This document shows, one piece after another, positions 1-64,000 of a stretch of 64,000 nucleotides of DNA (positions are counted from its first letter, which is position 1; each line of letters opens with the position of its first letter). The stretch comes from Ricordea florida (Eukaryota; Cnidaria; Anthozoa; Corallimorpharia; Ricordeidae). The notes beneath the pieces are model-generated. The model did no database searches. It saw only the letters and a list, made by a program, of their open reading frames with translations, and was not told the DNA's origin. Position numbers and translations under genes: made by a program. The stretch covers positions 6,951,427 to 7,015,426 of the forward strand of contig OX453277.1 of the NCBI GenBank assembly GCA_949710005.1, written 5' to 3'.

Positions 1-1500
1 AATAACCTCCTGAGCATACATCTTGGAAGACAAAATATACAGAGCATGAGGGCCAGTCAAAAAATGATTTCAGGGTAGAGGATGACAGGTTTAATATACC
101 ACCCTCCCCACCCACTGCCTGCTAATTCCAATTCTCTTTGCTGGACTTCAAACATGGCGATCTAACGCTAATGTGTTTTACCACAACAAGCATTCATTCC
201 CCGTTGAACGCCTGTTCTGCAGGCTAAATCACAAACGAAAAGACCAAGCGAGAAGTGAAATTTTGTCAGCAAAGGAAACCAAAGACAAGCACGAAATACG
301 AACCATCAATTACGAGCAGCGCCCGTTGTCTTTAGTAGCGTCAAGAAAAAATAAGACGAGAGAACGTATCTTCCATACTGGGTTCTCTTACTATGATGTT
401 CTGGTAGCGTGGAACGTCAAGCGGTGGAGATAAAATGCTCATCTCTAGTGTAATGTAATTTATTCATTTCCTTTGTTAGTTAGGGTTAAGTACATTCTTA
501 AGAATGCTTTATGTCCTTTGTTTTACGTCAGTTGTGTGCACAGTTAATTATGAAACAAACAGTTGCATTTTATGAGCAATATGCCGTTTAAAATTAAAGG
601 CACTCAGTGAGTGCGTGTGGTTACTCCAAAATGTCAAGGATAAATGGAAACTCGTTTTTTAAAAGCCTTTTTCATAGTGAAAAAATACAGGTACTTCTTT
701 AACATCCAGAGTCAGGTGAACATTGGCTATATGCAATGCATGCAGATCTTATTTTCTTTTATGTTTCGAATGTTCAGTGGAAAAATTAAGCATCTATAAT
801 ATTTTTGAGTGACTATTATCTAATATAGATATTATAGAAAATTCAAACAATTCAAAGGCTTTTTGAAAAAAGTTTTAAACTGATAGAAAGAATAGAAAAT
901 AGTTTGGAGAATTGAAGCGGCTGTATTCGCAGGCTACGGGAACAACTCTTTTACGTGTTTGTTCAAGCGTGAAACATGCAAGTTTCTATGAAAAAATACC
1001 TTTGCATAAATTACCGCCTTTATGTTTCTACATGTGTTAACAACATTTTTTTGCACAAAAACTTGTTTAGTGCCGGTTGTTAAGCATTTTCACACGTTCA
1101 AATTAAAGTCAGTTTTGTATTCATATTGCTTGAGAACACGGATTTCCGTGCTTGTGAGTGAAGAAGCGCAACAGTTTGTCTAGACAAAGTTGCATATTTC
1201 ACGCTTAAATAAACACAAAGGAGCCGTTCACATAATTTGTTTGGAAGTGAACTGTCGCAGCGAAACACGTTAATTAAAGTGAAAATATTTTGGCACTTAA
1301 ATTTTATCAGCAGTCCAAAGCATGGGATATTTGCGAAATCTTGTTTTAATCAGTTTACAATCCCAAGGTTTCCCACGGAAGAAAGCGAAATTTCATTCAG
1401 GAAGATTTTGGTCACGTGCTAGGCAACATGTAGTCGCGGAAAGTGTGAGAACATTACTACAGTGTAGTATTGACAGCCGGTAAAATATGAGCCTTGAAAA
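1..1500. other. No gene recognised
   Basis: AT-rich sequence with short open frames only. At about 325-390 there is one unit related to the 69-bp minisatellite (gagagaacgtatcttccata). No exon with domain support on either strand. Confidence 0.5.
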
Positions 1501-1503
1501 TAA

Positions 1504-1509
1504 GGCCTG

Positions 1510-1544
<35 letters not shown>

Positions 1545-1552
1545 CTGAGTTT

Positions 1553-1583
<31 letters not shown>

Positions 1584-3164
1584 TCTGATTCAGACGGCGC
1601 ACCGTGTGTCGAACCTAATCTTTATTTCATGTAGGGAGAAAGAAAAAGACCTGGGTCTGATATCATATCTTCGCGCCATAACTCAACTTTCAAAGATGGT
1701 GGCTGTGAAGGAGAGGATAGCTCTGATTAGAGCTATTTCTCGGGGACCTCGGGGAAACGAACGCAGGAGGATGTTTTCCGAAAGTGCGCAAATGCCCATT
1801 GCATTAAGAAGACGACGCATAGCTCGTCTTTTGTCCTTGGCAGGGATTTTGTTGCTCTCGCGTAAGCAGAATTTAGCCTCGGAGATGGTTCATGTACGAT
1901 CTTGCCGGCGTCTGCTCAGGAGCAAAGGCTGGTCGGAGATGGTTTGGACAACATATACCAATGAACGATTCAAGAAAACGTTCAGAATTTCGAAGAATAC
2001 ATTCAGTTTCATTCTGAACCGGATCCGAAACGACTTGGAACGCCAGACAGTAAACGAAGACCCCATATCACCCGAATGTCCGCTAGGCATTTGCATTTAT
2101 AGCCTCGGAAGAGGTGATTATTACTACACCATAGCGGATATGGCTGGATTGGGTGTTTCAACTGTACATGAGATTTTAACTCAGGTATGTCAATCGATCG
2201 TTGAAAACCATTGGGAGGACTGTGTCAAGAAGCATATGCCATGCACTGAGGAGGACTTTAAGGATAAGATGAAGGAAATGAACGAAAGAACATAAATTTA
2301 AACCAAGGAAAATAAAATTTAAACCAAGGAAAAAATTGAACCACAACATGGCCACTATTATTGACCTTCCACAAAGGGATAAATATAAACATTAACACAA
2401 GCAATTTGCAGTTTCAAATTTTTCAATTATACCCTTCTTGTTGATCAATTTTAATCACCTAACTTGCACTTATGCTTACTTTAAAGCAACAAAGGAAACC
2501 TTGAATGCTGGAATTCCTTCGGCGATGATTTTGTTGTGTTGGAAAAGAGAATCAATCACGCATGAGATAAACTGCAAACATAACTACATCGGGTGTTTAC
2601 ATTTCTGGTTTGTGACAGCTTCTTGCTGATTATCACTTTTATTAGCGGAAGAAGATTACCCTTCCTTTTCACTGTGGACTTCATCTGTCGCATCTTCCTT
2701 TTCTTCAGCTTCTTCATAACTGTGCTTACTTGCGATCAGCGACTCGGTTACGGGCCTTACAGTTTCGCACTCAAAACAGTAGCCGACACTCTTCCCACCT
2801 ATCCACGCTTTCATCCATCTCTGGCTCGCTACATAAGTTGCAAATGGCTACTTTGCAGCGATATTTGGTCCATCTTCTGCACTGTTTACAGATTTATCCG
2901 TCTTTTGCCGCCATTTTCCCTTCCTCGTAAGACTTACGAGCATGCGTAACAAGTTCTCGGAAGGACTTATGGGAAGATTTATAAATTATCATAATGTATG
3001 CATTTGATTCGGAACATGAGAAGAACGCCGTATGAATCACCTGCCGCTCCAATGTCGAATAATGCGACAGACCCTGTCGAACTTAACGTTTTTGCCGCAC
3101 CAAATTGAAACTGCCGTACCAAACTGATTCAGACGCCGCTCTTTTGCCGCACTTAATACCTCAG

Positions 3165-3199
<35 letters not shown>

Positions 3200-3205
3200 C
3201 GGGCC
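1504..3205. mobile_element. PIF/Harbinger-like transposon, internally deleted
   Basis: Terminal inverted repeats of about 45 bp start GGCCTGGTTCAGACGCCGCT on the left and GGCCCGGTTCAGACGCCGCT on the right (reverse strand). They are flanked by TAA at 1501-1503 and 3206-3208, the 3-bp target duplication typical of this superfamily. Inside is a plus-strand open frame with the N-terminal part of a Harbinger transposase. The region of the second Harbinger protein seems decayed. Confidence 0.8.
1573..2295 (+). pseudogene. Harbinger (HARBI1-like) transposase, N-terminal fragment
   Basis: The 240-residue open frame contains a start-like Met in KMVAVKERIALI and a helical region with TNERFKKTFRISKNTFSFIL, SPECPLGICIYSLGRGDYYY, then ADMAGLGVSTVHEI: the HTH and pre-DDE part of DDE_Tnp_4 proteins. 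It ends at NERT with TAA before any DDE catalytic region, so the usual protein of about 350-400 residues is truncated. It cannot be an active transposase alone. Confidence 0.65.
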
Positions 3206-3208
3206 TAA

Positions 3209-4173
3209 AAAGCCGACAAATTTAGGCCAGATGCCGAAATTTTATTTTGAACCCTGATTCATATTATGCGTTTCAAATTTTTGTAGAAGTCGATGTTTTT
3301 TTATTCGCGTTCGTCGTTCTGTTGTTTCCTAAACTCTAAAATTCAAGAAATAAATTCTCAGGTATAATTTAATATATTGAATCTTTATTAGATTACCTAC
3401 TAAAAGTAGGGATTATGCCAGACTTTTGTATAATGTCTTTTATATAATATCTCTTGGTTTCAGAACTGTTTTCACGTGTCTGCAAAAATCTGAAAAATAA
3501 TTTTTCTCTTCAATTACCCGGCAGAAGAAACCTGAAATAGGATTTCCTTAATCGATTAAGTTTTTTAAGAAATACCGATCTAAAAGGACATAAAAATGCA
3601 TTTATTTGCACGCACCGACCTTGGCCTTAGGCCAGAGACGTCATCCTATTGTGACGTCACATTCTATTGTTACGGACGGACTCGCATAGCGCCATGACAC
3701 AGTGGTACTCCGTAGGACGGAGTAACCACAAAAAAAGTGTACATACAGTATACTCCCCCTCCCCCCTCCCCCCCCCCCCATTGAAATCCAGTCGCCCAGT
3801 CTAATGATATAATCAAAGCCATCCTGTGGTGAGCTAGGCTCGATTACCAGCCGCTGTTTCGGGAAATGAGCCAGCGCTCACCCCCCGAAAAGACTCATAC
3901 ATACTCATGAATAACAATAGAACCCATTGTAATGTCATATCTTATCCAGTGTAATTACTGTTACAGCCGTCGTACCTCGTCAATCAACCTCACAGTCCAG
4001 GAAAACTACCCACCTTTTTTTTCTTTTTAACCCACAGAAAAACTAAAATAACGTTTGCGAGCCACTTTTAACTAAATCGAAAGCAGTACTTAATCTACGA
4101 CAGAAAAACATAAGATTTGAAACGTGTCAAGTGCCTCTGATTTTCTTAACTCTCAGTTTGCCCACATTCAATC
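3209..4173. other. Non-coding, contains C-rich tract
   Basis: AT-rich, with a tgacgtcac palindrome near 3650 and a C-rich run near 3765-3780. No exon seen. Confidence 0.5.
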
Positions 4174-4478
4174 TACTAAGGGACGGACCATTAGAAAAGT
4201 GATTGGGGGGGGGGGGGTGGGGAAAAAAACAAAAAAAGAACATGTAAGGGAAAATGCCAAGAAAAAAAATTCATGCAAAGAAGAAGATAAAAAAAAATTC
4301 ATCTAGAAGGAAGGTCCAATTGTGACTTTTTCACACGTAGTAAAAATAATTCGTGCAGGGGGGTTCACCTGAAAAAAATTCCTGCATAAGCAGTGAGCGA
4401 AAACACAAATCGTGCAAGCTGAAAATTCCCCACCCCCCCCCCCCCCCATCACTTTTCTAATGGTCCGTCCCTAAGTAA
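4174..4478. mobile_element. Small G-rich MITE with 30-bp inverted repeats
   Basis: TACTAAGGGACGGACCATTA begins the left end at about 4174, followed by AGAAAAGTGAT and a G run. The right end at about 4478 is its complement, with a C run. The interior contains four or so A-rich 'attc(a/g)tgca' motifs. No coding capacity. Confidence 0.7.
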
Positions 4479-4752
4479 CATAATTGGAAAGCATAACCAA
4501 TCCATCTGGCTTTAGTATTGTGACGTACTTTGAGGGAAATACGCGGCTCTGCTCAAAACATGGCGGCCACGTCGTTGTTGCAAATTCTCAAAGACTGAGG
4601 CGAGCACTTACCAAATATGGTATTTGAGAAATATTAGATCTCTGTATAAACTGCGAACGCACGTTACACACGTGAAGTATTATGGGTCTCTGTCTACGAT
4701 TACACCTGGTATCATATGCAAACACACTCTTGAAACCGTTAGTGTCACCTAC

Positions 4753-4878
4753 CATTATCACAGGTTCTTCCAGTGTATCCAGGGATACAAGCACATTTGA
4801 ATGATCCTAGAGTGTTCATACAAGTCGATCTGTCCATTCTGCATCTGAACCTCAGAATGGAGTTGCATTCGTTGAAAT
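4753..4878 (-). CDS. EGF exon of a minus-strand gene (calcium-binding type)
   Basis: Read on the minus strand, ttgaag|AT opens DFNECNSILRFRCRMDRSTC and continues with LGSFKCACIPGYTGRTC, then GTAGGT. The exon is 126 nt, phase 1-1, and fits the donor phase of the exon at 9394-9220, so both may belong to one transcript with a 4.3 kb intron. I found no later exons toward the left edge; that stretch is filled by transposons, so the gene may continue outside the window or be broken. Confidence 0.6.
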
Positions 4879-7726
4879 CTTCAAATAAAGACAAACGCGC
4901 GATTACCGCTCGACAAGGGATACAGTACATGAGGTCAGTGGAACACCGCAACCTGTGACATCCGTTTCAGTGACAGACAATGGCAGTTATAATGGAGTGC
5001 TCACTTTTTTGAGCACCATTTTTTTTTTACTCGGTCGCTGAGATGTCAACATATTGCGATGAAAACGTGCTACTTTTCTTTGTTGGAAGGTCAATAGACA
5101 ATGGAAGCAAAGGCTGATGTGGACCCTAAGATTAATACAGTTAAAATACACACTGTATCCATAAAGCTATTATAAAACAATATCTACAAAACTTAATTAT
5201 TGAAAACTGCTTATTAAAACTACAAATTTTATAAACAGCGAAATAGCAATAATCACCAGATTGGTCATTACAATTTAGAAATAGATGTTGAGGTTATTCC
5301 TCAACAAGTTTATAATTCCAGTAGTCCGTATCGATTACGACATCCATTCGGGTAAATACCAACGTGCCAGGGATATCAAGTTTCTGTTTTTGCCATGTGC
5401 TCGTGAGAAAAAATCTATCAAGCTAATAGTGCGGAGACGCTCATCGTGTTTTTCTTGCGGGTTGCCGTAATCCAGCTAAGAAAGGTGAGACGTGCGATAT
5501 TCCGAAATCTGTGTAGCGTTAGTGTTAAAACAGTAAAGAATCGTAAAGCCAAAATCCCAGTGTCATTTGTCTACCCGGACGGTGTTTTTAAGTCTCCACC
5601 CATTTGTCCCCGGACAATAGATGTAATCGTCTAAATTCTGATTTAAATTAACATAAGACTTATCTGATCATAATTACATTTTTCGAGGCTAACTTGAATT
5701 TATTTACATCGTCTATACTCCTTGTTTCGTTATTTATACTATACTAAAGAACGGGTCCTCTAAATAACATGGATTGCTTGCCAACTTCCGTCTTCACCCT
5801 CTTCATCCTTAGCACCATTTATCTTCTTCTAGAGTTCATTATCTCAAAATGGTCCTATAGTCTGTGAGTAGAACTTCCCTTGACTACTTAAGTTGTGTAA
5901 ATTTGGCAAAATGCTAAATTTTTTGGGAAAATATTATTGCCTTCTTGAATGTGAAATATACATGTTTGGAAAGCCTATTTTGTACCCTACAAAATGAGGT
6001 ATATCTTTGATCACTGCTGTAAATATCTGCGGAGATATTAAATAAAAATGAAATGTCCGTCAATTTGCTTGATTTTTGGGCGTATGGAAATGAGTTAATA
6101 AAGTTAATCGAGTCGACTGAAAAAAGTCACATGATAAAATAGCCTCGATGTCAAAATATCGATTATAAAAGGTTGATTTTGTCACGTATTGAAAGCGTAA
6201 CCGTACTTGTGTCAGAATTTTAGCTTAAATAGCTCTGTTTTGGTGGTGTAAGGATATCATCAAGTCTGGCAACCGGTAACTTGACATGCAGCATTCGAAG
6301 AACTGAATGTATGATGCAGCCTTAACCTTCCAAGAGTGCTTTTAAGCGCTAATCGGTGTAGATTTGGCAGTCAAAAGTGAGTCAAGCCGAAACAGAGTCA
6401 GTCTAAAGCAGGTCAGGACAGATACTGTATTCTTGGGAATTACATGAGCTGCTTTAGGCACGGGGCCCGTTAGAAAGTTGAGGTTTTGACCTGCTTTTAG
6501 ACTTCGTAAATTATTTTGATTTGGCGGGAAGGGGTATTCCGTGTCACTGCACTACAGTTATCCATAATGCATTGCAAGATATGTTTACAAAAGTTGTTGT
6601 ACGTGAGCTGCAAATTGTAGAGTAAAGTGGTGATTGATTGAAATATGTTGAGGAAAAGCGAAGTTTATGTGAGGAAGAGAATGATTACTTGAGTTTATCT
6701 GTCTAAAAGATGTCGAACTAATACAGATAATGAGGACAGCACGGTACTGTGGCGACTTCAGAAAAACTCTCCGGCAAGATTAATTCGGTCGCAGCCAAAT
6801 CCTGAACTTTAAATTTGGTTGTTTTCAGAGTTGAAAATAGCCAACGACCGTATTTCGGCTGGTAAAAAAGCAAGAGGAAAAAAAAAAGATTTTGAACGAC
6901 TTATTAACTACAGTGGTCTGCAAGAGGATTCGAACCTGCGTTACTGATCCCTCGCAATTAACATATACCAAAATATGGAGTGGACTTGAAAACTTCGTTC
7001 ATTGTTTTTCCTGCCTTTTTTCCTAGGAAGTTGGTCTAAGTTCTAATGCGTTTCAACAGTTCATTGCGTATTAACAGTGTCCTACAATTACTCCAGGAGT
7101 AGTCAGTGTGCCAGAGAAGAATATTTCTACGGGTACATTCGTCATATATGTACAGAAACTGTCAGAATTAGTCGTTGGGGCTATTCCAAGACTCCCAGCA
7201 GAGAACATGATAGATTCGAAAATCTGTTTTACTCTAGAACAAAACAAGTTTGCTAAAGATTTTATAACACATAACTTGTATCGCATCATGTAAGGTGCTT
7301 TAAAGTGATGTCCAGTGCCACACGTCATATTTTAGGATCATGACGTCACAAAACACATTTTGGCTGAATGAGCAGTTGTAGAAAGGAATCTTACAGCTAT
7401 TTTGTAATTGACGTGCTATCTGAATAGAGGTGCTTTTGATTATGTAGAAAAAAAAAAGATAAGTTGTTTATTCTTTATTTTATTAATACCTAGATTTTGT
7501 CACGTGACCTATTTCCTCTTACTGAGCGTATATTATTAAGAACGAGTACACTTTAAAGGGCATTTTAAGGTAACCTTTGTCTAAGAAATTAAAAGATATA
7601 TTGTCTTAGTTATTATTTTCTGTCTTCTGTATCCAAACAAGGTACAAAGTTTTTAATTAGCAGCTGGTCACGTGACTGACTAAGAAACAAAAATACTTTT
7701 TTGTATTGCCCAACATTAGTAATGCT
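4879..7726. other. Probable intron of the minus-strand EGF gene
   Basis: No supported exon. The stretch 7078-7293 is open on both strands and could hold an exon of either (see rejected items). gaggattcgaacctgcg at 6925 is tRNA B-box-like without the rest of a tRNA. Confidence 0.4.
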
Positions 7727-8414
7727 TTACTGCGATTTTCATAATTCTGCGAACTCCCGCGTTCAATTTCCAACCGCCAACTGGCGTCTTTGCTTCCGTC
7801 AATCAAACTTCGGATGTCGCTCGAATGGCAGTCGAACAGTTTCCGAAGCACTGACTCCGCCCAGCTGGATCAACCAACGTGTGACGGCGAAGATGGCGGA
7901 TTCTCTTGATGTCAGTTCTAGTTTGGCCGATTCAGAGTCTTTTGATGATGTAGCGATTGAAGTACCACATATAGAAGATACACAAATCATAGATCAAACT
8001 GATGACCAGGTAAAAAATTAAAAATTGATATTGTAAGTTGAAGTAAAAGTGAAAAGATCTCGACTGTTGTCTTGTCGCATCGGATTGCGATTTCTTGGTC
8101 TTCCCCTCGTTTCTCTCGCACGGGCGTCTTCAACTCCTCCTGTTTCCCGGTAAATTCTAAGCACTTTGTGTACAAATGTTTTGCCCTGGGATAAAATATC
8201 GCAAATATCACTAGGAGAGACACGGTGGGTAATATTCAGGCGAATAATTCGCCATCGAAGAGAAGAGCCGAACTTACGTGGCATTTTCTTTCAATGGCGG
8301 ATGGTCGACCTGGACTCGGAAAATGTTCGGAAATTTGATTGACGGAAGCAAAGACGCCAGTTGGCGGTTGGAAATTGAACGCGGGAGTTCGCAGAATTAT
8401 GAAAATCGCAGTAA
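7727..8414. mobile_element. TIR transposon with 81-bp near-perfect inverted repeats
   Basis: 7727-7807 and 8334-8414 are inverted copies of 81 bp (left end TTACTGCGATTTTCATAATT). Between them are two divergent coding remnants: a minus-strand HTH protein starting at 8284, and a plus-strand acidic frame starting ATG at 7893 (MADSLDVSSSLADSESFDDV), which runs to a donor-like GTAAAA near 8010. An element this short must depend on a relative for transposition. Confidence 0.75.
8018..8284 (-). pseudogene. IS630/Tc1-like transposase, HTH domain fragment
   Basis: The frame starts MPRKFGSSLRWRIIRLNITH and continues SPSDICDILSQGKTFVHKVL and YRETGGVEDAR, a typical N-terminal helix-turn-helix of Tc1/mariner-type transposases, followed by a basic GRPRNRN linker. 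The DDE domain is absent: 88 residues against about 340 usual. It is enclosed by the 81-bp inverted repeats. Confidence 0.6.
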
Positions 8415-9219
8415 GTGAGACAACGTTTTAGGTGAAACGAATACATATTACCATTTTATCAGTAAGTAAACATTTGTTACTGTGTTTCCGTTCAACAGCA
8501 TATTTTGCCTGTTTCTTATAAGCAAAAAGACATTTTATTACACTATCGTTACCCTAATACTAGATTTTAAACCCTAAAACCCTAATTCTGCGCTTCCCCG
8601 GCACAATTAAATGGTCAAAATGTGAAAAATGGGGTATTTTAAACGCCTTATCTACAAAAACCAGATCATGAATTGTTTTACGTAGGAAAATTCTGAACTA
8701 TGGAGAAAAATTTCCCTTTAATTTAAAGAAGGGGATAATCTTATAATCAAGTTCTAGTCAAAGATCAGAGCAAAACTTTGTCTTCCATTAAAGGTTTTAT
8801 GGCTCTACAGGGCTGTTGCCATTTCTTCTGTAATGAAAGAGGCTACTAACATCGTGGGCCTAAAAACACCATTAAAAATGGCTGCCTCTCGCCTTGTCGA
8901 TGTCACACCGATTCTACAGAGCACAAAAGCTGCCCTTGAGATTGGCCTGTCATTTCTCAAAGAAAAGAGATCAGTTTTTTGTTGATAAAATCGAAAATTT
9001 AATGGACACTGGTTTCTTACCGCGATACGAATGATCAAAACTCGAGACAAAGTCTGCGTAATGATAGTAGCAATTCTTCCGGGTTCGTCATGCAACTGCA
9101 GTGCTCGAGATAAGCCTCGCCCGTAACGACTTTGGCATGTGCGCCTTTACGTAAATAAACTCCCCCTATTACATCCGGAACTCACTACCGACTGGGTCGT
9201 AATTTTTTTTTTCACATAC

Positions 9220-9394
9220 CGTGTTCACAGCGTCTTCCTCTCCAACCGAAATTGCAACGGCAAGTATACCATGTTGGATAGTTCACGCAGTTTCCTCGGC
9301 CGTGACAGGGGTTACTTCTGCACATATTCGCACCTGCACAAACTACCAGCGTCAGAAAGCATAAAATTATAAACGGTTTCATAGCACAAATCAC
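9220..9394 (-). CDS. First exon of a minus-strand secreted EGF protein
   Basis: On the minus strand an ATG at 9394 (or, more likely, the in-frame ATG at 9382) opens MKPFIILCFLTLVVCAGAN, a clear signal peptide. An EGF-like module follows: MCRSNPCHGRGNCVN, YTCRCNFGW, RGRRCEH. The donor GTATGT lies just below 9220 and leaves phase 1. The signal peptide resembles that of the main gene (MKP-x-I, VC-x-GA-x-N), and the two genes are head to head about 4 kb apart, so a shared origin is possible. The EGF lacks the DxxEC calcium signature. Confidence 0.6.
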
Positions 9395-9843
9395 CAGATG
9401 GCTGGCGACATATACCGCGAACTCGGGTGTACTTTGGGCCCTGTTTTAGTGTTGTGTTACTTTAAACAACTGCTTTGTAGGAAAATAATAAGATAAGTAA
9501 TTAATTATTGCATCAATAACGCTTTTTAATTAACTCTAGAGTGGCGCGCGCACCTCGTGCATGAACTGAAATCCGCTGAGATGCATGACGAAAGAGATTC
9601 CAAGAATAAATGACTTGCGTGAATGGTTTGAACTCATAAGTATTGGAAGTTTTTTGTCAAAGTTTGATCGTCCGGATGCATTAAAATTATAATTGTGCTC
9701 TGGTGATGACTTTCGCTCAGGTTGCCGAAACGTCAGTCACCATCAACAACACTGTTTTTAAGAATAGCCTGCTCCCGGACGTTCAAACTCGACAAACAAC
9801 TATTGCCAACGAGCCAACAGAGCGAAGACGCAAGGCTAGCGAA

Positions 9844-9952
9844 ATGGCAGAGAATAGTGCTGCGCATGCAAATAACCAGGCAGACGTTAAAAAAATTACC
9901 CCGTTCGAGCAAATCGAGAGTTTTTCTGGTATATCAACTGCATATGTTAGCT
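9844..9952 (+). CDS. Possible small upstream exon joined to the truncated Ig exon
   Basis: An ATG at 9844 opens MAENSAAHANNQADVKKITP and runs to a strong donor, TTAGCT|GTAAGT, in phase 1, which matches the acceptor at 11453. No domain is recognisable and the sequence upstream looks repeat-derived, so this may be chance. Confidence 0.2.
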
Positions 9953-11452
9953 GTAAGTACGTTATTTATATCCTGGGGGAACTGCTATCATGACTATAAT
10001 TCGTCCTCGAGCTTTGGTTCAGGTGGCAATAAATAGTTTGTATTTATGCAGTAAAACTAAAGAAACGACAAAGGCGCACACGAGCCTTAGCGCCCACACG
10101 GCTTAGCCAGGTCCCAGTGACATGAAGCGTCTAGGAGCCGGTATGGATGGGCGGGTTAACTGAAAGCTGAGATTCGGCGAAAATTTTACCTGTTAGATGA
10201 GAAACGATGTGTTTTCTAACTGATAGTTGAGAATTGTTGAGTATCTGTCAGCTGACATTAATAAATTGTGTCTGAACATCATCTAAAATCACCAAAAATA
10301 GGCCAACTCTATCATAAATTGACCCTTGATGAAACCATTTGATCTCATTACACTACGTTACAAAGCTTACTCTACAAAAGTTGTGTCGCAAGAGTCTATT
10401 TCAATCAGGGCAATTCGAGCTTGGGTTCACACGGGCTGACCGAGAGGATTGTTATAGATGACATGAGGTTATGGCGTCGAGTGACTCGACTGACTTGTCT
10501 GGTATTTTGAAAGTGATACTAAGCTTCTTTCGGCAAGGCGAAGAAGGAGCCTTTGAATGGCATCACAGTCCCTCCAACACCACTTCAATAGAGGGAGTGG
10601 GACTATGATGGCATCGAAGTCGAATCTCGCTCAGCTGCCGAAAACAGCATTGATTACAAGATGTGAAGAAATATCTTGCTTATTTTTAGGAATCAGTCAA
10701 CAGGCCAGAAAATATGGTCTTTGGTCATAGAAAACGGCTTTTCGGAGGTTTGCGTAACTGGATAATTCTATCAGTTTAATTTTTCTTCAAAGATCTGTAG
10801 CCTATCTACTATTCATTTTCCATTTATTCTCCTCTGGGTAAAGGTAGTTACGGAAGAACGGTGCGTGCATAAAACGATTTTGACATTTATAATGGCCAGG
10901 TTGTAAAAACAATCATATTACTGCAAATGCTTCTGAACGACTGATACCAACTGATGTACGAGTTGGGATTTTTTAAACAAAAAATACAATATAAAATTGG
11001 GGAAAAATATTAACAGAGATTTTATCAAACGTGTTCTTTAGGTCAGGGATACCGCAGTATGATTACAAAAAAGCTAATGGGACGAGCGTTAGCCTCCCAG
11101 ATTCTGAGATCGAATGACCAAGTAACAGTTTTTATTAGTTTTTACCCTTCATACTGTTGAGTTTCTCCTGAATTGGACTTAAAGCCCCTGAACATTATTT
11201 CATCATTCTAAACTTATTCAAGCCGATGCAGTTGAGACTCAAACAGACCAATATCGCAGTTGAAACAGGCAAATAGAAACTTAACAGCAGGCCATACTAT
11301 AGCAAATTCGCCTAAAAAACAAAATAGACACGGAGGTAGCTTTAGTTCCCAACTTGCACTACAGTCTATGGCTTTGACCTGTTTTTGCTTGATATCACCA
11401 AGAGAAGAACGACTCGCAAAACGTTTTTCCATGCTTCATTTTTCATTTCCAG

Positions 11453-11634
11453 GCAAAACAAAGACTATAAAGATTTCACCAACTAGCACCGATGTTACAC
11501 CTGAGGGAAGAAAGATGCCCGTCAAAGAGAGCGACAGCAAGCCTTACATTTTGTCTGACCAAAAGTCTTCAGTGAGGGTGTCGGTTTATGATGCTTACTG
11601 TCAAAAACACACTCGAAATAAAGAGGCAATTTAA
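11453..11634 (+). pseudogene. Truncated paralogue of Ig exon 20
   Basis: After the acceptor ttcatttccag, in the same phase 1 as exon 20, the frame reads KTKTIKISPTSTDV, then SKPYILSDQKSSVRVSVYD and C. The homologous main-gene segment reads [33 protein letters not shown] and C. After that Cys the copy diverges (QKHTRNKEAI) and stops with TAA, so it lacks the core Trp and the second Cys of an Ig fold. It lies about 1.7 kb upstream of the start codon of the main gene and looks like the relic of a local duplication. Confidence 0.5.
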
Positions 11635-13353
11635 CAGTTGATCATTTTTCGGCTGGTTTCCATGGATCTATAAAGATTTGTTGTATAAACAGGCGATGGA
11701 GCTCTCTAATGTCCGTATGATGAACAGGTGAGAAAAATGTTCGTTTCTTTAACAAGGTTTAACATTTAGATAATATTATGCTGATTGAATCGGCATGCCC
11801 ATGATATTATCTACAATCCTCAATCCCCCACCTTGAAACTGAACTGTTATTTGTAGCATTTGTAAGTGGAAGTTGATTTTGTCGTTATAAACTAAAACAA
11901 ACTTGACATAAAGCGAGTATATTTCGCAGATTGCCTAGTTTGGCAGTTTTCGACCAGTTTGGTTCCGATAAAAAGCAAGGCAAGACCAACGCAGTCGTAA
12001 AATTACCTTAGACAGTGAACTGAAAAAATCTCAAGTTACCCCGCTATCATATTCCATGACATTTAGCTTTATTTGACAAGCAACACCGCCTTAAACTTGT
12101 TTGCAGCAACCTGTTAAAGTTTCCTCTGCTGATTTAGAAAACACCAATCTATTTTGAGGACAGTTAACTGGTGGGTTGGCTATAAACCTAAAGCAGCGCT
12201 TATTAAATTATTGAAAAAATAAGCCCGCAAGACGTACGTGTGCTTAGGACGAGACGCAATAAATTTGTGGATCAATATCAGTGTCTGGGCAACTGTACCC
12301 CTCCCCTAATCCAACAAGTTATAATGAGTTAAAAAGTTAGCGTTAATGTTGGTTTAAGGGAGGGGTAGGTGCACAGTTTGGATGAAATTCCAACGCGGTA
12401 CGAATCATAGTGCCTTAGGGGCCTGGGCCCTAGGAGCAAAAAAAAATCCAGCATAGTGGCTCTGAGCTCTCCTAAGACGCTTATTTGACGGAGGGAATCA
12501 CAACTCTAAGAAACGCTGTTTCGGGACAAAGCCAAAATTGTTCCGGGAATCTGGAGACTTTTTCGGGAATCGGGACACCTGGAAATGTTTCCGGGAGACA
12601 CGCGATAATTCCGGGACATTGCAGAAAAAAAACAACGGGACGTCGAAGGAAATTTTAAACATTTATCCCAAAAATTCGGGAGGATGATCCAAATTTCCTG
12701 GACGACTTAAGTTAACACCTAGTGTTGCTCAAACGGCGTTTGTTAGAATTATCATCCCCCGTTATTTGAATGGACCTCTCTGTGTAACTTTTCCATTGTT
12801 TTAGGGCTAGGAGCATTGTTTGTTTTGTTTGTTTTATTGTTCTTTGCTTGGGTAACGAGCCGGTAGTACAAGACCTTACTACGGCTGCTACATCGCCCAA
12901 AAAATTAAACGAGATCATTTTTTGTAAAGTGATCAATACAAACCATCAGATTGAACCTTAAACGTGGCTTTCGTCTAAAAAAAGAACAGTCTTTTTTATT
13001 CATTTCGATTGGCAAGGAGTTTAGCATTTACAACTTTCAGTTACAACAAGAACAAAAGCTGGTCGCATTTTCCTGAGCATTGAATTTACTGTTGACTCAG
13101 TATGTAGCTATAGGGTTATTATTATTACCAATTATCAATTATTGATGATGTAATATATCACAACGAATTATGTCGATTCATTCGCGGAGCGCGCGGGTAC
13201 GCATTTATAGAATCAATTAACACGTATCAATGGTTAATAATGCATTTTTAATCAAAACCTTTGTACTGAGGTTAATGGAATAACGGAGCAAAAGGACTTT
13301 TTGACTTTTTATACATGTAGAGCTAAGAGGAGCGTAACGCCAGATTTCTGGCA
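11635..13353. other. Upstream region of the main gene
   Basis: It holds the hairpin repeat at 12283 and a degenerate run of ttccggga motifs at 12530-12680. The 5' UTR and promoter must lie in its right part or further upstream; no firm promoter element was recognised. Confidence 0.4.
12283..12392. repeat. Short hairpin MITE-like repeat
   Basis: GGGCAACTGTACCCCTCCCC on the left and GGGAGGGGTAGGTGCACAGT on the right can fold back on each other around an AT-rich loop. No coding content. Confidence 0.5.
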
Positions 13354-13480
13354 ATGAAACCGACTATCTTACTTCTTGTTCTGATGTGGCTAGTTTGCCA
13401 AGGTGCTGGAAATGAGAAATTGTCAGCGGACGACAAGCTCGCGAAGACAAAAACTCAGAATACCACTCCATCGTTTCAAG
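13354..13480 (+). CDS. Exon 1: start codon and signal peptide
   Basis: ATG at 13354 opens [20 protein letters not shown], a basic start, a hydrophobic core and a small-residue cleavage region near residues 17-19: a standard secretory signal. The rest is a hydrophilic Lys/Thr-rich propeptide start. The donor AAG|GTTGGT follows 13480 and leaves phase 1. A TATA-like stretch (ttttatac) lies about 45 bases upstream, which is weak promoter evidence. Confidence 0.8.
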
Positions 13481-16400
13481 GTTGGTTTTAACATTCTAAC
13501 CGAAAGTTAAATAGGAGAAAGCTTCCAAAAACTACACAAAGATCGCAGAAAGCCGACATCGTGGGCAACTGCTCGACGCTTTGTTTTACTCTCGTCGCAA
13601 AACAACTCCTAAAACGCACGCGCAGATGACGAAACATTTTCGTTTTATGCAAAACTGAGTTATATTAACTCATTTGCTGGGCTCTCACTATCAGAAATGA
13701 CGGAGAAGTTTTAAAAACTGGAAAGAATTGATTCTGTGGTAAATGTGGTAGTAAAACGGCGAATTGAATAAAATAATCGGAAAATTCTCTTGTAGAATGG
13801 AGTGACAGACAAGATTTATTCACAACAAACATTCTGCCTTAGTAATTTAGTCAAAAATGCTTTAGTACAATACTGTTGGGGTCATTTTACGAAATGAAAA
13901 AGTCATGCTAAATTTGAGTGTTTTCCACTGAGTTCTTTCTTGGCCTTATTACCTACAGTTCGGGTTTCGAAGTCGGTTTTTAAGAGTTTTTCAGCAGAGG
14001 AAAAGAGACAGTCAAAAGCGGAAGTCCAAAGAAATGACGAATGACCATTGATAGGGAACGCAAGAAATTGACGGAGAAATGTTATTGTCTATGTTATTGT
14101 GGGTTTAAATCGTCAAAAGCATTTCGTCTATCCTTGAAAACATGCTTTCAAGTTGTGTTTAATAGGCTCTTTGGCGACCGAAGCAAACGTTTAATTTATC
14201 AGGCCATAAATAATTCCCCACTGACTTTACCGCTTGCTTTATTGTTCCTTTGTCTTTTAGTCAGCGCCGTGTCTGACCACGGAATGCCTAACATCAGACA
14301 ACCAATTAAACGTCGAAGCAAAAGGAATTTTGTGGAGTGGAAATGGGATTCACCTAATATTCCTTACGCATTCGACGATAAACTCGGTGAGTTTTTCGAC
14401 CAAGTTTATAGAGTTCCAAAGTCAAGTGATCTAAGTCACATTTTTTTCTTTTTTTTTTGTTTGTTTTGGCAAAACATAGTTTCCACTTAGGCTGCAACCT
14501 TTGCCAAAATACCTTGGACCGACTGACAGAATTTGTTGTTTTCCTACAGATTTTCTGCATCGTAAGAAAATCTTATGCCCTCTCTCCCTTGAACAATGTT
14601 GGGATATATTTTTCCAAGCGCAATAAATTGGTTCTGAAGAGAAAAAAAAATGTCTGTTTGTCCTAGATTTTTGGCAAAGATAATAAGTCTTGTGTCTAAG
14701 AGAGAGTCATAAGCAGAAGCACAAGTATTGTAATAACGGCAATGAAAACAAGCATAAATAAACAAAAACAGAAGCGCAAAGAGATCTGACGAGAGTGAAA
14801 TTGAATTCTTCTTTTCACTTTGTTCCTATGACATGAGAAAACACGTGAAAAAAAATTAAAAAAAATTCTTAATTCTAATGTCATTGCGCTGTGTAAACGT
14901 TTTGAATACACGAAGGAAATCACATATTAGTCAACGTGTTGCAAATATGGGACGTATAAACAAGTTTTAATGCCCCCCGTATGATACATAAAGTCTTATC
15001 GTTTGTTCACATTTATGACTTTGCGTTTAATATCAAAAATACTAATACTGATAGAAAAGCTTTGGAATTTGGAACCCATTTTATTCAATTATTATGCTTG
15101 ACGGCCAAAGACGTTTACTGAAGAAGTTGAATGAAGGAACTGAGAAACTGTATTTTTTATTTCAGAGTCTGGGGTAAAAGGATTCTTTTACGATGCCTTC
15201 AGGAAGATAGAGAAGAAAACCTGCATCCGATTTAAACCCCGCAAAAATGAGTCCGATTATGTTTACATTGCAGTAGTAGATTTTGGAGGGTAAGTTGGTC
15301 AAAAAGAGGTATTTAAATTTGACACGCTGGTTATTATAAAAAAATTTGTCGTGTTTCTTTTCTAATTATTTAATTATCACATATATCGTGAAAATGTGAT
15401 AAGTTCAAGATTGCTGTGTCCTCGCCTCACCTTGGGAAAAAGATCTGCAACTGTGGTGTCTTGATGTAGTCAGTTTTATTCCAACAAATATGTTGCCCCG
15501 ACCATCACCATCGCTTACAGCGTGACCTCCACCAACTGAAGCAGTGGGCTGCTAAGTGTCAGATGAGATTCGCACTCTCTAAATGTTTTGTACTCTCTGT
15601 GACCTTGCGTACTACGTAACTCATCGCATTTCAGCTACCGGTTGAGTGATACTGGCCTCGAAGAGGTTACGTATTACAGGTATCCAGGCAATTACATCAC
15701 GAGCTCTCTCAGTTGGTCTCTGCCAGATGCGAAGAAGTTAAAACAAAGGCAAATAGAATTTTGTGTGTTCTCCAGCGGAACCTTTCATCTTGCGACAGGG
15801 CGATCAAGTCGCGAGCCAGTGGTAGTCTTGTCCGTCCAATCGCGGAGTACTCAAGCGTTGCTTGGTCACCACACACTGCCAAAGATATTTCTGCCATTGA
15901 GTCTATCCAACGGAGAGCTACCCGCTTTGTCTTAAATGACTACTCCCGTAACAGCAGCGTCTCTGCTATGCTAGCTGACCTGAACTGGCAATCGCTTGAG
16001 GAACGCCGCATTATCAATGATTTGACGATGTTTTATAAGATCAATTTCAATTTTGTGAACATGCATCTCTTTCCCGGCCAAAATAAACCTAGGTTTTCAG
16101 GGGGCTATGAGGTCGCACGATTTTAAATTTATGCCACTATCATCTTCAGTAAATGCATATAAATATTCGTTCTTCCCTAGAACAATCCCGGTCTGCAATG
16201 GTCTTCATTTTTCAGTGATAGACGCGTCATCTGCCTGCCATTTCAAAGCTAGTATTGTATTTAATTAATGCTACTTTGTTACCTTTCTGTTCTTATTAGC
16301 TATTTGTGTAATTTGATAATCTAGTTAACAGTATATTTAGTTCAATGTATATTGTAGTTGTCTAGCTAGTAGTTTACCACCTATTGCCAGATTAGTGTAC

Positions 16401-19400
16401 AAATGGCAATTATGATAATCAAAGATTAAAAAAGTCGTGAACGCTTAGCGGGCCTATGATCATAATAATAATAATAATAATAGTAATAATAATAGTAATA
16501 GTAATAAATATTTCTATGGCGCAGAACTCCAATAAATTGCCCTGGCGCCTTACAACAGAGAGATGAATTACAAACAAAATAATTTTTTCAACCTTCATTA
16601 AAAGATCAGTCTTCAACACAATTTTAAAAATGTCAACAGATGAACTTCTACGTATTAAGGCAAGGAGTTCCACAATCTAGGGGCGCACACTGCAAAAGAT
16701 CGATCCCCAATAATTCGCGTCTTTGAAGATGGTTCTACAAGATCATTATTACAAACAGATCCCAAAGAATAAGAACTCCCACGATAAGCTAAAAGATCAG
16801 ACAAATAAGACGTTGCCATACCATTAAGAGAAACTAAAAGACAAATTTTAAAATCAATGCGATGCCTACCAATAGAAAACCACTGTAGTTCAATTAGAGT
16901 TGGAGTAATATGATCAAACTTCATCGTCTTACAAACAAGGCGAGCAGCAGAATTTTGAACAGATTGTAATTTAGCAATGGTAATAAAAAAGAGAGCTACA
17001 ATAATCGAGTTTAGAGGTAACAAAAGCATGAACTACCGTTTGAGGAGCTTCACGGGTCAAATGCTTTTTAATCCTTGAGAAATTCCTGACATGATAGCCG
17101 ACTTGCTCTCTACGTAATGTGTGATTTAAAAGGCATAGTATGAAAAACAAAAATTAATTATTTTACTTTTTGCCAAAATGAAAAGAAATAATTACAGCAT
17201 AAAATTAATTACCTGAAATAGGCAAAAATCTACCCAGAATAGGAATAAACTAAACGAGCTGAGTAGTTACAAAAAAAATAAATAAATTACTTTGACTAGG
17301 TTGTACATGACTGTCAGCATTAATTAAAACAACACCAAGATTGGAAGCAGCTTTAACTAAAACAACGTCGACATCCCCAACACGTAAACACAATAAAGAT
17401 GGGCATAAACAATAGCTGGAATGAATAAGCAATAATTAGCCATTTTCTAAACGAGTCGGAATCTGGGTTAGACTTTCAACCGCAATGGCTCTTGGGATTG
17501 TTTGGAGGGACAGTATCAAGGTAAACAAGTATGGTGTAGTATAACCACTTTGTTCCAGCTGGCTGCAATGATAGTTTCAGAAATGGGGCTAACCTTCACT
17601 TTCACAGAATTCCTAACATTAATTCTATGATGTTCGAAAGAAGTACGTACTGTAGTTTTTATCAGTAGGAAGCGAACGCTTAAATTAAATTCTAACAGTA
17701 TGCCGGGATTTGCTCAGCTGATTTCGATGGAGGAGCAAACTTTGCAGAACTCATTTGCCTTCAATTTTTACAAAACAATGGTCGCACGTAGAGTATTGAA
17801 GATGACTAGTTTCGAAGAAATGCAAAGTAGTCAATCGAACAAAACATGTTTAAGTTTCAATTCATTGAAAACCATCCTCTAGTAAATTGGTGTATCCCAT
17901 GATTCTGTGAGAACATTTAATGCCTTAGGTCGTTCTCTCAAATCGCTGGAGCTCAATTCTAGAATATTCTTTAATTCTTGTAATTTTTGTAGGGTGTCTC
18001 TTTTTAAGATTAATAAATGCTGAACTGATATTTATATCAACTCGGGCTCCCTATGCAGTAGATCCTGAGTTTTCTTTAAAACATAATCCCTTTACATTTT
18101 GTCCTATTAAATGCAGGCAGCAATGCAGGCGACACGTTTGTTTATATGGAAATATTATGGTGCCTATTCCTTTTCGCGTGAAAATTACTCAAGCGACTTG
18201 GATCATGCACAGTCATTTTGCCGCTGTGTCAGTGCAGGCGCAGTAGGCCCATGCATGCGCATTAGTACCTCACTGTCGATTTGTGACAACGTAAAAACGA
18301 AGCCCGACTTCAATTCGGTCGTTCCTCCTACCCCGGGAATCTCGAGTTATAAATCATGTTTTCATTATTATTTTTCTTTTCAAGGTGTTTTTCCTACATT
18401 GGTAAGACTGGAGGTGGCGCAAATCCTCTGAACATAGGACCAAGTTGTGATTACAAAAAAGAAGCACTGCATTTTTTAGTGCACCTTCTGGGAATGAATG
18501 ATGAACATCTCCGTCCAGACAGGGACAAATTCATCAAAGTATTCACCTTTGCGTTGAAGTCTCGTAAGAGCAAATCTTTATTATTTCTTTAATTATCCAA
18601 CGATTGCAAATCGAGATAAGCATCACTTGGCGCTGTATTTTTCCTTTTCGATTAATTTTGGGTCAGTCACGGTTTTCGCTTTAACAGTGAACTTGTGTAA
18701 GATCTGAGCTGGAAATTTTTAGCGTTACTAGGCTTAATTGGTTTACTATTTACACGGGAAAACTAGCCAGTGTACGATTTTAGTGGATGGTAAACAAAAT
18801 TCAGCATTGGGGTGTTAAGTTAGGGATGGTTGTTTACCATTTACAAAACGACCCATTCCTGTTTACAGGCTGAATTTAAAACTGACATCAAAAGGTATTA
18901 TAGACGACTTTAAAGGAAATGGAACTTGAAATTCTGTTTAAAACAATCCGAAAGAATAAAACTGAGCTACCTTTTGAGGCGTTTCGTTGCTCCGAGAAAA
19001 TTTCCACCAAAACGTTCAGGAACTCGTATTCCATTTACATTGCAACCGGAATTTCCGGAAACGTTTTGTAAATGGTAAACCACTTAGAATTCTTAAAATT
19101 CCCATTGAGCTAAAAACTGCATGTAATACTTGCATTTCTCAAAAAGAAAAAAAAGAAGCAACTTGATCAAGTTTGCTTTCACCCCCCAACAGATAGTAGT
19201 ATATCCCACAAAAATTTTGGTTGACAGTTGCATAACACTGGGGGGATAGAAGTTTGTCCTTCATCAGAGCAACTGTTAGAGCAGCTTACATAATCAACTC
19301 ATTCAATGAATCCGTTTTTTGTGTGTGAGTTTCAATTTCGAAACGACGCGACTTAAACGTCTCCTTATTTGCTGATTTTTGTTTTGGTAGATGATGCGGT

Positions 19401-22400
19401 CGCCGCACAGAAGAAAAAGTACGGTAACTTGGTAGGCGAACCATACGACTACAGATCTGTGATGCACCACGCTAATAACTACTTGACGGAGGACAAAACT
19501 AAACCAATCATAATGAAGTTAATGCCAGGAGGACCTGTGATTGGACAACGAAATATGCTTTCTGACCTAGATGCGAGAAAAATCAACAAGTTCTATGGCT
19601 GCAAAGTCCGCCCTAGTAAGCTCGATTTATATGGCTCCTGTCTCTCGAAAGCTCTTCCAATTTTTTTTTTCTTTCGAAAGCCCTTCCAATCCATTTTTCG
19701 GACCCGGGTTACAGTAATGAAAGGTGGGATCCCTCAACCTTGCTCCCCTAAACGTTTCAGCAGAAAATTTCAGTTTGTTAGTTAAAAGTAAAATTGAAGA
19801 TTTTTCTTGTTAGAGGTATTGAGCACACTTGAACCAGCCTATAAAGGGTTTTTCCGAAGTAGCCTCTCCAGTACCATTAAAACTATGTTTTTTTGTCTGT
19901 TTTTCAGAGCCGAAACCTCCACCGAAGGAAACGAATGTCGAGCTCGTGTCAGGTATTGTATTTTGAGAACTTCAATAGGTTAACCATAAATTAATGGAAG
20001 ATATTAAACGGAGGCGCGATGATATGGATTTTATTATCGAGTGGTGTAAACAATATTTTACGAACTACGAACAAGAGCGGTGAGTGAGTAAAATACTGTT
20101 TCACTTCGAGACAATAAAACCAGTCTTGCTGCTATTGTTAGCTTGCAACACAAACATAATTTAGTTAACTAGGGTATCTTAAAGATAGTGATGCTGCGGC
20201 ACATTCTGTTGATACTGACATAGTTTAGGCAGTGTTCCATCTACCCGCGTGTCCCAAGACTTGTTAAAGCACCTTCCTTTAATTCTCAAAATCGTCACAA
20301 ATTTTGGCGTTACGAAAAGTGGTTTAAGATCCCTCTGCCACTCCCCACCAAAAGAAATTCAAATTCGACAAGTATGAAGGAAAATTAAAACCACATTAGG
20401 TCTAGGTTTATTTAGTTTTATCTTCAGTCATTGACTTTATACTAACCTTTATGCCCAAATCATGGACAAAATGCTTCGTCTAGAACGCACAAAATTCCTT
20501 TCTGTTCATTATTACGGTTAACTGTTATGGTGTAGTGAAGTCATTGAGGGTTACATCATTGTCTGTAGAAAAAAAATACGATTATGTAACTGTCCTGGTG
20601 TGTACCAACTTCATGCATGGTGACGCATCGATGGCGAGGTGTGACTATGTTTGGATATGAAACGATACATATCAACCTCCCCTTTACCAGATTGGGACAA
20701 TCGAAATATGTGAAAATTGTAGGAGCAAAAAGCTGATTTATGTTTGGACATAAAACGATACACATAGATCTCCCATTTACCAAATCCCAAAAATCGAAAG
20801 ATGTGGAAATTGTATGAGCAAACAGCTGACTTATAAATTCTGAACTGGTACGCATTAAATGTCTCCAGAATGTTGACAGATGGTGCGTGTCGAGGATGCG
20901 TCCATCGCGATGTGTGGAAATGCTAAAGCTTTAGCTTAAATTCATGTTTGGACAAATGATCGCAGCAGAGAAGAAATTAGCGTGTTAACGGTTCAGTTTG
21001 TTTAAATTATTCCACAAGCTTTAGTACCGACAATTTCACTTCATTTAAGAATTCAACCAAGGAGGCGAGACTCCTACGAAATGACACACTAAGTTTTAAA
21101 TTAAGATGTCACAATTAATCGTCCAGATTTACAAACTTTCACTGAAATTCACGCGAAAAAGGAGGCCGGTGCGACGGTATGACATCCTCATGCTTTTCTG
21201 GGGCAATGCATTCTGGTAAAAAGTGCCGCTAAGAGCTCTGGTAAAAACTGTGGTTAAATGCAAGGCATTCTGGTAAAAAGTGTGGTTAAATGCAGTGCAT
21301 TCTGGTAAAAAGTGATGAATTCGAGAATTCGTCCAATCTTGTATATCTCTCTTAAATCTTGATTATGTTGCTGCTCGCTCGCTGCGCTCGCTCCGCAGCA
21401 GTTAGTTAAGCAGCTTAAGTTCTACCACTCGACTTATTGACCTGTGTAATGTGAGCGTGCATTTAGTTGAGAGACCACGATCGTTTACCATTTGCAAGGA
21501 AAATCCGGTTAGAATGGAACTCTTGTAATGATACAGAGTTTTCCTGGTATGGGGTTTTGCCAGGCCCTAGTCTCTCGCGGATGGAAGAAAACAATAACAA
21601 ATCAAAATGGCGGTGTCGAAAGGCGGGAAAAGGGGCCGAGGTGAACTGGGTCGAGTGGGATTTTACAAATGTACTACTGGAATTTCCAGTCATTTCGGTT
21701 GGAACGGGAAAAGAGGAATACGTCTGAGGATTTCCATCTTTTCCGAAAACTTTCCGGTGGAATGAGATGTACAATTTTAATATCCAACCGGAATTTTCGG
21801 TCCTTATTGACAAATGGTAAACACTCCAACCTTAGCTTCGGAGATTTTCTGCGACGCTGAAAACGAAACCGTCGACGTCGTGAAATCTACTTCATTTTTG
21901 GAACAAGCAAGCCAGGAAACGAAAGTAAGAAGACTTCAATTTCTACAATAAAGTTATCTATTAGTTTAGCGTCCGTCTATGTTAGAGGCGTGTGATTTGA
22001 AATTAGCTTCTACGCTTGCCGTGAACACCTGTACATAGAAGTGTTATGTCCATGCTCTATTTTCCCTCTTAGTTCAAACCGCTTCACTATAACGTCAACC
22101 TCGACTCGAACGTCTTTTTACAAGAATAATCTATTTAAGTTAAAGAGATCGACTAAATTTAAAGCGAACTAGACGCTCTCGGGAGCGTTCACTCGGGCTA
22201 CACTTGATAATACGGCTTCGAACAAACGTGAATGTCAGTTTACGCCTAAGTTTTGTATATATTGTATATTAAATAGATTTAGGCAAGCCTAAAAACGGAG
22301 CTCCTCACACAGACCCTCACACATTGAAAATGCTGTCACTAAAGTTATTAAATACGCCTGGTGTACGCAACTACTTAAAGAAGATTCGATAGCTGAAATA

Positions 22401-25400
22401 AATCGTCAAATCGACTCAACGGAAGAGCCATTGCTCGAAAAACAAAGCCTCGTTTCGGTTTAAGACATTCTAAATATCCCGGATGACTATGGCCGCCATG
22501 TTGGGGCAACGTCGTCGTCGTCGCTAGGCGCACGCGCCCGCGAGCCATGCCGCTAGCCACGATGACCATGAAAACTCAAAGGCATGGTTTTCTCAATTTC
22601 TATCCTCGCACGGTTGTTATGGGGCTCCTCTCTGCGGCTCTTCGAGCCGCTGTGGAGCTCCGGTCCGCTACTATATGGCTGGTTCCTCGACCGCAAAAAG
22701 CCTACCAGACTGTATATCGCACCGCAATGCTTGTCGACGTCGTTTTTAATCTGAGCGATTTTATCATAAAGTTTTCTAAGGTTTTACAGAAATTTCAATG
22801 ATAATTGGGTTTGTTTACTAATCGAATTAATGTTGACCAATCAGCTTTCTTGGTTCCCACGGTAGAAACCAGTTGTGAAACTTGATGGAATTCATCTGAT
22901 TCCAAGTTATCGAAGGCGAAGAAGTGATATATGGGAAAAACAACAATATTACTCCTCAATCGGATATACTTTTCTTCCGATTTAGCCTTATTGGCCCTGT
23001 ACCCGCTAATGTCTTTCCACACGACCACGTAGAGAAAAAACTTGAGTTTGAATAAGAAAAGATTCAGAGATGATTTTGAAAAGAAGCCTTAGGGAATTCG
23101 GGCTGACAAACATAGTCACCGAGTTAACAGCTTTGTTAGCCGTTTTGCGGTCATAATTACCAAGAACTTTATTATAAACAAACAACAAGTTCAATAGATT
23201 TTAGAAACAGTCTGTAGCAATCCTTTGAAACGTCAACCGTTTCACCTACAAGCGCAATCAAACTTTGAGCGTTATCACGCTTTTGTTGTCAAGTCTTTGT
23301 CTTGCAACTACTTTCTACGCGACCACGCATGAGACAGACCGCAATTAAGACAACTTCATCCAAAAATGCGACCAAAATTTAAATTAGATGAAAAAATCCT
23401 TAGAACCTCCTTTATTCGTGTATTGTTGTCTTGCACAAATTGTTGACTCGAGGCATCCAACGACGCGTGTCTTGTCGCTGTACAAAATTCATGTATTAAC
23501 TTCAGCTTTTGGATCCCAATGACAACAGTAGCTGACAATTCAAGAGTTAGTAGTATTCATGTGCATAACATTGGCTTTCAAAGATGGTTCAGAGTACACA
23601 TCTTTCGTATCCAACATCAATGGTGCAATAACTTGATGAAGCCTCGTTTTCACAATAGCAATACCCAAGGGCCTCTGCGGGTAGTCCGATTTGCGACGTT
23701 GTCGATAGACTGATAGACTGATAGACCGAAAAGGCAAACCTAGACTCGGGCTACTTTTGGTAGTAGCCGGAGTAATGATACACGGTTCAACATTTGTTGA
23801 GCAACAAATGTTGCCACTGTTGATTAACAAAAGTTGAACAGTGTATCATGTGATTTTGAATGTTGAAAATAGACCTTTCAACATGTTGAACGTTGTTGAA
23901 TGTTGCTAAACGGAATAGAGCTCGGCTCTATTCCGTTCAACATGTTGCCGCTTGTTGAACGACATCAACCAATCGCTTTTTAGTTTGGTGTCACGTGTTT
24001 TCCTGAAGGTTTTAAAATGGCCGCGGAAGCGTTCAAACGGACGACGAAGTTAACAAGTGAGCTCATCATCTGTATGAAAAATGTCCTACGTTGTAGGATA
24101 TTCGTATGAAAGACTACAAGAACAGAGGGGTAAGCGACAAAGCTATATATAGCAGGGAAGGAGCTCCTTCAAGGATGTAATATCCATCCAAAGAAAATCC
24201 CGGTGACTGGGGATGTCGAGGTTTCTGAGTTCCGTAAACAGTGTTCAATATCCCCCGATTGACGTTCTATTTTTAAGCCATTCTCTAATCCAGGTTTTAC
24301 GGTTTCTCCGTCTCCTTTGCCTCCGTTACATGAGTACAACGACAACACTTGCAGAGCACAGCGATAGTAACCTATCTTATTTTGGTGCCACTACGGGAAC
24401 AATGTTTCACGCTTGTTGCTCTACAAAAGTTGAATACATGTCACTGACTCAACAAGCTCCAACATCAATTCAACAAAGCGCAAAATCGTTCAACATTTGT
24501 TGCTCTTTGTTGCTCAACAAATGTTGAATCATGTATTGGTCGCTTAACGCTACTAGAGGGTTATTCTTCAGAATTATCTACTTCGATCGCCATAGCATCC
24601 GATATAAAGAAGCTTTGATTAAACTTTGAATTGTTGGAACCTCTGGCCTATTAAGTTGTGCTTAGATGGCCATGGTTTGCTTATGACTTAACACTACATC
24701 TGTCACTGTACAAAAAACAAGGCTTGCGACACAGCGTGGAATAATCGTATCGACACACATACAATAAACACATTAATTTTTACGTGGAAGAAAGTCCTGA
24801 AAGCCAGGGTAATTTATGTAATCAGGGTCCGAACTTGGCATAAGGAAGGGAGATACATTAGCTTATAGTATGGGTGTCCTGCAAAAGCCGGTATTTCTTG
24901 ACTTCCTCTTTTTCGCATAACTTAATCTTTTCCCATGCATTTTATATATAAAAAATTCTAAAATCAGCCTACAAAAAAACTCTTTTTCACGTGCTGGAGC
25001 AAAAGTGTGGAATGGGATACCTGAAAGAATAAACAAGCTGCCAAAAACTAGTTTTAAGAAAGAAATTAAAAGAGTGTTATTTGACATTCTGAAAACTGAT
25101 TCAGATAAATTGAATTCCGATGATTTGCATTCCGATGAGTTGAATTGTGATCTGAAATTAAATCCAATACGTTGAATTATGATAAAGTAATTCCGATGAA
25201 TTCAGATGAATTAAAATAACAACCTTCACAACAGAATAGAAAACACTTCCACAAAATTAAAATGATATTATCGCGGTGATAACTCCCTAACTTAATGCGT
25301 CTTTCAAAATTATTGAATTCCAAAAGAGATATGGTGTAGGTATCGCATTGCACGCTTAATTTAAGAAATGTAAGCAGAATGCTGAAAACATGAATACACT

Positions 25401-28400
25401 TTTTGAAGGAATGTGAATATAACGTGATTCTTTTCAGGTCACTGTAACTTTGATCACGGATTATGTAACTGGAAGGATTGGGAAATTGGACAGGATGATA
25501 ACGAGGATCAGTTTGATTGGTACGATAGAGCCGATGCGCAAAGATTTGGAGGGCCAAATCGGGATCACAGTGAAAATAAACCTCATGGTAAGTAATCTAA
25601 CTTGGTCCGTGTTTCTCGAAAAAGATCCAGACCAGCCAAAAGAGTTAAATTTTTTGGACTCCAAAAGCCAGTCTTCTAAAAGGAACATAGAACATATTTA
25701 TTTTTCGTGGACAATTTTGTTCAAGGAGGAAAGGTGCAATGAGGTTATCCCTATGCGAAGCGCCAACACATAGGTGCTAAGCGCCAATACATAGGTGCGA
25801 AGCGCCAACACATAGGTGCTAAGCGCCAATACATAGGTGCGAAGCGCCAACACATAAGTGCTAAGCGCCAATACATAGGTGCAAAGCGCCAACACATAGG
25901 TGCGAAGCGCCAACACATAGGTGCTAAGCGCCAATACATAGGTGCGAAGCGCCAACACATAGGTGCGAAGCGCCAACACATAGGTGCTAAGCGCCAATAC
26001 ATAGGTCAGACCACAACACCGGGAGCTACGGCCCTACTCATTACGATCAGTGTGTGGGTTCTTTTACGTCCCACTATGTTATCATGAGCAAGGGTTGTGA
26101 CACGTGACCTACGGTTTAAAGTCTAAGCATTTGTAGGTGTCATTACAAAGGCAGCATTTTCTCCTCAGTTTTTTAAAGACCCTGAGTGTTGGTCCGGCCG
26201 GAGTTTCAACCAACTGAGCTAACCGGTCGGCGGAAGGAAGTACAGTGATCATTGTACGAAGCTGTTCTTCATTATAAAAGTAGAGTTTCGCCTTCCGGCA
26301 AAGTTTAGAGACAAGCCAGGTGTCTTTGTTTTCAATTTAAACTGCAGTGTGACGTATTACACCCTATAATTATCGACCCTTCAATCATTGTTGCCCTTTT
26401 AGGCAGTTATGCTACCAGGGCTTCCAATCTTGTCGCACTTATAAGACGAATTGTCTTCCCCTTTTCTTATGAATTTTAAATCATTTTTTTCAAATTGCAG
26501 GGAAGTTCTTATTTTTCCCAAAAGCGAATTTCGCGGTAGAGAAGATGACCAGCGGTGTTTTGGCCAGCGGTTTTGTCAGAGGGCCTCATTGTCTTACATT
26601 TCGTTACTTTATGCCGAATGGCGGGCGACTGAGAGTTTTCATAAAGCAAGCATATTCAGCGGAAGAAAATCCGTATGAAATGATTGTGGAACGCTTCGGC
26701 AGACGCCCGAACCCAGTGGCATGGCATTTACTACGTGAAGAAATTTCAGGAAAACCCAATCCTTATCAGGTAAAACTGGTTACAAACAGGTTTGCTTGAC
26801 CATCGAAAATCAAGTGAACCGCCTAATACAAAAACAATGGAATGATACGAAATAAATATGTGTTATTCACCTAGCATGGTGTCAACATGGCTGGTTATTG
26901 GCCAAGTTGTTTCATTAACGTCTATTGAACAACAAGTAGTCCATGTCTCCTTTACGCAAAAATGGACGAGGTCAATATCAGCCCATCTTGATCGAACAAG
27001 CGTGGTCAATAAAGAATTTATTATATGCCATTTTGCTCTGTTTCGTTTCGCTTGACAAAGCTTGAAATCCATATCCCCATCTTGCCCGCTCGAGTAGCCA
27101 ATCAAAACTCTGATTCACCACATCTTGCCACTGAGCTCACAGAACCAGTTGGTGCATCCGTACTGGAATTGCAAAATGCCAGTTTGTTTCTTATGACACG
27201 TCTATTGTCCGAGATTTTATAGCAGAAAATGGATGACGGCCCTATTTTCCCTCTATAAATGGAACCAGCTAGATAAGTAAAAAAAATTGTCTCCATGGCT
27301 TCGGTGAAACGAGCTGAATCGTCACGTGAGCGATACTGCTCTTGTATCAGAAAAATAGCGCTGTTTACCAGAAAAATGGCGGTGTCGACAGTGCATGTAA
27401 GTCCCGGACGGGACGCAGCATTTTAGGCGAAAGAGTAGAAAGTGGGTGTGATATTTATCATTGTAGGTTTGAATTCACGCTGTTGTCTTTTTTTTTTTCA
27501 GATTTTAATTGAAGGGCTCAAAACTGGTGATCAAAAATACGCTGTTGCAATAGATGACGTGTTCGTCTATCCTGGACTAACATGCAATGGTACGGATGAA
27601 AGTCTATACAAGTACTTACATATTCCTATGAATAAACTTTTAGACGAATTCATTTTGAAGTTGATCGCGACATTTCGACCGCGCCCCTGCTGGTCCTCTT
27701 CAGGCGATACGGTTGACTGGTTACGGTGCATCGTTTATGTACCTGATGATTTGCCCTGATTGGTCCTTTTGATCTTGCCATTGTAACTCTTGTCAGCTGT
27801 TGTTTTTCTCAGAGGTCCACTGGCTTGCTGAGAGTTTGTTGTGATGTTTTTTTTTTTGTTGTCGGCAGCCATCCTTCCAGAATTTCGATACCGTTATCCC
27901 TGTTGATGTTGCTGGGGTTAATTAAGTCTTATCAGAAACCCGTAAGGCTTGACACGAGTAACTACCTTTGAATGTCATTGACCTCAGCTTGTCTACATTC
28001 AATCTGCCAAGACCCGTGAAATTCGACTAAAATTTTGCGAGACCCAGAGTTTTTGAAGGACCATTCACCACCCCTAACAACGGAACTCACCAGCGATAAT
28101 TAGTCATATAAAGCCTTTTATACGCTTGTCATGTTGTCGATGCAGCCAGTTAAACTCTCGACAACCTGATAGAACCCTATTACTGATATATTTTTGCCGT
28201 ATTTTTTTTCTTTTTTATCCAGAATGTCCTGGTAGCCGTGTCACTTATGACGGCCAATGTTGCAAGTTCCCCTTTCAGTATGAGGGTAAAATGTACGACC
28301 GTTGTATTAAGACGCCAGGAAAAGAGTATGGTGGGCTTTACTGGTGCTCGACAACAAGCAACTATGACCAAGATAAGAAGGGGAAAAGATGTACAGGTAA

Positions 28401-31400
28401 CTGCGGGCTTCAGTAATTGTAACACTGATTTTCACCTTGGAGTATTAAAGCAACGTAATTCATGAAAGCAGTAAGTTAATAATAACAGCGTGATTTCCAG
28501 AAATCTCCTGAAAATTATTGGTGCGTCATCTCAACGGAGTACACATCACAGAATCCACACCCACATGCGAGGTCGTCGTTCCTATTCGGTAGCCCTCGTG
28601 TGGTGTTGCCGCTTTTGATCGGTAGTTTTCGTCTGTGTTGGTACAAAATTTTAGCTAGCAGTGTCAATGTTAGTGTTTTTTCCGGTTACGCGACAAGAAA
28701 AGCAAATGGAATCAGTGGCATCTGAGGTGAGTTACAAGAAGCCGAATTCGAGTCAGAGTCGGAGTAAATTTCAGTTTGATGAAAGGAGACGAAATTTAGT
28801 TCGAGTTAGTAGGCAATTTCGAGTTATATGGTTAGCTCTTTCTTAGGGAATTTTTAACTCCAGTTTTAAATGATTTCTTGTCCCAAAGATATCAATGAGT
28901 GCTACAAAAATCCTTGTGCTTCTGGAGCTACTTGTGTTGACCTGTATTTTGACTACAAGTGCCTCTGTCCAGAATATATGACGGGAAAGAACTGTGATGT
29001 TGGTAAGTACTGGAGTCGTTCTGAGCGTTTTAAGCTGCGTTTACTCTATAACCGTACAAAATCTGATCCGATATGCCTTCCGTTCACTCTTCAGCTGCTA
29101 TCCGGACAGGTTTGTTACCGCCTGTCCGAGTTTTGTGTCTGCTCCGGGAGCAGGTACATATACAGTTTTATTATATCTCTCAGTTAGTACGCGCGCTGTG
29201 ATTGGTCAATTTAGCGGGCCGTACTTCACTGTACGGCCCGCTAAAGTTTGTTTTGGTCGCCAAAATGACTCCAGAGATATAATAAATATCTTATTAACCT
29301 CGTTTTCTCGGTCCGTACTGTAAAATACGGATCCTCGTTTTTTCCCGTCGATTTATGGCCCAAGCGCGAAGCGCTTGGGCCATAAATCGACGGGAAAAAA
29401 ACTCGGTCCGTATTTTACAGTACGGACCTCGAACTCGATTAATAAGAGGTATTTAGATCCGCAACTGTCTCACGTTGTATGGGCACATAATGATCATATT
29501 TGGTGGGTTCCGCTTTCGTACCCGGACACCATTTTTGGCGTCCATGTTTTCATTTAACACCATTTTTGGTGTTGTTATTTTTGGCCGTTCTGCGAATGGG
29601 TTAGGTAGTGGACTGGTAGAGTGTGAAAACGTGAAAATACGTACGAAAACCGCCTCAGTGTGAACAGTTTTAAAACTTGCATGTATCCAAACTGTACTTG
29701 CACGAATCCACTCTGTAACAGTACAGTGGTGTTACAGTGCGAACATAGCCTTAACCTGTCAATTTGGCCTGGTTCCTTCTCAATTTGCACAAACCAATTT
29801 CTGCACACGGTAGGTCTCTTTAGTTGATACTTGCAAACTCCACTCATAACTGTAGTAGCATTGATTGAGGTTGCTCGCAATGATGCGCTTCTGTTAAAAT
29901 GTAACTAGCAATTACTTTCTGAAATCGCGCCACTGTTCATTAAGATTGAAGAGAATAATAGTTTTAGTATTTAACAATTATTCGCCGAAGGCGAAGTGTT
30001 TATCGGTGAATATTCACCGAGACGAAGTCGAGGTGAATATTCACCGATAATCACTGAGCCTGAGGCGAATAATTGTTTTAGTATAAATACATAGGTGATT
30101 ATTTCAAGAAAAGAAAAGAAAAAGCATTGTACAACACGAAAAAAATTTATTTCATAGAAGCCCGCGAACGACTGGCAGCCATTTTGTTCGTCGAGGTAAT
30201 TATCGGCTGATAATCCGAGATAGCGAACCAATCAGAGCGCGCGATTTTGGATAAGCACCTGAGTATTCATACTAAACACCAATGAAGCAACTTCAGTCAC
30301 ATTGAACTCACAGTAAAACAGGCCGTTACACATTAGCAAAACAAATTGCGAAAAGCTTTCCCAGAACCCCTTGCACTGTTCAACTCATAGGAGTTGAATA
30401 GTGTTGAATATCCCGAGGTAGTGAGCCAATCAGATTCCTCAAAATACCAAGATTGCTGAGTTGGTATATGTTATAGTTAAATTTTTTTCCTGGTTCAAGT
30501 TTTATTTTCCTTTGTTTTCTGGTATGGTTATTTATGATAAGTTTGAAACAAAGGAAAATAGAATTTAAACCAAGGATAAAGTTGAACTACAACATATACA
30601 CTAAAAAAGATTACATTATGCAGTTCCATGATTTACTGTTTCCATTCAGACATCGACGAATGCGTTGCCAATCCCTGCAGTCATGGAACGTGTCAAAATC
30701 ACGCCTTTGGTTACACGTGCATGTGTACAAGTGGCTTCACAGGGAAAAACTGCGAAAAGGGTAAGCAACTTTTTGTTAGTATGAATGTTGCATTGACCTA
30801 CGAATTTCGCAACACTGTTTTCACAAAGTAAACTTATATAAACCTAAGATCACCCATTTATATCAAGTGGGTCGGGATATTCTCCAAACTAACTCTACAG
30901 ATAATAATATTCCTTGTGGAGGTGTTATTATGTGGCGCAGTTTTATTTGTCGATCTAATAGTTCTTTCGTTTTATTGCCGCGGAAAAGAATTTAAAAATA
31001 GCACTATCTGCTATTCTGTGCAAAAGGCCTAATAGGGAAGAAGAAGGCTTCTGGTAATGGTCTTTTGTCCCAGAATTTATCTCGCATAAAATAGTTCGAC
31101 CCATTTTTAAAGTAATATCTCAGTGGAGGAATGCACAAATGCACAAATTAGATTAAAGAGGTTTCAGAGGCAAAAAAGATGGTTGCTTACGCCGCCATTC
31201 TTTCAACAAAATATACAGTTATTTTGCCGTAGATGTATTTTTTAAAAGTCCTTTTTCGCGAGCGATTAAAATGAACGTACAAATTTTGAATGTCTGTTTT
31301 CGACGCTGAACAACAGACTTGTGGCGAGTTTCTACTAATTACCAATTATTCGCCGAAGGCGAAGTGATTCTCGGTGAATATTCACCGAGACGAAGTCGAG

Positions 31401-34400
31401 GTGAATATTCAGGGAGAATCACTGAGCCTGAGGCGAATAATTGTTTTAGTATAAATACACAGATGATTATTTCAAAAAAGAAAAGAAAAGCATTGAACAC
31501 GAAAAAAATTATTTCATCACAAGCGCGCGAACGACTGACAGCCATTTTGTTCGTCGAGGTGATTATCGGCTGACAATCCGAGATAGCGAACCAATCAGAG
31601 CGCGCGATTTTGTATAATCACCTGAGTATTTATACTAATCAAGATTATTCTTTTTCAATTTTGATATGTTTTGTACAGTTATGGAGCAAATTACATGTAT
31701 TTTAAGCGAAGTACAAAACATTTGTAGAGATTCTATTATTTAGATATGTGATCGTGGTTGGATAATTTGTATGAAAATTTGTCTGGGTGGCCTGGGTTCG
31801 TGACTGAGTCGCCCTGTACAGGGGCGTAACCAGGATTTTTCAAAGGGGGGGGGGGGGGGGGGCTCACAGAGGCTACTCACTCTTGTCATGGCGTTTTCGC
31901 CACCTGAATATTGTAGGTTGTTTGCTCAAAAGAAGGCCTACCAAGGGGGGGTCACGGGCACCCCAGGACCCCCCTAGCTACGCTCCTGCTGTAAGAGTAA
32001 GATAAAGTTAAACACACAGTAATATTCTTCATTCCATACTTCGAAGACATCAACGAGTGTGAAACAGGACAACACGACTGTGGGAAGACAGGGAAATGTG
32101 TAAATATCCCAGGATCGTACAAGTGCGTGTGTGATTCTGGGTACACTGGGTCCAGTTGTTCAAAAGGTACGTGAGGATGTCCTTTAAGAAGACTTAGTAA
32201 TTGCGAAAAATGACACCGCACCAAATCGCCCCTAAAATTGGCAACAGGGCAATACCTAGGCCTGTGAAGAGTGCATTTCGAGTTTGATATTAGATAGATT
32301 GAATTTCCTTGACTTGATGATTTTCTCAATTCTCATAAACTTACTGTTCCCTTGACAGTGTTCGGAGCTGTTAGGAGACTGAGTCTTATCGTTCAGTGGA
32401 ACGGTTAAAAAGCAACAGTTTGATCTCCCTTCATGAAAATGGCCAGCAACCAAAGAAATGTCTTACCACATGTGAGTTCGATGATTCTTAATTTGATTAT
32501 GTTCTAATTATTGTTTTCTAAATCTCCAGATATTGATGAGTGCCTCGATAATCCCTGTCACCATGGAAATTGCACTAATTTCATTGGCGGATTCAGTTGT
32601 AAATGCAAAAGTGGTTACAAGGGAAAAACTTGTGAATCTGGTGAGTTGATGAGAGAATTGATTATTTGTCCTGAAAAGCGTGCCGAATGTTCCGGTATTT
32701 TCCTTTTTTTCCCGATGAAATCCCGAAAGCAATGGGCCCATAGTGGCTTTAACCGACAGAAAAATTTAAAATATAACCCGTAACTGAGTATTCTTGACGA
32801 GATTTGGCATGTTTAGGATGTGACATAAAATCACAGACTCAAAACGAGCCGTGTTTCATGGGATATCCAAAAACGTTAGAATGCCAGATATAGTTAAGGT
32901 AGAATCCCAGTAATTCGTACCAGAATACCTCAAATTCCCATCTAACTCGAACTAAATTTAGTCTCCCTTGATCAAAATTTACCTCGAAGTCTTCTTCTTG
33001 TAAATCACCACTAATGCCATTTATTAGCTCCTCTCCTCGCGCAACCGGAGAAAAACACTAACACTGACCCTACTAAAATAATTAAAAGCGAGAAAAAAAT
33101 GAAAAAATATGTACCAGCCCAAAAGGCATAAAAGAATATAAATTGGGCGTAACTGAGTTACTCATTTCACAGCACTGGACTGTACTGTCATAAATGTGCG
33201 TGTTATAGTTTCTGAGGAGATGAGTTTAATTTGGACTGTACTATATACTCGAACTGTTCTTCGTTTCCTTCAGAGTTCGAATTACCATCGTTCTACTGTA
33301 TTTCAAACGTGAGATACACTGCTTCATGACATATAAAACATCGAGAAGAGAGTTGAAAATGGACGCGCAGCGCAGTATTTTCGGAGAAATTCGAGATGCG
33401 TCGATTGCTTGCTAAAGCTTTTTAAGAGCCGATGTCTGTAAATATCGAGAATCCGAAGTCAGTGGCGAAAATTTCGATTTCCCGATATTTTGCCCAGATA
33501 ACCCCTATGGTGAGTTATTTTCGAAAATACTATTCAAAAATCTTGTGGCACCTTATTTTTTTTTTCAAAATCCGCTTAAGTTTAAAAAACGCCATTTTTG
33601 CTTCCCGCCGCGGTCGACAGAATGGAAATTTGCTGCATTTTCGTTTCGCTCGTACGGAACAACGCGCTTACATCTAACACTGTTATTTGGGCGGATTATT
33701 GCACATGTCTTGTTCTTTCAAAAACACAAAATAACAAGAAGACGCCTGAAGGCGTTTACGCGGGATGTGTTGGTTTAAAATTGCTGACGCAGTATGTTTT
33801 TTTTAGCTGATTGTGCGATCCTGGATATCCATGGTGCAATCCAACCTGACTTGCACGTGATTTGGAGTTACAGCCAATAAAAGTCACACAATTTTTTCGG
33901 GACGGGCTCGGGATACGGGAAAGTTAAAAAAACAAGGCAATTTTTGACTCCCAAGACGACGAAAGGAATGCGCTACCGAATTTTATACGCTGGCTGACTA
34001 CGTCATCCCGCGTAATAATGCAACAGTTCTTGCCATATCGAATTTCTTAGCTGTTCCAACTACCCCAATTATACCGCCTGAGCGGAAGAGCTTTAAGAAT
34101 TTTAAGTAATTTTAGCAATAAAACCCAACTGGTACTGACATAAATTGTGAACTTGAAAGTATTATTCTTTTGAAGTTAAACCTTAGTTTTACGTTGCCTT
34201 AAAATTTCACAGGTGGCCCGACAAAACCGCCCTGTCAAGAGCTTCGGATTCTTGATATTTACAGACATCGGCTCTTAAAAGTTACAATTTTAATTGAGGG
34301 ATAAATAAAGATGCAAAAACAAGCCGTGTTTCATTAAATATCCAAGCACGTCACGGTGCTTGATTTTCATTTTCTTTTACAACTTTTACTGTTGCATTTG

Positions 34401-37400
34401 AGTTATAGAATTCTTTTTTCCCCCTTCTCTCTTGCAGAATAAACGAGTTTAGAAAAGTGTATGCTCCAAAAAAATCGCTGTCTCTAATCAGCGATCGGTC
34501 TTGATAATTAGCTGTTAAACATTCAAAATAGAAACAATTATTTGAAACCCTTACTATGTGGCATTTTTGTGTTTCTATTTCTTCCTGTTATTTTTATTTA
34601 TTTTTTTTGTTTAGACACGAATGAATGCGAATTCAACCCTTGTAAGAACAAAGGAAACTGCACTGATTTGATAAATCGTTTCGAATGTACTTGCCTCAGA
34701 GGATACACTGGGACACTTTGTGAAATTGGTAAGGTTGAATTAAGACAAGTAACCGTCCTTTGTAATACCTCCACCCCAGAAATAATTAATATCGGAATCC
34801 CATAGGACTTGAAACCTGTAAGTGCCTTTGAATCTCATTAACCCATACAGCCCCAATATCAACATTCATTTTCTTCTCACTGTTCTCATATATTTGTTAT
34901 GGTGCTAGTGAGGAGAATTTGTTTAAATATCAATAAAACTCTTTCAGGTGATCATTTTCTTTATTCTCATACCCTGAATGGTTGATTATCAATGAATATT
35001 TGTATGAGAAATTGGATGCTGCTCAACATTAAAAGGTTAACTACAGCTTGTCCGCATTCCTTACTCAAGCTCCATATTTGGAAGGCAAGACGAACCACTT
35101 AAACCATCAAACTGCGTTGAACAGCGTGACGTTGTGTCATCAGATCTGTCATGGAGTGAACATGTCGTTGCGACAATCAATAAGGCTAACAAAGTGAGGC
35201 CCCATTAGGGGTTTCAGGGATACGAGATATTTGTGAAAAAAATTATAGGGATACGGGATATTTAGAAAAGAGATCGTGGGATATCGACCGTCAAAGTTTT
35301 CTTTTTTGACAGAATAAAACAGGATAATTGATCAATATGAAAGATCGACGCGAAAAGGAAAAAAAGTACTTGAAAATGCGAATTAATGTATTTCCCCATG
35401 AAAAAAAAACATTGTAATCATCCTTCAAACCCCATTTGCACTCGATTTCTATTTTTAAGTATGAAACCACACCGGAAAATGTGTCAGTTTTACATTATTT
35501 GAAAATCGGACTTATCACATGCAGTGACGTTATCAGTATTAACTTAAATAATAGTGATAAAAACTACAGGAATTAATGGGATACGGGATATTCAGACCCC
35601 CCCCCCCTCCCTAATGGGGTCTCCAAAGTGCCTAGCTCTTGTTCTCAGAACGCTGGGCCCATCAAATCCCTAGGCCTTCTCAATACTGTACAAATCGCTT
35701 GTTCGTCCATTGCTTGAATATGCAGCCCCGATGTGGAACCCCTATCTCTCCAAATACTTACTTTTGTTGGAAAAAGTTCAAAGAAGAGCCTGCCGCCTTG
35801 CGCTTGACCAAAAACGCGGTGAGGTGCCATACGAAGAGAGATTAAAGACCTTGAAGTTGTCCACACTAGAGTGACGAAGGCTGTACGTATCTTTCCCTTG
35901 TGCAATGCTACAAGACAGTGTTCGAAATGAACAATCTTAACTTTAACGCTTTCTTCGAGTTTTCTAGATGCAAGATAACCCGTGCTAACCATAGGTATAA
36001 GCTAAATACGAAGTCAGCTAAATGTAACCCTTTTAAGTATTCCTTTTCAGTGCGCATGGTGCGCGAATGGAATAGCCTACCGAGATCTGTCGTAGAGGCC
36101 GAAAACTTCAACCAGTTTAAAACTGCACTGAAGTGCTTCCTTAGCGTATATCAGTATCTTGTTATAGTTGTCTTTCTTGTAAATTGAATATATCTATATA
36201 TCTTATGTAAATCAGAGATTCTTAAGAGCTATTCTTTTAACTTGTAGCGTGTAAATCCCCCCTGTGGTGAGGAATTTTGTAACTGGTATGAAGTATTCTT
36301 TTACCTCTTTTTTGTTAAGGAAAACGTCATAGGGACAACGTCTTGTTTCTCCTTTTCAAGATATATTTTGTAACTCATTTTATTTCACAGCATCTTGAAT
36401 AAACATGATTTGATTTGATTTGATTTGACGTATTTACCAGGGAATATTCACCACCCCTCAAAACACAGCGGACACGTCCTCGTTGGAGGTGCATGTTGTT
36501 TTGGACTCGCCAAGCAAATGGGACGTGCAACAAGCTCAAGGGTTTGGGCGAGCAGTTTCCAAATATGGTGCTTGAGAAAATATTGAATCTGGACAAGCTG
36601 TGAACGCCTGTTACACGTTTCAAATTCTTATGAGTTTCTGTTACTATACAACGTAGCTTAACTCCTTACACCATCAATGCTTTATGAAAAAAACTGAATC
36701 GACCTAAAAGCAAATCCCACAAACTAACTTGTAGGGCAGTGTATGGCACTCTGTATATACTGCGTTATTGACCAAGCATGAAGACAAGATGGCTCCATAT
36801 TGGCCGAGTTCCTTCCAGAACGAGGCCAATATCCAGCCACCTTGACCGAGCAAGCCTGGTCAATAAAGGATTTATTATATGGCCATTTTGTTTTGATTTG
36901 TTGTGCGGGACAAAGCGGGAATTCCCGTGATGTGTTCTCTTGCAAGATTCATTTTGTGATTATTTTATAAACGCACGTCTTTAATTTTTTTGAAACATCA
37001 CCCTCGTGTTGCCGTCAAATAAATTTGTTGTGTGACATTAATTTTACAATAGTTTTTCTGTTATTGAAAGGTTGAAGGCAACTTCCTGGCTAAAAAGAAA
37101 TTTTCCGTGGATTTGTAACAAACTCTTTTGAAGGGAGAAGCACCAATCAGAAGCAATTGCAAATAATAACGATAACGATATTGACAATAATTATGATAAT
37201 GATAATATTAATTATTATTATTATTATTATTAATTATTATTGAAGCACCAATCAGAAGCAATTGCAAATAATGACGATTACTATATTGACAATAATTATG
37301 ATAATGATAATATTAATTATGTTATTTAATTTATCCATTATTTCTCTTTATTATTTTACATTTGCTCATTTATAAACTCATCGTTTTATCGTTTGTAATC

Positions 37401-38431
37401 CGCATTGTCGACTTTTTCAGTATTTGTTTCATATTAATTTTTAGGTCGTTCTAGCAGGTCGCGCACTAATTGTTATAATCAGGAGCCCATTACCCGGAGT
37501 GTGCAACTCCCATACTGGGTCTGTGAAGCGGCGTTTTCACAAGTAAGGTTATTTTTAGATCGTCTCACCCGCGAAATGGTTTGGGAGAGCCAATGACAAG
37601 CTAGTGCATGATTGATATGTAGCATGATAAGCGCCTGTAACGACAACGAACATAGCCGACATTAGAAATAGTCAAGGTATTTACATAGAGAATAGTAGCT
37701 CCGATGAGATAACTGAGACAGCGGAAACAACTTTTTTCGCGGGAGAAGCCGCTCTAAAAATAACCTTACTTGTGAAAACGTCGTTGCATAAACCTATAGC
37801 AGTTGCACGCTCCGGGTAATGGCTCCTATTATAATATAATAAACACTATTTGCACTGTTACATTGTGCTGAATAATATCGCCAAGTATACCTCGTTTTCT
37901 AAACCATGTTTTGTTTTCTTTTTTGTCGGCATGTCGACAGATATCAATGAGTGCCTTGCAAATCCGTGTGTTCATGGCCTGTGTGCAAATTATCTGGGTG
38001 GATATAGTTGTAAATGTGAAAAGGGTTACACTGGAAAAAACTGCGAAAGCGGTGAGCAGAATTATATTACAATCAGCGACCCATTTCTCGAAAGGCCCGG
38101 TAACTGGCTTATCTTCAGTGTAATATAATTTATTCACACAACTGGCGTAAAACAAATGACACAAAGCATTGTTAACAATGTACCCTAACTAACAAAGAAA
38201 ATGAATACATTATATTACACCACCCCGAGAACTCAGTTGACCCTTTCACTCCCAAGGGGTCTCCATTTTACGAGTAAAATTGTCTGGCGTTAGACAGAGT
38301 AAAATCTGTAAAGTCACTCTTGGGAGAGAAAGGGTTAAGGGTGATTGTTTTTTGAGGGAGATGGTTTTTTAAGAGAGATAGTTTTTTAAGAGAGATAGTT
38401 TTAAAATCTGTCACTCCCAAGGGGTCCCCAT

Positions 38432-38471
<40 letters not shown>

Positions 38472-38489
38472 GTCTGGCGTTAGAGTCAC

Positions 38490-38553
<64 letters not shown>

Positions 38554-41500
38554 AGTTACTCTTGGGAGTGAAATTGTGAACAGGCCTGGAGCCTCATCTT
38601 AAAGCGGAGTCTAGTGTAGAGTGCACCTCTTGACGAACAAACCAACCCAACGTGTAAGTTAAAATTAGAATTACCTGGCTTGAACTTAAAAACCTACAAA
38701 ATTGTAATCTTTGTTGCGATTAATGGTAATAGGACTGAGTGGAGTCAAGAGAAAATAAGGAAAGAGATCATAACCTCGTCTGACATTATAAGGGGACAGA
38801 ATCTATTTTTAGCGCCGAATCTATTTATATCTCGTTCCATGGCTGCGCGGTTTCCACATAACGCATTGAAATTACCACCACGTGATGAGAAGGACATCAG
38901 TCATTGGTCACTTAAAATAGTTTGCGAATCTAAAAATAGATTCTGTTTCCTTAACATAGTAAGAAAACCTAGTATGGAAGATCTTCCCACACTTTCTCTT
39001 GGTGGAGTCCAATTCGGGTAATCATACGAGTGATAAAAAAATCGGACGATCGCGCAACGGATTCTGTCCTCGTGTACAGGTACACCAGAGCTGATTCAAT
39101 AGACTAAACAATACATTACAGTTAACCAGTGTCTCCTAAAAATATAGAATACAATGGTTATTCCCTCGTGTACTGTATACGGGGACAGAACCGCGCAGCG
39201 GGAGTTCGATTTGTTTAATTTATCACGAGTACTGGATTACAGACCGAATTGGACGACACGAAGTCTTATTACCAATTAATCATAAAAATTACAATTTCCG
39301 AGGAAAAAAAGAGCCAAATACAAGTTATGAAAGAAAATTTGTCATTGTTCAAGGAAAAAATTCTCCATTTTGAAAAAAGCTTCAATCTGGGGGTCTGTAC
39401 ACCATTTCTATGGTGATTGAGACCAAGGTTGTGATTGGTTGAAAACAACTTCGCAAGCTAGTGAATTCATAGTGGATAATAGGAGTACTTTAAACCAATC
39501 ATAATTGAGGAAATTGTCATTTTTATGATTGATGTTATTATCGGGGCTCATAAATCTATCGTCAATTTCGAGAAACGGGCCCCAGCGGGCGATAACTGTG
39601 TTACGACGGTAAACAAGCGCCGTTTAGTTTATACCCCAAACACAGGCAGCCCAAGCTCAGCGTCAGTCTGCACGCGAAGAGCCGTGACAGTAAGCGGTGT
39701 TGTGTTACAGCCGTGTTTCCACCAGTAAGAAAATGGACATGTCCTTTTTCTTGCTGGTGGAAACAGTCAATCACAGACAGATTTCCTAATCTACTGACTG
39801 ACTTCGACCTTACCTTACGTACGAACCAAACACCTTTGTCTAACAACAATTTTTTTAAGTCCTTAGTGTTCAGTGTATTATGACCGCACTTTTCCAATCT
39901 CCTGTTACGAGCCCCAGTTACTTCTGACGCGGGTTGCCAGCTCAGAAATTTAGAATGCGACTTCTTTTCTCTTATCCTATTCTCAAAAGATATCGACGAA
40001 TGCATCACATCCCAGCACGAATGCTCCAGACAGGGAATTTGTAAGAATCTTCCAGGTTCGTACAGGTGCGAATGTTTGCCTGGTTTCACAGGACCAAAAT
40101 GTCGTCAAGGTGAGTCGAACATTGATGTATTGGTTTGATCACTCAACAATTTTTTCCATGTGCACGCGCTGGATACATATGGCCAAGTTCATTGGACACC
40201 AAAAAAGAAAGAGGCCGATATTCAGCCATCTTGAACGAATAAGCTTGGTCAATAAAGAATTATATAGCAGGGGCATTTTGTTTTAATTTGTTTCGCGATA
40301 CAAAGAGGGAAATCCTGAGGGGGCTAGATGTGGCTTTCATAAGGTTATCAGCCAATGAAGGCGAAGTATTTCGTCACATGGATGAATCTTGATACCCAGT
40401 AATAACGCATATCCGGATAACTAGAATCTAGAGCAAGATTTCCTCACAGGTCCTTACTTCGTTGTGCATGCTGTAGGCGAACGGTTTCGTTCTCAGAAAT
40501 GTTTGCAGGCGCACTTCCCAAGACAATTCAACTACAGCATGCATAATGAAATAGGGACCCGTGCGGAAATCTTACCATAAAATAAAAGTCAGTCGTGACT
40601 AGTTCCATGTGTTCTCCGCACGTCTCTCTCCGCTCGTTCCGAATTCAGTCCTAGCACATTGATGTCCTTGTTAGGTTGCAGTATTGTATGTAGTGTTGTA
40701 ATATTCATAAACAAGAGCGCTCCGAGAGCGCAGACCTTCGCCAGCGCCCACCATTTTGAAAGCGCTGCAGCCTACTACCTGGGGATAATCCGGTTGAGTG
40801 ATTATACTCAAGGGGCAGTGAGTGGGGCTTATGGAAACAGCTCTGTTCCGGTTGAGGGACTACACCCAAGGGCAGCGAAAATCGTTTTCCGTGACCTTGA
40901 CCTTGACCGTTGTACTAGATACCCCAAAATTAAATCAGTTCTAAGTTAGACCATAGCCAATGTTTTGACGAAGTTTGGTGATGATTGGTTGAGCGATGTG
41001 GACGCTAATACAAACAAGCAAACGCCAGTGAAAACATAATCTCCGCCCAACTCCGTTGGCGGAGGTAACTGACTTAACACTAGACATACTCATAAATGAA
41101 ACAATAGTATAGCAAACTCGTTGATAAAGAAAATGATAATGTAAGTGGTGCTGATGTTACACGCTCAAGTCAAACCAGAAAACGTTTTATTGAAGCACAA
41201 GCTTCGTACTTAACAGAATACTCTCCGAAAGCGCATGGTTTTTCACTCTAAAACCACTATTCCCAGCATCAATTGCGGTTCATGAGTTTGCAGTCGCGCG
41301 CTCAACATAACATGCCACGCACCCTACACTGACGTTTCGAGCGGTTTGACCATTGTCAGAGTCCTTCATGGAGCCCTTCGGCCTAAAGCACCTCGTAAGT
41401 CCTAAGGTGGTATAACCCTTTGCGGCCCAATGGCCGATATATCGGCCATAACAAGAAACAGCAGATCTTGACTCAGCGGATTCTCCATTCTTAGTCCCCA

Positions 41501-44500
41501 GACCTCTGTAGGCTAAAAAAGCTCATTTGCCGTCTTGGATACTTTGAATTTCGTAGTTTCGGACGATTTTAGGTTACTTTGGAGAGATTTTTTGACTTTC
41601 TTCGACTGTTAACGTTCGCGGGAAATTTTAAAGGCCATTTAATCATGGCAACTGCTAATCGGCGCTACACTGTGGCAGAATTATTGGCTTATTTGGACGA
41701 TAACTTCGATATCCCCGACGACGGAGTGAATTCTGACATCGAAGGACTTGATGAAGAAGATTTCGATGAAGAAAACGATCTGCTCCCTGAAGTGGCCGTC
41801 TCTGAAGATGAATATGAAGATGTAGACTTTACCATCAGCCATAGACTCTTTACTATGTTAAAAGGAACACAGGAAACGTTTCTAATGGGTAGATAACAGT
41901 CGCTTGTACTTTAAACTGGTCATTTTTAACCACATGTCAACTTTCTGGTTTTGCTGAGTTGCGTGACATGTCATGCAACATTGCAAAATGCTAAGTTCTA
42001 AAGGTTTGAAATTAAAAGTAGCTAAATTTGGTATTAAATTGCTCAGGAGACATTTGGCTTCATGTTGGACTACAATCCATAATTTTCCTAAAATACCACA
42101 GGGTTGTATAGCTGTGAAAAGAACATTACTTTATATTTGCCAGACATTGCTTATCTTTTTTGACATATGATGACAGGTGTCAATCAGCATCAAACATTTT
42201 TCTGAACACTGCAATTTAAAGTGTATCTATTAGTGATGTTTCTGTCAAAGTTTGGTAAAAATAGCTTGAAATCTCAATATTTTACAGTTTTTAGTTATTT
42301 TAGCTTTTGAAAACTTAATTAAATTCCAAAATAAATTTGGGCTGTAGAGGGATAACTTGCTTGAGTATAAATCTTCTAGCGTTCTATCACAAATGCCGCG
42401 CTCTGATTGGCTACGCCACCCACTATCTATTCTGTGATAGATAGCGAGTAGCGTAGCGGTGTGCCCTAACTAACAAAATGGCGGCCGCTTCTTCACGTTT
42501 TCGATGTGGCCTTGAAGAATATTTAGACAGTTTACTGGTCGAGGCTGTTCCAGAAAAGACAAAGTTTTGAACGAGTAGTAGATTTATACTAAAACAATTA
42601 CATTATTCGCTCTCGATTTCTATGCGTGATAGTTGACGAGGGCTGCGCCCGCGTACTATCAAGCGATAGAAATCTCGAGCTAATAATGTAATTGTTTATT
42701 ATCAAATTGTTTGATAAACTTTTTTTGTGTGTTTCATTTCCAACTGACGCAGCACCATTATCTTTAAAAAATAAAACGCCTTTGTAAATGGTTGATTTTG
42801 CAAAGACTTTAATAGCGAGCAAACTTGCGAGAATCTTGTGTCCAATTCACGGCGTCCATTCAAATTTTTATCACATGACATTGTTTTGTTTCCTAGAAAT
42901 TGATGAATGTCAAAGCTCGCCATGTCAAAACAGTGGTGTGTGTATCGACTTGTGGAACGATTTCACATGCACGTGTCCGACAGGATTCACTGGTAAAACC
43001 TGTGAAGGTAACCAGTCGAAATTATTCATTCGTAAACATCTTTGGTTCATCTATACAAAACATTTTCCTGGGTTGTTTGCCGAAATTTCGGATTACAGAA
43101 TATATGGACAAGAGAAAATGAGGAAAGAGAACATAACCCCGTCTGATATGATAAGGGGACAGAATCTATTTTTAGCGCGGAATCTATATCTTTTTCCATG
43201 GCTGCGCGGTTTCCACATGGCGCATTGAAATTACAACCACGTGATGAGAAGGACATCAGCCATTGGTCACTTAAAATAGTTTCCGGATCTAAAAATAGAT
43301 TCTTTTCCCTTTATCGTAGTAAGAGAACCCAGTATGGAAGATGCGTTCTCTTACCTCATTTTCTCTTGATTCTGTCCCCTTGTTATAGTAAGAGAACCCA
43401 GTATGGAAGATGCGTTCTCTTACCTCATTTTCTCTTGATTCTGTCCCCTTATCATAATAAGAGAAACCAGTATGGAAGATGCGTTCTCTTACCTCATTTT
43501 CTCTTGATTCTGTCCCCTTATCATAGTAAGAGAACACAGTATGGAAGATGCGTTCTCTTACCTCATTTTCTCTTGATATCGACAAAGTAGCTTTAGTAAA
43601 GAAAAATCCATACTAAACGTCGTGTTAAATCGCATTGTAATGTCTTCATTCTTGAGCAAGGGCCAAACAAAAATGGAGTGTTTTTTGTAGCTGTCTAGTT
43701 CTGATGTACGAAATGGAACTACAAAGCTACCACGTTTTGACACTGAAAACAGACAAAATCTAAACGATGTTGAAGAACCCTTCTCCTTTGAACTTTTCGT
43801 CCGATGTACTGAGAGCTTCTGATACGGGGGACCTGATGAAATCTTCCAACACAAAAATTTACTGCACGGAATTCGAAATCCCACACAGGATCACTTCAAT
43901 GATATTTTAAGACACGGTTATTGATTCCTTAACATTGACCTGAGATGCACATCATATCTTTAACTTTTCTTCGTGTTTACTTCTTTTTGTTTTTGCATCA
44001 CTGATCTGTTATTCGCTACAATCCATCAGGAAAATGTCTCATTTCATTGTGTCCGTTTCCCCATTAACGCTTTCACTCCCAGTGATGACCAACATGCAAC
44101 TTCTCCTTACTTTATCAAAAATACACTTGATGAAAATTCAGAAACTCAGCAACTTAAGGAAAATTAATGAGTCGATCTGTGCGATCAATGACCATATTTT
44201 CAAAGTTACATTACAACTCTATGTTATGAGGGACTAAGGGGCGTGCACTAAGGAGAATTAATTTCTCGGATCTTGGAAATGAAAGCGTGAAATATTAGTC
44301 TTCAGACGACTTTTTTTAAGTCGAACATTCCGCACAATCGATAAAGCTTCAAAAAAATCTTTTTATTCTTGCTCTCGAGATGAACTCATCACGCCATTAA
44401 AGTCAAAACCAAGAACGCGCCGACAAGTAAATGCCAAAATGCTCAAAGTTCCCGAACAATAATTCAAATAATTAAAAGATCGCAACAATAACTCTGAATC

Positions 44501-47500
44501 AATTTTACTCTGTCAGTTCCAGTTGCTTTGTCAAGCTATTCGAGACAAAACTCCGCGAAGCCCGTCGGAGTTAAACAGGGCCGCCGCCCTTGGGCCTTTT
44601 ATGGCGCCTTCAGGAAGTTTGTGCGCTTTAAAGGTGAAAACCTTACAATAGACTGTTCTAACAATGATCCATGGGAACTTCCTTTTCTGTGGCATAAGCA
44701 TCAGACGCTCCCGACATACGAGATTGTACCAGACGGGAAAAGGATTCAGCAGCACGGCCATATTTTCACCGTTAGAAATTTGACTTCTCGCGACAGTGGT
44801 TTGTACACGTGTTACGCCGCGAAGGGAGATGGTGCGGTGATCTCTAAAGACATGGTAACAGTTTCCATAGAAACAAGTAAGAGCTACATTCACTGTTACA
44901 TTTTTTCTGTGAGACAAAAGCTGTAGCCAATAGGATTTTGATACCGTGACTACTGGACACATGCAGTTATGACCAAGTAAAACACACTGTTCAAAAAATG
45001 TGTCAATTGACCAATCACGTGCCCTGCAAACGACAAACAAGTTTGTCTGTAAAGCATCATATAAAGTTAAAGCTAAAAACAAGAGCTATCATAAATACTG
45101 TTGGACACTGAATAATACACAAAAATACTAACTGCATTCCATTCGTATTCTCTTTAAGTTTGTTCCTCTGCATCCTCCGATTGTATTTGCTGTGTTATTT
45201 AACCTTTCTTTGTTGTTCCGTTTAAATGGGCAGTTGTGACTCTGATTTTTTTTAAACATCGCAACACATCGTTCTTTATCGTGACATTACAATTCTTTTT
45301 CTCCCTCTTTGTTCATTCCGTCAGCTAAGCCAAAGACGGTGATGACTACCCAAGTAAATGTGACTGACGAAGATGTCTCAAGACTGAAAGGGAGCAAGCC
45401 TTATATTTATTTCGACAAAAAGTCGCCGCTGCTCGTTCCGATAAACGACAAAAAACCCTGCAAATTGACAGCAACAATTAAAGGACTCCAACCGATGAAA
45501 ATAAGCTGGCTGAAAGACAAAGTTCATCTGGTTACGGTTAACAAGATGAAAACATTCAACAATGGCAGGATGTTGGTGATAGAGCCGCCATTTTCGGAGA
45601 GCGACTCGGGTACTTACAGCGTATTGGCGTGTAACTCACAGGGATGTCACGTGAGGGGGATGCAGGTCCTGTTTTATGGTAAGTTCAAAGTGAAACTAAT
45701 ACTAAAGGCGGGGAAGTGTGAAGTCAAACTGTTAGCGGCACTAGCTGTTTTGTTTTCTTTATTGTCTGCGCGACTGGAAATCAATTGAATTAGAATCTTT
45801 ACGGTCCGTGCCTAAAAGTCGCAGATGTAACAGCATTCTAAGAGGGGAATTAAAGGTCGGTGAGCTAGTCCGGGATTGGCATAGTGGAAACGTAAATCCA
45901 CGATACCAAGTTAAGTCAAGTCACTCCTCAACATGCCCTCGGGTGAAGAATTGCAGTAGGTTTCTGTAAGAGCACGTGGGATTTTATGGGACAGAGGTGT
46001 CAACTCTACGCCCAATTTCCCCCGCCCCCACCCGCTCTACGCCCAACGTCCTCCTACCCCTCCTGCGCCCTACATTTTACCCTTACCCTCCACCACCACC
46101 ACCTTGGAAGACAAAAAACTCTATTTCTGTCTAGCCCTTCCTCCCACACCAGTCCAGCATGGTTGAACCTGACAGATGCATGACCTCCCTTCTGGCCCTC
46201 ATCCGTCATAGCTCCAAGGGATCATAACGGCACACAAGCTGCCACACTAACGGCAAGGAATAAACCTTGTCGTGATGGACTCCACTCTAACAGTGACCTT
46301 ATCCCCTGGGGGTACCCCCATATAGGGGCTATATAGGTATATGCCGCGGGATAGGGTATGGTTTTTTAGGTTCTCAGTCCTTAAATAGGGTATCAATTTT
46401 GCCCATGTTGGCATAGTGTTCCCAGTGTGATCCCTAGATAGGGTGCCTAAATTGTATCAGCTAACATAGCGGTGCGTAAATACCCAGTTAAGTGGAAAAC
46501 AAATGATCAAGTGAAGTATTAGCGATTTTATAAAGATTGTTTTTTTTTTTTTCCATTCAAGCTATTTTTAGTTTTTGTTTTTCTCTTGTATAGGGTGTCA
46601 TTTTTGGATTTGGGCCTTAAATAGGGTATCAATTTTCGTTTTCTTTGTCCTTAAATAGGGTCAGGATTTAAGACCCTTCGCAGCACGCAGCCATCTGAAA
46701 TTTACGGGAGTACCCCGGGACCTTATCACTGACATACTGACTTACATGTACTGACTTAGTAACTAACTTTCTCACTAACTTTACTCTGTGCCAACAACTA
46801 CCTGCGCCGAACAAAACGAATTCTCTTCGACTTTTGAAGAAAAGACTTAGTTAACAAATGGATCAAACCTGACAAAAACTGACCAATAACGCTTGAGTCT
46901 TCACAGCCAATAACATCATGGCCCTTACTGACAAACAGCCAATCACATCATGGCATCACTGACAAACAGCCAATCACATCATGGCATTACTGACAAACAG
47001 CCAATCACATCATGGTCTTACTGACAAACAGCCAATCACATCATGGCATTACTAACTTATGTACTTTACTAGTCTAAATACCCTCTTACGTATTCACGGA
47101 CCCTCTCCTATCCCCTGCTTATTCATTAGTACCAAAGAACCAGGATCAAGCAGAATTTGCAAAACAAATAGAAGGTAAGAACGCTAAACAAATCACCAAA
47201 GGTCCTAATGATTTATAAATTAGAATATAGGGAGGCCCCTTTATTTTAATTAACGTAACTATTCACTGTGAGTCGCGTTTAATAAACAAGGAGTTCTCCA
47301 AGTGGATATATCAAAATGGCCAGAGGATAGCATACATAATAAAATTCATCTGCCTCTGCATTTTTCTTCTTGATTCGCCATGACACCCTGATTGACAAAG
47401 CCGATTCTATAGTCAAAACGTATTATTCATAACTCTATCTTCCATTTTTGGACTGCTACCAATATTGATAACACTGACACAATGCATTAATTCACATTTA

Positions 47501-50500
47501 ACTTTCAATGTATTAATCGGTGATAGAGTTTAATATTTACATGATCCTCTGGAAACCCAAAACCATGAAATGATAGGTGTCAAACGTTTCTTTTTTTTAT
47601 ATATAAGTTTCTTTTCCTTTGGGTATTTTTCTTTATTTGTTAGGGTTTCTTTTCCTGTCTTTCCTATTCTATTCATTCATTATTTGCTTGTTATAATAAG
47701 TATTTATAATTAATCTTTTATACTTTCAGGCACTTGCACTGCCATAAACAGGGTATTTTTTCTCGTAACTAAAGTGTTATTCATTTCACTGTCCAAAGTA
47801 ACTTTTGTACTAGCTTCATATTTGCTTTCGTTTTTGGTCTGTGATTGGCTGAAAAATGTTGTAGCATGTTCTCTTGCCACCAGTTAAAAGTAGCTGAAAC
47901 CAATCACTATAAGCTTGGGGCGTTTTCCCGCGCTTTATGCTGACGATGCGTAAACTCTTTGAATTATGATTGGTTCACTGAAAAGTTGCAACTGCTGTGA
48001 TTAGCCAGGGCAATTAGTATACTTTGACTTCGGATTTACGAGAGTTAGTTCAAAACGTCTTTAATACAATACTAAAATAAATTGTTTCTTGTTTAGACAT
48101 GGAGCGGGAGGAACTTTTCAAGAAGATAGGAATGATCGGTGGATCTGTCTTCTTAGCGATATTTATTGTTGGCCTTGTGATTTTCGTTTCAAAAAAGAAA
48201 CGAAAACCTAAAAGGTAATTTGTTAACCATCAACCTGCTGATCCTCTAATAAGTTGGAAAAAACTGCATTATTATTATTATTCTTACTTTGGAGGGCATT
48301 GAGAAAACAAAAACCAAAAAAAAAAAATGATAAAACAGTCTGAACAATCACGTGAGCGTTTAAACATTGGATTGCTTTTATTTTTCCCTCAATGAAAATG
48401 TACCATTAAAAAATCGTGCCATTTGAGTTTTCAAGCATTTTACAGTACATTAAAGAAACAGTGCCGTAGCAAGGGGAGGGGCCGGGGAGGGCCGTGCCCC
48501 CCAGTTTTTTTTTTCCCAAAAAGTAAAAACAGACCTGTATAAAATGCTACGGTACTGGAAAAGTTTGATAAAGCTTATTTGTAAGTGTTGAAATAAATTA
48601 TGTGATTGTCGCTTTTCATTGGTTTATTTCAGCGGGTTAAATTCCCCATTCGAATCCCCAGAAAAATTATCAACTCAAGGAAATTGAATTGATCTATAGC
48701 CAAGCTACGTCGTAAGCAAATATATTGAATTCACTGCGGAAAATTATTACTCTGATCTTAGGAGTGAAAGGGTTATCACACTCAGTTTATTCCGTATCAT
48801 TTCAGCAGTGAAGAGAGGGCGCATTCAGTGTGGAGCTGGCATTCAGTGGATTCTGACCATGTAGAGATGCCAGACTACGACACTGTGCAGAATTACCACA
48901 GGCCTCTCAATCACTCCAATATCTATGAAGGTAAACTCGTAAATTTTTTTTCAATTCTTTTTTTCCTGTAAGTGCCTGCTCTTGTGCCTAGTACCTTCCA
49001 CCCTGGCCACACCCTGAAACACAAGTCACAAAAAGCATAGGGGGTATTTATTTAGGTCGTTTTCCTGTTAAAATCTGCTTTTGTACCTATCAAATTCCTC
49101 CTGCCACAACCTAAGGCACGAGCGGTAAGCAAGGCCTAGAGGGTACTCACATATAGGAGTACATATCATTTTTTATGCGCCACGTTGTAGAGTGCGCTTT
49201 TCAGATGCAAGGGCCTTTTTTAAACAAAGTATGTAGTTTTATCTTTTTGATACCGTGTCCCCTGCAGAATTACTTAAATAGGATTCCCAAATAGCTCAGA
49301 TTAGAAGTCCCTTAATCTGCTTAGACAGGAGCTCATCACTAGGGGTGTTTCTCTCTTTGATGTTCTTAATTGAGCGTCTTGACAGATCTAGTTATTTTGA
49401 GAAACGTCTTTCAGTTTGTTTTAGTCGAGGTTCGCACATGTTGGCAAAAGCAATATAGCTGCAAAGTAAGCTGTGTGAAACAAAGAACTCTCTTCCGTAT
49501 TCCTGTGCTTTCAGCGTCCTGTGGAAGCTGTTATGAGGCGAAGTACTGAAGACAGCGTGTTTCTAGAAATAACTAGGTCTGTCTAAACGCCCGATCCAAA
49601 AGATGATAGGGGAGAGTAACGCTCCTAGTGATAGCTGCCTGCCTTAGTTCAGTTAAAGAACAAGTTTATTTCAGTCAGGGTCGACGTTTTTGGGTATTTC
49701 ACCCATATCTAATGTTTGTATTTTAAGCAATATCTTCTATAGTTTCTTTTCTTTATTGGGTTATGGTTGTAGGGTCTTGGTGTTATAAGGCCAGCCAAAA
49801 TATACAAAAGAAAACCTTATCCCCTTTCCCTGATTGACAAGGGTTCTACAGTCGTTTACTCAGTCTATAATCGCATTAAATCAGGCAAAGCACCGCGCTG
49901 AGGGGGTTGGAGAGTGAGGGGCAATAGGAATTTTGGTTGGGACGTGGCAATGGGACCGTGGATACTATTATTGAGACACTGGACTCCCGTGACTACCCCC
50001 AAAGCGAGGGTAAAAAACCTCGAGAACCGTGGACACTCGAAGGAGTGATTTATATTCCAGCAGCTGGGGGGTAGGGCTGGAAAATGTTGGGTGGGGATGT
50101 GCCGCTGCGACCCAGGAACCTTAAGGCTATACGAGACCTAACTCACGTTCCCACACTATAATACCAACAGGCACCAGGAAGTGTAGCTAGTTTACCATTT
50201 ACAAGGGAAAACCAGTCAGTTTACGGTTTCAGCAAATGGTAAACAAAATTCTCCATTTGGAAACTTTATTAGGATTTGTCGTTTACTATTTGCAAAACCA
50301 CCCCTGTTTGCAAGGAAAATCTAAAACTGACATCAAAAGGTATTACAAATGACCACAAAAGAATGGAACACGAAATTCCGTTTGAAACATTCCATTCAAA
50401 AAAAACAGGACTACCTGTTCAGATGTTCCGTTGCTTCCCAAAACGTTCCACTGGAACGTCCAGGGAACTGGCATTAAATTTTCATTTCAACCGGAATTTC

Positions 50501-50933
50501 AGGAAATTTGTTAAGGGTAAAGCACTGCCAACTCCAGTAGAATTAACTGAACTGAGAAAAATTTTTACTTTCAGCTTACCACACAATGAGTGATGTAGAA
50601 AAAATTGACCACCAAAGCCATACGTCGTCCGTACTGTCTCACGCTTCCATTAATACATCAGAACCATTTGAAGGCACTTACGAAACTTTTGGCAGTCATC
50701 TACTGAGCGGAATCTACGGTCAAATCGCTCATATCCGGCAGCAACCTATGGGGACACATCATGGGTTCGCACATGGTAGTCATTATCATGTAAATACTGA
50801 CCACGTGTATGACTATCACAGAAATATTATTCACTTGCAACCGAATCAGGTCCAGGCCACTGGATCATCCGTCGTAATTGATGTTCATGACGGCGACGAA
50901 GATGATGACTTTTATTTAGCACATGATAGATAA
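13354..50933 (+). CDS. 23-exon gene for a transmembrane astacin-like pseudoprotease/MAM/FN2/EGF/Ig protein
   Basis: I joined 23 coding exons; every junction has an AG acceptor and GT donor and the phases agree. Exons: 13354-13480, 14261-14386, 15166-15289, 18385-18563, 19391-19615, 19908-19952, 25438-25587, 26501-26769, 27502-27589, 28223-28396, 28889-29002, 30650-30760, 32047-32166, 32530-32640, 34615-34728, 37941-38051, 39990-40109, 42897-43007, 44517-44876, 45325-45678, 48097-48214, 48806-48930, 50575-50933. They total 3735 nt, or 1244 residues plus TAA. Approximate order by residue: signal peptide 1-18, propeptide to 64, astacin fold 65-260, linker to 275, MAM 276-444, FN2 445-502, eight EGF 503-806, two Ig 807-1044, TM 1055-1075, cytoplasmic tail to 1244. 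Most junctions are phase 1, as expected for exon-shuffled extracellular modules. The protein should lie at the cell surface, with its domains suited to adhesion or ligand binding. The astacin active site is degenerate, so proteolysis is unlikely. Meprins (astacin-MAM-TRAF-EGF-TM) are the nearest known arrangement; the FN2/EGF-array/Ig combination differs. Ligand and pathway are unknown. Confidence 0.85.
14261..14386 (+). CDS. Exon 2: end of propeptide, furin site, N-terminus of astacin domain
   Basis: The acceptor tgtcttttag and donor CTCG|GTGAG bound 42 residues (43-84). Residues 59-64 read KRRSKR, a consensus proprotein-convertase site. It is followed by a W-rich segment and NIPYAF, matching the start of mature astacins, where the pattern is W-x-x-x-IPY. 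The propeptide (about 45 residues after the signal) is short. Mature astacins need a free N-terminus for folding, so processing here would leave Asn65 at the N-terminus. The open frame continues upstream to 14041, but that part is intron. Confidence 0.85.
15166..15289 (+). CDS. Exon 3: astacin domain, central N-terminal lobe
   Basis: Residues 85-125 contain the pattern ending in [10 protein letters not shown] and DYVYIAVV, the astacin strand with the first conserved Cys (C104), expected to pair with C256. The acceptor atttcag and donor GG|GTAAGT give phase 2. Confidence 0.85.
15460..16126 (+). mobile_element. LINE reverse transcriptase 3' fragment (decayed)
   Basis: The last 137 codons read [40 protein letters not shown] and [15 protein letters not shown], the C-terminal part of non-LTR reverse transcriptases. 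Upstream frames ([16 protein letters not shown]) are homologous but broken by stops and shifts. It lies in intron 3 of the main gene, in sense orientation. Confidence 0.75.
16419..17060 (-). mobile_element. Second LINE fragment, antisense, with ATT microsatellite tail
   Basis: On the minus strand [32 protein letters not shown] and APRLWNSLP are the standard end of LINE reverse transcriptases. A frameshift near 16660 moves the continuation ([20 protein letters not shown]) to another frame. An imperfect (ATT/ATC)n run at 16460-16510 lies at the 3' side, as LINE tails often do. Confidence 0.75.
17061..18384. other. Intron 3, remainder
   Basis: AT-rich, with no repeat or frame that I can assign. 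Short open frames at 17700 and 18111 have no domain features. Confidence 0.4.
18385..18563 (+). CDS. Exon 4: astacin active-site exon, degenerate zinc motif
   Basis: Residues 126-185 include C127 and C147 (the conserved second disulfide), the SYIGKTGGG stretch and the active-site helix. Where active astacins have HExxHxxGxxHExxRxDRD, this exon encodes [19 protein letters not shown] (155-173). His155, His159, Gly162 and Arg169-Asp173 are kept. The catalytic Glu is Phe156 and the third zinc-ligand His is Asp165. The frame is open and both splice sites are good (ttttcaag acceptor, CTC|GTAAG donor), so this is not decay into a pseudogene. Known: that Glu and the third His are needed for catalysis and zinc binding in the family. 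Inferred: a non-enzymatic domain. Confidence 0.88.
18740..19081. mobile_element. MITE family A, copy 1 (intron 4)
   Basis: The ends GGTTTACTATTTACACGGGA and TTTTGTAAATGGTAAACC are imperfect inverted repeats. The interior (aaactgacatcaaaaggtat, caaccggaatttccgg) recurs at 50190 and 57964, and more distantly at 21483. Confidence 0.65.
19391..19615 (+). CDS. Exon 5: astacin C-terminal lobe with Met-turn
   Basis: Residues 186-260 contain YDYRSVMHH (204-212), equivalent to the SxMHY Met-turn. Met210 is kept but the zinc-contacting Tyr is His212. [17 protein letters not shown] and FYGC (C256) are the expected end of the domain. The acceptor is ttggtag (weak polypyrimidine tract) and the donor CCTA|GTAAG, phase 1. 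Confidence 0.87.
19908..19952 (+). CDS. Exon 6: short proline-rich linker
   Basis: A 45-nt exon encodes residues 261-275, [15 protein letters not shown]. It sits between a strong acceptor (gtttttcag) and a GTATTG donor and keeps phase 1 on both sides, so it could be skipped without a frame change. It separates the astacin fold from MAM. Without RNA this is one of the less certain exons. Confidence 0.65.
20641..20840. repeat. Two-copy tandem repeat of about 105 bp
   Basis: atgtttggatatgaaacgat and atgtttggacataaaacgat each start a unit containing cctccc/ctccca, aaatcgaaa and gagcaaa-agctga. The copies differ by perhaps 20 percent. Intron 6. Confidence 0.55.
21195..21315. repeat. Short tandem repeat of a 'gcattctggtaaaaagtg' unit
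   Basis: The motif gcattctggtaaaaagtg occurs three times, and a shorter ctctggtaaaaactg once, with ggttaaatgca spacers. Just after it (21365-21400) a small ctgctcgctcg/cgctccgcagcag hairpin is visible. Confidence 0.5.
21483..21822. mobile_element. MITE family A, diverged copy 2 (intron 6)
   Basis: It begins GTTTACCATTTGCAAGGAAA and ends ACAAATGGTAAAC, with internal caaccggaattttcggtcc. It keeps the ends and parts of the interior of the other copies but has a different middle. Confidence 0.55.
21823..23773. other. Intron 6, middle part
   Basis: It includes a locally GC-richer stretch (22480-22700, gtcgtcgtcgtcgctaggcg and ctgcggctcttcgagccgct) that looks repeat-derived. No supported exon. 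A ctgatagactgatagac trinucleotide-like run is at 23708. Confidence 0.4.
23774..24538. mobile_element. Non-autonomous TIR element with nested 'caacatttgttg' palindromes
   Basis: The left end TGATACACGGTTCAACATTT and right end (reverse) CAATACATGATTCAACATTT are inverted repeats, each followed by GTTGAGCAACAAA. An ATGGCCGCGGAAGCGTTCAA open start near 24017 and a frame through 24100 look like a remnant of a transposon accessory protein, now broken by stops. Confidence 0.55.
24960..25170 (+). mobile_element. LINE C-terminal fragment
   Basis: A plus-strand frame reads [40 protein letters not shown]. This is the common end of LINE open frame 2 (S-x-R-x-G-A-K-x-W-N-x-I-P). It is followed by AT-rich degenerate repeats of 'gat-gaatt'. 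It lies in intron 6, just upstream of the first MAM exon. Confidence 0.6.
25438..25587 (+). CDS. Exon 7: MAM domain, N-terminal part
   Basis: Residues 276-325 carry the MAM hallmarks: [10 protein letters not shown], a D-QFDW segment, then GGPNRDHS (family pattern GPxxDHT). Acceptor ttttcag, donor CATG|GTAAGT. MAM domains mediate homotypic and heterotypic contacts in meprins, neuropilins and receptor tyrosine phosphatases. Confidence 0.85.
25752..26006. repeat. 21-bp minisatellite, about 12 copies
   Basis: Units alternate gcgaagcgccaacacatagg-t and gctaagcgccaatacatagg-t, so the array also has a 42-bp higher period. Both strands are open in some frames because 21 is a multiple of three; these frames are artefacts. 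The array abuts the 3' end of the SINE at 26007. Confidence 0.85.
26007..26236 (-). mobile_element. tRNA-derived SINE
   Basis: On the minus strand the 5' end reads GCCGACCGGTTAGCTCAGTT, with a good RNA polymerase III A box (TAGCTCAGTTGG). The body includes AGGGTCTTTAAAAAACTGAG and GTGGGACGTAAAAGAACCCA, and it ends GGTGTTGTGGTCTGACCT, next to the minisatellite. This pattern matches a SINE family that I recall as common in cnidarians and other invertebrates. Intron 7. Confidence 0.65.
26501..26769 (+). CDS. Exon 8: MAM domain, core
   Basis: Residues 326-415 continue the MAM beta sandwich: GKFLFFP, then a block with [11 protein letters not shown] matching the C-L-x-F-x-Y-x-M pattern, followed by a strand with RLRVFIKQ. 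The exon starts after caaattgcag in phase 1 and ends phase 0 at CAG|GTAAAA. Confidence 0.85.
26858..27060. repeat. Dispersed repeat family B, copy 1
   Basis: Contains gttattggccaag, then gaggtcaatatcagcccatc, ttgatcgaacaagcgtggtc, aataaagaatttattatatg and ccattttg. Related copies occur at about 36740, 40150, 51163, 58638 and 59870. No coding capacity; probably a MITE. Confidence 0.55.
27502..27589 (+). CDS. Exon 9: MAM domain, C-terminal strand
   Basis: Residues 416-444 include [18 protein letters not shown], the typical MAM end (G-x-x-x-x-AIDDV followed by C). The acceptor is preceded by a long T tract. The donor AATG|GTACGG is acceptable but not ideal. The open frame runs on to 27759, past this junction, without similarity to anything I recognise. 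Confidence 0.8.
28223..28396 (+). CDS. Exon 10: fibronectin type II domain
   Basis: Residues 445-502 read as one complete FN2 module: [16 protein letters not shown], then [10 protein letters not shown] and a final KGKRC. The pattern C-x-FPF-x-Y...C...WC-x-T-x-x-x-D...C is complete. It is phase 1 on both sides. FN2 domains bind collagen/gelatin in MMP-2/9 and fibronectin, so a matrix ligand is a reasonable guess only. Confidence 0.87.
28889..29002 (+). CDS. Exon 11: EGF domain 1 (calcium-binding type)
   Basis: Residues 503-540 start DINEC (Ca2+ site) and have six cysteines, including [17 protein letters not shown]. The C-x-D-x4-Y-x-C segment fits the Asp/Asn beta-hydroxylation site. The exon is 1-1 symmetric, with donor TTG|GTAAGT. 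It is somewhat diverged (PEYMTGKNC in place of the usual G-x-T-G). Confidence 0.87.
29310..29428. repeat. Long palindrome (arms about 57 bp)
   Basis: ggtccgtactgtaaaatacg starts the left arm and its complement ends the right arm at 29428. The centre is caagcgc-gaa-gcgcttg. A shorter hairpin, cgggccgtacttcactgtac/ggcccg, lies just upstream (29216-29243). The unit at about 29165-29445 is probably a foldback MITE. Intron 11. Confidence 0.7.
29976..30276. mobile_element. Composite palindromic MITE family C, copy 1
   Basis: It opens AATTATTCGCCGAAGGCGAA, with a ggtgaatattcacc hairpin, then cctgaggcgaataatt closing the palindrome. A TIR part follows, TTAGTATAAATACATAGGTG ... CACCTGAGTATTCATACTAA. 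Two further copies are at 31344 and 61092. Intron 11. Confidence 0.75.
30650..30760 (+). CDS. Exon 12: EGF domain 2 (calcium-binding type)
   Basis: Residues 541-577: [17 protein letters not shown], then GYTCMC and GFTGKNC. All six cysteines and the Ca2+ consensus are present. The acceptor tccattcag and donor AAGG|GTAAGC bound a 111-nt, 1-1 exon. Confidence 0.9.
31344..31638. mobile_element. MITE family C, copy 2
   Basis: Same organisation as the copy at 29976: palindrome with gaggtgaatattc, then TTAGTATAAATACACAGATG and an end at CACCTGAGTATTTATACTAA. Only about 1.1 kb separates it from copy 1; EGF exon 12 lies between them. Intron 12. Confidence 0.75.
31819..31988. mobile_element. Small MITE with 5-bp target duplication
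   Basis: Ends CAGGGGCGTAACCAGG and (reverse) CAGGAGCGTAGCTAGG; G run on the left, GGACCCCCCTAGC on the right. CTGTA occurs directly outside both ends (31814-31818, 31989-31993). Intron 12. Confidence 0.65.
32047..32166 (+). CDS. Exon 13: EGF domain 3, longer subclass
   Basis: Residues 578-617: [18 protein letters not shown], then GSYKCVC and GYTGSSC. The first loop has two extra residues and an NIPGSY stretch, as in classical cbEGF modules of fibrillin. Its closest partner here is exon 17. A 120-nt, 1-1 exon. Confidence 0.9.
32530..32640 (+). CDS. Exon 14: EGF domain 4
   Basis: Residues 618-654: [35 protein letters not shown]. It resembles exon 16 closely (NPC-x-HG, GG-[FY]-SCKC, GKxCES), which suggests duplication of one exon. 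111 nt, 1-1. Confidence 0.9.
33426..34274. mobile_element. TTAA-flanked TIR element
   Basis: TTAA at 33422-33425 and 34275-34278 flanks inverted repeats GAGCCGATGTCTGTAAATAT. The 849-bp interior has no convincing protein. TTAA duplications are the mark of piggyBac-type insertion, but the ends lack the usual CCC start, so the family is uncertain. Intron 14. Confidence 0.65.
34615..34728 (+). CDS. Exon 15: EGF domain 5
   Basis: Residues 655-692: [18 protein letters not shown], then [14 protein letters not shown]. The acceptor follows a very long T-rich tract (ttttttttgtttag). 114 nt, 1-1. Confidence 0.9.
35080..36430 (+). mobile_element. LINE (CR1/L2-like) 3' part, split by a MITE
   Basis: Before the insertion a frame reads [20 protein letters not shown]. 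After it, [40 protein letters not shown] and [20 protein letters not shown] follow, with frame breaks. The 3' end runs into tgatttgatttgatttgatt at about 36405, a simple tail typical of CR1/L2-like LINEs. Sense orientation in intron 15. Confidence 0.75.
35196..35623. mobile_element. MITE inserted in the LINE, 6-bp target duplication
   Basis: Ends GAGGCCCCATTAGGGG and (reverse) GAGACCCCATTAGGGAGG; direct duplication CAAAGT at 35190-35195 and 35624-35629. The interior repeats the phrase gggatacgggatatt three times. The LINE reading frame resumes after it, so it is younger than the LINE. Confidence 0.75.
36740..36940. repeat. Dispersed repeat family B, copy 2
   Basis: attgaccaagcatgaagaca, gaggccaatatccagccacc, ttgaccgagcaagcctggtc and aataaaggatttattatatg follow the same order as in the other copies. 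Intron 15. Confidence 0.55.
37140..37320. repeat. Low-complexity AT repeat with ~100-bp duplication
   Basis: gaagcaccaatcagaagcaa-ttgcaaataa occurs twice (37136 and 37242), each followed by gataatgataatattaatta. ATT/ATA microsatellite between. Confidence 0.6.
37480..37828. mobile_element. MITE with ~80-bp inverted repeats and TTATAAT duplication
   Basis: AGGAGCCCATTACCCGGAG (left) and AGGAGCCATTACCCGGAG (right, reverse), with inner CGTTTTCACAAGTAAGGTTA arms. TTATAAT flanks both ends (37473-37479, 37829-37835). The right end lies about 110 bp upstream of EGF exon 16. Confidence 0.7.
37941..38051 (+). CDS. Exon 16: EGF domain 6
   Basis: Residues 693-729: [35 protein letters not shown]. Nearest relative is exon 14. 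The acceptor gtcgacag has a weak pyrimidine tract, but frame, phase and domain leave little doubt. Confidence 0.88.
38225..38580. repeat. Tandem repeats of an 'aaaatcgtctggcgttagac' unit
   Basis: The phrase gagtaaaatcgtctggcgtt with agaca recurs about five times between 38450 and 38545. Earlier 'cactcccaagggg' and 'gagagatagtttttta' repeats also occur. The outer ends (ttcactcccaaggggtc and gttactcttgggagtgaaa) are inverted, so the whole may be one MITE with internal expansion. Confidence 0.6.
38746..38985. repeat. Dispersed repeat family D, copy 1
   Basis: ggggacagaatctattttta and gaatctaaaaatagattctg are inverted ends of an inner unit; atggctgcgcggtttccaca and cacgtgatgagaaggacatc lie inside. 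About 85-90 percent similar by eye to 43108-43330. Intron 16. Confidence 0.65.
39009..39253. mobile_element. MITE with TCCAATTCGG termini
   Basis: TCCAATTCGGGTAATCATAC with gagtgataaa on the left; the right end is its imperfect complement (tttatcacgagtactggatt ... ccgaattgga). A cctcgtgtacaggtacac/gtgtactgtatacggggac inner arm gives a second fold. Intron 16. Confidence 0.6.
39713..39763. repeat. Hairpin of about 50 bp
   Basis: gtttccaccagtaagaaaat and its complement around a gacatgtc centre. Not at a gene end; intron 16. Confidence 0.5.
39990..40109 (+). CDS. Exon 17: EGF domain 7, longer subclass
   Basis: Residues 730-769: [18 protein letters not shown], then [16 protein letters not shown]. 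It pairs with exon 13 by length (120 nt) and loop sequence, so the array appears to contain a repeated order of long and short modules. Confidence 0.9.
40150..40330. repeat. Dispersed repeat family B, copy 3
   Basis: gaggccgatattcagccatc, ttgaacgaataagcttggtc, aataaagaattatatagcag then attttgttttaatttgtttc match the family order. Intron 17. Confidence 0.55.
40710..41068. repeat. Interspersed repeat with 'ggcggaggtaa' end
   Basis: Starts aaacaagagcgctccgagag and ends ctccgttggcggaggtaac; internal gtttggtgatgattggttga and acaaacaagcaaacgccagt. I recognise the style from anthozoan genomes but cannot assign a class. Intron 17. Confidence 0.5.
41416..42351. mobile_element. piggyBac-like non-autonomous element
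   Basis: Ends CCCTTTGCGGCCC (left) and CCCTCTACAGCCC (right, reverse) are flanked by ATAA at 41412-41415 and 42352-42355, close to the piggyBac TTAA. It carries the acidic N-terminal start of a PGBD-type transposase (41645-41896). 936 bp instead of about 2.5 kb. Intron 17. Confidence 0.65.
41645..41896 (+). pseudogene. PGBD-type transposase, N-terminal acidic fragment
   Basis: ATG at 41645 gives [20 protein letters not shown], then [20 protein letters not shown] and a GR stop. Acidic N-termini with 'L-x-x-L-D/E-D/E' are usual in piggyBac-derived proteins. The DDD domain is missing entirely. Confidence 0.5.
42365..42715. repeat. Two-hairpin repeat with a short coding relic
   Basis: A first hairpin spans ctatctattctgtgatagat; a second has arms acaattacattattcgctct and its complement ending near 42696. 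Between them atggcggccgcttcttcacg encodes [20 protein letters not shown], then [10 protein letters not shown] and a stop, a start sequence seen in several cnidarian mobile-element proteins. Intron 17, just before EGF exon 18. Confidence 0.5.
42897..43007 (+). CDS. Exon 18: EGF domain 8
   Basis: Residues 770-806: [18 protein letters not shown], then [14 protein letters not shown]. The acceptor tttcctag and donor GAAG|GTAACC bound 111 nt, 1-1. This is the last EGF before the Ig exons. Confidence 0.9.
43108..43330. repeat. Dispersed repeat family D, copy 2
   Basis: Matches 38746-38985 through gataaggggacagaatctat, atggctgcgcggtttccaca and cacttaaaatagtttcc. It runs directly into the 69-bp minisatellite. 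Intron 18. Confidence 0.65.
43315..43585. repeat. 69-bp minisatellite, about 4 copies
   Basis: Unit: agtaagagaacccagtatgg, aagatgcgttctcttacctc, attttctcttgattctgtcc, ccttgttat. The period is a multiple of three, so both strands look open; these frames are not genes. A single similar unit lies at about 325-390 on the opposite strand. Confidence 0.85.
44517..44876 (+). CDS. Exon 19: Ig-like domain 1
   Basis: Residues 807-926. An Ig pattern is clear: ENLTIDC, then LPFLWHKH (core Trp), then [11 protein letters not shown] (D-x-G-x-Y-x-C). The start is chosen at 44517 after ctctgtcag; a second in-frame acceptor six bases later (ttccag) would remove two residues. The preceding segment (about 35 residues, basic) is not part of the fold. 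Donor ACAA|GTAAGA. Confidence 0.83.
45325..45678 (+). CDS. Exon 20: Ig-like domain 2
   Basis: Residues 927-1044. CKLTATI, ISWLKDK (core Trp), then [18 protein letters not shown] give an I-set-like Ig pattern, with the second Cys in VLAC ([10 protein letters not shown], two residues later than usual). Acceptor ccgtcag, donor TATG|GTAAGT, phase 1-1. A truncated homologue of the first half of this exon lies at 11453-11634. Confidence 0.83.
46304..46719. mobile_element. MITE with 8-bp target duplication (hAT-like)
   Basis: ACCTTATC flanks both sides (46296-46303, 46720-46727). Ends CCCTGGGGGTACCCCC and (reverse) CCCGGGGTACTCCCG. Inside, ccttaaatagggtatcaatt recurs three times. Intron 20. Confidence 0.75.
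46905..47055. repeat. 32-bp tandem repeat
   Basis: actgacaaacagccaatcac-atcatggc is repeated four to five times with few changes. Intron 20. Confidence 0.8.
48097..48214 (+). CDS. Exon 21: transmembrane helix and basic stop-transfer
   Basis: Residues 1045-1083. A hydrophobic stretch of about 21 residues (1055-1075, [20 protein letters not shown] plus one) is followed by SKKKRKPK, as expected for a type I single-pass protein with a cytoplasmic C-terminus. Acceptor ttgtttag, donor AAAAG|GTAATT, phase 2. Confidence 0.85.
48633..48687 (+). CDS. Possible alternative short terminal exon
   Basis: The acceptor ggtttatttcag lies in intron 21 and matches the phase of exon 21. It would add [18 protein letters not shown] and then TGA, giving a protein with almost no cytoplasmic tail. 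No clear AATAAA follows within the next hundred bases, so it may be a cassette exon or fortuitous. Confidence 0.25.
48806..48930 (+). CDS. Exon 22: cytoplasmic tail, juxtamembrane part
   Basis: Residues 1084-1125. The tail carries [13 protein letters not shown] and a PDYDTVQNY segment. The acceptor is a tandem NAGNAG (tttcagcag), so either one or two Ser residues can follow the basic stretch. Donor GAAG|GTAAAC, phase 1. Confidence 0.8.
50190..50521. mobile_element. MITE family A, copy 3, next to the terminal exon
   Basis: Begins GTTTACCATTTACAAGGGAA, ends TTGTTAAGGGTAAA. It ends only about 55 bp before exon 23, so it may lie close to the branch point of intron 22. It was duplicated with the rest of the segment (copy at 57964). 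Confidence 0.65.
50575..50933 (+). CDS. Exon 23: terminal exon, His/Tyr/Asp-rich cytoplasmic tail
   Basis: Residues 1126-1244, then TAA at 50931-50933. Acceptor ttttactttcag. The tail holds repeated tyrosines in short acidic or small contexts (YHTM, YETF, YGQI, YDYH), a His-rich block ([13 protein letters not shown]) and an acidic end ([14 protein letters not shown]). No catalytic domain is present. Tyrosine phosphorylation and SH2 docking are possible by inference only. A degraded copy of this exon lies near 58348. Confidence 0.83.
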
Positions 50934-51015
50934 CAAGAGAAAATGAGGGATTATTATGATCTCTTGTAGATAGTCATTCAAGCCACGAATGGCGGTGAAG
51001 TTAGAAGTGTTTCAA

Positions 51016-51021
51016 AATAAA
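51016..51021 (+). promoter_or_regulatory. Polyadenylation signal of the main gene
   Basis: AATAAA about 80 bases after the stop codon at 50933. The hexamer is the canonical signal and the short 3' UTR is plausible. In the duplicated copy near 58496 it is changed to AATGAA. Confidence 0.55.
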
Positions 51022-51162
51022 CAAAGATTACATTTTCTGCGTACTTGTTTTCTTCTTGGATTGTGAAAGACTTGTGGCAGTATTTAAACAACCGCCCTAA
51101 GCTGATGCATCCACAAAAAAATATTGGCTTCAAAAACAATATTGTTATCTGGGGTCTGTATA

Positions 51163-51370
51163 AATGGGTTATTTACTAAGCGCGAGGTCAATATGGCTGG
51201 ATATCGGCCTTGTCCTCTTATACGTATTTATTCGCCTCGGCTGCCTCTCGACCCACAATGCGCCAAAGCGAAAAGGTTTGATATCCTGCCACGTTGACGG
51301 AACAAGATTGATAACTGAAAAATATATCATATGCCTACAATTAAAAGTAATTAAAACGTTTCTTGTGGGA
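51163..51370. repeat. Dispersed repeat family B, copy 4
   Basis: aaatgggttatttactaagc, gcgaggtcaatatggctgga, ttgacggaacaagattgata and aaaatatatcatatgcctac. Downstream of the main gene. Confidence 0.55.
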
Positions 51371-51799
51371 ATTCCCAAGCGATCACTCAAAATTTCTATT
51401 TCTAAATCAAGGCAGGAAGTTGAGTTACACGTCATATTACCAGTTTCATAACAAGATCCGAGCAAAGTTCAATATTGGATTGAACTTTTTTTATCGTCGC
51501 TTTCTGGTTGATTTGATTTTATTAACACAGACAAAACCAACAAACGTGTTTCACAGCACACAATTTTCTGTTTTATTGACACTAGGAGATGCCTAGCAGA
51601 CAACCAACGCCAATGGTGGTAATGTAATAGTACGATATGACGTACTAGGCAGTCGTAATTGACGTTGAACTCATCTTAAACTAAAATAACAATTCGGGTT
51701 TCTTAAAAAACTCAAAGAAACGTTTTGCGGAAGTGTAATAGTAGATTAAAAACAAACTGTTCCTCCTGAGAATCGTGACAAAACGCACTCATCAAACGC

Positions 51800-51905
51800 G
51801 GGTTAGGGTTAGGGTTAGAGTAAGGGTTACGGTTAGGGTTAGGTTTAGGGTTAGGGTTGGGGCCGGGGTTGGGGCCGGGGTCGGGGCCGGGGTCGGGGTT
51901 GGTTT
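51800..51905. repeat. Interstitial TTAGGG-type array 1
   Basis: gggttagggttagggttaga passes into degenerate ggggccggggttggggcc. It begins exactly where the left copy of the segmental duplication ends. Confidence 0.85.
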
Positions 51906-52077
51906 AATCTAAACAATCGAAGGTCAGGATTCCACTCAACAGTTAAAAAACGTTGACCAATAGCGTCAAATACACACGTCTATGACATTGAAACAGGTTT
52001 GGCTTTTCGTAAATATGGAAATCTTTAAATTATTTTCTATAGCTAGGGACTTTAATAGGAAACAGAATAACATCTGC

Positions 52078-52149
52078 TGACCCCGACGTGACTTGAACAC
52101 GCAACCTTCTGATATGGAGTCAGACGCGCTACCATTGCGCCACGGAGTC
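52078..52149 (-). tRNA. tRNA-Trp(CCA), variant anticodon loop
   Basis: The 72-nt cloverleaf has acceptor stem GACTCCG/CGGGGTC, A box TGGCGCAATGG and B box GTTCAAGTC. The anticodon loop is CTCCATA in the TCTGA/TCAGA stem, anticodon CCA. Base 37 is T where the other three copies have G; a purine is expected there, so this copy may be defective. Confidence 0.75.
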
Positions 52150-52403
52150 AAATGTGACTTACATTAGCTAAACGATATATCAATACTAATCGGAAAGTCA
52201 ATGAAAGGCAGCCTTGGGAGATGCGAGTTTAAAATGAGGAGTGTTTTTACTTACGTTTCACATAGTCAAAAAGATAGCAAACGGATTTGGTGAAAAAGGC
52301 ATTCCTAATTATTGCCAATATATAAACTTTGCTTTAGATTTCTAACCGGATTTTTAGGAAAAGCTAGCGGTTAAGAGGCTTTCTCGTGCATTAAACGAGA
52401 CCG

Positions 52404-52438
52404 CAAGGGATATATATATATATATATATATATTTATA
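52404..52438. repeat. (TA)n microsatellite
   Basis: gggatatatatatatatata tract; shorter versions follow cgagaccgcaaggg near 55560 and sit at 53868, at block boundaries of the tRNA repeats. Confidence 0.8.
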
Positions 52439-52439
52439 A

Positions 52440-53605
52440 TACAGTCCCGATACTACGCGCGATATGGTTGGTCCAAACAGCGTCCTTTATCAGAGTATAA
52501 AGGACGGTGCTCGCGTCATCCCCCGGCTTTGCGCAGTGAAAAAAGTGGCGGAATTTTTCAAAGAGTTTACCAGCTTTTCGTAAAATATTCTGAACGAGCT
52601 CGAACAAAGCATCCCTTACACTTAAAAGAATGCGAAGATGAGGAGCTCTAGGAAAATGTAGATATAGAGACCGAGTTAAACAACTAAGTCAGCACTTGTA
52701 AAAATGGGCAGTTAAATTAAGAAAAACAGGACTACGACATCAACCAGGAAACCATCAAACAATGGCGTTTTTGAATGAAACAATAAAATTGCCGAGCAAA
52801 ATACAGTTCGGTTGGTTTCAGTGCCAAGCTATGCAAAACAACAATGTGAAGTGACCAATTTACAAGTCTTCTCCGCTGAAGACGTGAATGTTGACGGCAA
52901 AAATTCGAAATGGACTGCAAACGGACTAAGTGGAAAATTCTACAGTTTCAAAGAAAAATGAAAACGATATGAAACTTGCCTACCGTCAACAGTACAAGAG
53001 GAAGACAAATCCACTTTTGCCACTGGTACAGTACTCGGCGTTGTAGTCTTGGTTGCTTAATTTGAGCTCCCTTACGTCGCAGTTAGTAAAAACGACAAAC
53101 AGTACGGATCAAACACACAGAAATTTGTTTGCGTGTCGAATTCATCTCTCCACAACATTATCATTAAAGCACAGACTAAAAGCACAAAAGAAAACTTAAC
53201 AGAAGTTCTCGCATTGACATAAACTGAGCCGTTGTCCATTCAGAAAACACGGCACACTGTCTTTAGTTTCAGCAACAAGCTAAGTAGTTCGTCTTGTTTG
53301 TTTTCTTCTGCTAAATTCCACAAATGGTTTTTTCCTCTTATTGTCTTCATGAGCCATAATTTGACTGGATTTCGATTAATTTAAGACTTGAGAATGTTTA
53401 AAAATATCTTGACTGAGCTGAAAAAAATCTCGCGTTCACAAACTTTTCAGTGCTTTGCGTTCGAACTTTGATGGTTTGACAGCCTTTGTCTTTTGAACCA
53501 ATGAGAGTGTTGGACGTATTCTTACAAGCTCGCTGATTGGCCCAAATTGCTGTACTTTATCAGAGTATAAAGGACAGTGCTGACGACATTCAGCGCGCGC
53601 GCTGA
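52440..53605. repeat. Decayed element with direct repeats
   Basis: 52461-52530 and 53533-53605 share ctttatcagagtataaagga plus gtgctga/gtgctcg in the same orientation, followed by a gcgctgaaaaa stretch in both. The interior has broken frames only (for example QSISNFCRQHSRLQRRRLVN on the minus strand near 52880). Class unknown. Confidence 0.4.
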
Positions 53606-53675
53606 AAAAAAACATTGGGAGTTGATCGAAAATAAAAGCTCGTTTTTGCGGAAAATCGCTAGTTCTTTATTATAA

Positions 53676-53865
53676 AACAAATAAATAAGCCTCCTCTGGG
53701 CTTTTGTTCTGTTATAAAGCACTTAGGAGGTGGCGAGAGCATTCAAGAAGTAGGGAGAAACACTCGCCTGCGGCTCGTGTTTCCCCCTACACTTCTCTCG
53801 TGCTCTCGTCACCTCCTGCGTGCTTTATAACAGAACAAAGCCCAGAGGAGGCTTATTTATTTGTT
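53676..53865. repeat. Long inverted repeat (arms about 90 bp)
   Basis: aacaaataaataagcctcct starts the left arm and its complement closes the right arm. The outer 45 bp differ by one indel; the inner part (gagaaacactcgcc/ggctcgtgtttcc) is less exact. It could form a large cruciform. Confidence 0.8.
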
Positions 53866-53879
53866 AAATATATATATAT

Positions 53880-54960
53880 ATGACGGCACAAGCTTTTAAC
53901 ACGTTTGCTATGTTTTGACGAAAGTCAAAGCTTTTATCTTTGACATTGACTTAAGATGCTGTCTCAAGCAGCAGAAACCACTTATCCAGTGAAAGGGTAT
54001 TTTGCATGGTTCAGCCTGCTAAGAAAAACCGGCTGCCTAAAGACCAGGAATAAAGGAAATAGACAGGCTATAGAAGAAAACGACTCTCTGCCGTTCGATT
54101 ACAATTATCCCATATTTCGTTATGCAAGAAATAATAAACGGCCCCTGTGACCTTGTAACAGGTGTGTGGCTAACCCGCCCTAATCGTTGTTCATTTCCTC
54201 CAAACAATTGCAGGTCAGTATTCAACTCACCAACCATAATACCTTGACCAATAGCGTCAAATACACACTTATTCAGATTGCTTGTTATGAAAATCTTTAA
54301 ATTATGTTCCAGAGCTAGTGACTTTAATAGGCAACAAAATCACATCTGCTGACCCCGACGTGACTTGAACACGCAACCTTCTGATCTGGAGTCAGACGCG
54401 CTGCCATTGCGCCACGGAGTCAACTGTAGCTTAAATTAACTAAAGGATATATCAATACTAATTGGAAAGTCAATAATAAGCAGGCTTGGGAGATGCGAGT
54501 TTAAATTGAGGAGTGTTTTTAGTTACGTTTCAAAGTCAAAAAGATAGCAAACGGATTTGGTGAAAAAGGCATTCCTAATTCTTTTTATATGCTTACTTAG
54601 CAAGAGTAGCTTAAGTATGTTTAAAGTGATTATTTAAGAATGCGACAATGCTTCCTCTAGACTATTTTGTAGAGATTTTAGTTTCAATCACCTTTGTTTA
54701 ATTCAGATGAATCCTTGATTAAAGGCGTCACCAGCAGCACGAGGTTTGGCTTTCGCCTCACACACTAACAATCCCCACAGAACGACACTCACATGCGATA
54801 TCCCACGCCCGCATGACACCGCTTTGATGGACCATCTTACACGGAAACGGTGGGATAATACCAACGAGTATCCAAACAAGAATGGTACGGATATGTAAAG
54901 AAATTTCAACTGAAAACGAGCCTTGTTACTAGGGCCTTTCTACAGGCAACGCCCGAGTTG
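53880..54960. repeat. tRNA-bearing duplicated block, copy 1
   Basis: From tgacggcacaagcttttaac through the tRNA to gattaaaggcgtcaccagca and caatccccacagaacgacac. A second copy spans about 55625-56525, nearly identical over long stretches. Confidence 0.8.
54350..54421 (-). tRNA. tRNA-Trp(CCA)
   Basis: 72 nt; acceptor GACTCCG/CGGGGTC; anticodon loop CTCCAGA (CCA); D-arm has TGGCAGCG where others have TGGTAGCG. No intron; downstream T-run termination signals are not evident at once. Confidence 0.9.
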
Positions 54961-55385
54961 AAATTTGGAATTGGTTTTTCTTCAGTCACAGATCACCGTA
55001 GAGAGGTTCTAATGTGCATGCGTCAAATGGGAAGTTCACTGGTACAAAATTGTAAAGAAAAATAGGCTCCCTTCCGTGAGTTGATATTATCAGGTGAAGT
55101 GGGGAATGAATTTGAAAGCGGAGTAATATATTGACCCTCTAACTAGTGTTATATGACTTTAGCATACGGTATGAGGACCGGGCATAATGGTAATAGTAAA
55201 GAACACATTAATTGCACACAACTGTTACGGTATAAGAGGCAGGGACATGCTTGCTGAGTTAATCTATGTATTTATAGTCATGGGTGGTTTTGAAGTTTTG
55301 CAAAAAATCATGTGAGCATACAATTTTGGGCTATTGTCCATTGTAGCTTTTGATCATTCGACTTTCCACTAAGGTTGTCGCAGTT

Positions 55386-55457
55386 GACTCCGTGGCGCAA
55401 TGGTAGCGCGTCTGACTCCAGATCAGAAGGTTGCGTGTTCAAATCACGTCGGGGTCA
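55386..55457 (+). tRNA. tRNA-Trp(CCA)
   Basis: GACTCCGTGGCGCAATGGTA start, anticodon loop CTCCAGA, T arm GTGTTCAAATCAC, end CGGGGTCA. The only copy on the plus strand. Its T-loop has A where the others have G (TTCAAATC against TTCAAGTC). A TTTTC terminator-like run follows within 12 bases. Confidence 0.9.
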
Positions 55458-55576
55458 CCATCAATCTTTTCTTGCCAATATCTAAACTTTGCTTTAGATT
55501 TCTAACCGGATTTTTAGGAAAAGGTAGAGGTTAGGAGGCTTACTTGTGCATTAAACGAGACCGCAAGGGATATATA

Positions 55577-56525
55577 TATATGACGGCAACAAAACTCGAC
55601 CTTTGCCTTAGATCGGAATGAAATGTACAGGTGCAGTAGAGACGAGCTTTTAACACGTTTGCTATCTTTTGACGCACGTCAAAGCTTTTATCTTTGACAC
55701 TGACTTTAGACGCTGTCTCAGGCAGCAGAAACCACTTATCCAGTGAAAGGGTATTTTGCATGGTTCAGCTTGCTGAGAAAAACCAGCTGCCTAAAGACCA
55801 GGAATAAAGGAAATAGGTGGGCTATAGAAGAAATCGACTTTCTGCCGTTCGATTACAACTGTCCCATACTTCGTTATGCAAGAAATAATAAACGGCCCAT
55901 GTGACCTTGTAACAGGTGTGTTGTTAACCCGCCGTAATCGTTGTTCATTTCTTCCAAAAATTCGCAGGTCAGTATTCAACTCACCAAATACACACTTATT
56001 CAGATTGCCCTTTGTGCAAATCTTTAAATTATTTTCTACAGCTAGTGACTTTAGTAGGCAACAAAATCACATCTGCTGACCCCGACGTGACTTGAACACG
56101 CAACCTTCTGATCTGGAGTCAGACGCGCTGCCATTGCGCCACGGAGTCAACTGTAGCTTAAATTAGCTAGCTAAAGGATATATCAATACTAATTGGAAAG
56201 TCAATAATAAGCAGGCTTGGGAGATGCGAGTTTAAATTGAGGAGTGTTTTTAGTTACGTTTCACAAAGTCAAAAAGATAGCAAACGGATTTGGTGAAAAA
56301 AGGCATTCCTAATTCTTTCTATATGCTTACTTAGCAAGAATAGCTTAAGTATGTTTAAAGTGATTATTTAAGAATGCGACAATGCTTCCTCTAGATTATT
56401 TTGTAGAGATTTTAGTTTCAATCACCTTTGTTTAATTCAGATGAATCCTTGATTAAAGGCGTCACCAGCAGCACGAGGTTTGGCTTTCGCCTCACACACT
56501 AAAAATCCCCAAAGAACGACACTCA
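55577..56525. repeat. tRNA-bearing duplicated block, copy 2
   Basis: gacgagcttttaacacgttt, atccagtgaaagggtatttt and the region around 56160-56340 match the block at 53880-54960. It ends where the second TTAGGG array starts. Confidence 0.8.
56077..56148 (-). tRNA. tRNA-Trp(CCA)
   Basis: Identical by eye to the copy at 54350-54421, including the TGGCAGCG D-arm, as expected from the block duplication. Confidence 0.9.
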
Positions 56526-56526
56526 C

Positions 56527-56812
56527 ATGTTAGGGTTAGGGTTAGGGTTAGGGTTAGGGTTAGTGTTAGGGTTAGGGTGAAGTTTAGGGTTAGGGTTAGT
56601 GTTAGGGTTAGTGTTAGGGTTTGTTTTAGGGTTAGGTTTAGGGTCGGGGTTGGGGTTAGGGTTAGGGTTAGGGTTCGGCTTAGGCTTAGGCTTAGGCTTA
56701 GGCTTAGTGTTAGGGTTTGGTTTTAGGGTTAGGTTTAGGGTCGGGGTCGGGGTTGGGGTTGCGGTTGGGGTTGGGGTTGGGGTTAGGGTTAGGGTTATGG
56801 TTAGGTTTAGAC
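56527..56812. repeat. Interstitial TTAGGG-type array 2
   Basis: About 285 bp: perfect gttaggg repeats at the start, then variants (gttagt, gtttgt, cttagg, ggtcggggtt). It ends where the right copy of the segmental duplication begins. Open frames over it (Pro-Asn or Gly-Leu repeats) are artefacts. Confidence 0.9.
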
Positions 56813-57963
56813 CCTGGCCATACCCTGAAACACAAGTCACAAAATCATAGGGGGTTTTTATATAGGTCGCTTTTTTTAGAGTCTGCTTTTGTGCCTATCA
56901 AATTTCTCCTTTCACAACCTAAGGCACGAGTGGTAAACAAGGCCTAGAGGGTAATCTCATATAGGGGTACATATCATTTCTTATGTGCCACGTTGTAGAG
57001 TGCGCTTTGTAGATGCAAGGGCCTTTTTTAAACAAAGTATGTAGTTTTATCTTTTTGATACCGTGTCCCCTGCAGAATTACTTAAATAGGATTCCCAAAT
57101 AGCTCAGATTAGAAGTCCCTTTATCTGCTTAGATGGGAGCTCATCACTAGGGTTCTTTGATGTTCTTGATCGAGCGTTTTGACAGATCTAGTTATTTTGA
57201 GAAACGTCTTTCAGTTTCGCTCGAAATGAAGTTGTTTTAGTCGAGGTTCGCACGTGTTGGCAAAAGCAATATAGCTGCCAAGTAAGCTGTGTGAAACAAA
57301 GAACTCTCCCGTATTCCTGTGCGAGGCGAAGTACTGAAGACAACGTGTTTCTAGAAATAACTAGGTCTGTCTAAACTCCCAATCCAAAAGATGATAGGGG
57401 AGAGGAACACTCCTAGTGATGGCTTCCTGCCTTAGTTCAGTTAAAGAACAAGTTGATTTCAGTCAGGGTCGACATTTTTGGGTATTTTACCCATATCTAA
57501 TGTTTGTATTTAAAGTAATATCTTCTATAGTTTCTTTTCTTTTTGGGTTATGGTTGTAGGGTCTTGGTGTTATACTACCAGCCAAAATAAACAAGAGAAA
57601 ACCTTATCCCCTCCCCCTGGCTGACGAGTGTTCTACAGTCGTTTATTCAGTCTATAACCGCATTAAATCAGGCAAAGTACCGGGCTGAGGGGGTTGGAGA
57701 GTGAGGGGCAATAGAAATATTGGTTGGGAAGTGGCAATGGGACCGTGGATACTATTATTGAGACACTGTACTCCCGTCATTATCCCCAAAGCGAGGGTAA
57801 AGAACTTCGAGAACTGTGGACGCTCGAAGGAGTGATTTATATTCCAGCGGCTGGGGGGTAGGGCTGGAAAATGTACCGCTGCGACCCTGGAACCTTAAGC
57901 CTATACGAGACCTAACTCACGTTCCCACCCTATACTAACAACGAGAAACAGGAACTGTAGCTA

Positions 57964-58296
57964 GTTTACCATTTACAAGGGAAAAACGGTCAGTTTACTG
58001 TTTCAGCAAATGGTAAACAAAATTTTCCATTTGGAAAGTTTATTAGGATTTGTCGTTTACTATTTGCAAACCCACCCCTGTTTGCAAGGAAAATCTAAAA
58101 CTGACATCAAAAGGTATTACAGATGACCGCAAAAGAATGGAACACGAAATTCCGTTTGAAACATTCCAATCGGAAAAACAGGACTACCTTTTCAGACGTT
58201 CCGTTGCTCCCGAAAACGTTCCACCGGAACGTCCAGGGAACTAGCATTACATTTTCATTTCAACCGGAATTTCAGGGGATTTTTTGTAAAGGGTAA
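57964..58296. mobile_element. MITE family A, copy 4 (duplicated)
   Basis: Carried with the segmental duplication; GTTTACCATTTACAAGGGAA start and gtaaagggtaaa end. It is a copy of the one at 50190, not a new insertion. Confidence 0.65.
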
Positions 58297-58347
58297 AGCA
58301 TTGCCAACTCCAGTAGAATTAACTGAAGAAAAATGTTTACTTTCAGC

Positions 58348-58441
58348 GTACCATACAATGAGTGATGAAGACAAAATCGACCACCATAGCCATACGTCGT
58401 ACGTCACGCTTCTATTAATAACAAGAGATTATTATGTTCTC
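58348..58441 (+). pseudogene. Truncated copy of terminal exon 23
   Basis: After ctttcag the copy reads CGTACCATACAATGAGTGAT, then GAAGACAAAATCGACCACCA and CATACGTCGT, following exon 23 ([12 protein letters not shown]). At about ttctattaata it jumps to acaagagattattatg, which in the original is after the stop codon. About 290 bases, including most of the coding tail, are missing. Confidence 0.75.
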
Positions 58442-58637
58442 TTGTAGATAATCATTCAAGCCACGAATGGGGGTGAAGTTAGAAGTGTTTCAAAATGAAC
58501 AAAGATTACATTTTCTGCGTACTTATTTTCTTCTTGGATTGTGAAAGACTTGTGGCAGTAATTGAACAACCGCTTAAGCTGATGCATACCAAAAAAAATT
58601 ATTGGCTTCAAAAATATATTGTTATCTGGGGTCTATA

Positions 58638-58840
58638 TAAATGGGTTATTGACTAAGCGCGAGGTCAATATGGCTGGATATTGGCCTTGTCCTCTTATAC
58701 GTATTTATGCGCCTCGACTGACTGCCTCTCGACCCACAATGCGCCAAAGCGAAAAAGTTTGATATCCTGCCATGTTGACGGAACAAGATTGATAAGTGAA
58801 AAATATATCATATGCCTATAAAGTAATCAAAACGTGTTCA
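58638..58840. repeat. Dispersed repeat family B, copy 5 (duplicated)
   Basis: aaatgggttattgactaagc, gcgaggtcaatatggctgga and ttgacggaacaagattgata; it came with the segmental duplication. Confidence 0.55.
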
Positions 58841-59869
58841 GTTTTGTGCGAATTCCCGAGCGATCACGCAAAATTTCTATTTTATTAACACAGATAAAAC
58901 CAACAAATGTGTTTCACAGCACACAATTTTCTATTTTATTGACACACGGTGACGCCTAGCAGACACCCAACGCTAATGGTGGTAATGTAACAGTACGATA
59001 TAGATGACGACTAGTCAGTCGTAACCAAAATATATCTTGAACTCATCTTAAACTGAAATAACAATTCAGGTTTCTTAAACAACTCAAAGAAACGTTTTGC
59101 GGAAGTGTAATAGTACATTATAAATAAACAGTAGCTCCTGACAGTCGTGACTAAAACACACTCATCAAACGATTGACCAAGAGTGTCTTAAACTCAAATA
59201 ATATTTTCGATTTCATGAAAAACATTTGGTAGTGAGGTAATAATAACATTATAATAGTCAGCCTTAACTTAAACACACTCTTAAAACGATACCTCGAATG
59301 TCTCAAAATTTGACATAGCAAGTAGGGCAGAAATGTCTTTGTCTTCAAACTACAACGTGAATTTCGGCGCCCAAAATCGTTTCGAGTCTCTAGAAAAGCG
59401 TACCTTGTCAGGTCGAGTACGAGTGCACGCGCGTAAAACCAGCATTGTTTTGGCGGGAAAACACGTTTTGGTCACTATTCACCGGAAACAAATATCGGCC
59501 AAACTAAAAAACAACCCGTCTTAGGGCTTTTTCAATCAACTTAAGACAATGGCTATTTCACGAGTACTAATCTATCTTAATCTAACAAGCAGCAATAATT
59601 AGCAACTATTAACGTTAGCGATTTTAGGAAAATTTAGCCGCGTTTTAAGACCTGATTTCCTGGGAAGGACTGATAAAGTGAGAGAAAAGGCCTGTAAGCA
59701 ACCTCCGTCAATTTTTCTACTGAGAATATTTCTGGATTTACTGCGAGTCGGCTCACAAAGGTCTAACTATGTAGAAAATAAATTCGACCTTGACACTATG
59801 AACTGGATGGTTCCCGACGCCAGCGAGCAAGATAAGGTGGATACTGAGTTCTGATTGGCTACCCGAGCG

Positions 59870-60110
59870 GGTAAGACGGGCCTATCCTGTCGGCTCGCGG
59901 GATTTCACGCGTTGGCCCGCGAAACAAAATAAAACAAAATGGCCGTATCATGCATTGTTTTTCGACCAAGTTTGTTCTGGCAAGATGGCTGAATATTGGC
60001 CAAACAATCTTAGTTAATAACACATATAGTGTTGTACTTAAAAAACAGAAGGTCTGAATGTTTTTACCTGAACCGATCCATAACCAAAAGAATCCATCCA
60101 ATCAAATTGA
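59870..60110. repeat. Dispersed repeat family B, diverged copy 6
   Basis: On the opposite strand: aacaaaataaaacaaaatgg with ccgtatcatgcattg, then caagatggctgaatattggc. Diverged and less certain than the others. Confidence 0.4.
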
Positions 60111-60422
60111 TTAGTTTCGTTTGGAAGAAGGAGCTATACTTAGACGCAGCGAGTGGTTAACTTTCCCGAGACGGCAAATTTTAGGACCATGCATCGGTAC
60201 CATTTAAGTCACTCCAGTTCAAGGCAGTGAGCAGCCATTCTGTTTTCATGCCGACATGACAGCTGTGTTTGACAAATTTTAGGAAATACTAAAGGTTTTT
60301 TTTTCCCTGCTTGCTAAAATCGCTTCAATCAACATTCGCTAGCATTACTTATCATGAGGTAAATTCACGTATGAGCGCCTTAAGCCTGCTTCCGGTAACT
60401 TCAACGTACCGACTTAAAAAAA

Positions 60423-60870
60423 ATGAAAGCTAAACATCTGCCTGATCCGCGGCAGTTTAACCTCTGTTGTGAAAAGCTGTGCGCATACATTCAAAGGCAT
60501 CCCGAATTAGTAGCATTTGTCAAAAACTTCCCAACTCTTTTCAATAGCGGCCCAGTTACCAAACTTCTTATATGTTTGCCAGGGAGTAAAGTAGCATTCC
60601 CAGAACAGCCAAAACCGACGAGGACAACGCCAGCGTTTATATACAAGTTCCGCCGACAGTTCCAGAGCGGTCAGGTCAGCGGATAACGACAAACACCAAC
60701 TCGTTTGAGGATTTGGTGGAAGAGCTACAAGCGCAGACCCTCGAAGGTAAGGAATGAGGCGACGAGGATTGGCATGAGTTATCTGAAACAGTGAATCAGG
60801 AACCTCACGCTGCGACAGCTTTAAGGGAAGACTGGCTTTCATCAAAGTTCCTTTTCCCGATACACCTAAC
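60423..60870 (+). pseudogene. Frameshifted gene fragment of unknown family
   Basis: ATG at 60423 gives MKAKHLPDPRQFNLCCEKLC, then YIQRHPELVAFVKNFPTLFN and LLICLPGSK. Around 60600 the sensible frame changes to DEDNASVYIQVPPTVPERSG, QRITTNTNSFEDLVEELQAQ. After a TGA near 60757 the same frame resumes as GDEDWHELSETVNQEP. One shift and one stop in an otherwise protein-like stretch suggest a retrocopy or decayed gene. I do not recognise the family. Confidence 0.4.
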
Positions 60871-61091
60871 ATGAAAAATTGAGCGGATCCATAACCTGTG
60901 ATCTCGGTGAAAACTTCTGCGAATGGCTCAATATAATGGAACAAAGAGCAAACCAAACGTTTTTCATTAATTCAATGGTTTATTCTTAAGTGTTACAGTA
61001 CATAAAGTCCTAGAAGTTAGATTGTACACTCGATCACAGAAATAATTATTTATTACTACTTGAAAGTCACAACGTTTTTATCATATTTAAC

Positions 61092-61391
61092 AATTATTCG
61101 CCGAAGGCGAAGTGATTCGCGGTGAATATTCACCGAGACGAAGTCGAGGTGAATATTCACCGGGAATCACTGAGTCTGAGGCGAATAATTGTTTTAGTAT
61201 AAATACATAGGTGATTATTTCAAAAAAGAAAAGAAAAGCATTTTACAACACGAAAAAGTTTTATTTCATCAAAAGCGCGCGAACGACTGGCAGCCATTTT
61301 GTTCGTCGAGGTGATTATAGCCTGATAATCCGAGATAGCGAACCAATCAGAGCGCGCGATTTTGTATAATCACCTGAGTATTTATACTAAA
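61092..61391. mobile_element. MITE family C, copy 3
   Basis: AATTATTCGCCGAAGGCGAA start, ggtgaatattcaccgagacg hairpin, TTAGTATAAATACATAGGTG and CACCTGAGTATTTATACTAA end. Close to the intronic copies at 29976 and 31344. Confidence 0.75.
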
Positions 61392-61853
61392 TAAAGTTAA
61401 GCCTTTTACGCTGAGAAGTTTCGTATCTGAACATATGTTAAAATGTGATAAGTTTACGAGCATCGGTACAATAGTTTTACTCAGTTTTGCAGGCTTCACG
61501 TTTTTGACAGTGTAAGTAGTCTGAGCGGTAACAGCTAGCAGAAGAACTATGACGATGACGATAATAGTAATAATCTTCCACAGTGTCCGTGCATTCATTA
61601 GAGAATACTACGTGGGCGCGCAAATATAAAATTTCTCTTTGAGTGTTGAAATCGATATCCAATGAGTGAGCCCAGCGAACGAGTGAGATATCGATTTGAA
61701 CACGAGAAGTGAAATTCCATATCTCCAAGCGTTCGTGAATTATTCCACCAGGTATTTACATGAAAGATAAAAAAGAGCTAGCGAACTCAGTCACAACTCT
61801 GATCAATCAAATACAGTTAAAAAAACTACAAAAAAGCCAATAACACTAATTAA

Positions 61854-62845
61854 GGGGGCATTACGGTTGGTTTTGAGTAAAATTTTGACAGCTTATTCAA
61901 AAAGGCATATGTCACCAAGGATTCATTCAATTACACTCAAACTTAGCAGAATTAAGGGCAAGGCCATTGCTAACCACATAACACAGTCTACGTCTGTCAG
62001 TTATTAACTCTTTGTTAATTATTAACCATTTGTTAAAGACTACCGATTTTCGAGCTATATTCCTGCCCCTCAATTTGAGAACTGTCTTTTAACAAAAAAC
62101 ACATGATATTTGCTAGAGTAAATCCTTGCTCGGTGAAGTGCAACCTAATTGAGAATTATCGACTTTTGATTATTTTCGTTACTTTGGCAACCATTTACAT
62201 TTCAATTTAACTAAAAAACTCATAAAACCAGTGTTTTTTGAGCAAATAAAAAATTGCTCAATTAGGTTGTAGGTGACTACAAGGACAGTGTTTGTGCCAA
62301 ATTTGGTGGCAATTGCTTAAATACTCTACAAGAAATTTAAGGGGGCGCCAAAATTACTACGAAAAACATGGTTTTTGGGAAAACTCAAGTAAAACTTTAC
62401 TTCTGTCTAAAACAACAAAGAAAAGGTACTTAACTCATTGAAATGGCCTGCCACTTGAGGGAATTCTTAGATTTTCCTATGCTTTATGTCGACCATTGAC
62501 GCTCAAAACAAAGTGTACGGTTGCCTGCTTTGTATCCTGGCTTTTATCTAAAGTTTGGACGTTGGAATGGACTACAGAGGCTTAGGCAATTAAGAAACGT
62601 CAATTCAAACAATTTTAAGAAAATTAAACGGCTTTTGGAGATTGATTTGTATGTCGTTGCCATGGCAACCGAAAAACAAACAAATCCTACCTTTCGGAAG
62701 CTTCGTTTTTTTAGGCCGAGCAAAAATAATTTTCAATTAAATGCATATCTCTTCTAAAAGTAGATAGTTTCAAGAACTGTTAGAGCCAAAGAAAAAAAAA
62801 TGACAAATTTTCCATTTTTCGCCAAAATCCAACCGTAATGCTCCC
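61854..62845. mobile_element. TTAA-flanked TIR element, about 1 kb
   Basis: TTAA at 61850-61853 and 62846-62849; ends GGGGGCATTACGGTTGG and (reverse) GGGAGCATTACGGTTGG. No transposase frame was seen in the interior. Probably mobilised by a piggyBac-type enzyme. Confidence 0.7.
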
Positions 62846-62894
62846 TTAAGACTGACGGTGAAAAGTTAGCATAAAAATTGCTGAAAGAAAAATG

Positions 62895-63160
62895 AAGCTA
62901 TCGTTACAGTTATTGTTTTCGTTATGGTTATCGTACCCGTTACAATTGTCGTTATCATTATCATTACAGTTATTGTTATTGTTATCTTTATGGTTATCGT
63001 ACCCGTTACAATTGTCGTTATCGTTATCGGCATCTTCTTCGTTAACGTGATCATAATTGTTTTGGTAACCGTTATCGTCACTGTTGTCGTTTCCCTTATC
63101 GTTATCGTACTGTTCTTATTATTTCATGTTGTTTTTGTTATACATGTTATCAATATTATC
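62895..63160. repeat. Low-complexity GTTATC/GTTATT repeat
   Basis: Degenerate 6-bp units with a 69-bp partial duplication (atggttatcgtacccgttac occurs twice). Hydrophobic Val/Ile open frames over it are artefacts. Confidence 0.8.
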
Positions 63161-63238
63161 ATAATAAAAATGCTAACACATATTTTATACACGAGCGTAA
63201 TTTCATTTCTTTTCAGGGGTAAATTATTCTTGTTTTAC

Positions 63239-63337
63239 CTTCAATGATGGAAGGTCAAATGCGATTGTAACTCTGAACGTCATTGAGAATTCTAAGCCAA
63301 CTGTTAATGGACCAATCACGGGAACCTCTTTAATAGG
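63239..63337 (-). CDS. Candidate exon of a minus-strand gene at the right edge
   Basis: Between ttgttgcag and AAG|GTAAAA on the minus strand lie 33 codons in phase 0: PIKEVPVIGPLTVGLEFSMT, then FRVTIAFDLPSLK. The splice sites are good and the phase fits the exon at 63646. No family is recognised. Confidence 0.35.
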
Positions 63338-63645
63338 CTGCAACAAAACAAGAGCACAGAAAGTAAATAACTTATCATAATTTAAATACGGTATAGATGA
63401 ATTTACATCCATTTAAGCCTGTTCCTCCTTTCAGGCTTAATATGATTTTCTAAGTTACATGAATGTTGCAAAGCTCAAATCTCCAACTTAGGTCCTTCCC
63501 GAAATCCGAAATGAAAGTACATCATTTCTTAAGGATTTGGGATTTTTTTTCTAAAAAATTTAAAATTTTAAATAGATAAATAAAGAGGCAAGATAACAAG
63601 TTAAATGAGGCACATAAATGCTTTTTGCGAATTTGTAATTCTCAC

Positions 63646-63798
63646 CACTTTTTTGCTGAATACTATTTCCGACGGTTTGTTGGTCGCGTCCGCCGGGTAC
63701 TTGTAATGGAACACAGGAACATCAATGATACCCAGTTTTAAGGTTACGTTCACACCAAAGTCTGGTTTGGTGAGGCGACGGTCAGGCCTGAACTCCAT
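63646..63798 (-). CDS. Candidate exon (with broken upstream frame)
   Basis: The frame reads PDFGVNVTLKLGIIDVPVFH, then YKYPADATNKPSEIVFSKKV and a GTGAGA donor. The preceding protein-like stretch, PMVTSFTLFEKEVLGITIAA at about 63875-63815, is in another frame, so either a small intron, a frameshift or a decayed gene is involved. It continues outside the window. Confidence 0.3.
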
Positions 63799-64000
63799 CC
63801 AAGCAGTTTACCTTCTGCCGCTATTGTTATACCCAGTACTTCCTTTTCAAACAGCGTGAACGAAGTCACCATCGGGATTGGCCAAAGAATGTGTCGCTTT
63901 TTTCGCCCCAGGCTCTTCCGTAACCGCGCATGATCAGGGAGGGTCGAATTTCGCTTTCCATCGGTACCATTGAAGTCACTCGTTCTTGTGCCATTCGACT

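Follow-up and report, generated by a model that had tools for sequence, protein, structure and literature searches.

An astacin domain with a broken active site heads a predicted membrane protein in Ricordea florida and looks like part of a selected pseudo-astacin subfamily

Introduction

The best solved-structure match of the domain described here is meprin beta, of family M12A (PDB 7aq1, 7auw, 4gwn and 4gwm; E ~2e-28). BMP1/tolloid astacins have the same fold (E ~1e-25), and BMP1, like the present protein, carries a basic cleavage site ahead of its mature domain. Unlike the present protein, BMP1/tolloid astacins are active enzymes with CUB/EGF tails, according to the available sections of a 2023 review (PMC9848320). 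Meprin beta shares with it an astacin domain followed by MAM, EGF and a membrane region near the C-terminus, but is proteolytically active and contains a MATH/TRAF domain, as described in the available sections of a second account (PMC4545420). Astacin and MAM are, as here, also combined in non-vertebrates, in Hydra HMP2 and in a Limulus astacin-MAM protein (available sections of PMC4545420 and PMC9848320), and the same sections of the 2023 review state that the MAM/EGF astacins of other phyla apparently all lack membrane attachment.

ADAMs belong to another family, M12B, and carry disintegrin and cysteine-rich domains. Those that are catalytically dead are thought to bind partners. Pseudoproteases are known among other metzincins, and dead ADAMs, as is predicted for the protein analysed here, are membrane-bound metzincin folds without catalysis; the available part of the review on ADAM pseudopeptidases names astacin once, in a list of metzincins (PMC11266112). 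In the literature searched, from which subscription journals were largely absent, we found no description of a dead astacin subfamily.

Here we analyse a gene in a stretch of 64,000 nucleotides of R. florida DNA (the window). Its product differs from meprin by a fibronectin type II domain, eight EGF domains and two Ig domains, and no MATH domain was matched in the spliced protein at E 0.01, hence the architecture is not that of meprin. In contrast to the MAM-bearing invertebrate astacins, it has a predicted membrane helix and a broken catalytic site.

Results

Gene model and domain architecture

A 24-exon model, drawn by hand from the sequence, spans positions 13354-50933 and encodes 1259 residues, with GT-AG boundaries and consistent phase at every intron, in agreement with the intact splice sites of the initial annotation. 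The product is predicted to comprise, in order, a signal peptide, a furin-type site, the astacin, MAM and fibronectin II domains, eight EGF domains, two Ig domains, one membrane helix and a tyrosine-containing tail. The exons are as follows, each from the gene model, with further evidence in brackets.

13354..13480, + strand, exon 1: start codon, signal peptide, start of the pro region (signal peptide by eye)
14261..14386, + strand, exon 2: pro region, furin-type RRSKR (residues 60-64), start of the astacin fold
15166..15289, + strand, exon 3: astacin fold, C104
18385..18563, + strand, exon 4: broken zinc/catalytic motif (residues 155-173), C127, C147 (PF01400, tblastn)
19391..19615, + strand, exon 5: Met-turn SVMHH (residues 208-212), IGQR, C256 (PF01400)
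19908..19952, + strand, exon 6: proline-rich linker
25438..25587, + strand, exon 7: MAM part 1 (PF00629)
26501..26769, + strand, exon 8: MAM part 2 (profile match)
27502..27589, + strand, exon 9: MAM part 3 (profile match)
28223..28396, + strand, exon 10: fibronectin type II domain (PF00040)
28889..29002, + strand, exon 11: EGF 1 (profile match)
30650..30760, + strand, exon 12: EGF 2 (profile match)
32047..32166, + strand, exon 13: EGF 3, calcium-binding type
32530..32640, + strand, exon 14: EGF 4
34615..34728, + strand, exon 15: EGF 5
37941..38051, + strand, exon 16: EGF 6
39990..40109, + strand, exon 17: EGF 7, calcium-binding type
42897..43007, + strand, exon 18: EGF 8
44517..44876, + strand, exon 19: Ig domain 1 (profile match)
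45325..45678, + strand, exon 20: Ig domain 2, I-set (profile match)
47130..47174, + strand, exon 21: juxtamembrane linker
48097..48214, + strand, exon 22: transmembrane helix, then SKKKRKPK (hydropathy)
48806..48930, + strand, exon 23: cytoplasmic tail part 1 (YDTV, NIYEA)
50575..50933, + strand, exon 24: cytoplasmic tail part 2 and stop codon

Membership of the astacin fold family, as initially proposed, is borne out by the spliced protein, which matches PF01400 over the whole profile (positions 1-189 of 189) with 142.9 bits against a cut-off of 22.5; as single frames, exons 4 and 5 score 49.8 and 42.4 bits. The Astacin, MAM (PF00629, 62.9 bits, residues 278-437), fn2 (PF00040, 47.6 bits), EGF and Ig matches all exceed their cut-offs. 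The signal peptide (identified by eye), a single hydrophobic helix in exon 22 (Kyte-Doolittle mean 2.76 over 19 residues) and the basic residues after it are the features of a type I membrane protein.

The zinc site and Met-turn are altered

Within residues 155-173, the catalytic Glu is replaced by Phe (F156) and the third zinc His by Asp (D165), and the Met-turn, S-x-M-H-Y in the family, reads SVMHH, with the Met kept and the Tyr changed to His (H212). As the HExxHxxGxxHE motif is absent, we regard the protein as a homologue of M12A rather than as an M12A peptidase. H155, H159, D165 and H212 remain, i.e. the zinc site of the window gene, as judged from alignments, is altered, not erased. The family-specific Glu (E166) and R169-P-D171-R172-D173 are present, and Cys 104, 127, 147 and 256 occupy the family positions for two disulfides. 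Exon 4 ends at 18563 with the donor gtaaga, and its junction to exon 5 reads S-H-D-A. The motif, Met-turn, cysteines, RPDRD, IGQR and residue numbering all agree with the initial annotation.

It is very improbable that the protein still works as a protease through a rearranged catalytic site, since the general base Glu has become Phe, the Tyr ligand is gone and the sister genes described below are more eroded, even though it retains the Met-turn Met and two zinc His, with an Asp in third position. The pro region (residues 19-64) also lacks the FXGD aspartate-switch motif, which keeps active animal astacins latent according to the available sections of the 2023 review (PMC9848320); F/Y-x-G-D was seen in nine of the 12 homologues examined.

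The initial annotation named orthologues or RNA reads with an intact HExxH, pointing to an assembly error or an alternative exon 4, as one finding that would overturn its reading. Neither tblastn with the domain nor the genome-wide PF01400 scan detected a second, intact exon 4 within the window, both showing a single zinc-site exon and a single Met-turn exon there. With no other exon-4-like stretch or PF01400 zinc-site match in the window to support it, and with three sister loci carrying broken sites of their own and an outside relative (P0001, below) without the Met-turn Tyr, this explanation is already contradicted and its probability negligible.

Active-site loss is common to a group of sister genes

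The same genome contains at least three sister genes whose zinc sites are also broken, reading NALASILGMQAEH, HAVAAIIGMDLEH and NAMVNTLGMLPEH. The window gene and sisters A, B and D cluster together (100/99), and the loss of the active site belongs to the whole subfamily, not to one gene, being common to 4/4 members for which this exon could be read. The catalytic residues differ between all four genes: the zinc His are absent altogether from sisters A and D, and a single one is left in B. The family Glu, R and DRD are retained in all four, as are intact splice sites and reading frames of exons 4 and 5. The motif is intact in 33/33 other loci that carry it whole within one exon.

Sisters A and B have astacin-MAM-FN2-EGF exons in the order of the window gene with GT-AG boundaries, as found by a search that imposed the phases of the window gene; sister D has exons 4 and 5, followed downstream by a single MAM exon and a single FN2 exon. 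The stretches searched downstream of A and B (that of A including 2500 bases of N) revealed no Ig, membrane or tail exons, and membrane anchoring is therefore assigned to the window gene alone. At a fifth MAM-FN2 locus (C6 8.53-8.56 Mb), the 7.6 kb examined upstream showed no astacin exons. An inspection by eye of the domain matches in the genome, for an active astacin of the same architecture, showed outside the four pseudo-astacin genes one of 96 FN2 matches (C7:29249063) that follows an astacin match downstream within ~40 kb, on the same strand.

Catalytic columns change while other invariant columns are kept

Of 19 columns invariant across 31 reference astacins, the four catalytic ones are all changed in the group, compared with two of the 15 others (Fisher p 0.0039; p 0.0049 without the family Glu column); this invariance is, at the catalytic columns, partly by choice because a motif scorer picked the reference rows, and the unselected check on these columns is the count of 33 intact loci given above. 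Thirteen of the 15 non-catalytic columns are kept in all four genes, and one Thr column is changed in all four (I, I, I, K). The reference rows comprise those 22 of the 33 intact loci that could be matched to a nearby exon 5 (the pair L018-L102 being uncertain), and nine of the 13 proteins from the domain search described below. The 11 intact loci left out (L001, L002, L012, L020, L022, L024, L025, L026, L030, L034 and L035) include three with Thr at the family Glu, which is present in 42 of 45 intact rows; L034 and L035 misfit the others before the motif.

The astacin exons are under purifying selection overall

A codon likelihood model gave omega 0.143 for exons 4 and 5 of the four genes, with omega 1 rejected at p 1e-27, and omega 0.16 (p 3e-20) for exons 3-5 of three genes, next to 0.13 for MAM. 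Omega rests on this model because synonymous distance by counting methods was not computable in 10 of 15 pairwise comparisons, which reflects saturation; the value of 0.011 for exon 5 (four-gene model) is likewise a sign of synonymous saturation. Exon 4, the higher of the two exons tested, has omega 0.257 (p 8e-8 against omega 1). For the branch of the window gene, the four-gene design gave omega 0.16 (terminal branch, p 0.002), and the three-gene design gave omega 0.45 and did not reject omega 1 (p 0.35). An omega near 1, which the initial annotation took as evidence against its reading, is thus not observed for the domain as a whole, while one of the two tests on the gene's own branch leaves it unrejected. 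With these own-branch results attached, the loss of catalytic residues from a domain under purifying selection is the pattern of a pseudoprotease.

Identity across the genes amounts to 38-48% in exon 4 and 54-71% in exon 5, MAM and FN2, and exon 3 is even less conserved than exon 4, with ~8/40 codons shared between the window gene and A (by subtraction). These differences, along with the exon 4 omega, the unrejected branch test and the variation of catalytic residues across all four genes, would be expected if the astacin exons were passengers of selected MAM, EGF and Ig domains, the active site having been lost since nothing keeps the domain. We consider such neutral decay quite improbable: the same exon 4 omega lies well below 1, most non-catalytic invariant columns persist, the splice sites and frames of exons 4 and 5 are intact throughout, and P0001 retains most exon-5 residues next to an intron side that cannot be aligned by eye.

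A relative outside the genome

P0001, a relative of exon 5, is identical to the window gene at 50 of 62 residues and to A, B and D at 41, 38 and 34, without similarity, by eye, past the splice donor. Its Met-turn reads SVMHN, with the Met kept, the Tyr gone and Asn at the H212 position. The astacin domain as query found 13 proteins, P0001 being the sole close one. The full-length protein as query gave no match over region 60-262 at E 0.001 (174 candidates), exon 4 alone retrieved no orthologue from another species, and a scan of viral contigs yielded no homologues.

The retained Met of the window gene and P0001, and the four potential ligands H155, H159, D165 and H212, would be compatible with a metal-binding, non-hydrolytic head, in which an HxxxHxxGxxD-type site with H212 holds an ion that is itself the purpose of the head, as ligand or for metal-dependent adhesion. 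HExxHxxGxxD sites occur in other metzincins (snapalysin). We nevertheless judge this unlikely, as P0001 has Asn in place of H212 and, with no zinc His in A and D and one in B, metal is not a shared function of the group.

Discussion

Based on the losses in the sister genes, their grouping, the column pattern, omega and the absence of the Tyr in P0001, the window gene looks like a member of a pseudo-astacin subfamily kept by selection, rather than an assembly error or a decaying gene. We think it fairly likely, judging from sequence, that it encodes a type I membrane protein with an N-terminal astacin domain that is a selected pseudoenzyme with a putative binding role. The membrane pseudoprotease under selection of the initial annotation accordingly finds support in the exon 22 helix, in a domain omega well below 1 and in a loss common to the sister genes. 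As the shape is kept under selection and the sister genes are also dead, the domain probably performs a new, non-cutting job, e.g. binding; peptide or substrate capture may be its function.

We propose that the protein would operate as follows. Cleavage at the furin-type RRSKR64 would still free the pro region, and the new N-terminus would dock on E166, the family-specific Glu, together giving a folded mature head without a working enzyme. The former substrate cleft, or an adjoining face, may then bind a protein ligand, candidates being a matrix component, a pro-peptide or a protein that partners active astacins. The head would be presented by the MAM-fibronectin II-EGF-Ig stalk, with MAM possibly dimerising the protein, and the single membrane helix and tyrosine-containing tail could serve as anchor or signal relay. 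The window copy may retain a metal ion on H155, H159, D165 and H212, with a structural role or one in ligand binding.

More tentatively, and with slightly less than even confidence, the genes may represent an ancient family of animal receptors whose ligand-binding head, on a MAM-fibronectin II-EGF stalk, derives from a protease. Its members would be differently eroded catalytically but retain the maturation and fold elements, and at least one of them would be membrane-anchored and have a tail capable of signalling. With several sister genes in one genome, each with a differently broken site under the same constraint, the parts of an astacin that serve binding rather than cutting could be tested directly. 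A MAM/EGF astacin that is membrane bound in a non-chordate would contradict the statement in the available sections of the 2023 review (PMC9848320).

The window's gene and its broken active site

One complete gene lies in the window, on the + strand at 13354-50933, with 24 exons and 1259 residues in a predicted model drawn by hand from the sequence, all introns of which are GT-AG with consistent phases. The spliced protein exceeds the Pfam cut-offs for Astacin (142.9 bits, profile 1-189 of 189), MAM (62.9 bits) and fn2, i.e. fibronectin type II or FN2 (47.6 bits), as well as for a series of EGF domains and two Ig domains. The parts most relevant here are, according to the gene model:

18385-18563, + strand: exon 4, broken zinc and catalytic motif at residues 155-173
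19391-19615, + strand: exon 5, Met-turn SVMHH at residues 208-212
exons 11-18, + strand: eight EGF exons

In comparison to the family motif HEXXHXXGXXH-EXXRXDRD and the Met-turn SIMHY, as given in PMC9848320, the catalytic Glu is replaced by Phe, the third zinc His by Asp and the Met-turn Tyr by His. The substitutions spare the family Glu (E166), RPDRD, the Met-turn Met and four Cys. The initial annotation had claimed these three functional substitutions, together with an intact RPDRD, Met-turn Met and cysteines, and the gene model bears it out on both counts. No second exon-4-like stretch was found within the 64-kb window, by sequence search of the window and the genome PF01400 scan. The closest solved structure for the domain is meprin beta (E about 2e-28), followed by tolloid-like 1 and BMP1 (E about 1e-25).

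The pro region ends in RRSKR, which we take to be a furin-type site. At the other end of the protein, exon 22 encodes a single hydrophobic helix, with a mean hydropathy of 2.76 over 19 residues and SKKKRKPK after it, and exons 23-24 a tail with ten tyrosines, including those of YDTV, YHTM and YGQI. Among the four broken genes described below, membrane-bound character is established, at the level of predicted sequence, for the window's gene only; according to a 2023 review, no MAM/EGF astacin of another phylum seems to be membrane bound (PMC9848320). By eye, a second in-frame acceptor precedes exon 23 (window 48633 to about 48687); with it the tail would stop after about 18 residues, a possible short-tail isoform. 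A reverse-transcriptase-like reading frame seen by eye within intron 3 (15650-16126) appears to derive from a mobile element, placed in the intron ahead of the broken exon 4.

Selective loss of catalytic residues in a group of four genes

The PF01400 scan covered the 537.8-Mb genome (G000, where the window is C6 6951427-7015426) and returned at least 125 exon-level matches, counts being lower bounds as 150 of 181 candidates were scored. From this list we read 58 loci (L001-L058), among them all listed matches covering either the complete zinc motif or its second part, except the window's own. The motif is readable in 55: in 33 loci HE..H..G..H lies entirely within one exon and is intact in every case; in 20 it is divided by an intron, without any broken residue in the visible part (second and third His in 13, third only in 5, first part only in 2); and in the remaining two, A and B, it is broken. 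HE is also intact in L104, L106 and L109, the three that were read of 13 further first-part exons on the list. A third sister, D, was overlooked by the scan and found by protein search with the window's domain, so further members may exist.

Sister genes with broken astacin motifs
C6:8767229-8767432, A, motif NALASILGMQAEHTRSDRD
C8:22798447-22798653, B, motif HAVAAIIGMDLEHKRMDRD
C6:8706987 and 8704367, D, motif NAMVNTLGMLPEHTRMDRD, Met-turn SASHW

The four broken domains fall on one side of a branch with support 100/99 in a 35-row tree, which is unrooted and has some long branches flagged elsewhere. Its 31 reference rows (22 from the same genome and nine of the 13 proteins that the domain search returned) share 19 invariant columns. 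Each of the four catalytic and zinc columns is altered in one or more of the broken genes, as compared to two of the 15 other columns (Fisher p 0.0039). The family Glu column is not truly invariant, because Thr occurs there in three intact loci outside the rows; with this column removed, p is 0.0049. The catalytic Glu (F, A, A, A) and third His (D, A, L, P) are altered in all four genes, as is the Met-turn Tyr (H, W, W, W), whose column carries Tyr in 30 of 31 rows. The two altered non-catalytic columns are a Thr, likewise changed in all four (I, I, I, K), and a Tyr that is Phe in two. Since the reference rows were picked by a motif scorer, the 33/33 count, 11 loci of which lie outside those rows, is the unselected statement.

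A and B carry astacin, MAM, FN2 and EGF exons in the order of the window's gene with GT-AG boundaries, in an exon search that imposed the phases of that gene. D has one MAM and one FN2 exon downstream on the same strand. A fifth MAM and FN2 locus (C6:8527287-8561344, minus strand), whose FN2 exon by eye closely resembles D's, yielded no astacin exon in 7.6 kb upstream and may be a family member without a protease-like head. Elsewhere in the genome, FN2 exons are packed by the dozen into a dense cluster at C11:26.32-26.49 Mb.

Two further deviations were noted among the astacin loci. L033 (C4:1862196-1862378) with L098 (C4:1861440-1861634) has an intact HEILHMLGFLHE, TDHD instead of PDRD and the Met-turn SILHH, possibly a weakened enzyme outside the pseudo-astacin group. 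L020, L024 and L025 read HT rather than HE after the third His, i.e. three astacins without the family-specific Glu.

Selection on the domain

The initial proposal that selection kept the fold holds for the domain overall: omega (dN/dS) in a codon likelihood model is well below 1 for exons 4 and 5 of the four genes (0.143, 119 codons; omega 1 rejected, 2dlnL 118.6), although all omega figures are rough because synonymous distance was not computable in 10 of 15 pairwise comparisons. Taken by itself, exon 4 has an omega of 0.257 (p 8e-8); for exon 5 it is 0.011, a value so extreme that it points to saturation. Exons 3-5 of three genes (167 codons) give 0.16 overall, and the MAM exons of three genes 0.13. 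The proposal is upheld less evenly on the branch of the window's gene, where omega 1 is rejected in the four-gene design (terminal branch, omega 0.16, p 0.002) but not in the three-gene design (omega 0.45, p 0.35).

Proposed working of the pseudo-astacin

The FXGD aspartate switch, which according to excerpts of PMC9848320 binds zinc and holds animal astacins latent, is absent from the pro region of the window's gene, as would be expected if no enzyme is left to silence. Basic cleavage sites remain, RRSKR in the window's gene and TKR in those exon-2 candidates of A and B that scored highest, as does the family Glu, the binder of the mature N-terminus. From these retained elements we infer that the domain still undergoes processing and takes on the fold of a mature astacin, and the domain's cleft or an adjacent face may now bind a partner. 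In the window's gene, H155, H159, D165 and H212 could still hold metal; this is not a common purpose of the group, because A and D have no zinc His left.

An exon-5 relative

Among the 13 proteins matched by the domain search, P0001 (ENA, 116 residues) comes from another sequence and represents an exon-5 reading frame, with SVMHN where the family has SxMHY. It is identical to the window's exon 5 at 50/62 positions, and to A, B and D at 41/62, 38/62 and 34/62. As P0001 is nearer to the window's exon 5 than to those of the sisters, the sisters probably split before P0001 diverged. By eye, no similarity to the window's gene continues past the splice donor, and a protein search with the window's exon 4 found no exon 4 belonging to P0001.

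Relation to known pseudopeptidases

Pseudopeptidases are known in metzincins, e.g. the ADAMs. A review of such pseudopeptidases mentions astacin once, within a list of metzincins (PMC11266112). Our literature search on inactive or pseudoenzyme astacins found no paper presenting a dead astacin subfamily, and the available portions of PMC4826915, PMC5753285 and PMC3566077 contain none. The literature search on MAM or fibronectin II astacins of Nematostella or corals brought up the reviews PMC9848320 and PMC4545420, as well as PMC12549020.

Other features of the window

A separate minus-strand reading frame at 9329-9382 by eye encodes a small EGF-type protein; its start, MKPFIILCFLTLVVCAGA, shares 10 of 18 positions with the signal peptide of the window's gene (tblastn E 0.42). 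Downstream of the gene lies a small cluster of tRNA genes:

52076-52150, tRNA-Trp
54348-54422, tRNA-Trp
55386-55460, tRNA-Trp
56075-56149, tRNA-Trp

At 56529-56810 there is a telomere-like array of about 47 GTTAGG copies, internal to the contig.
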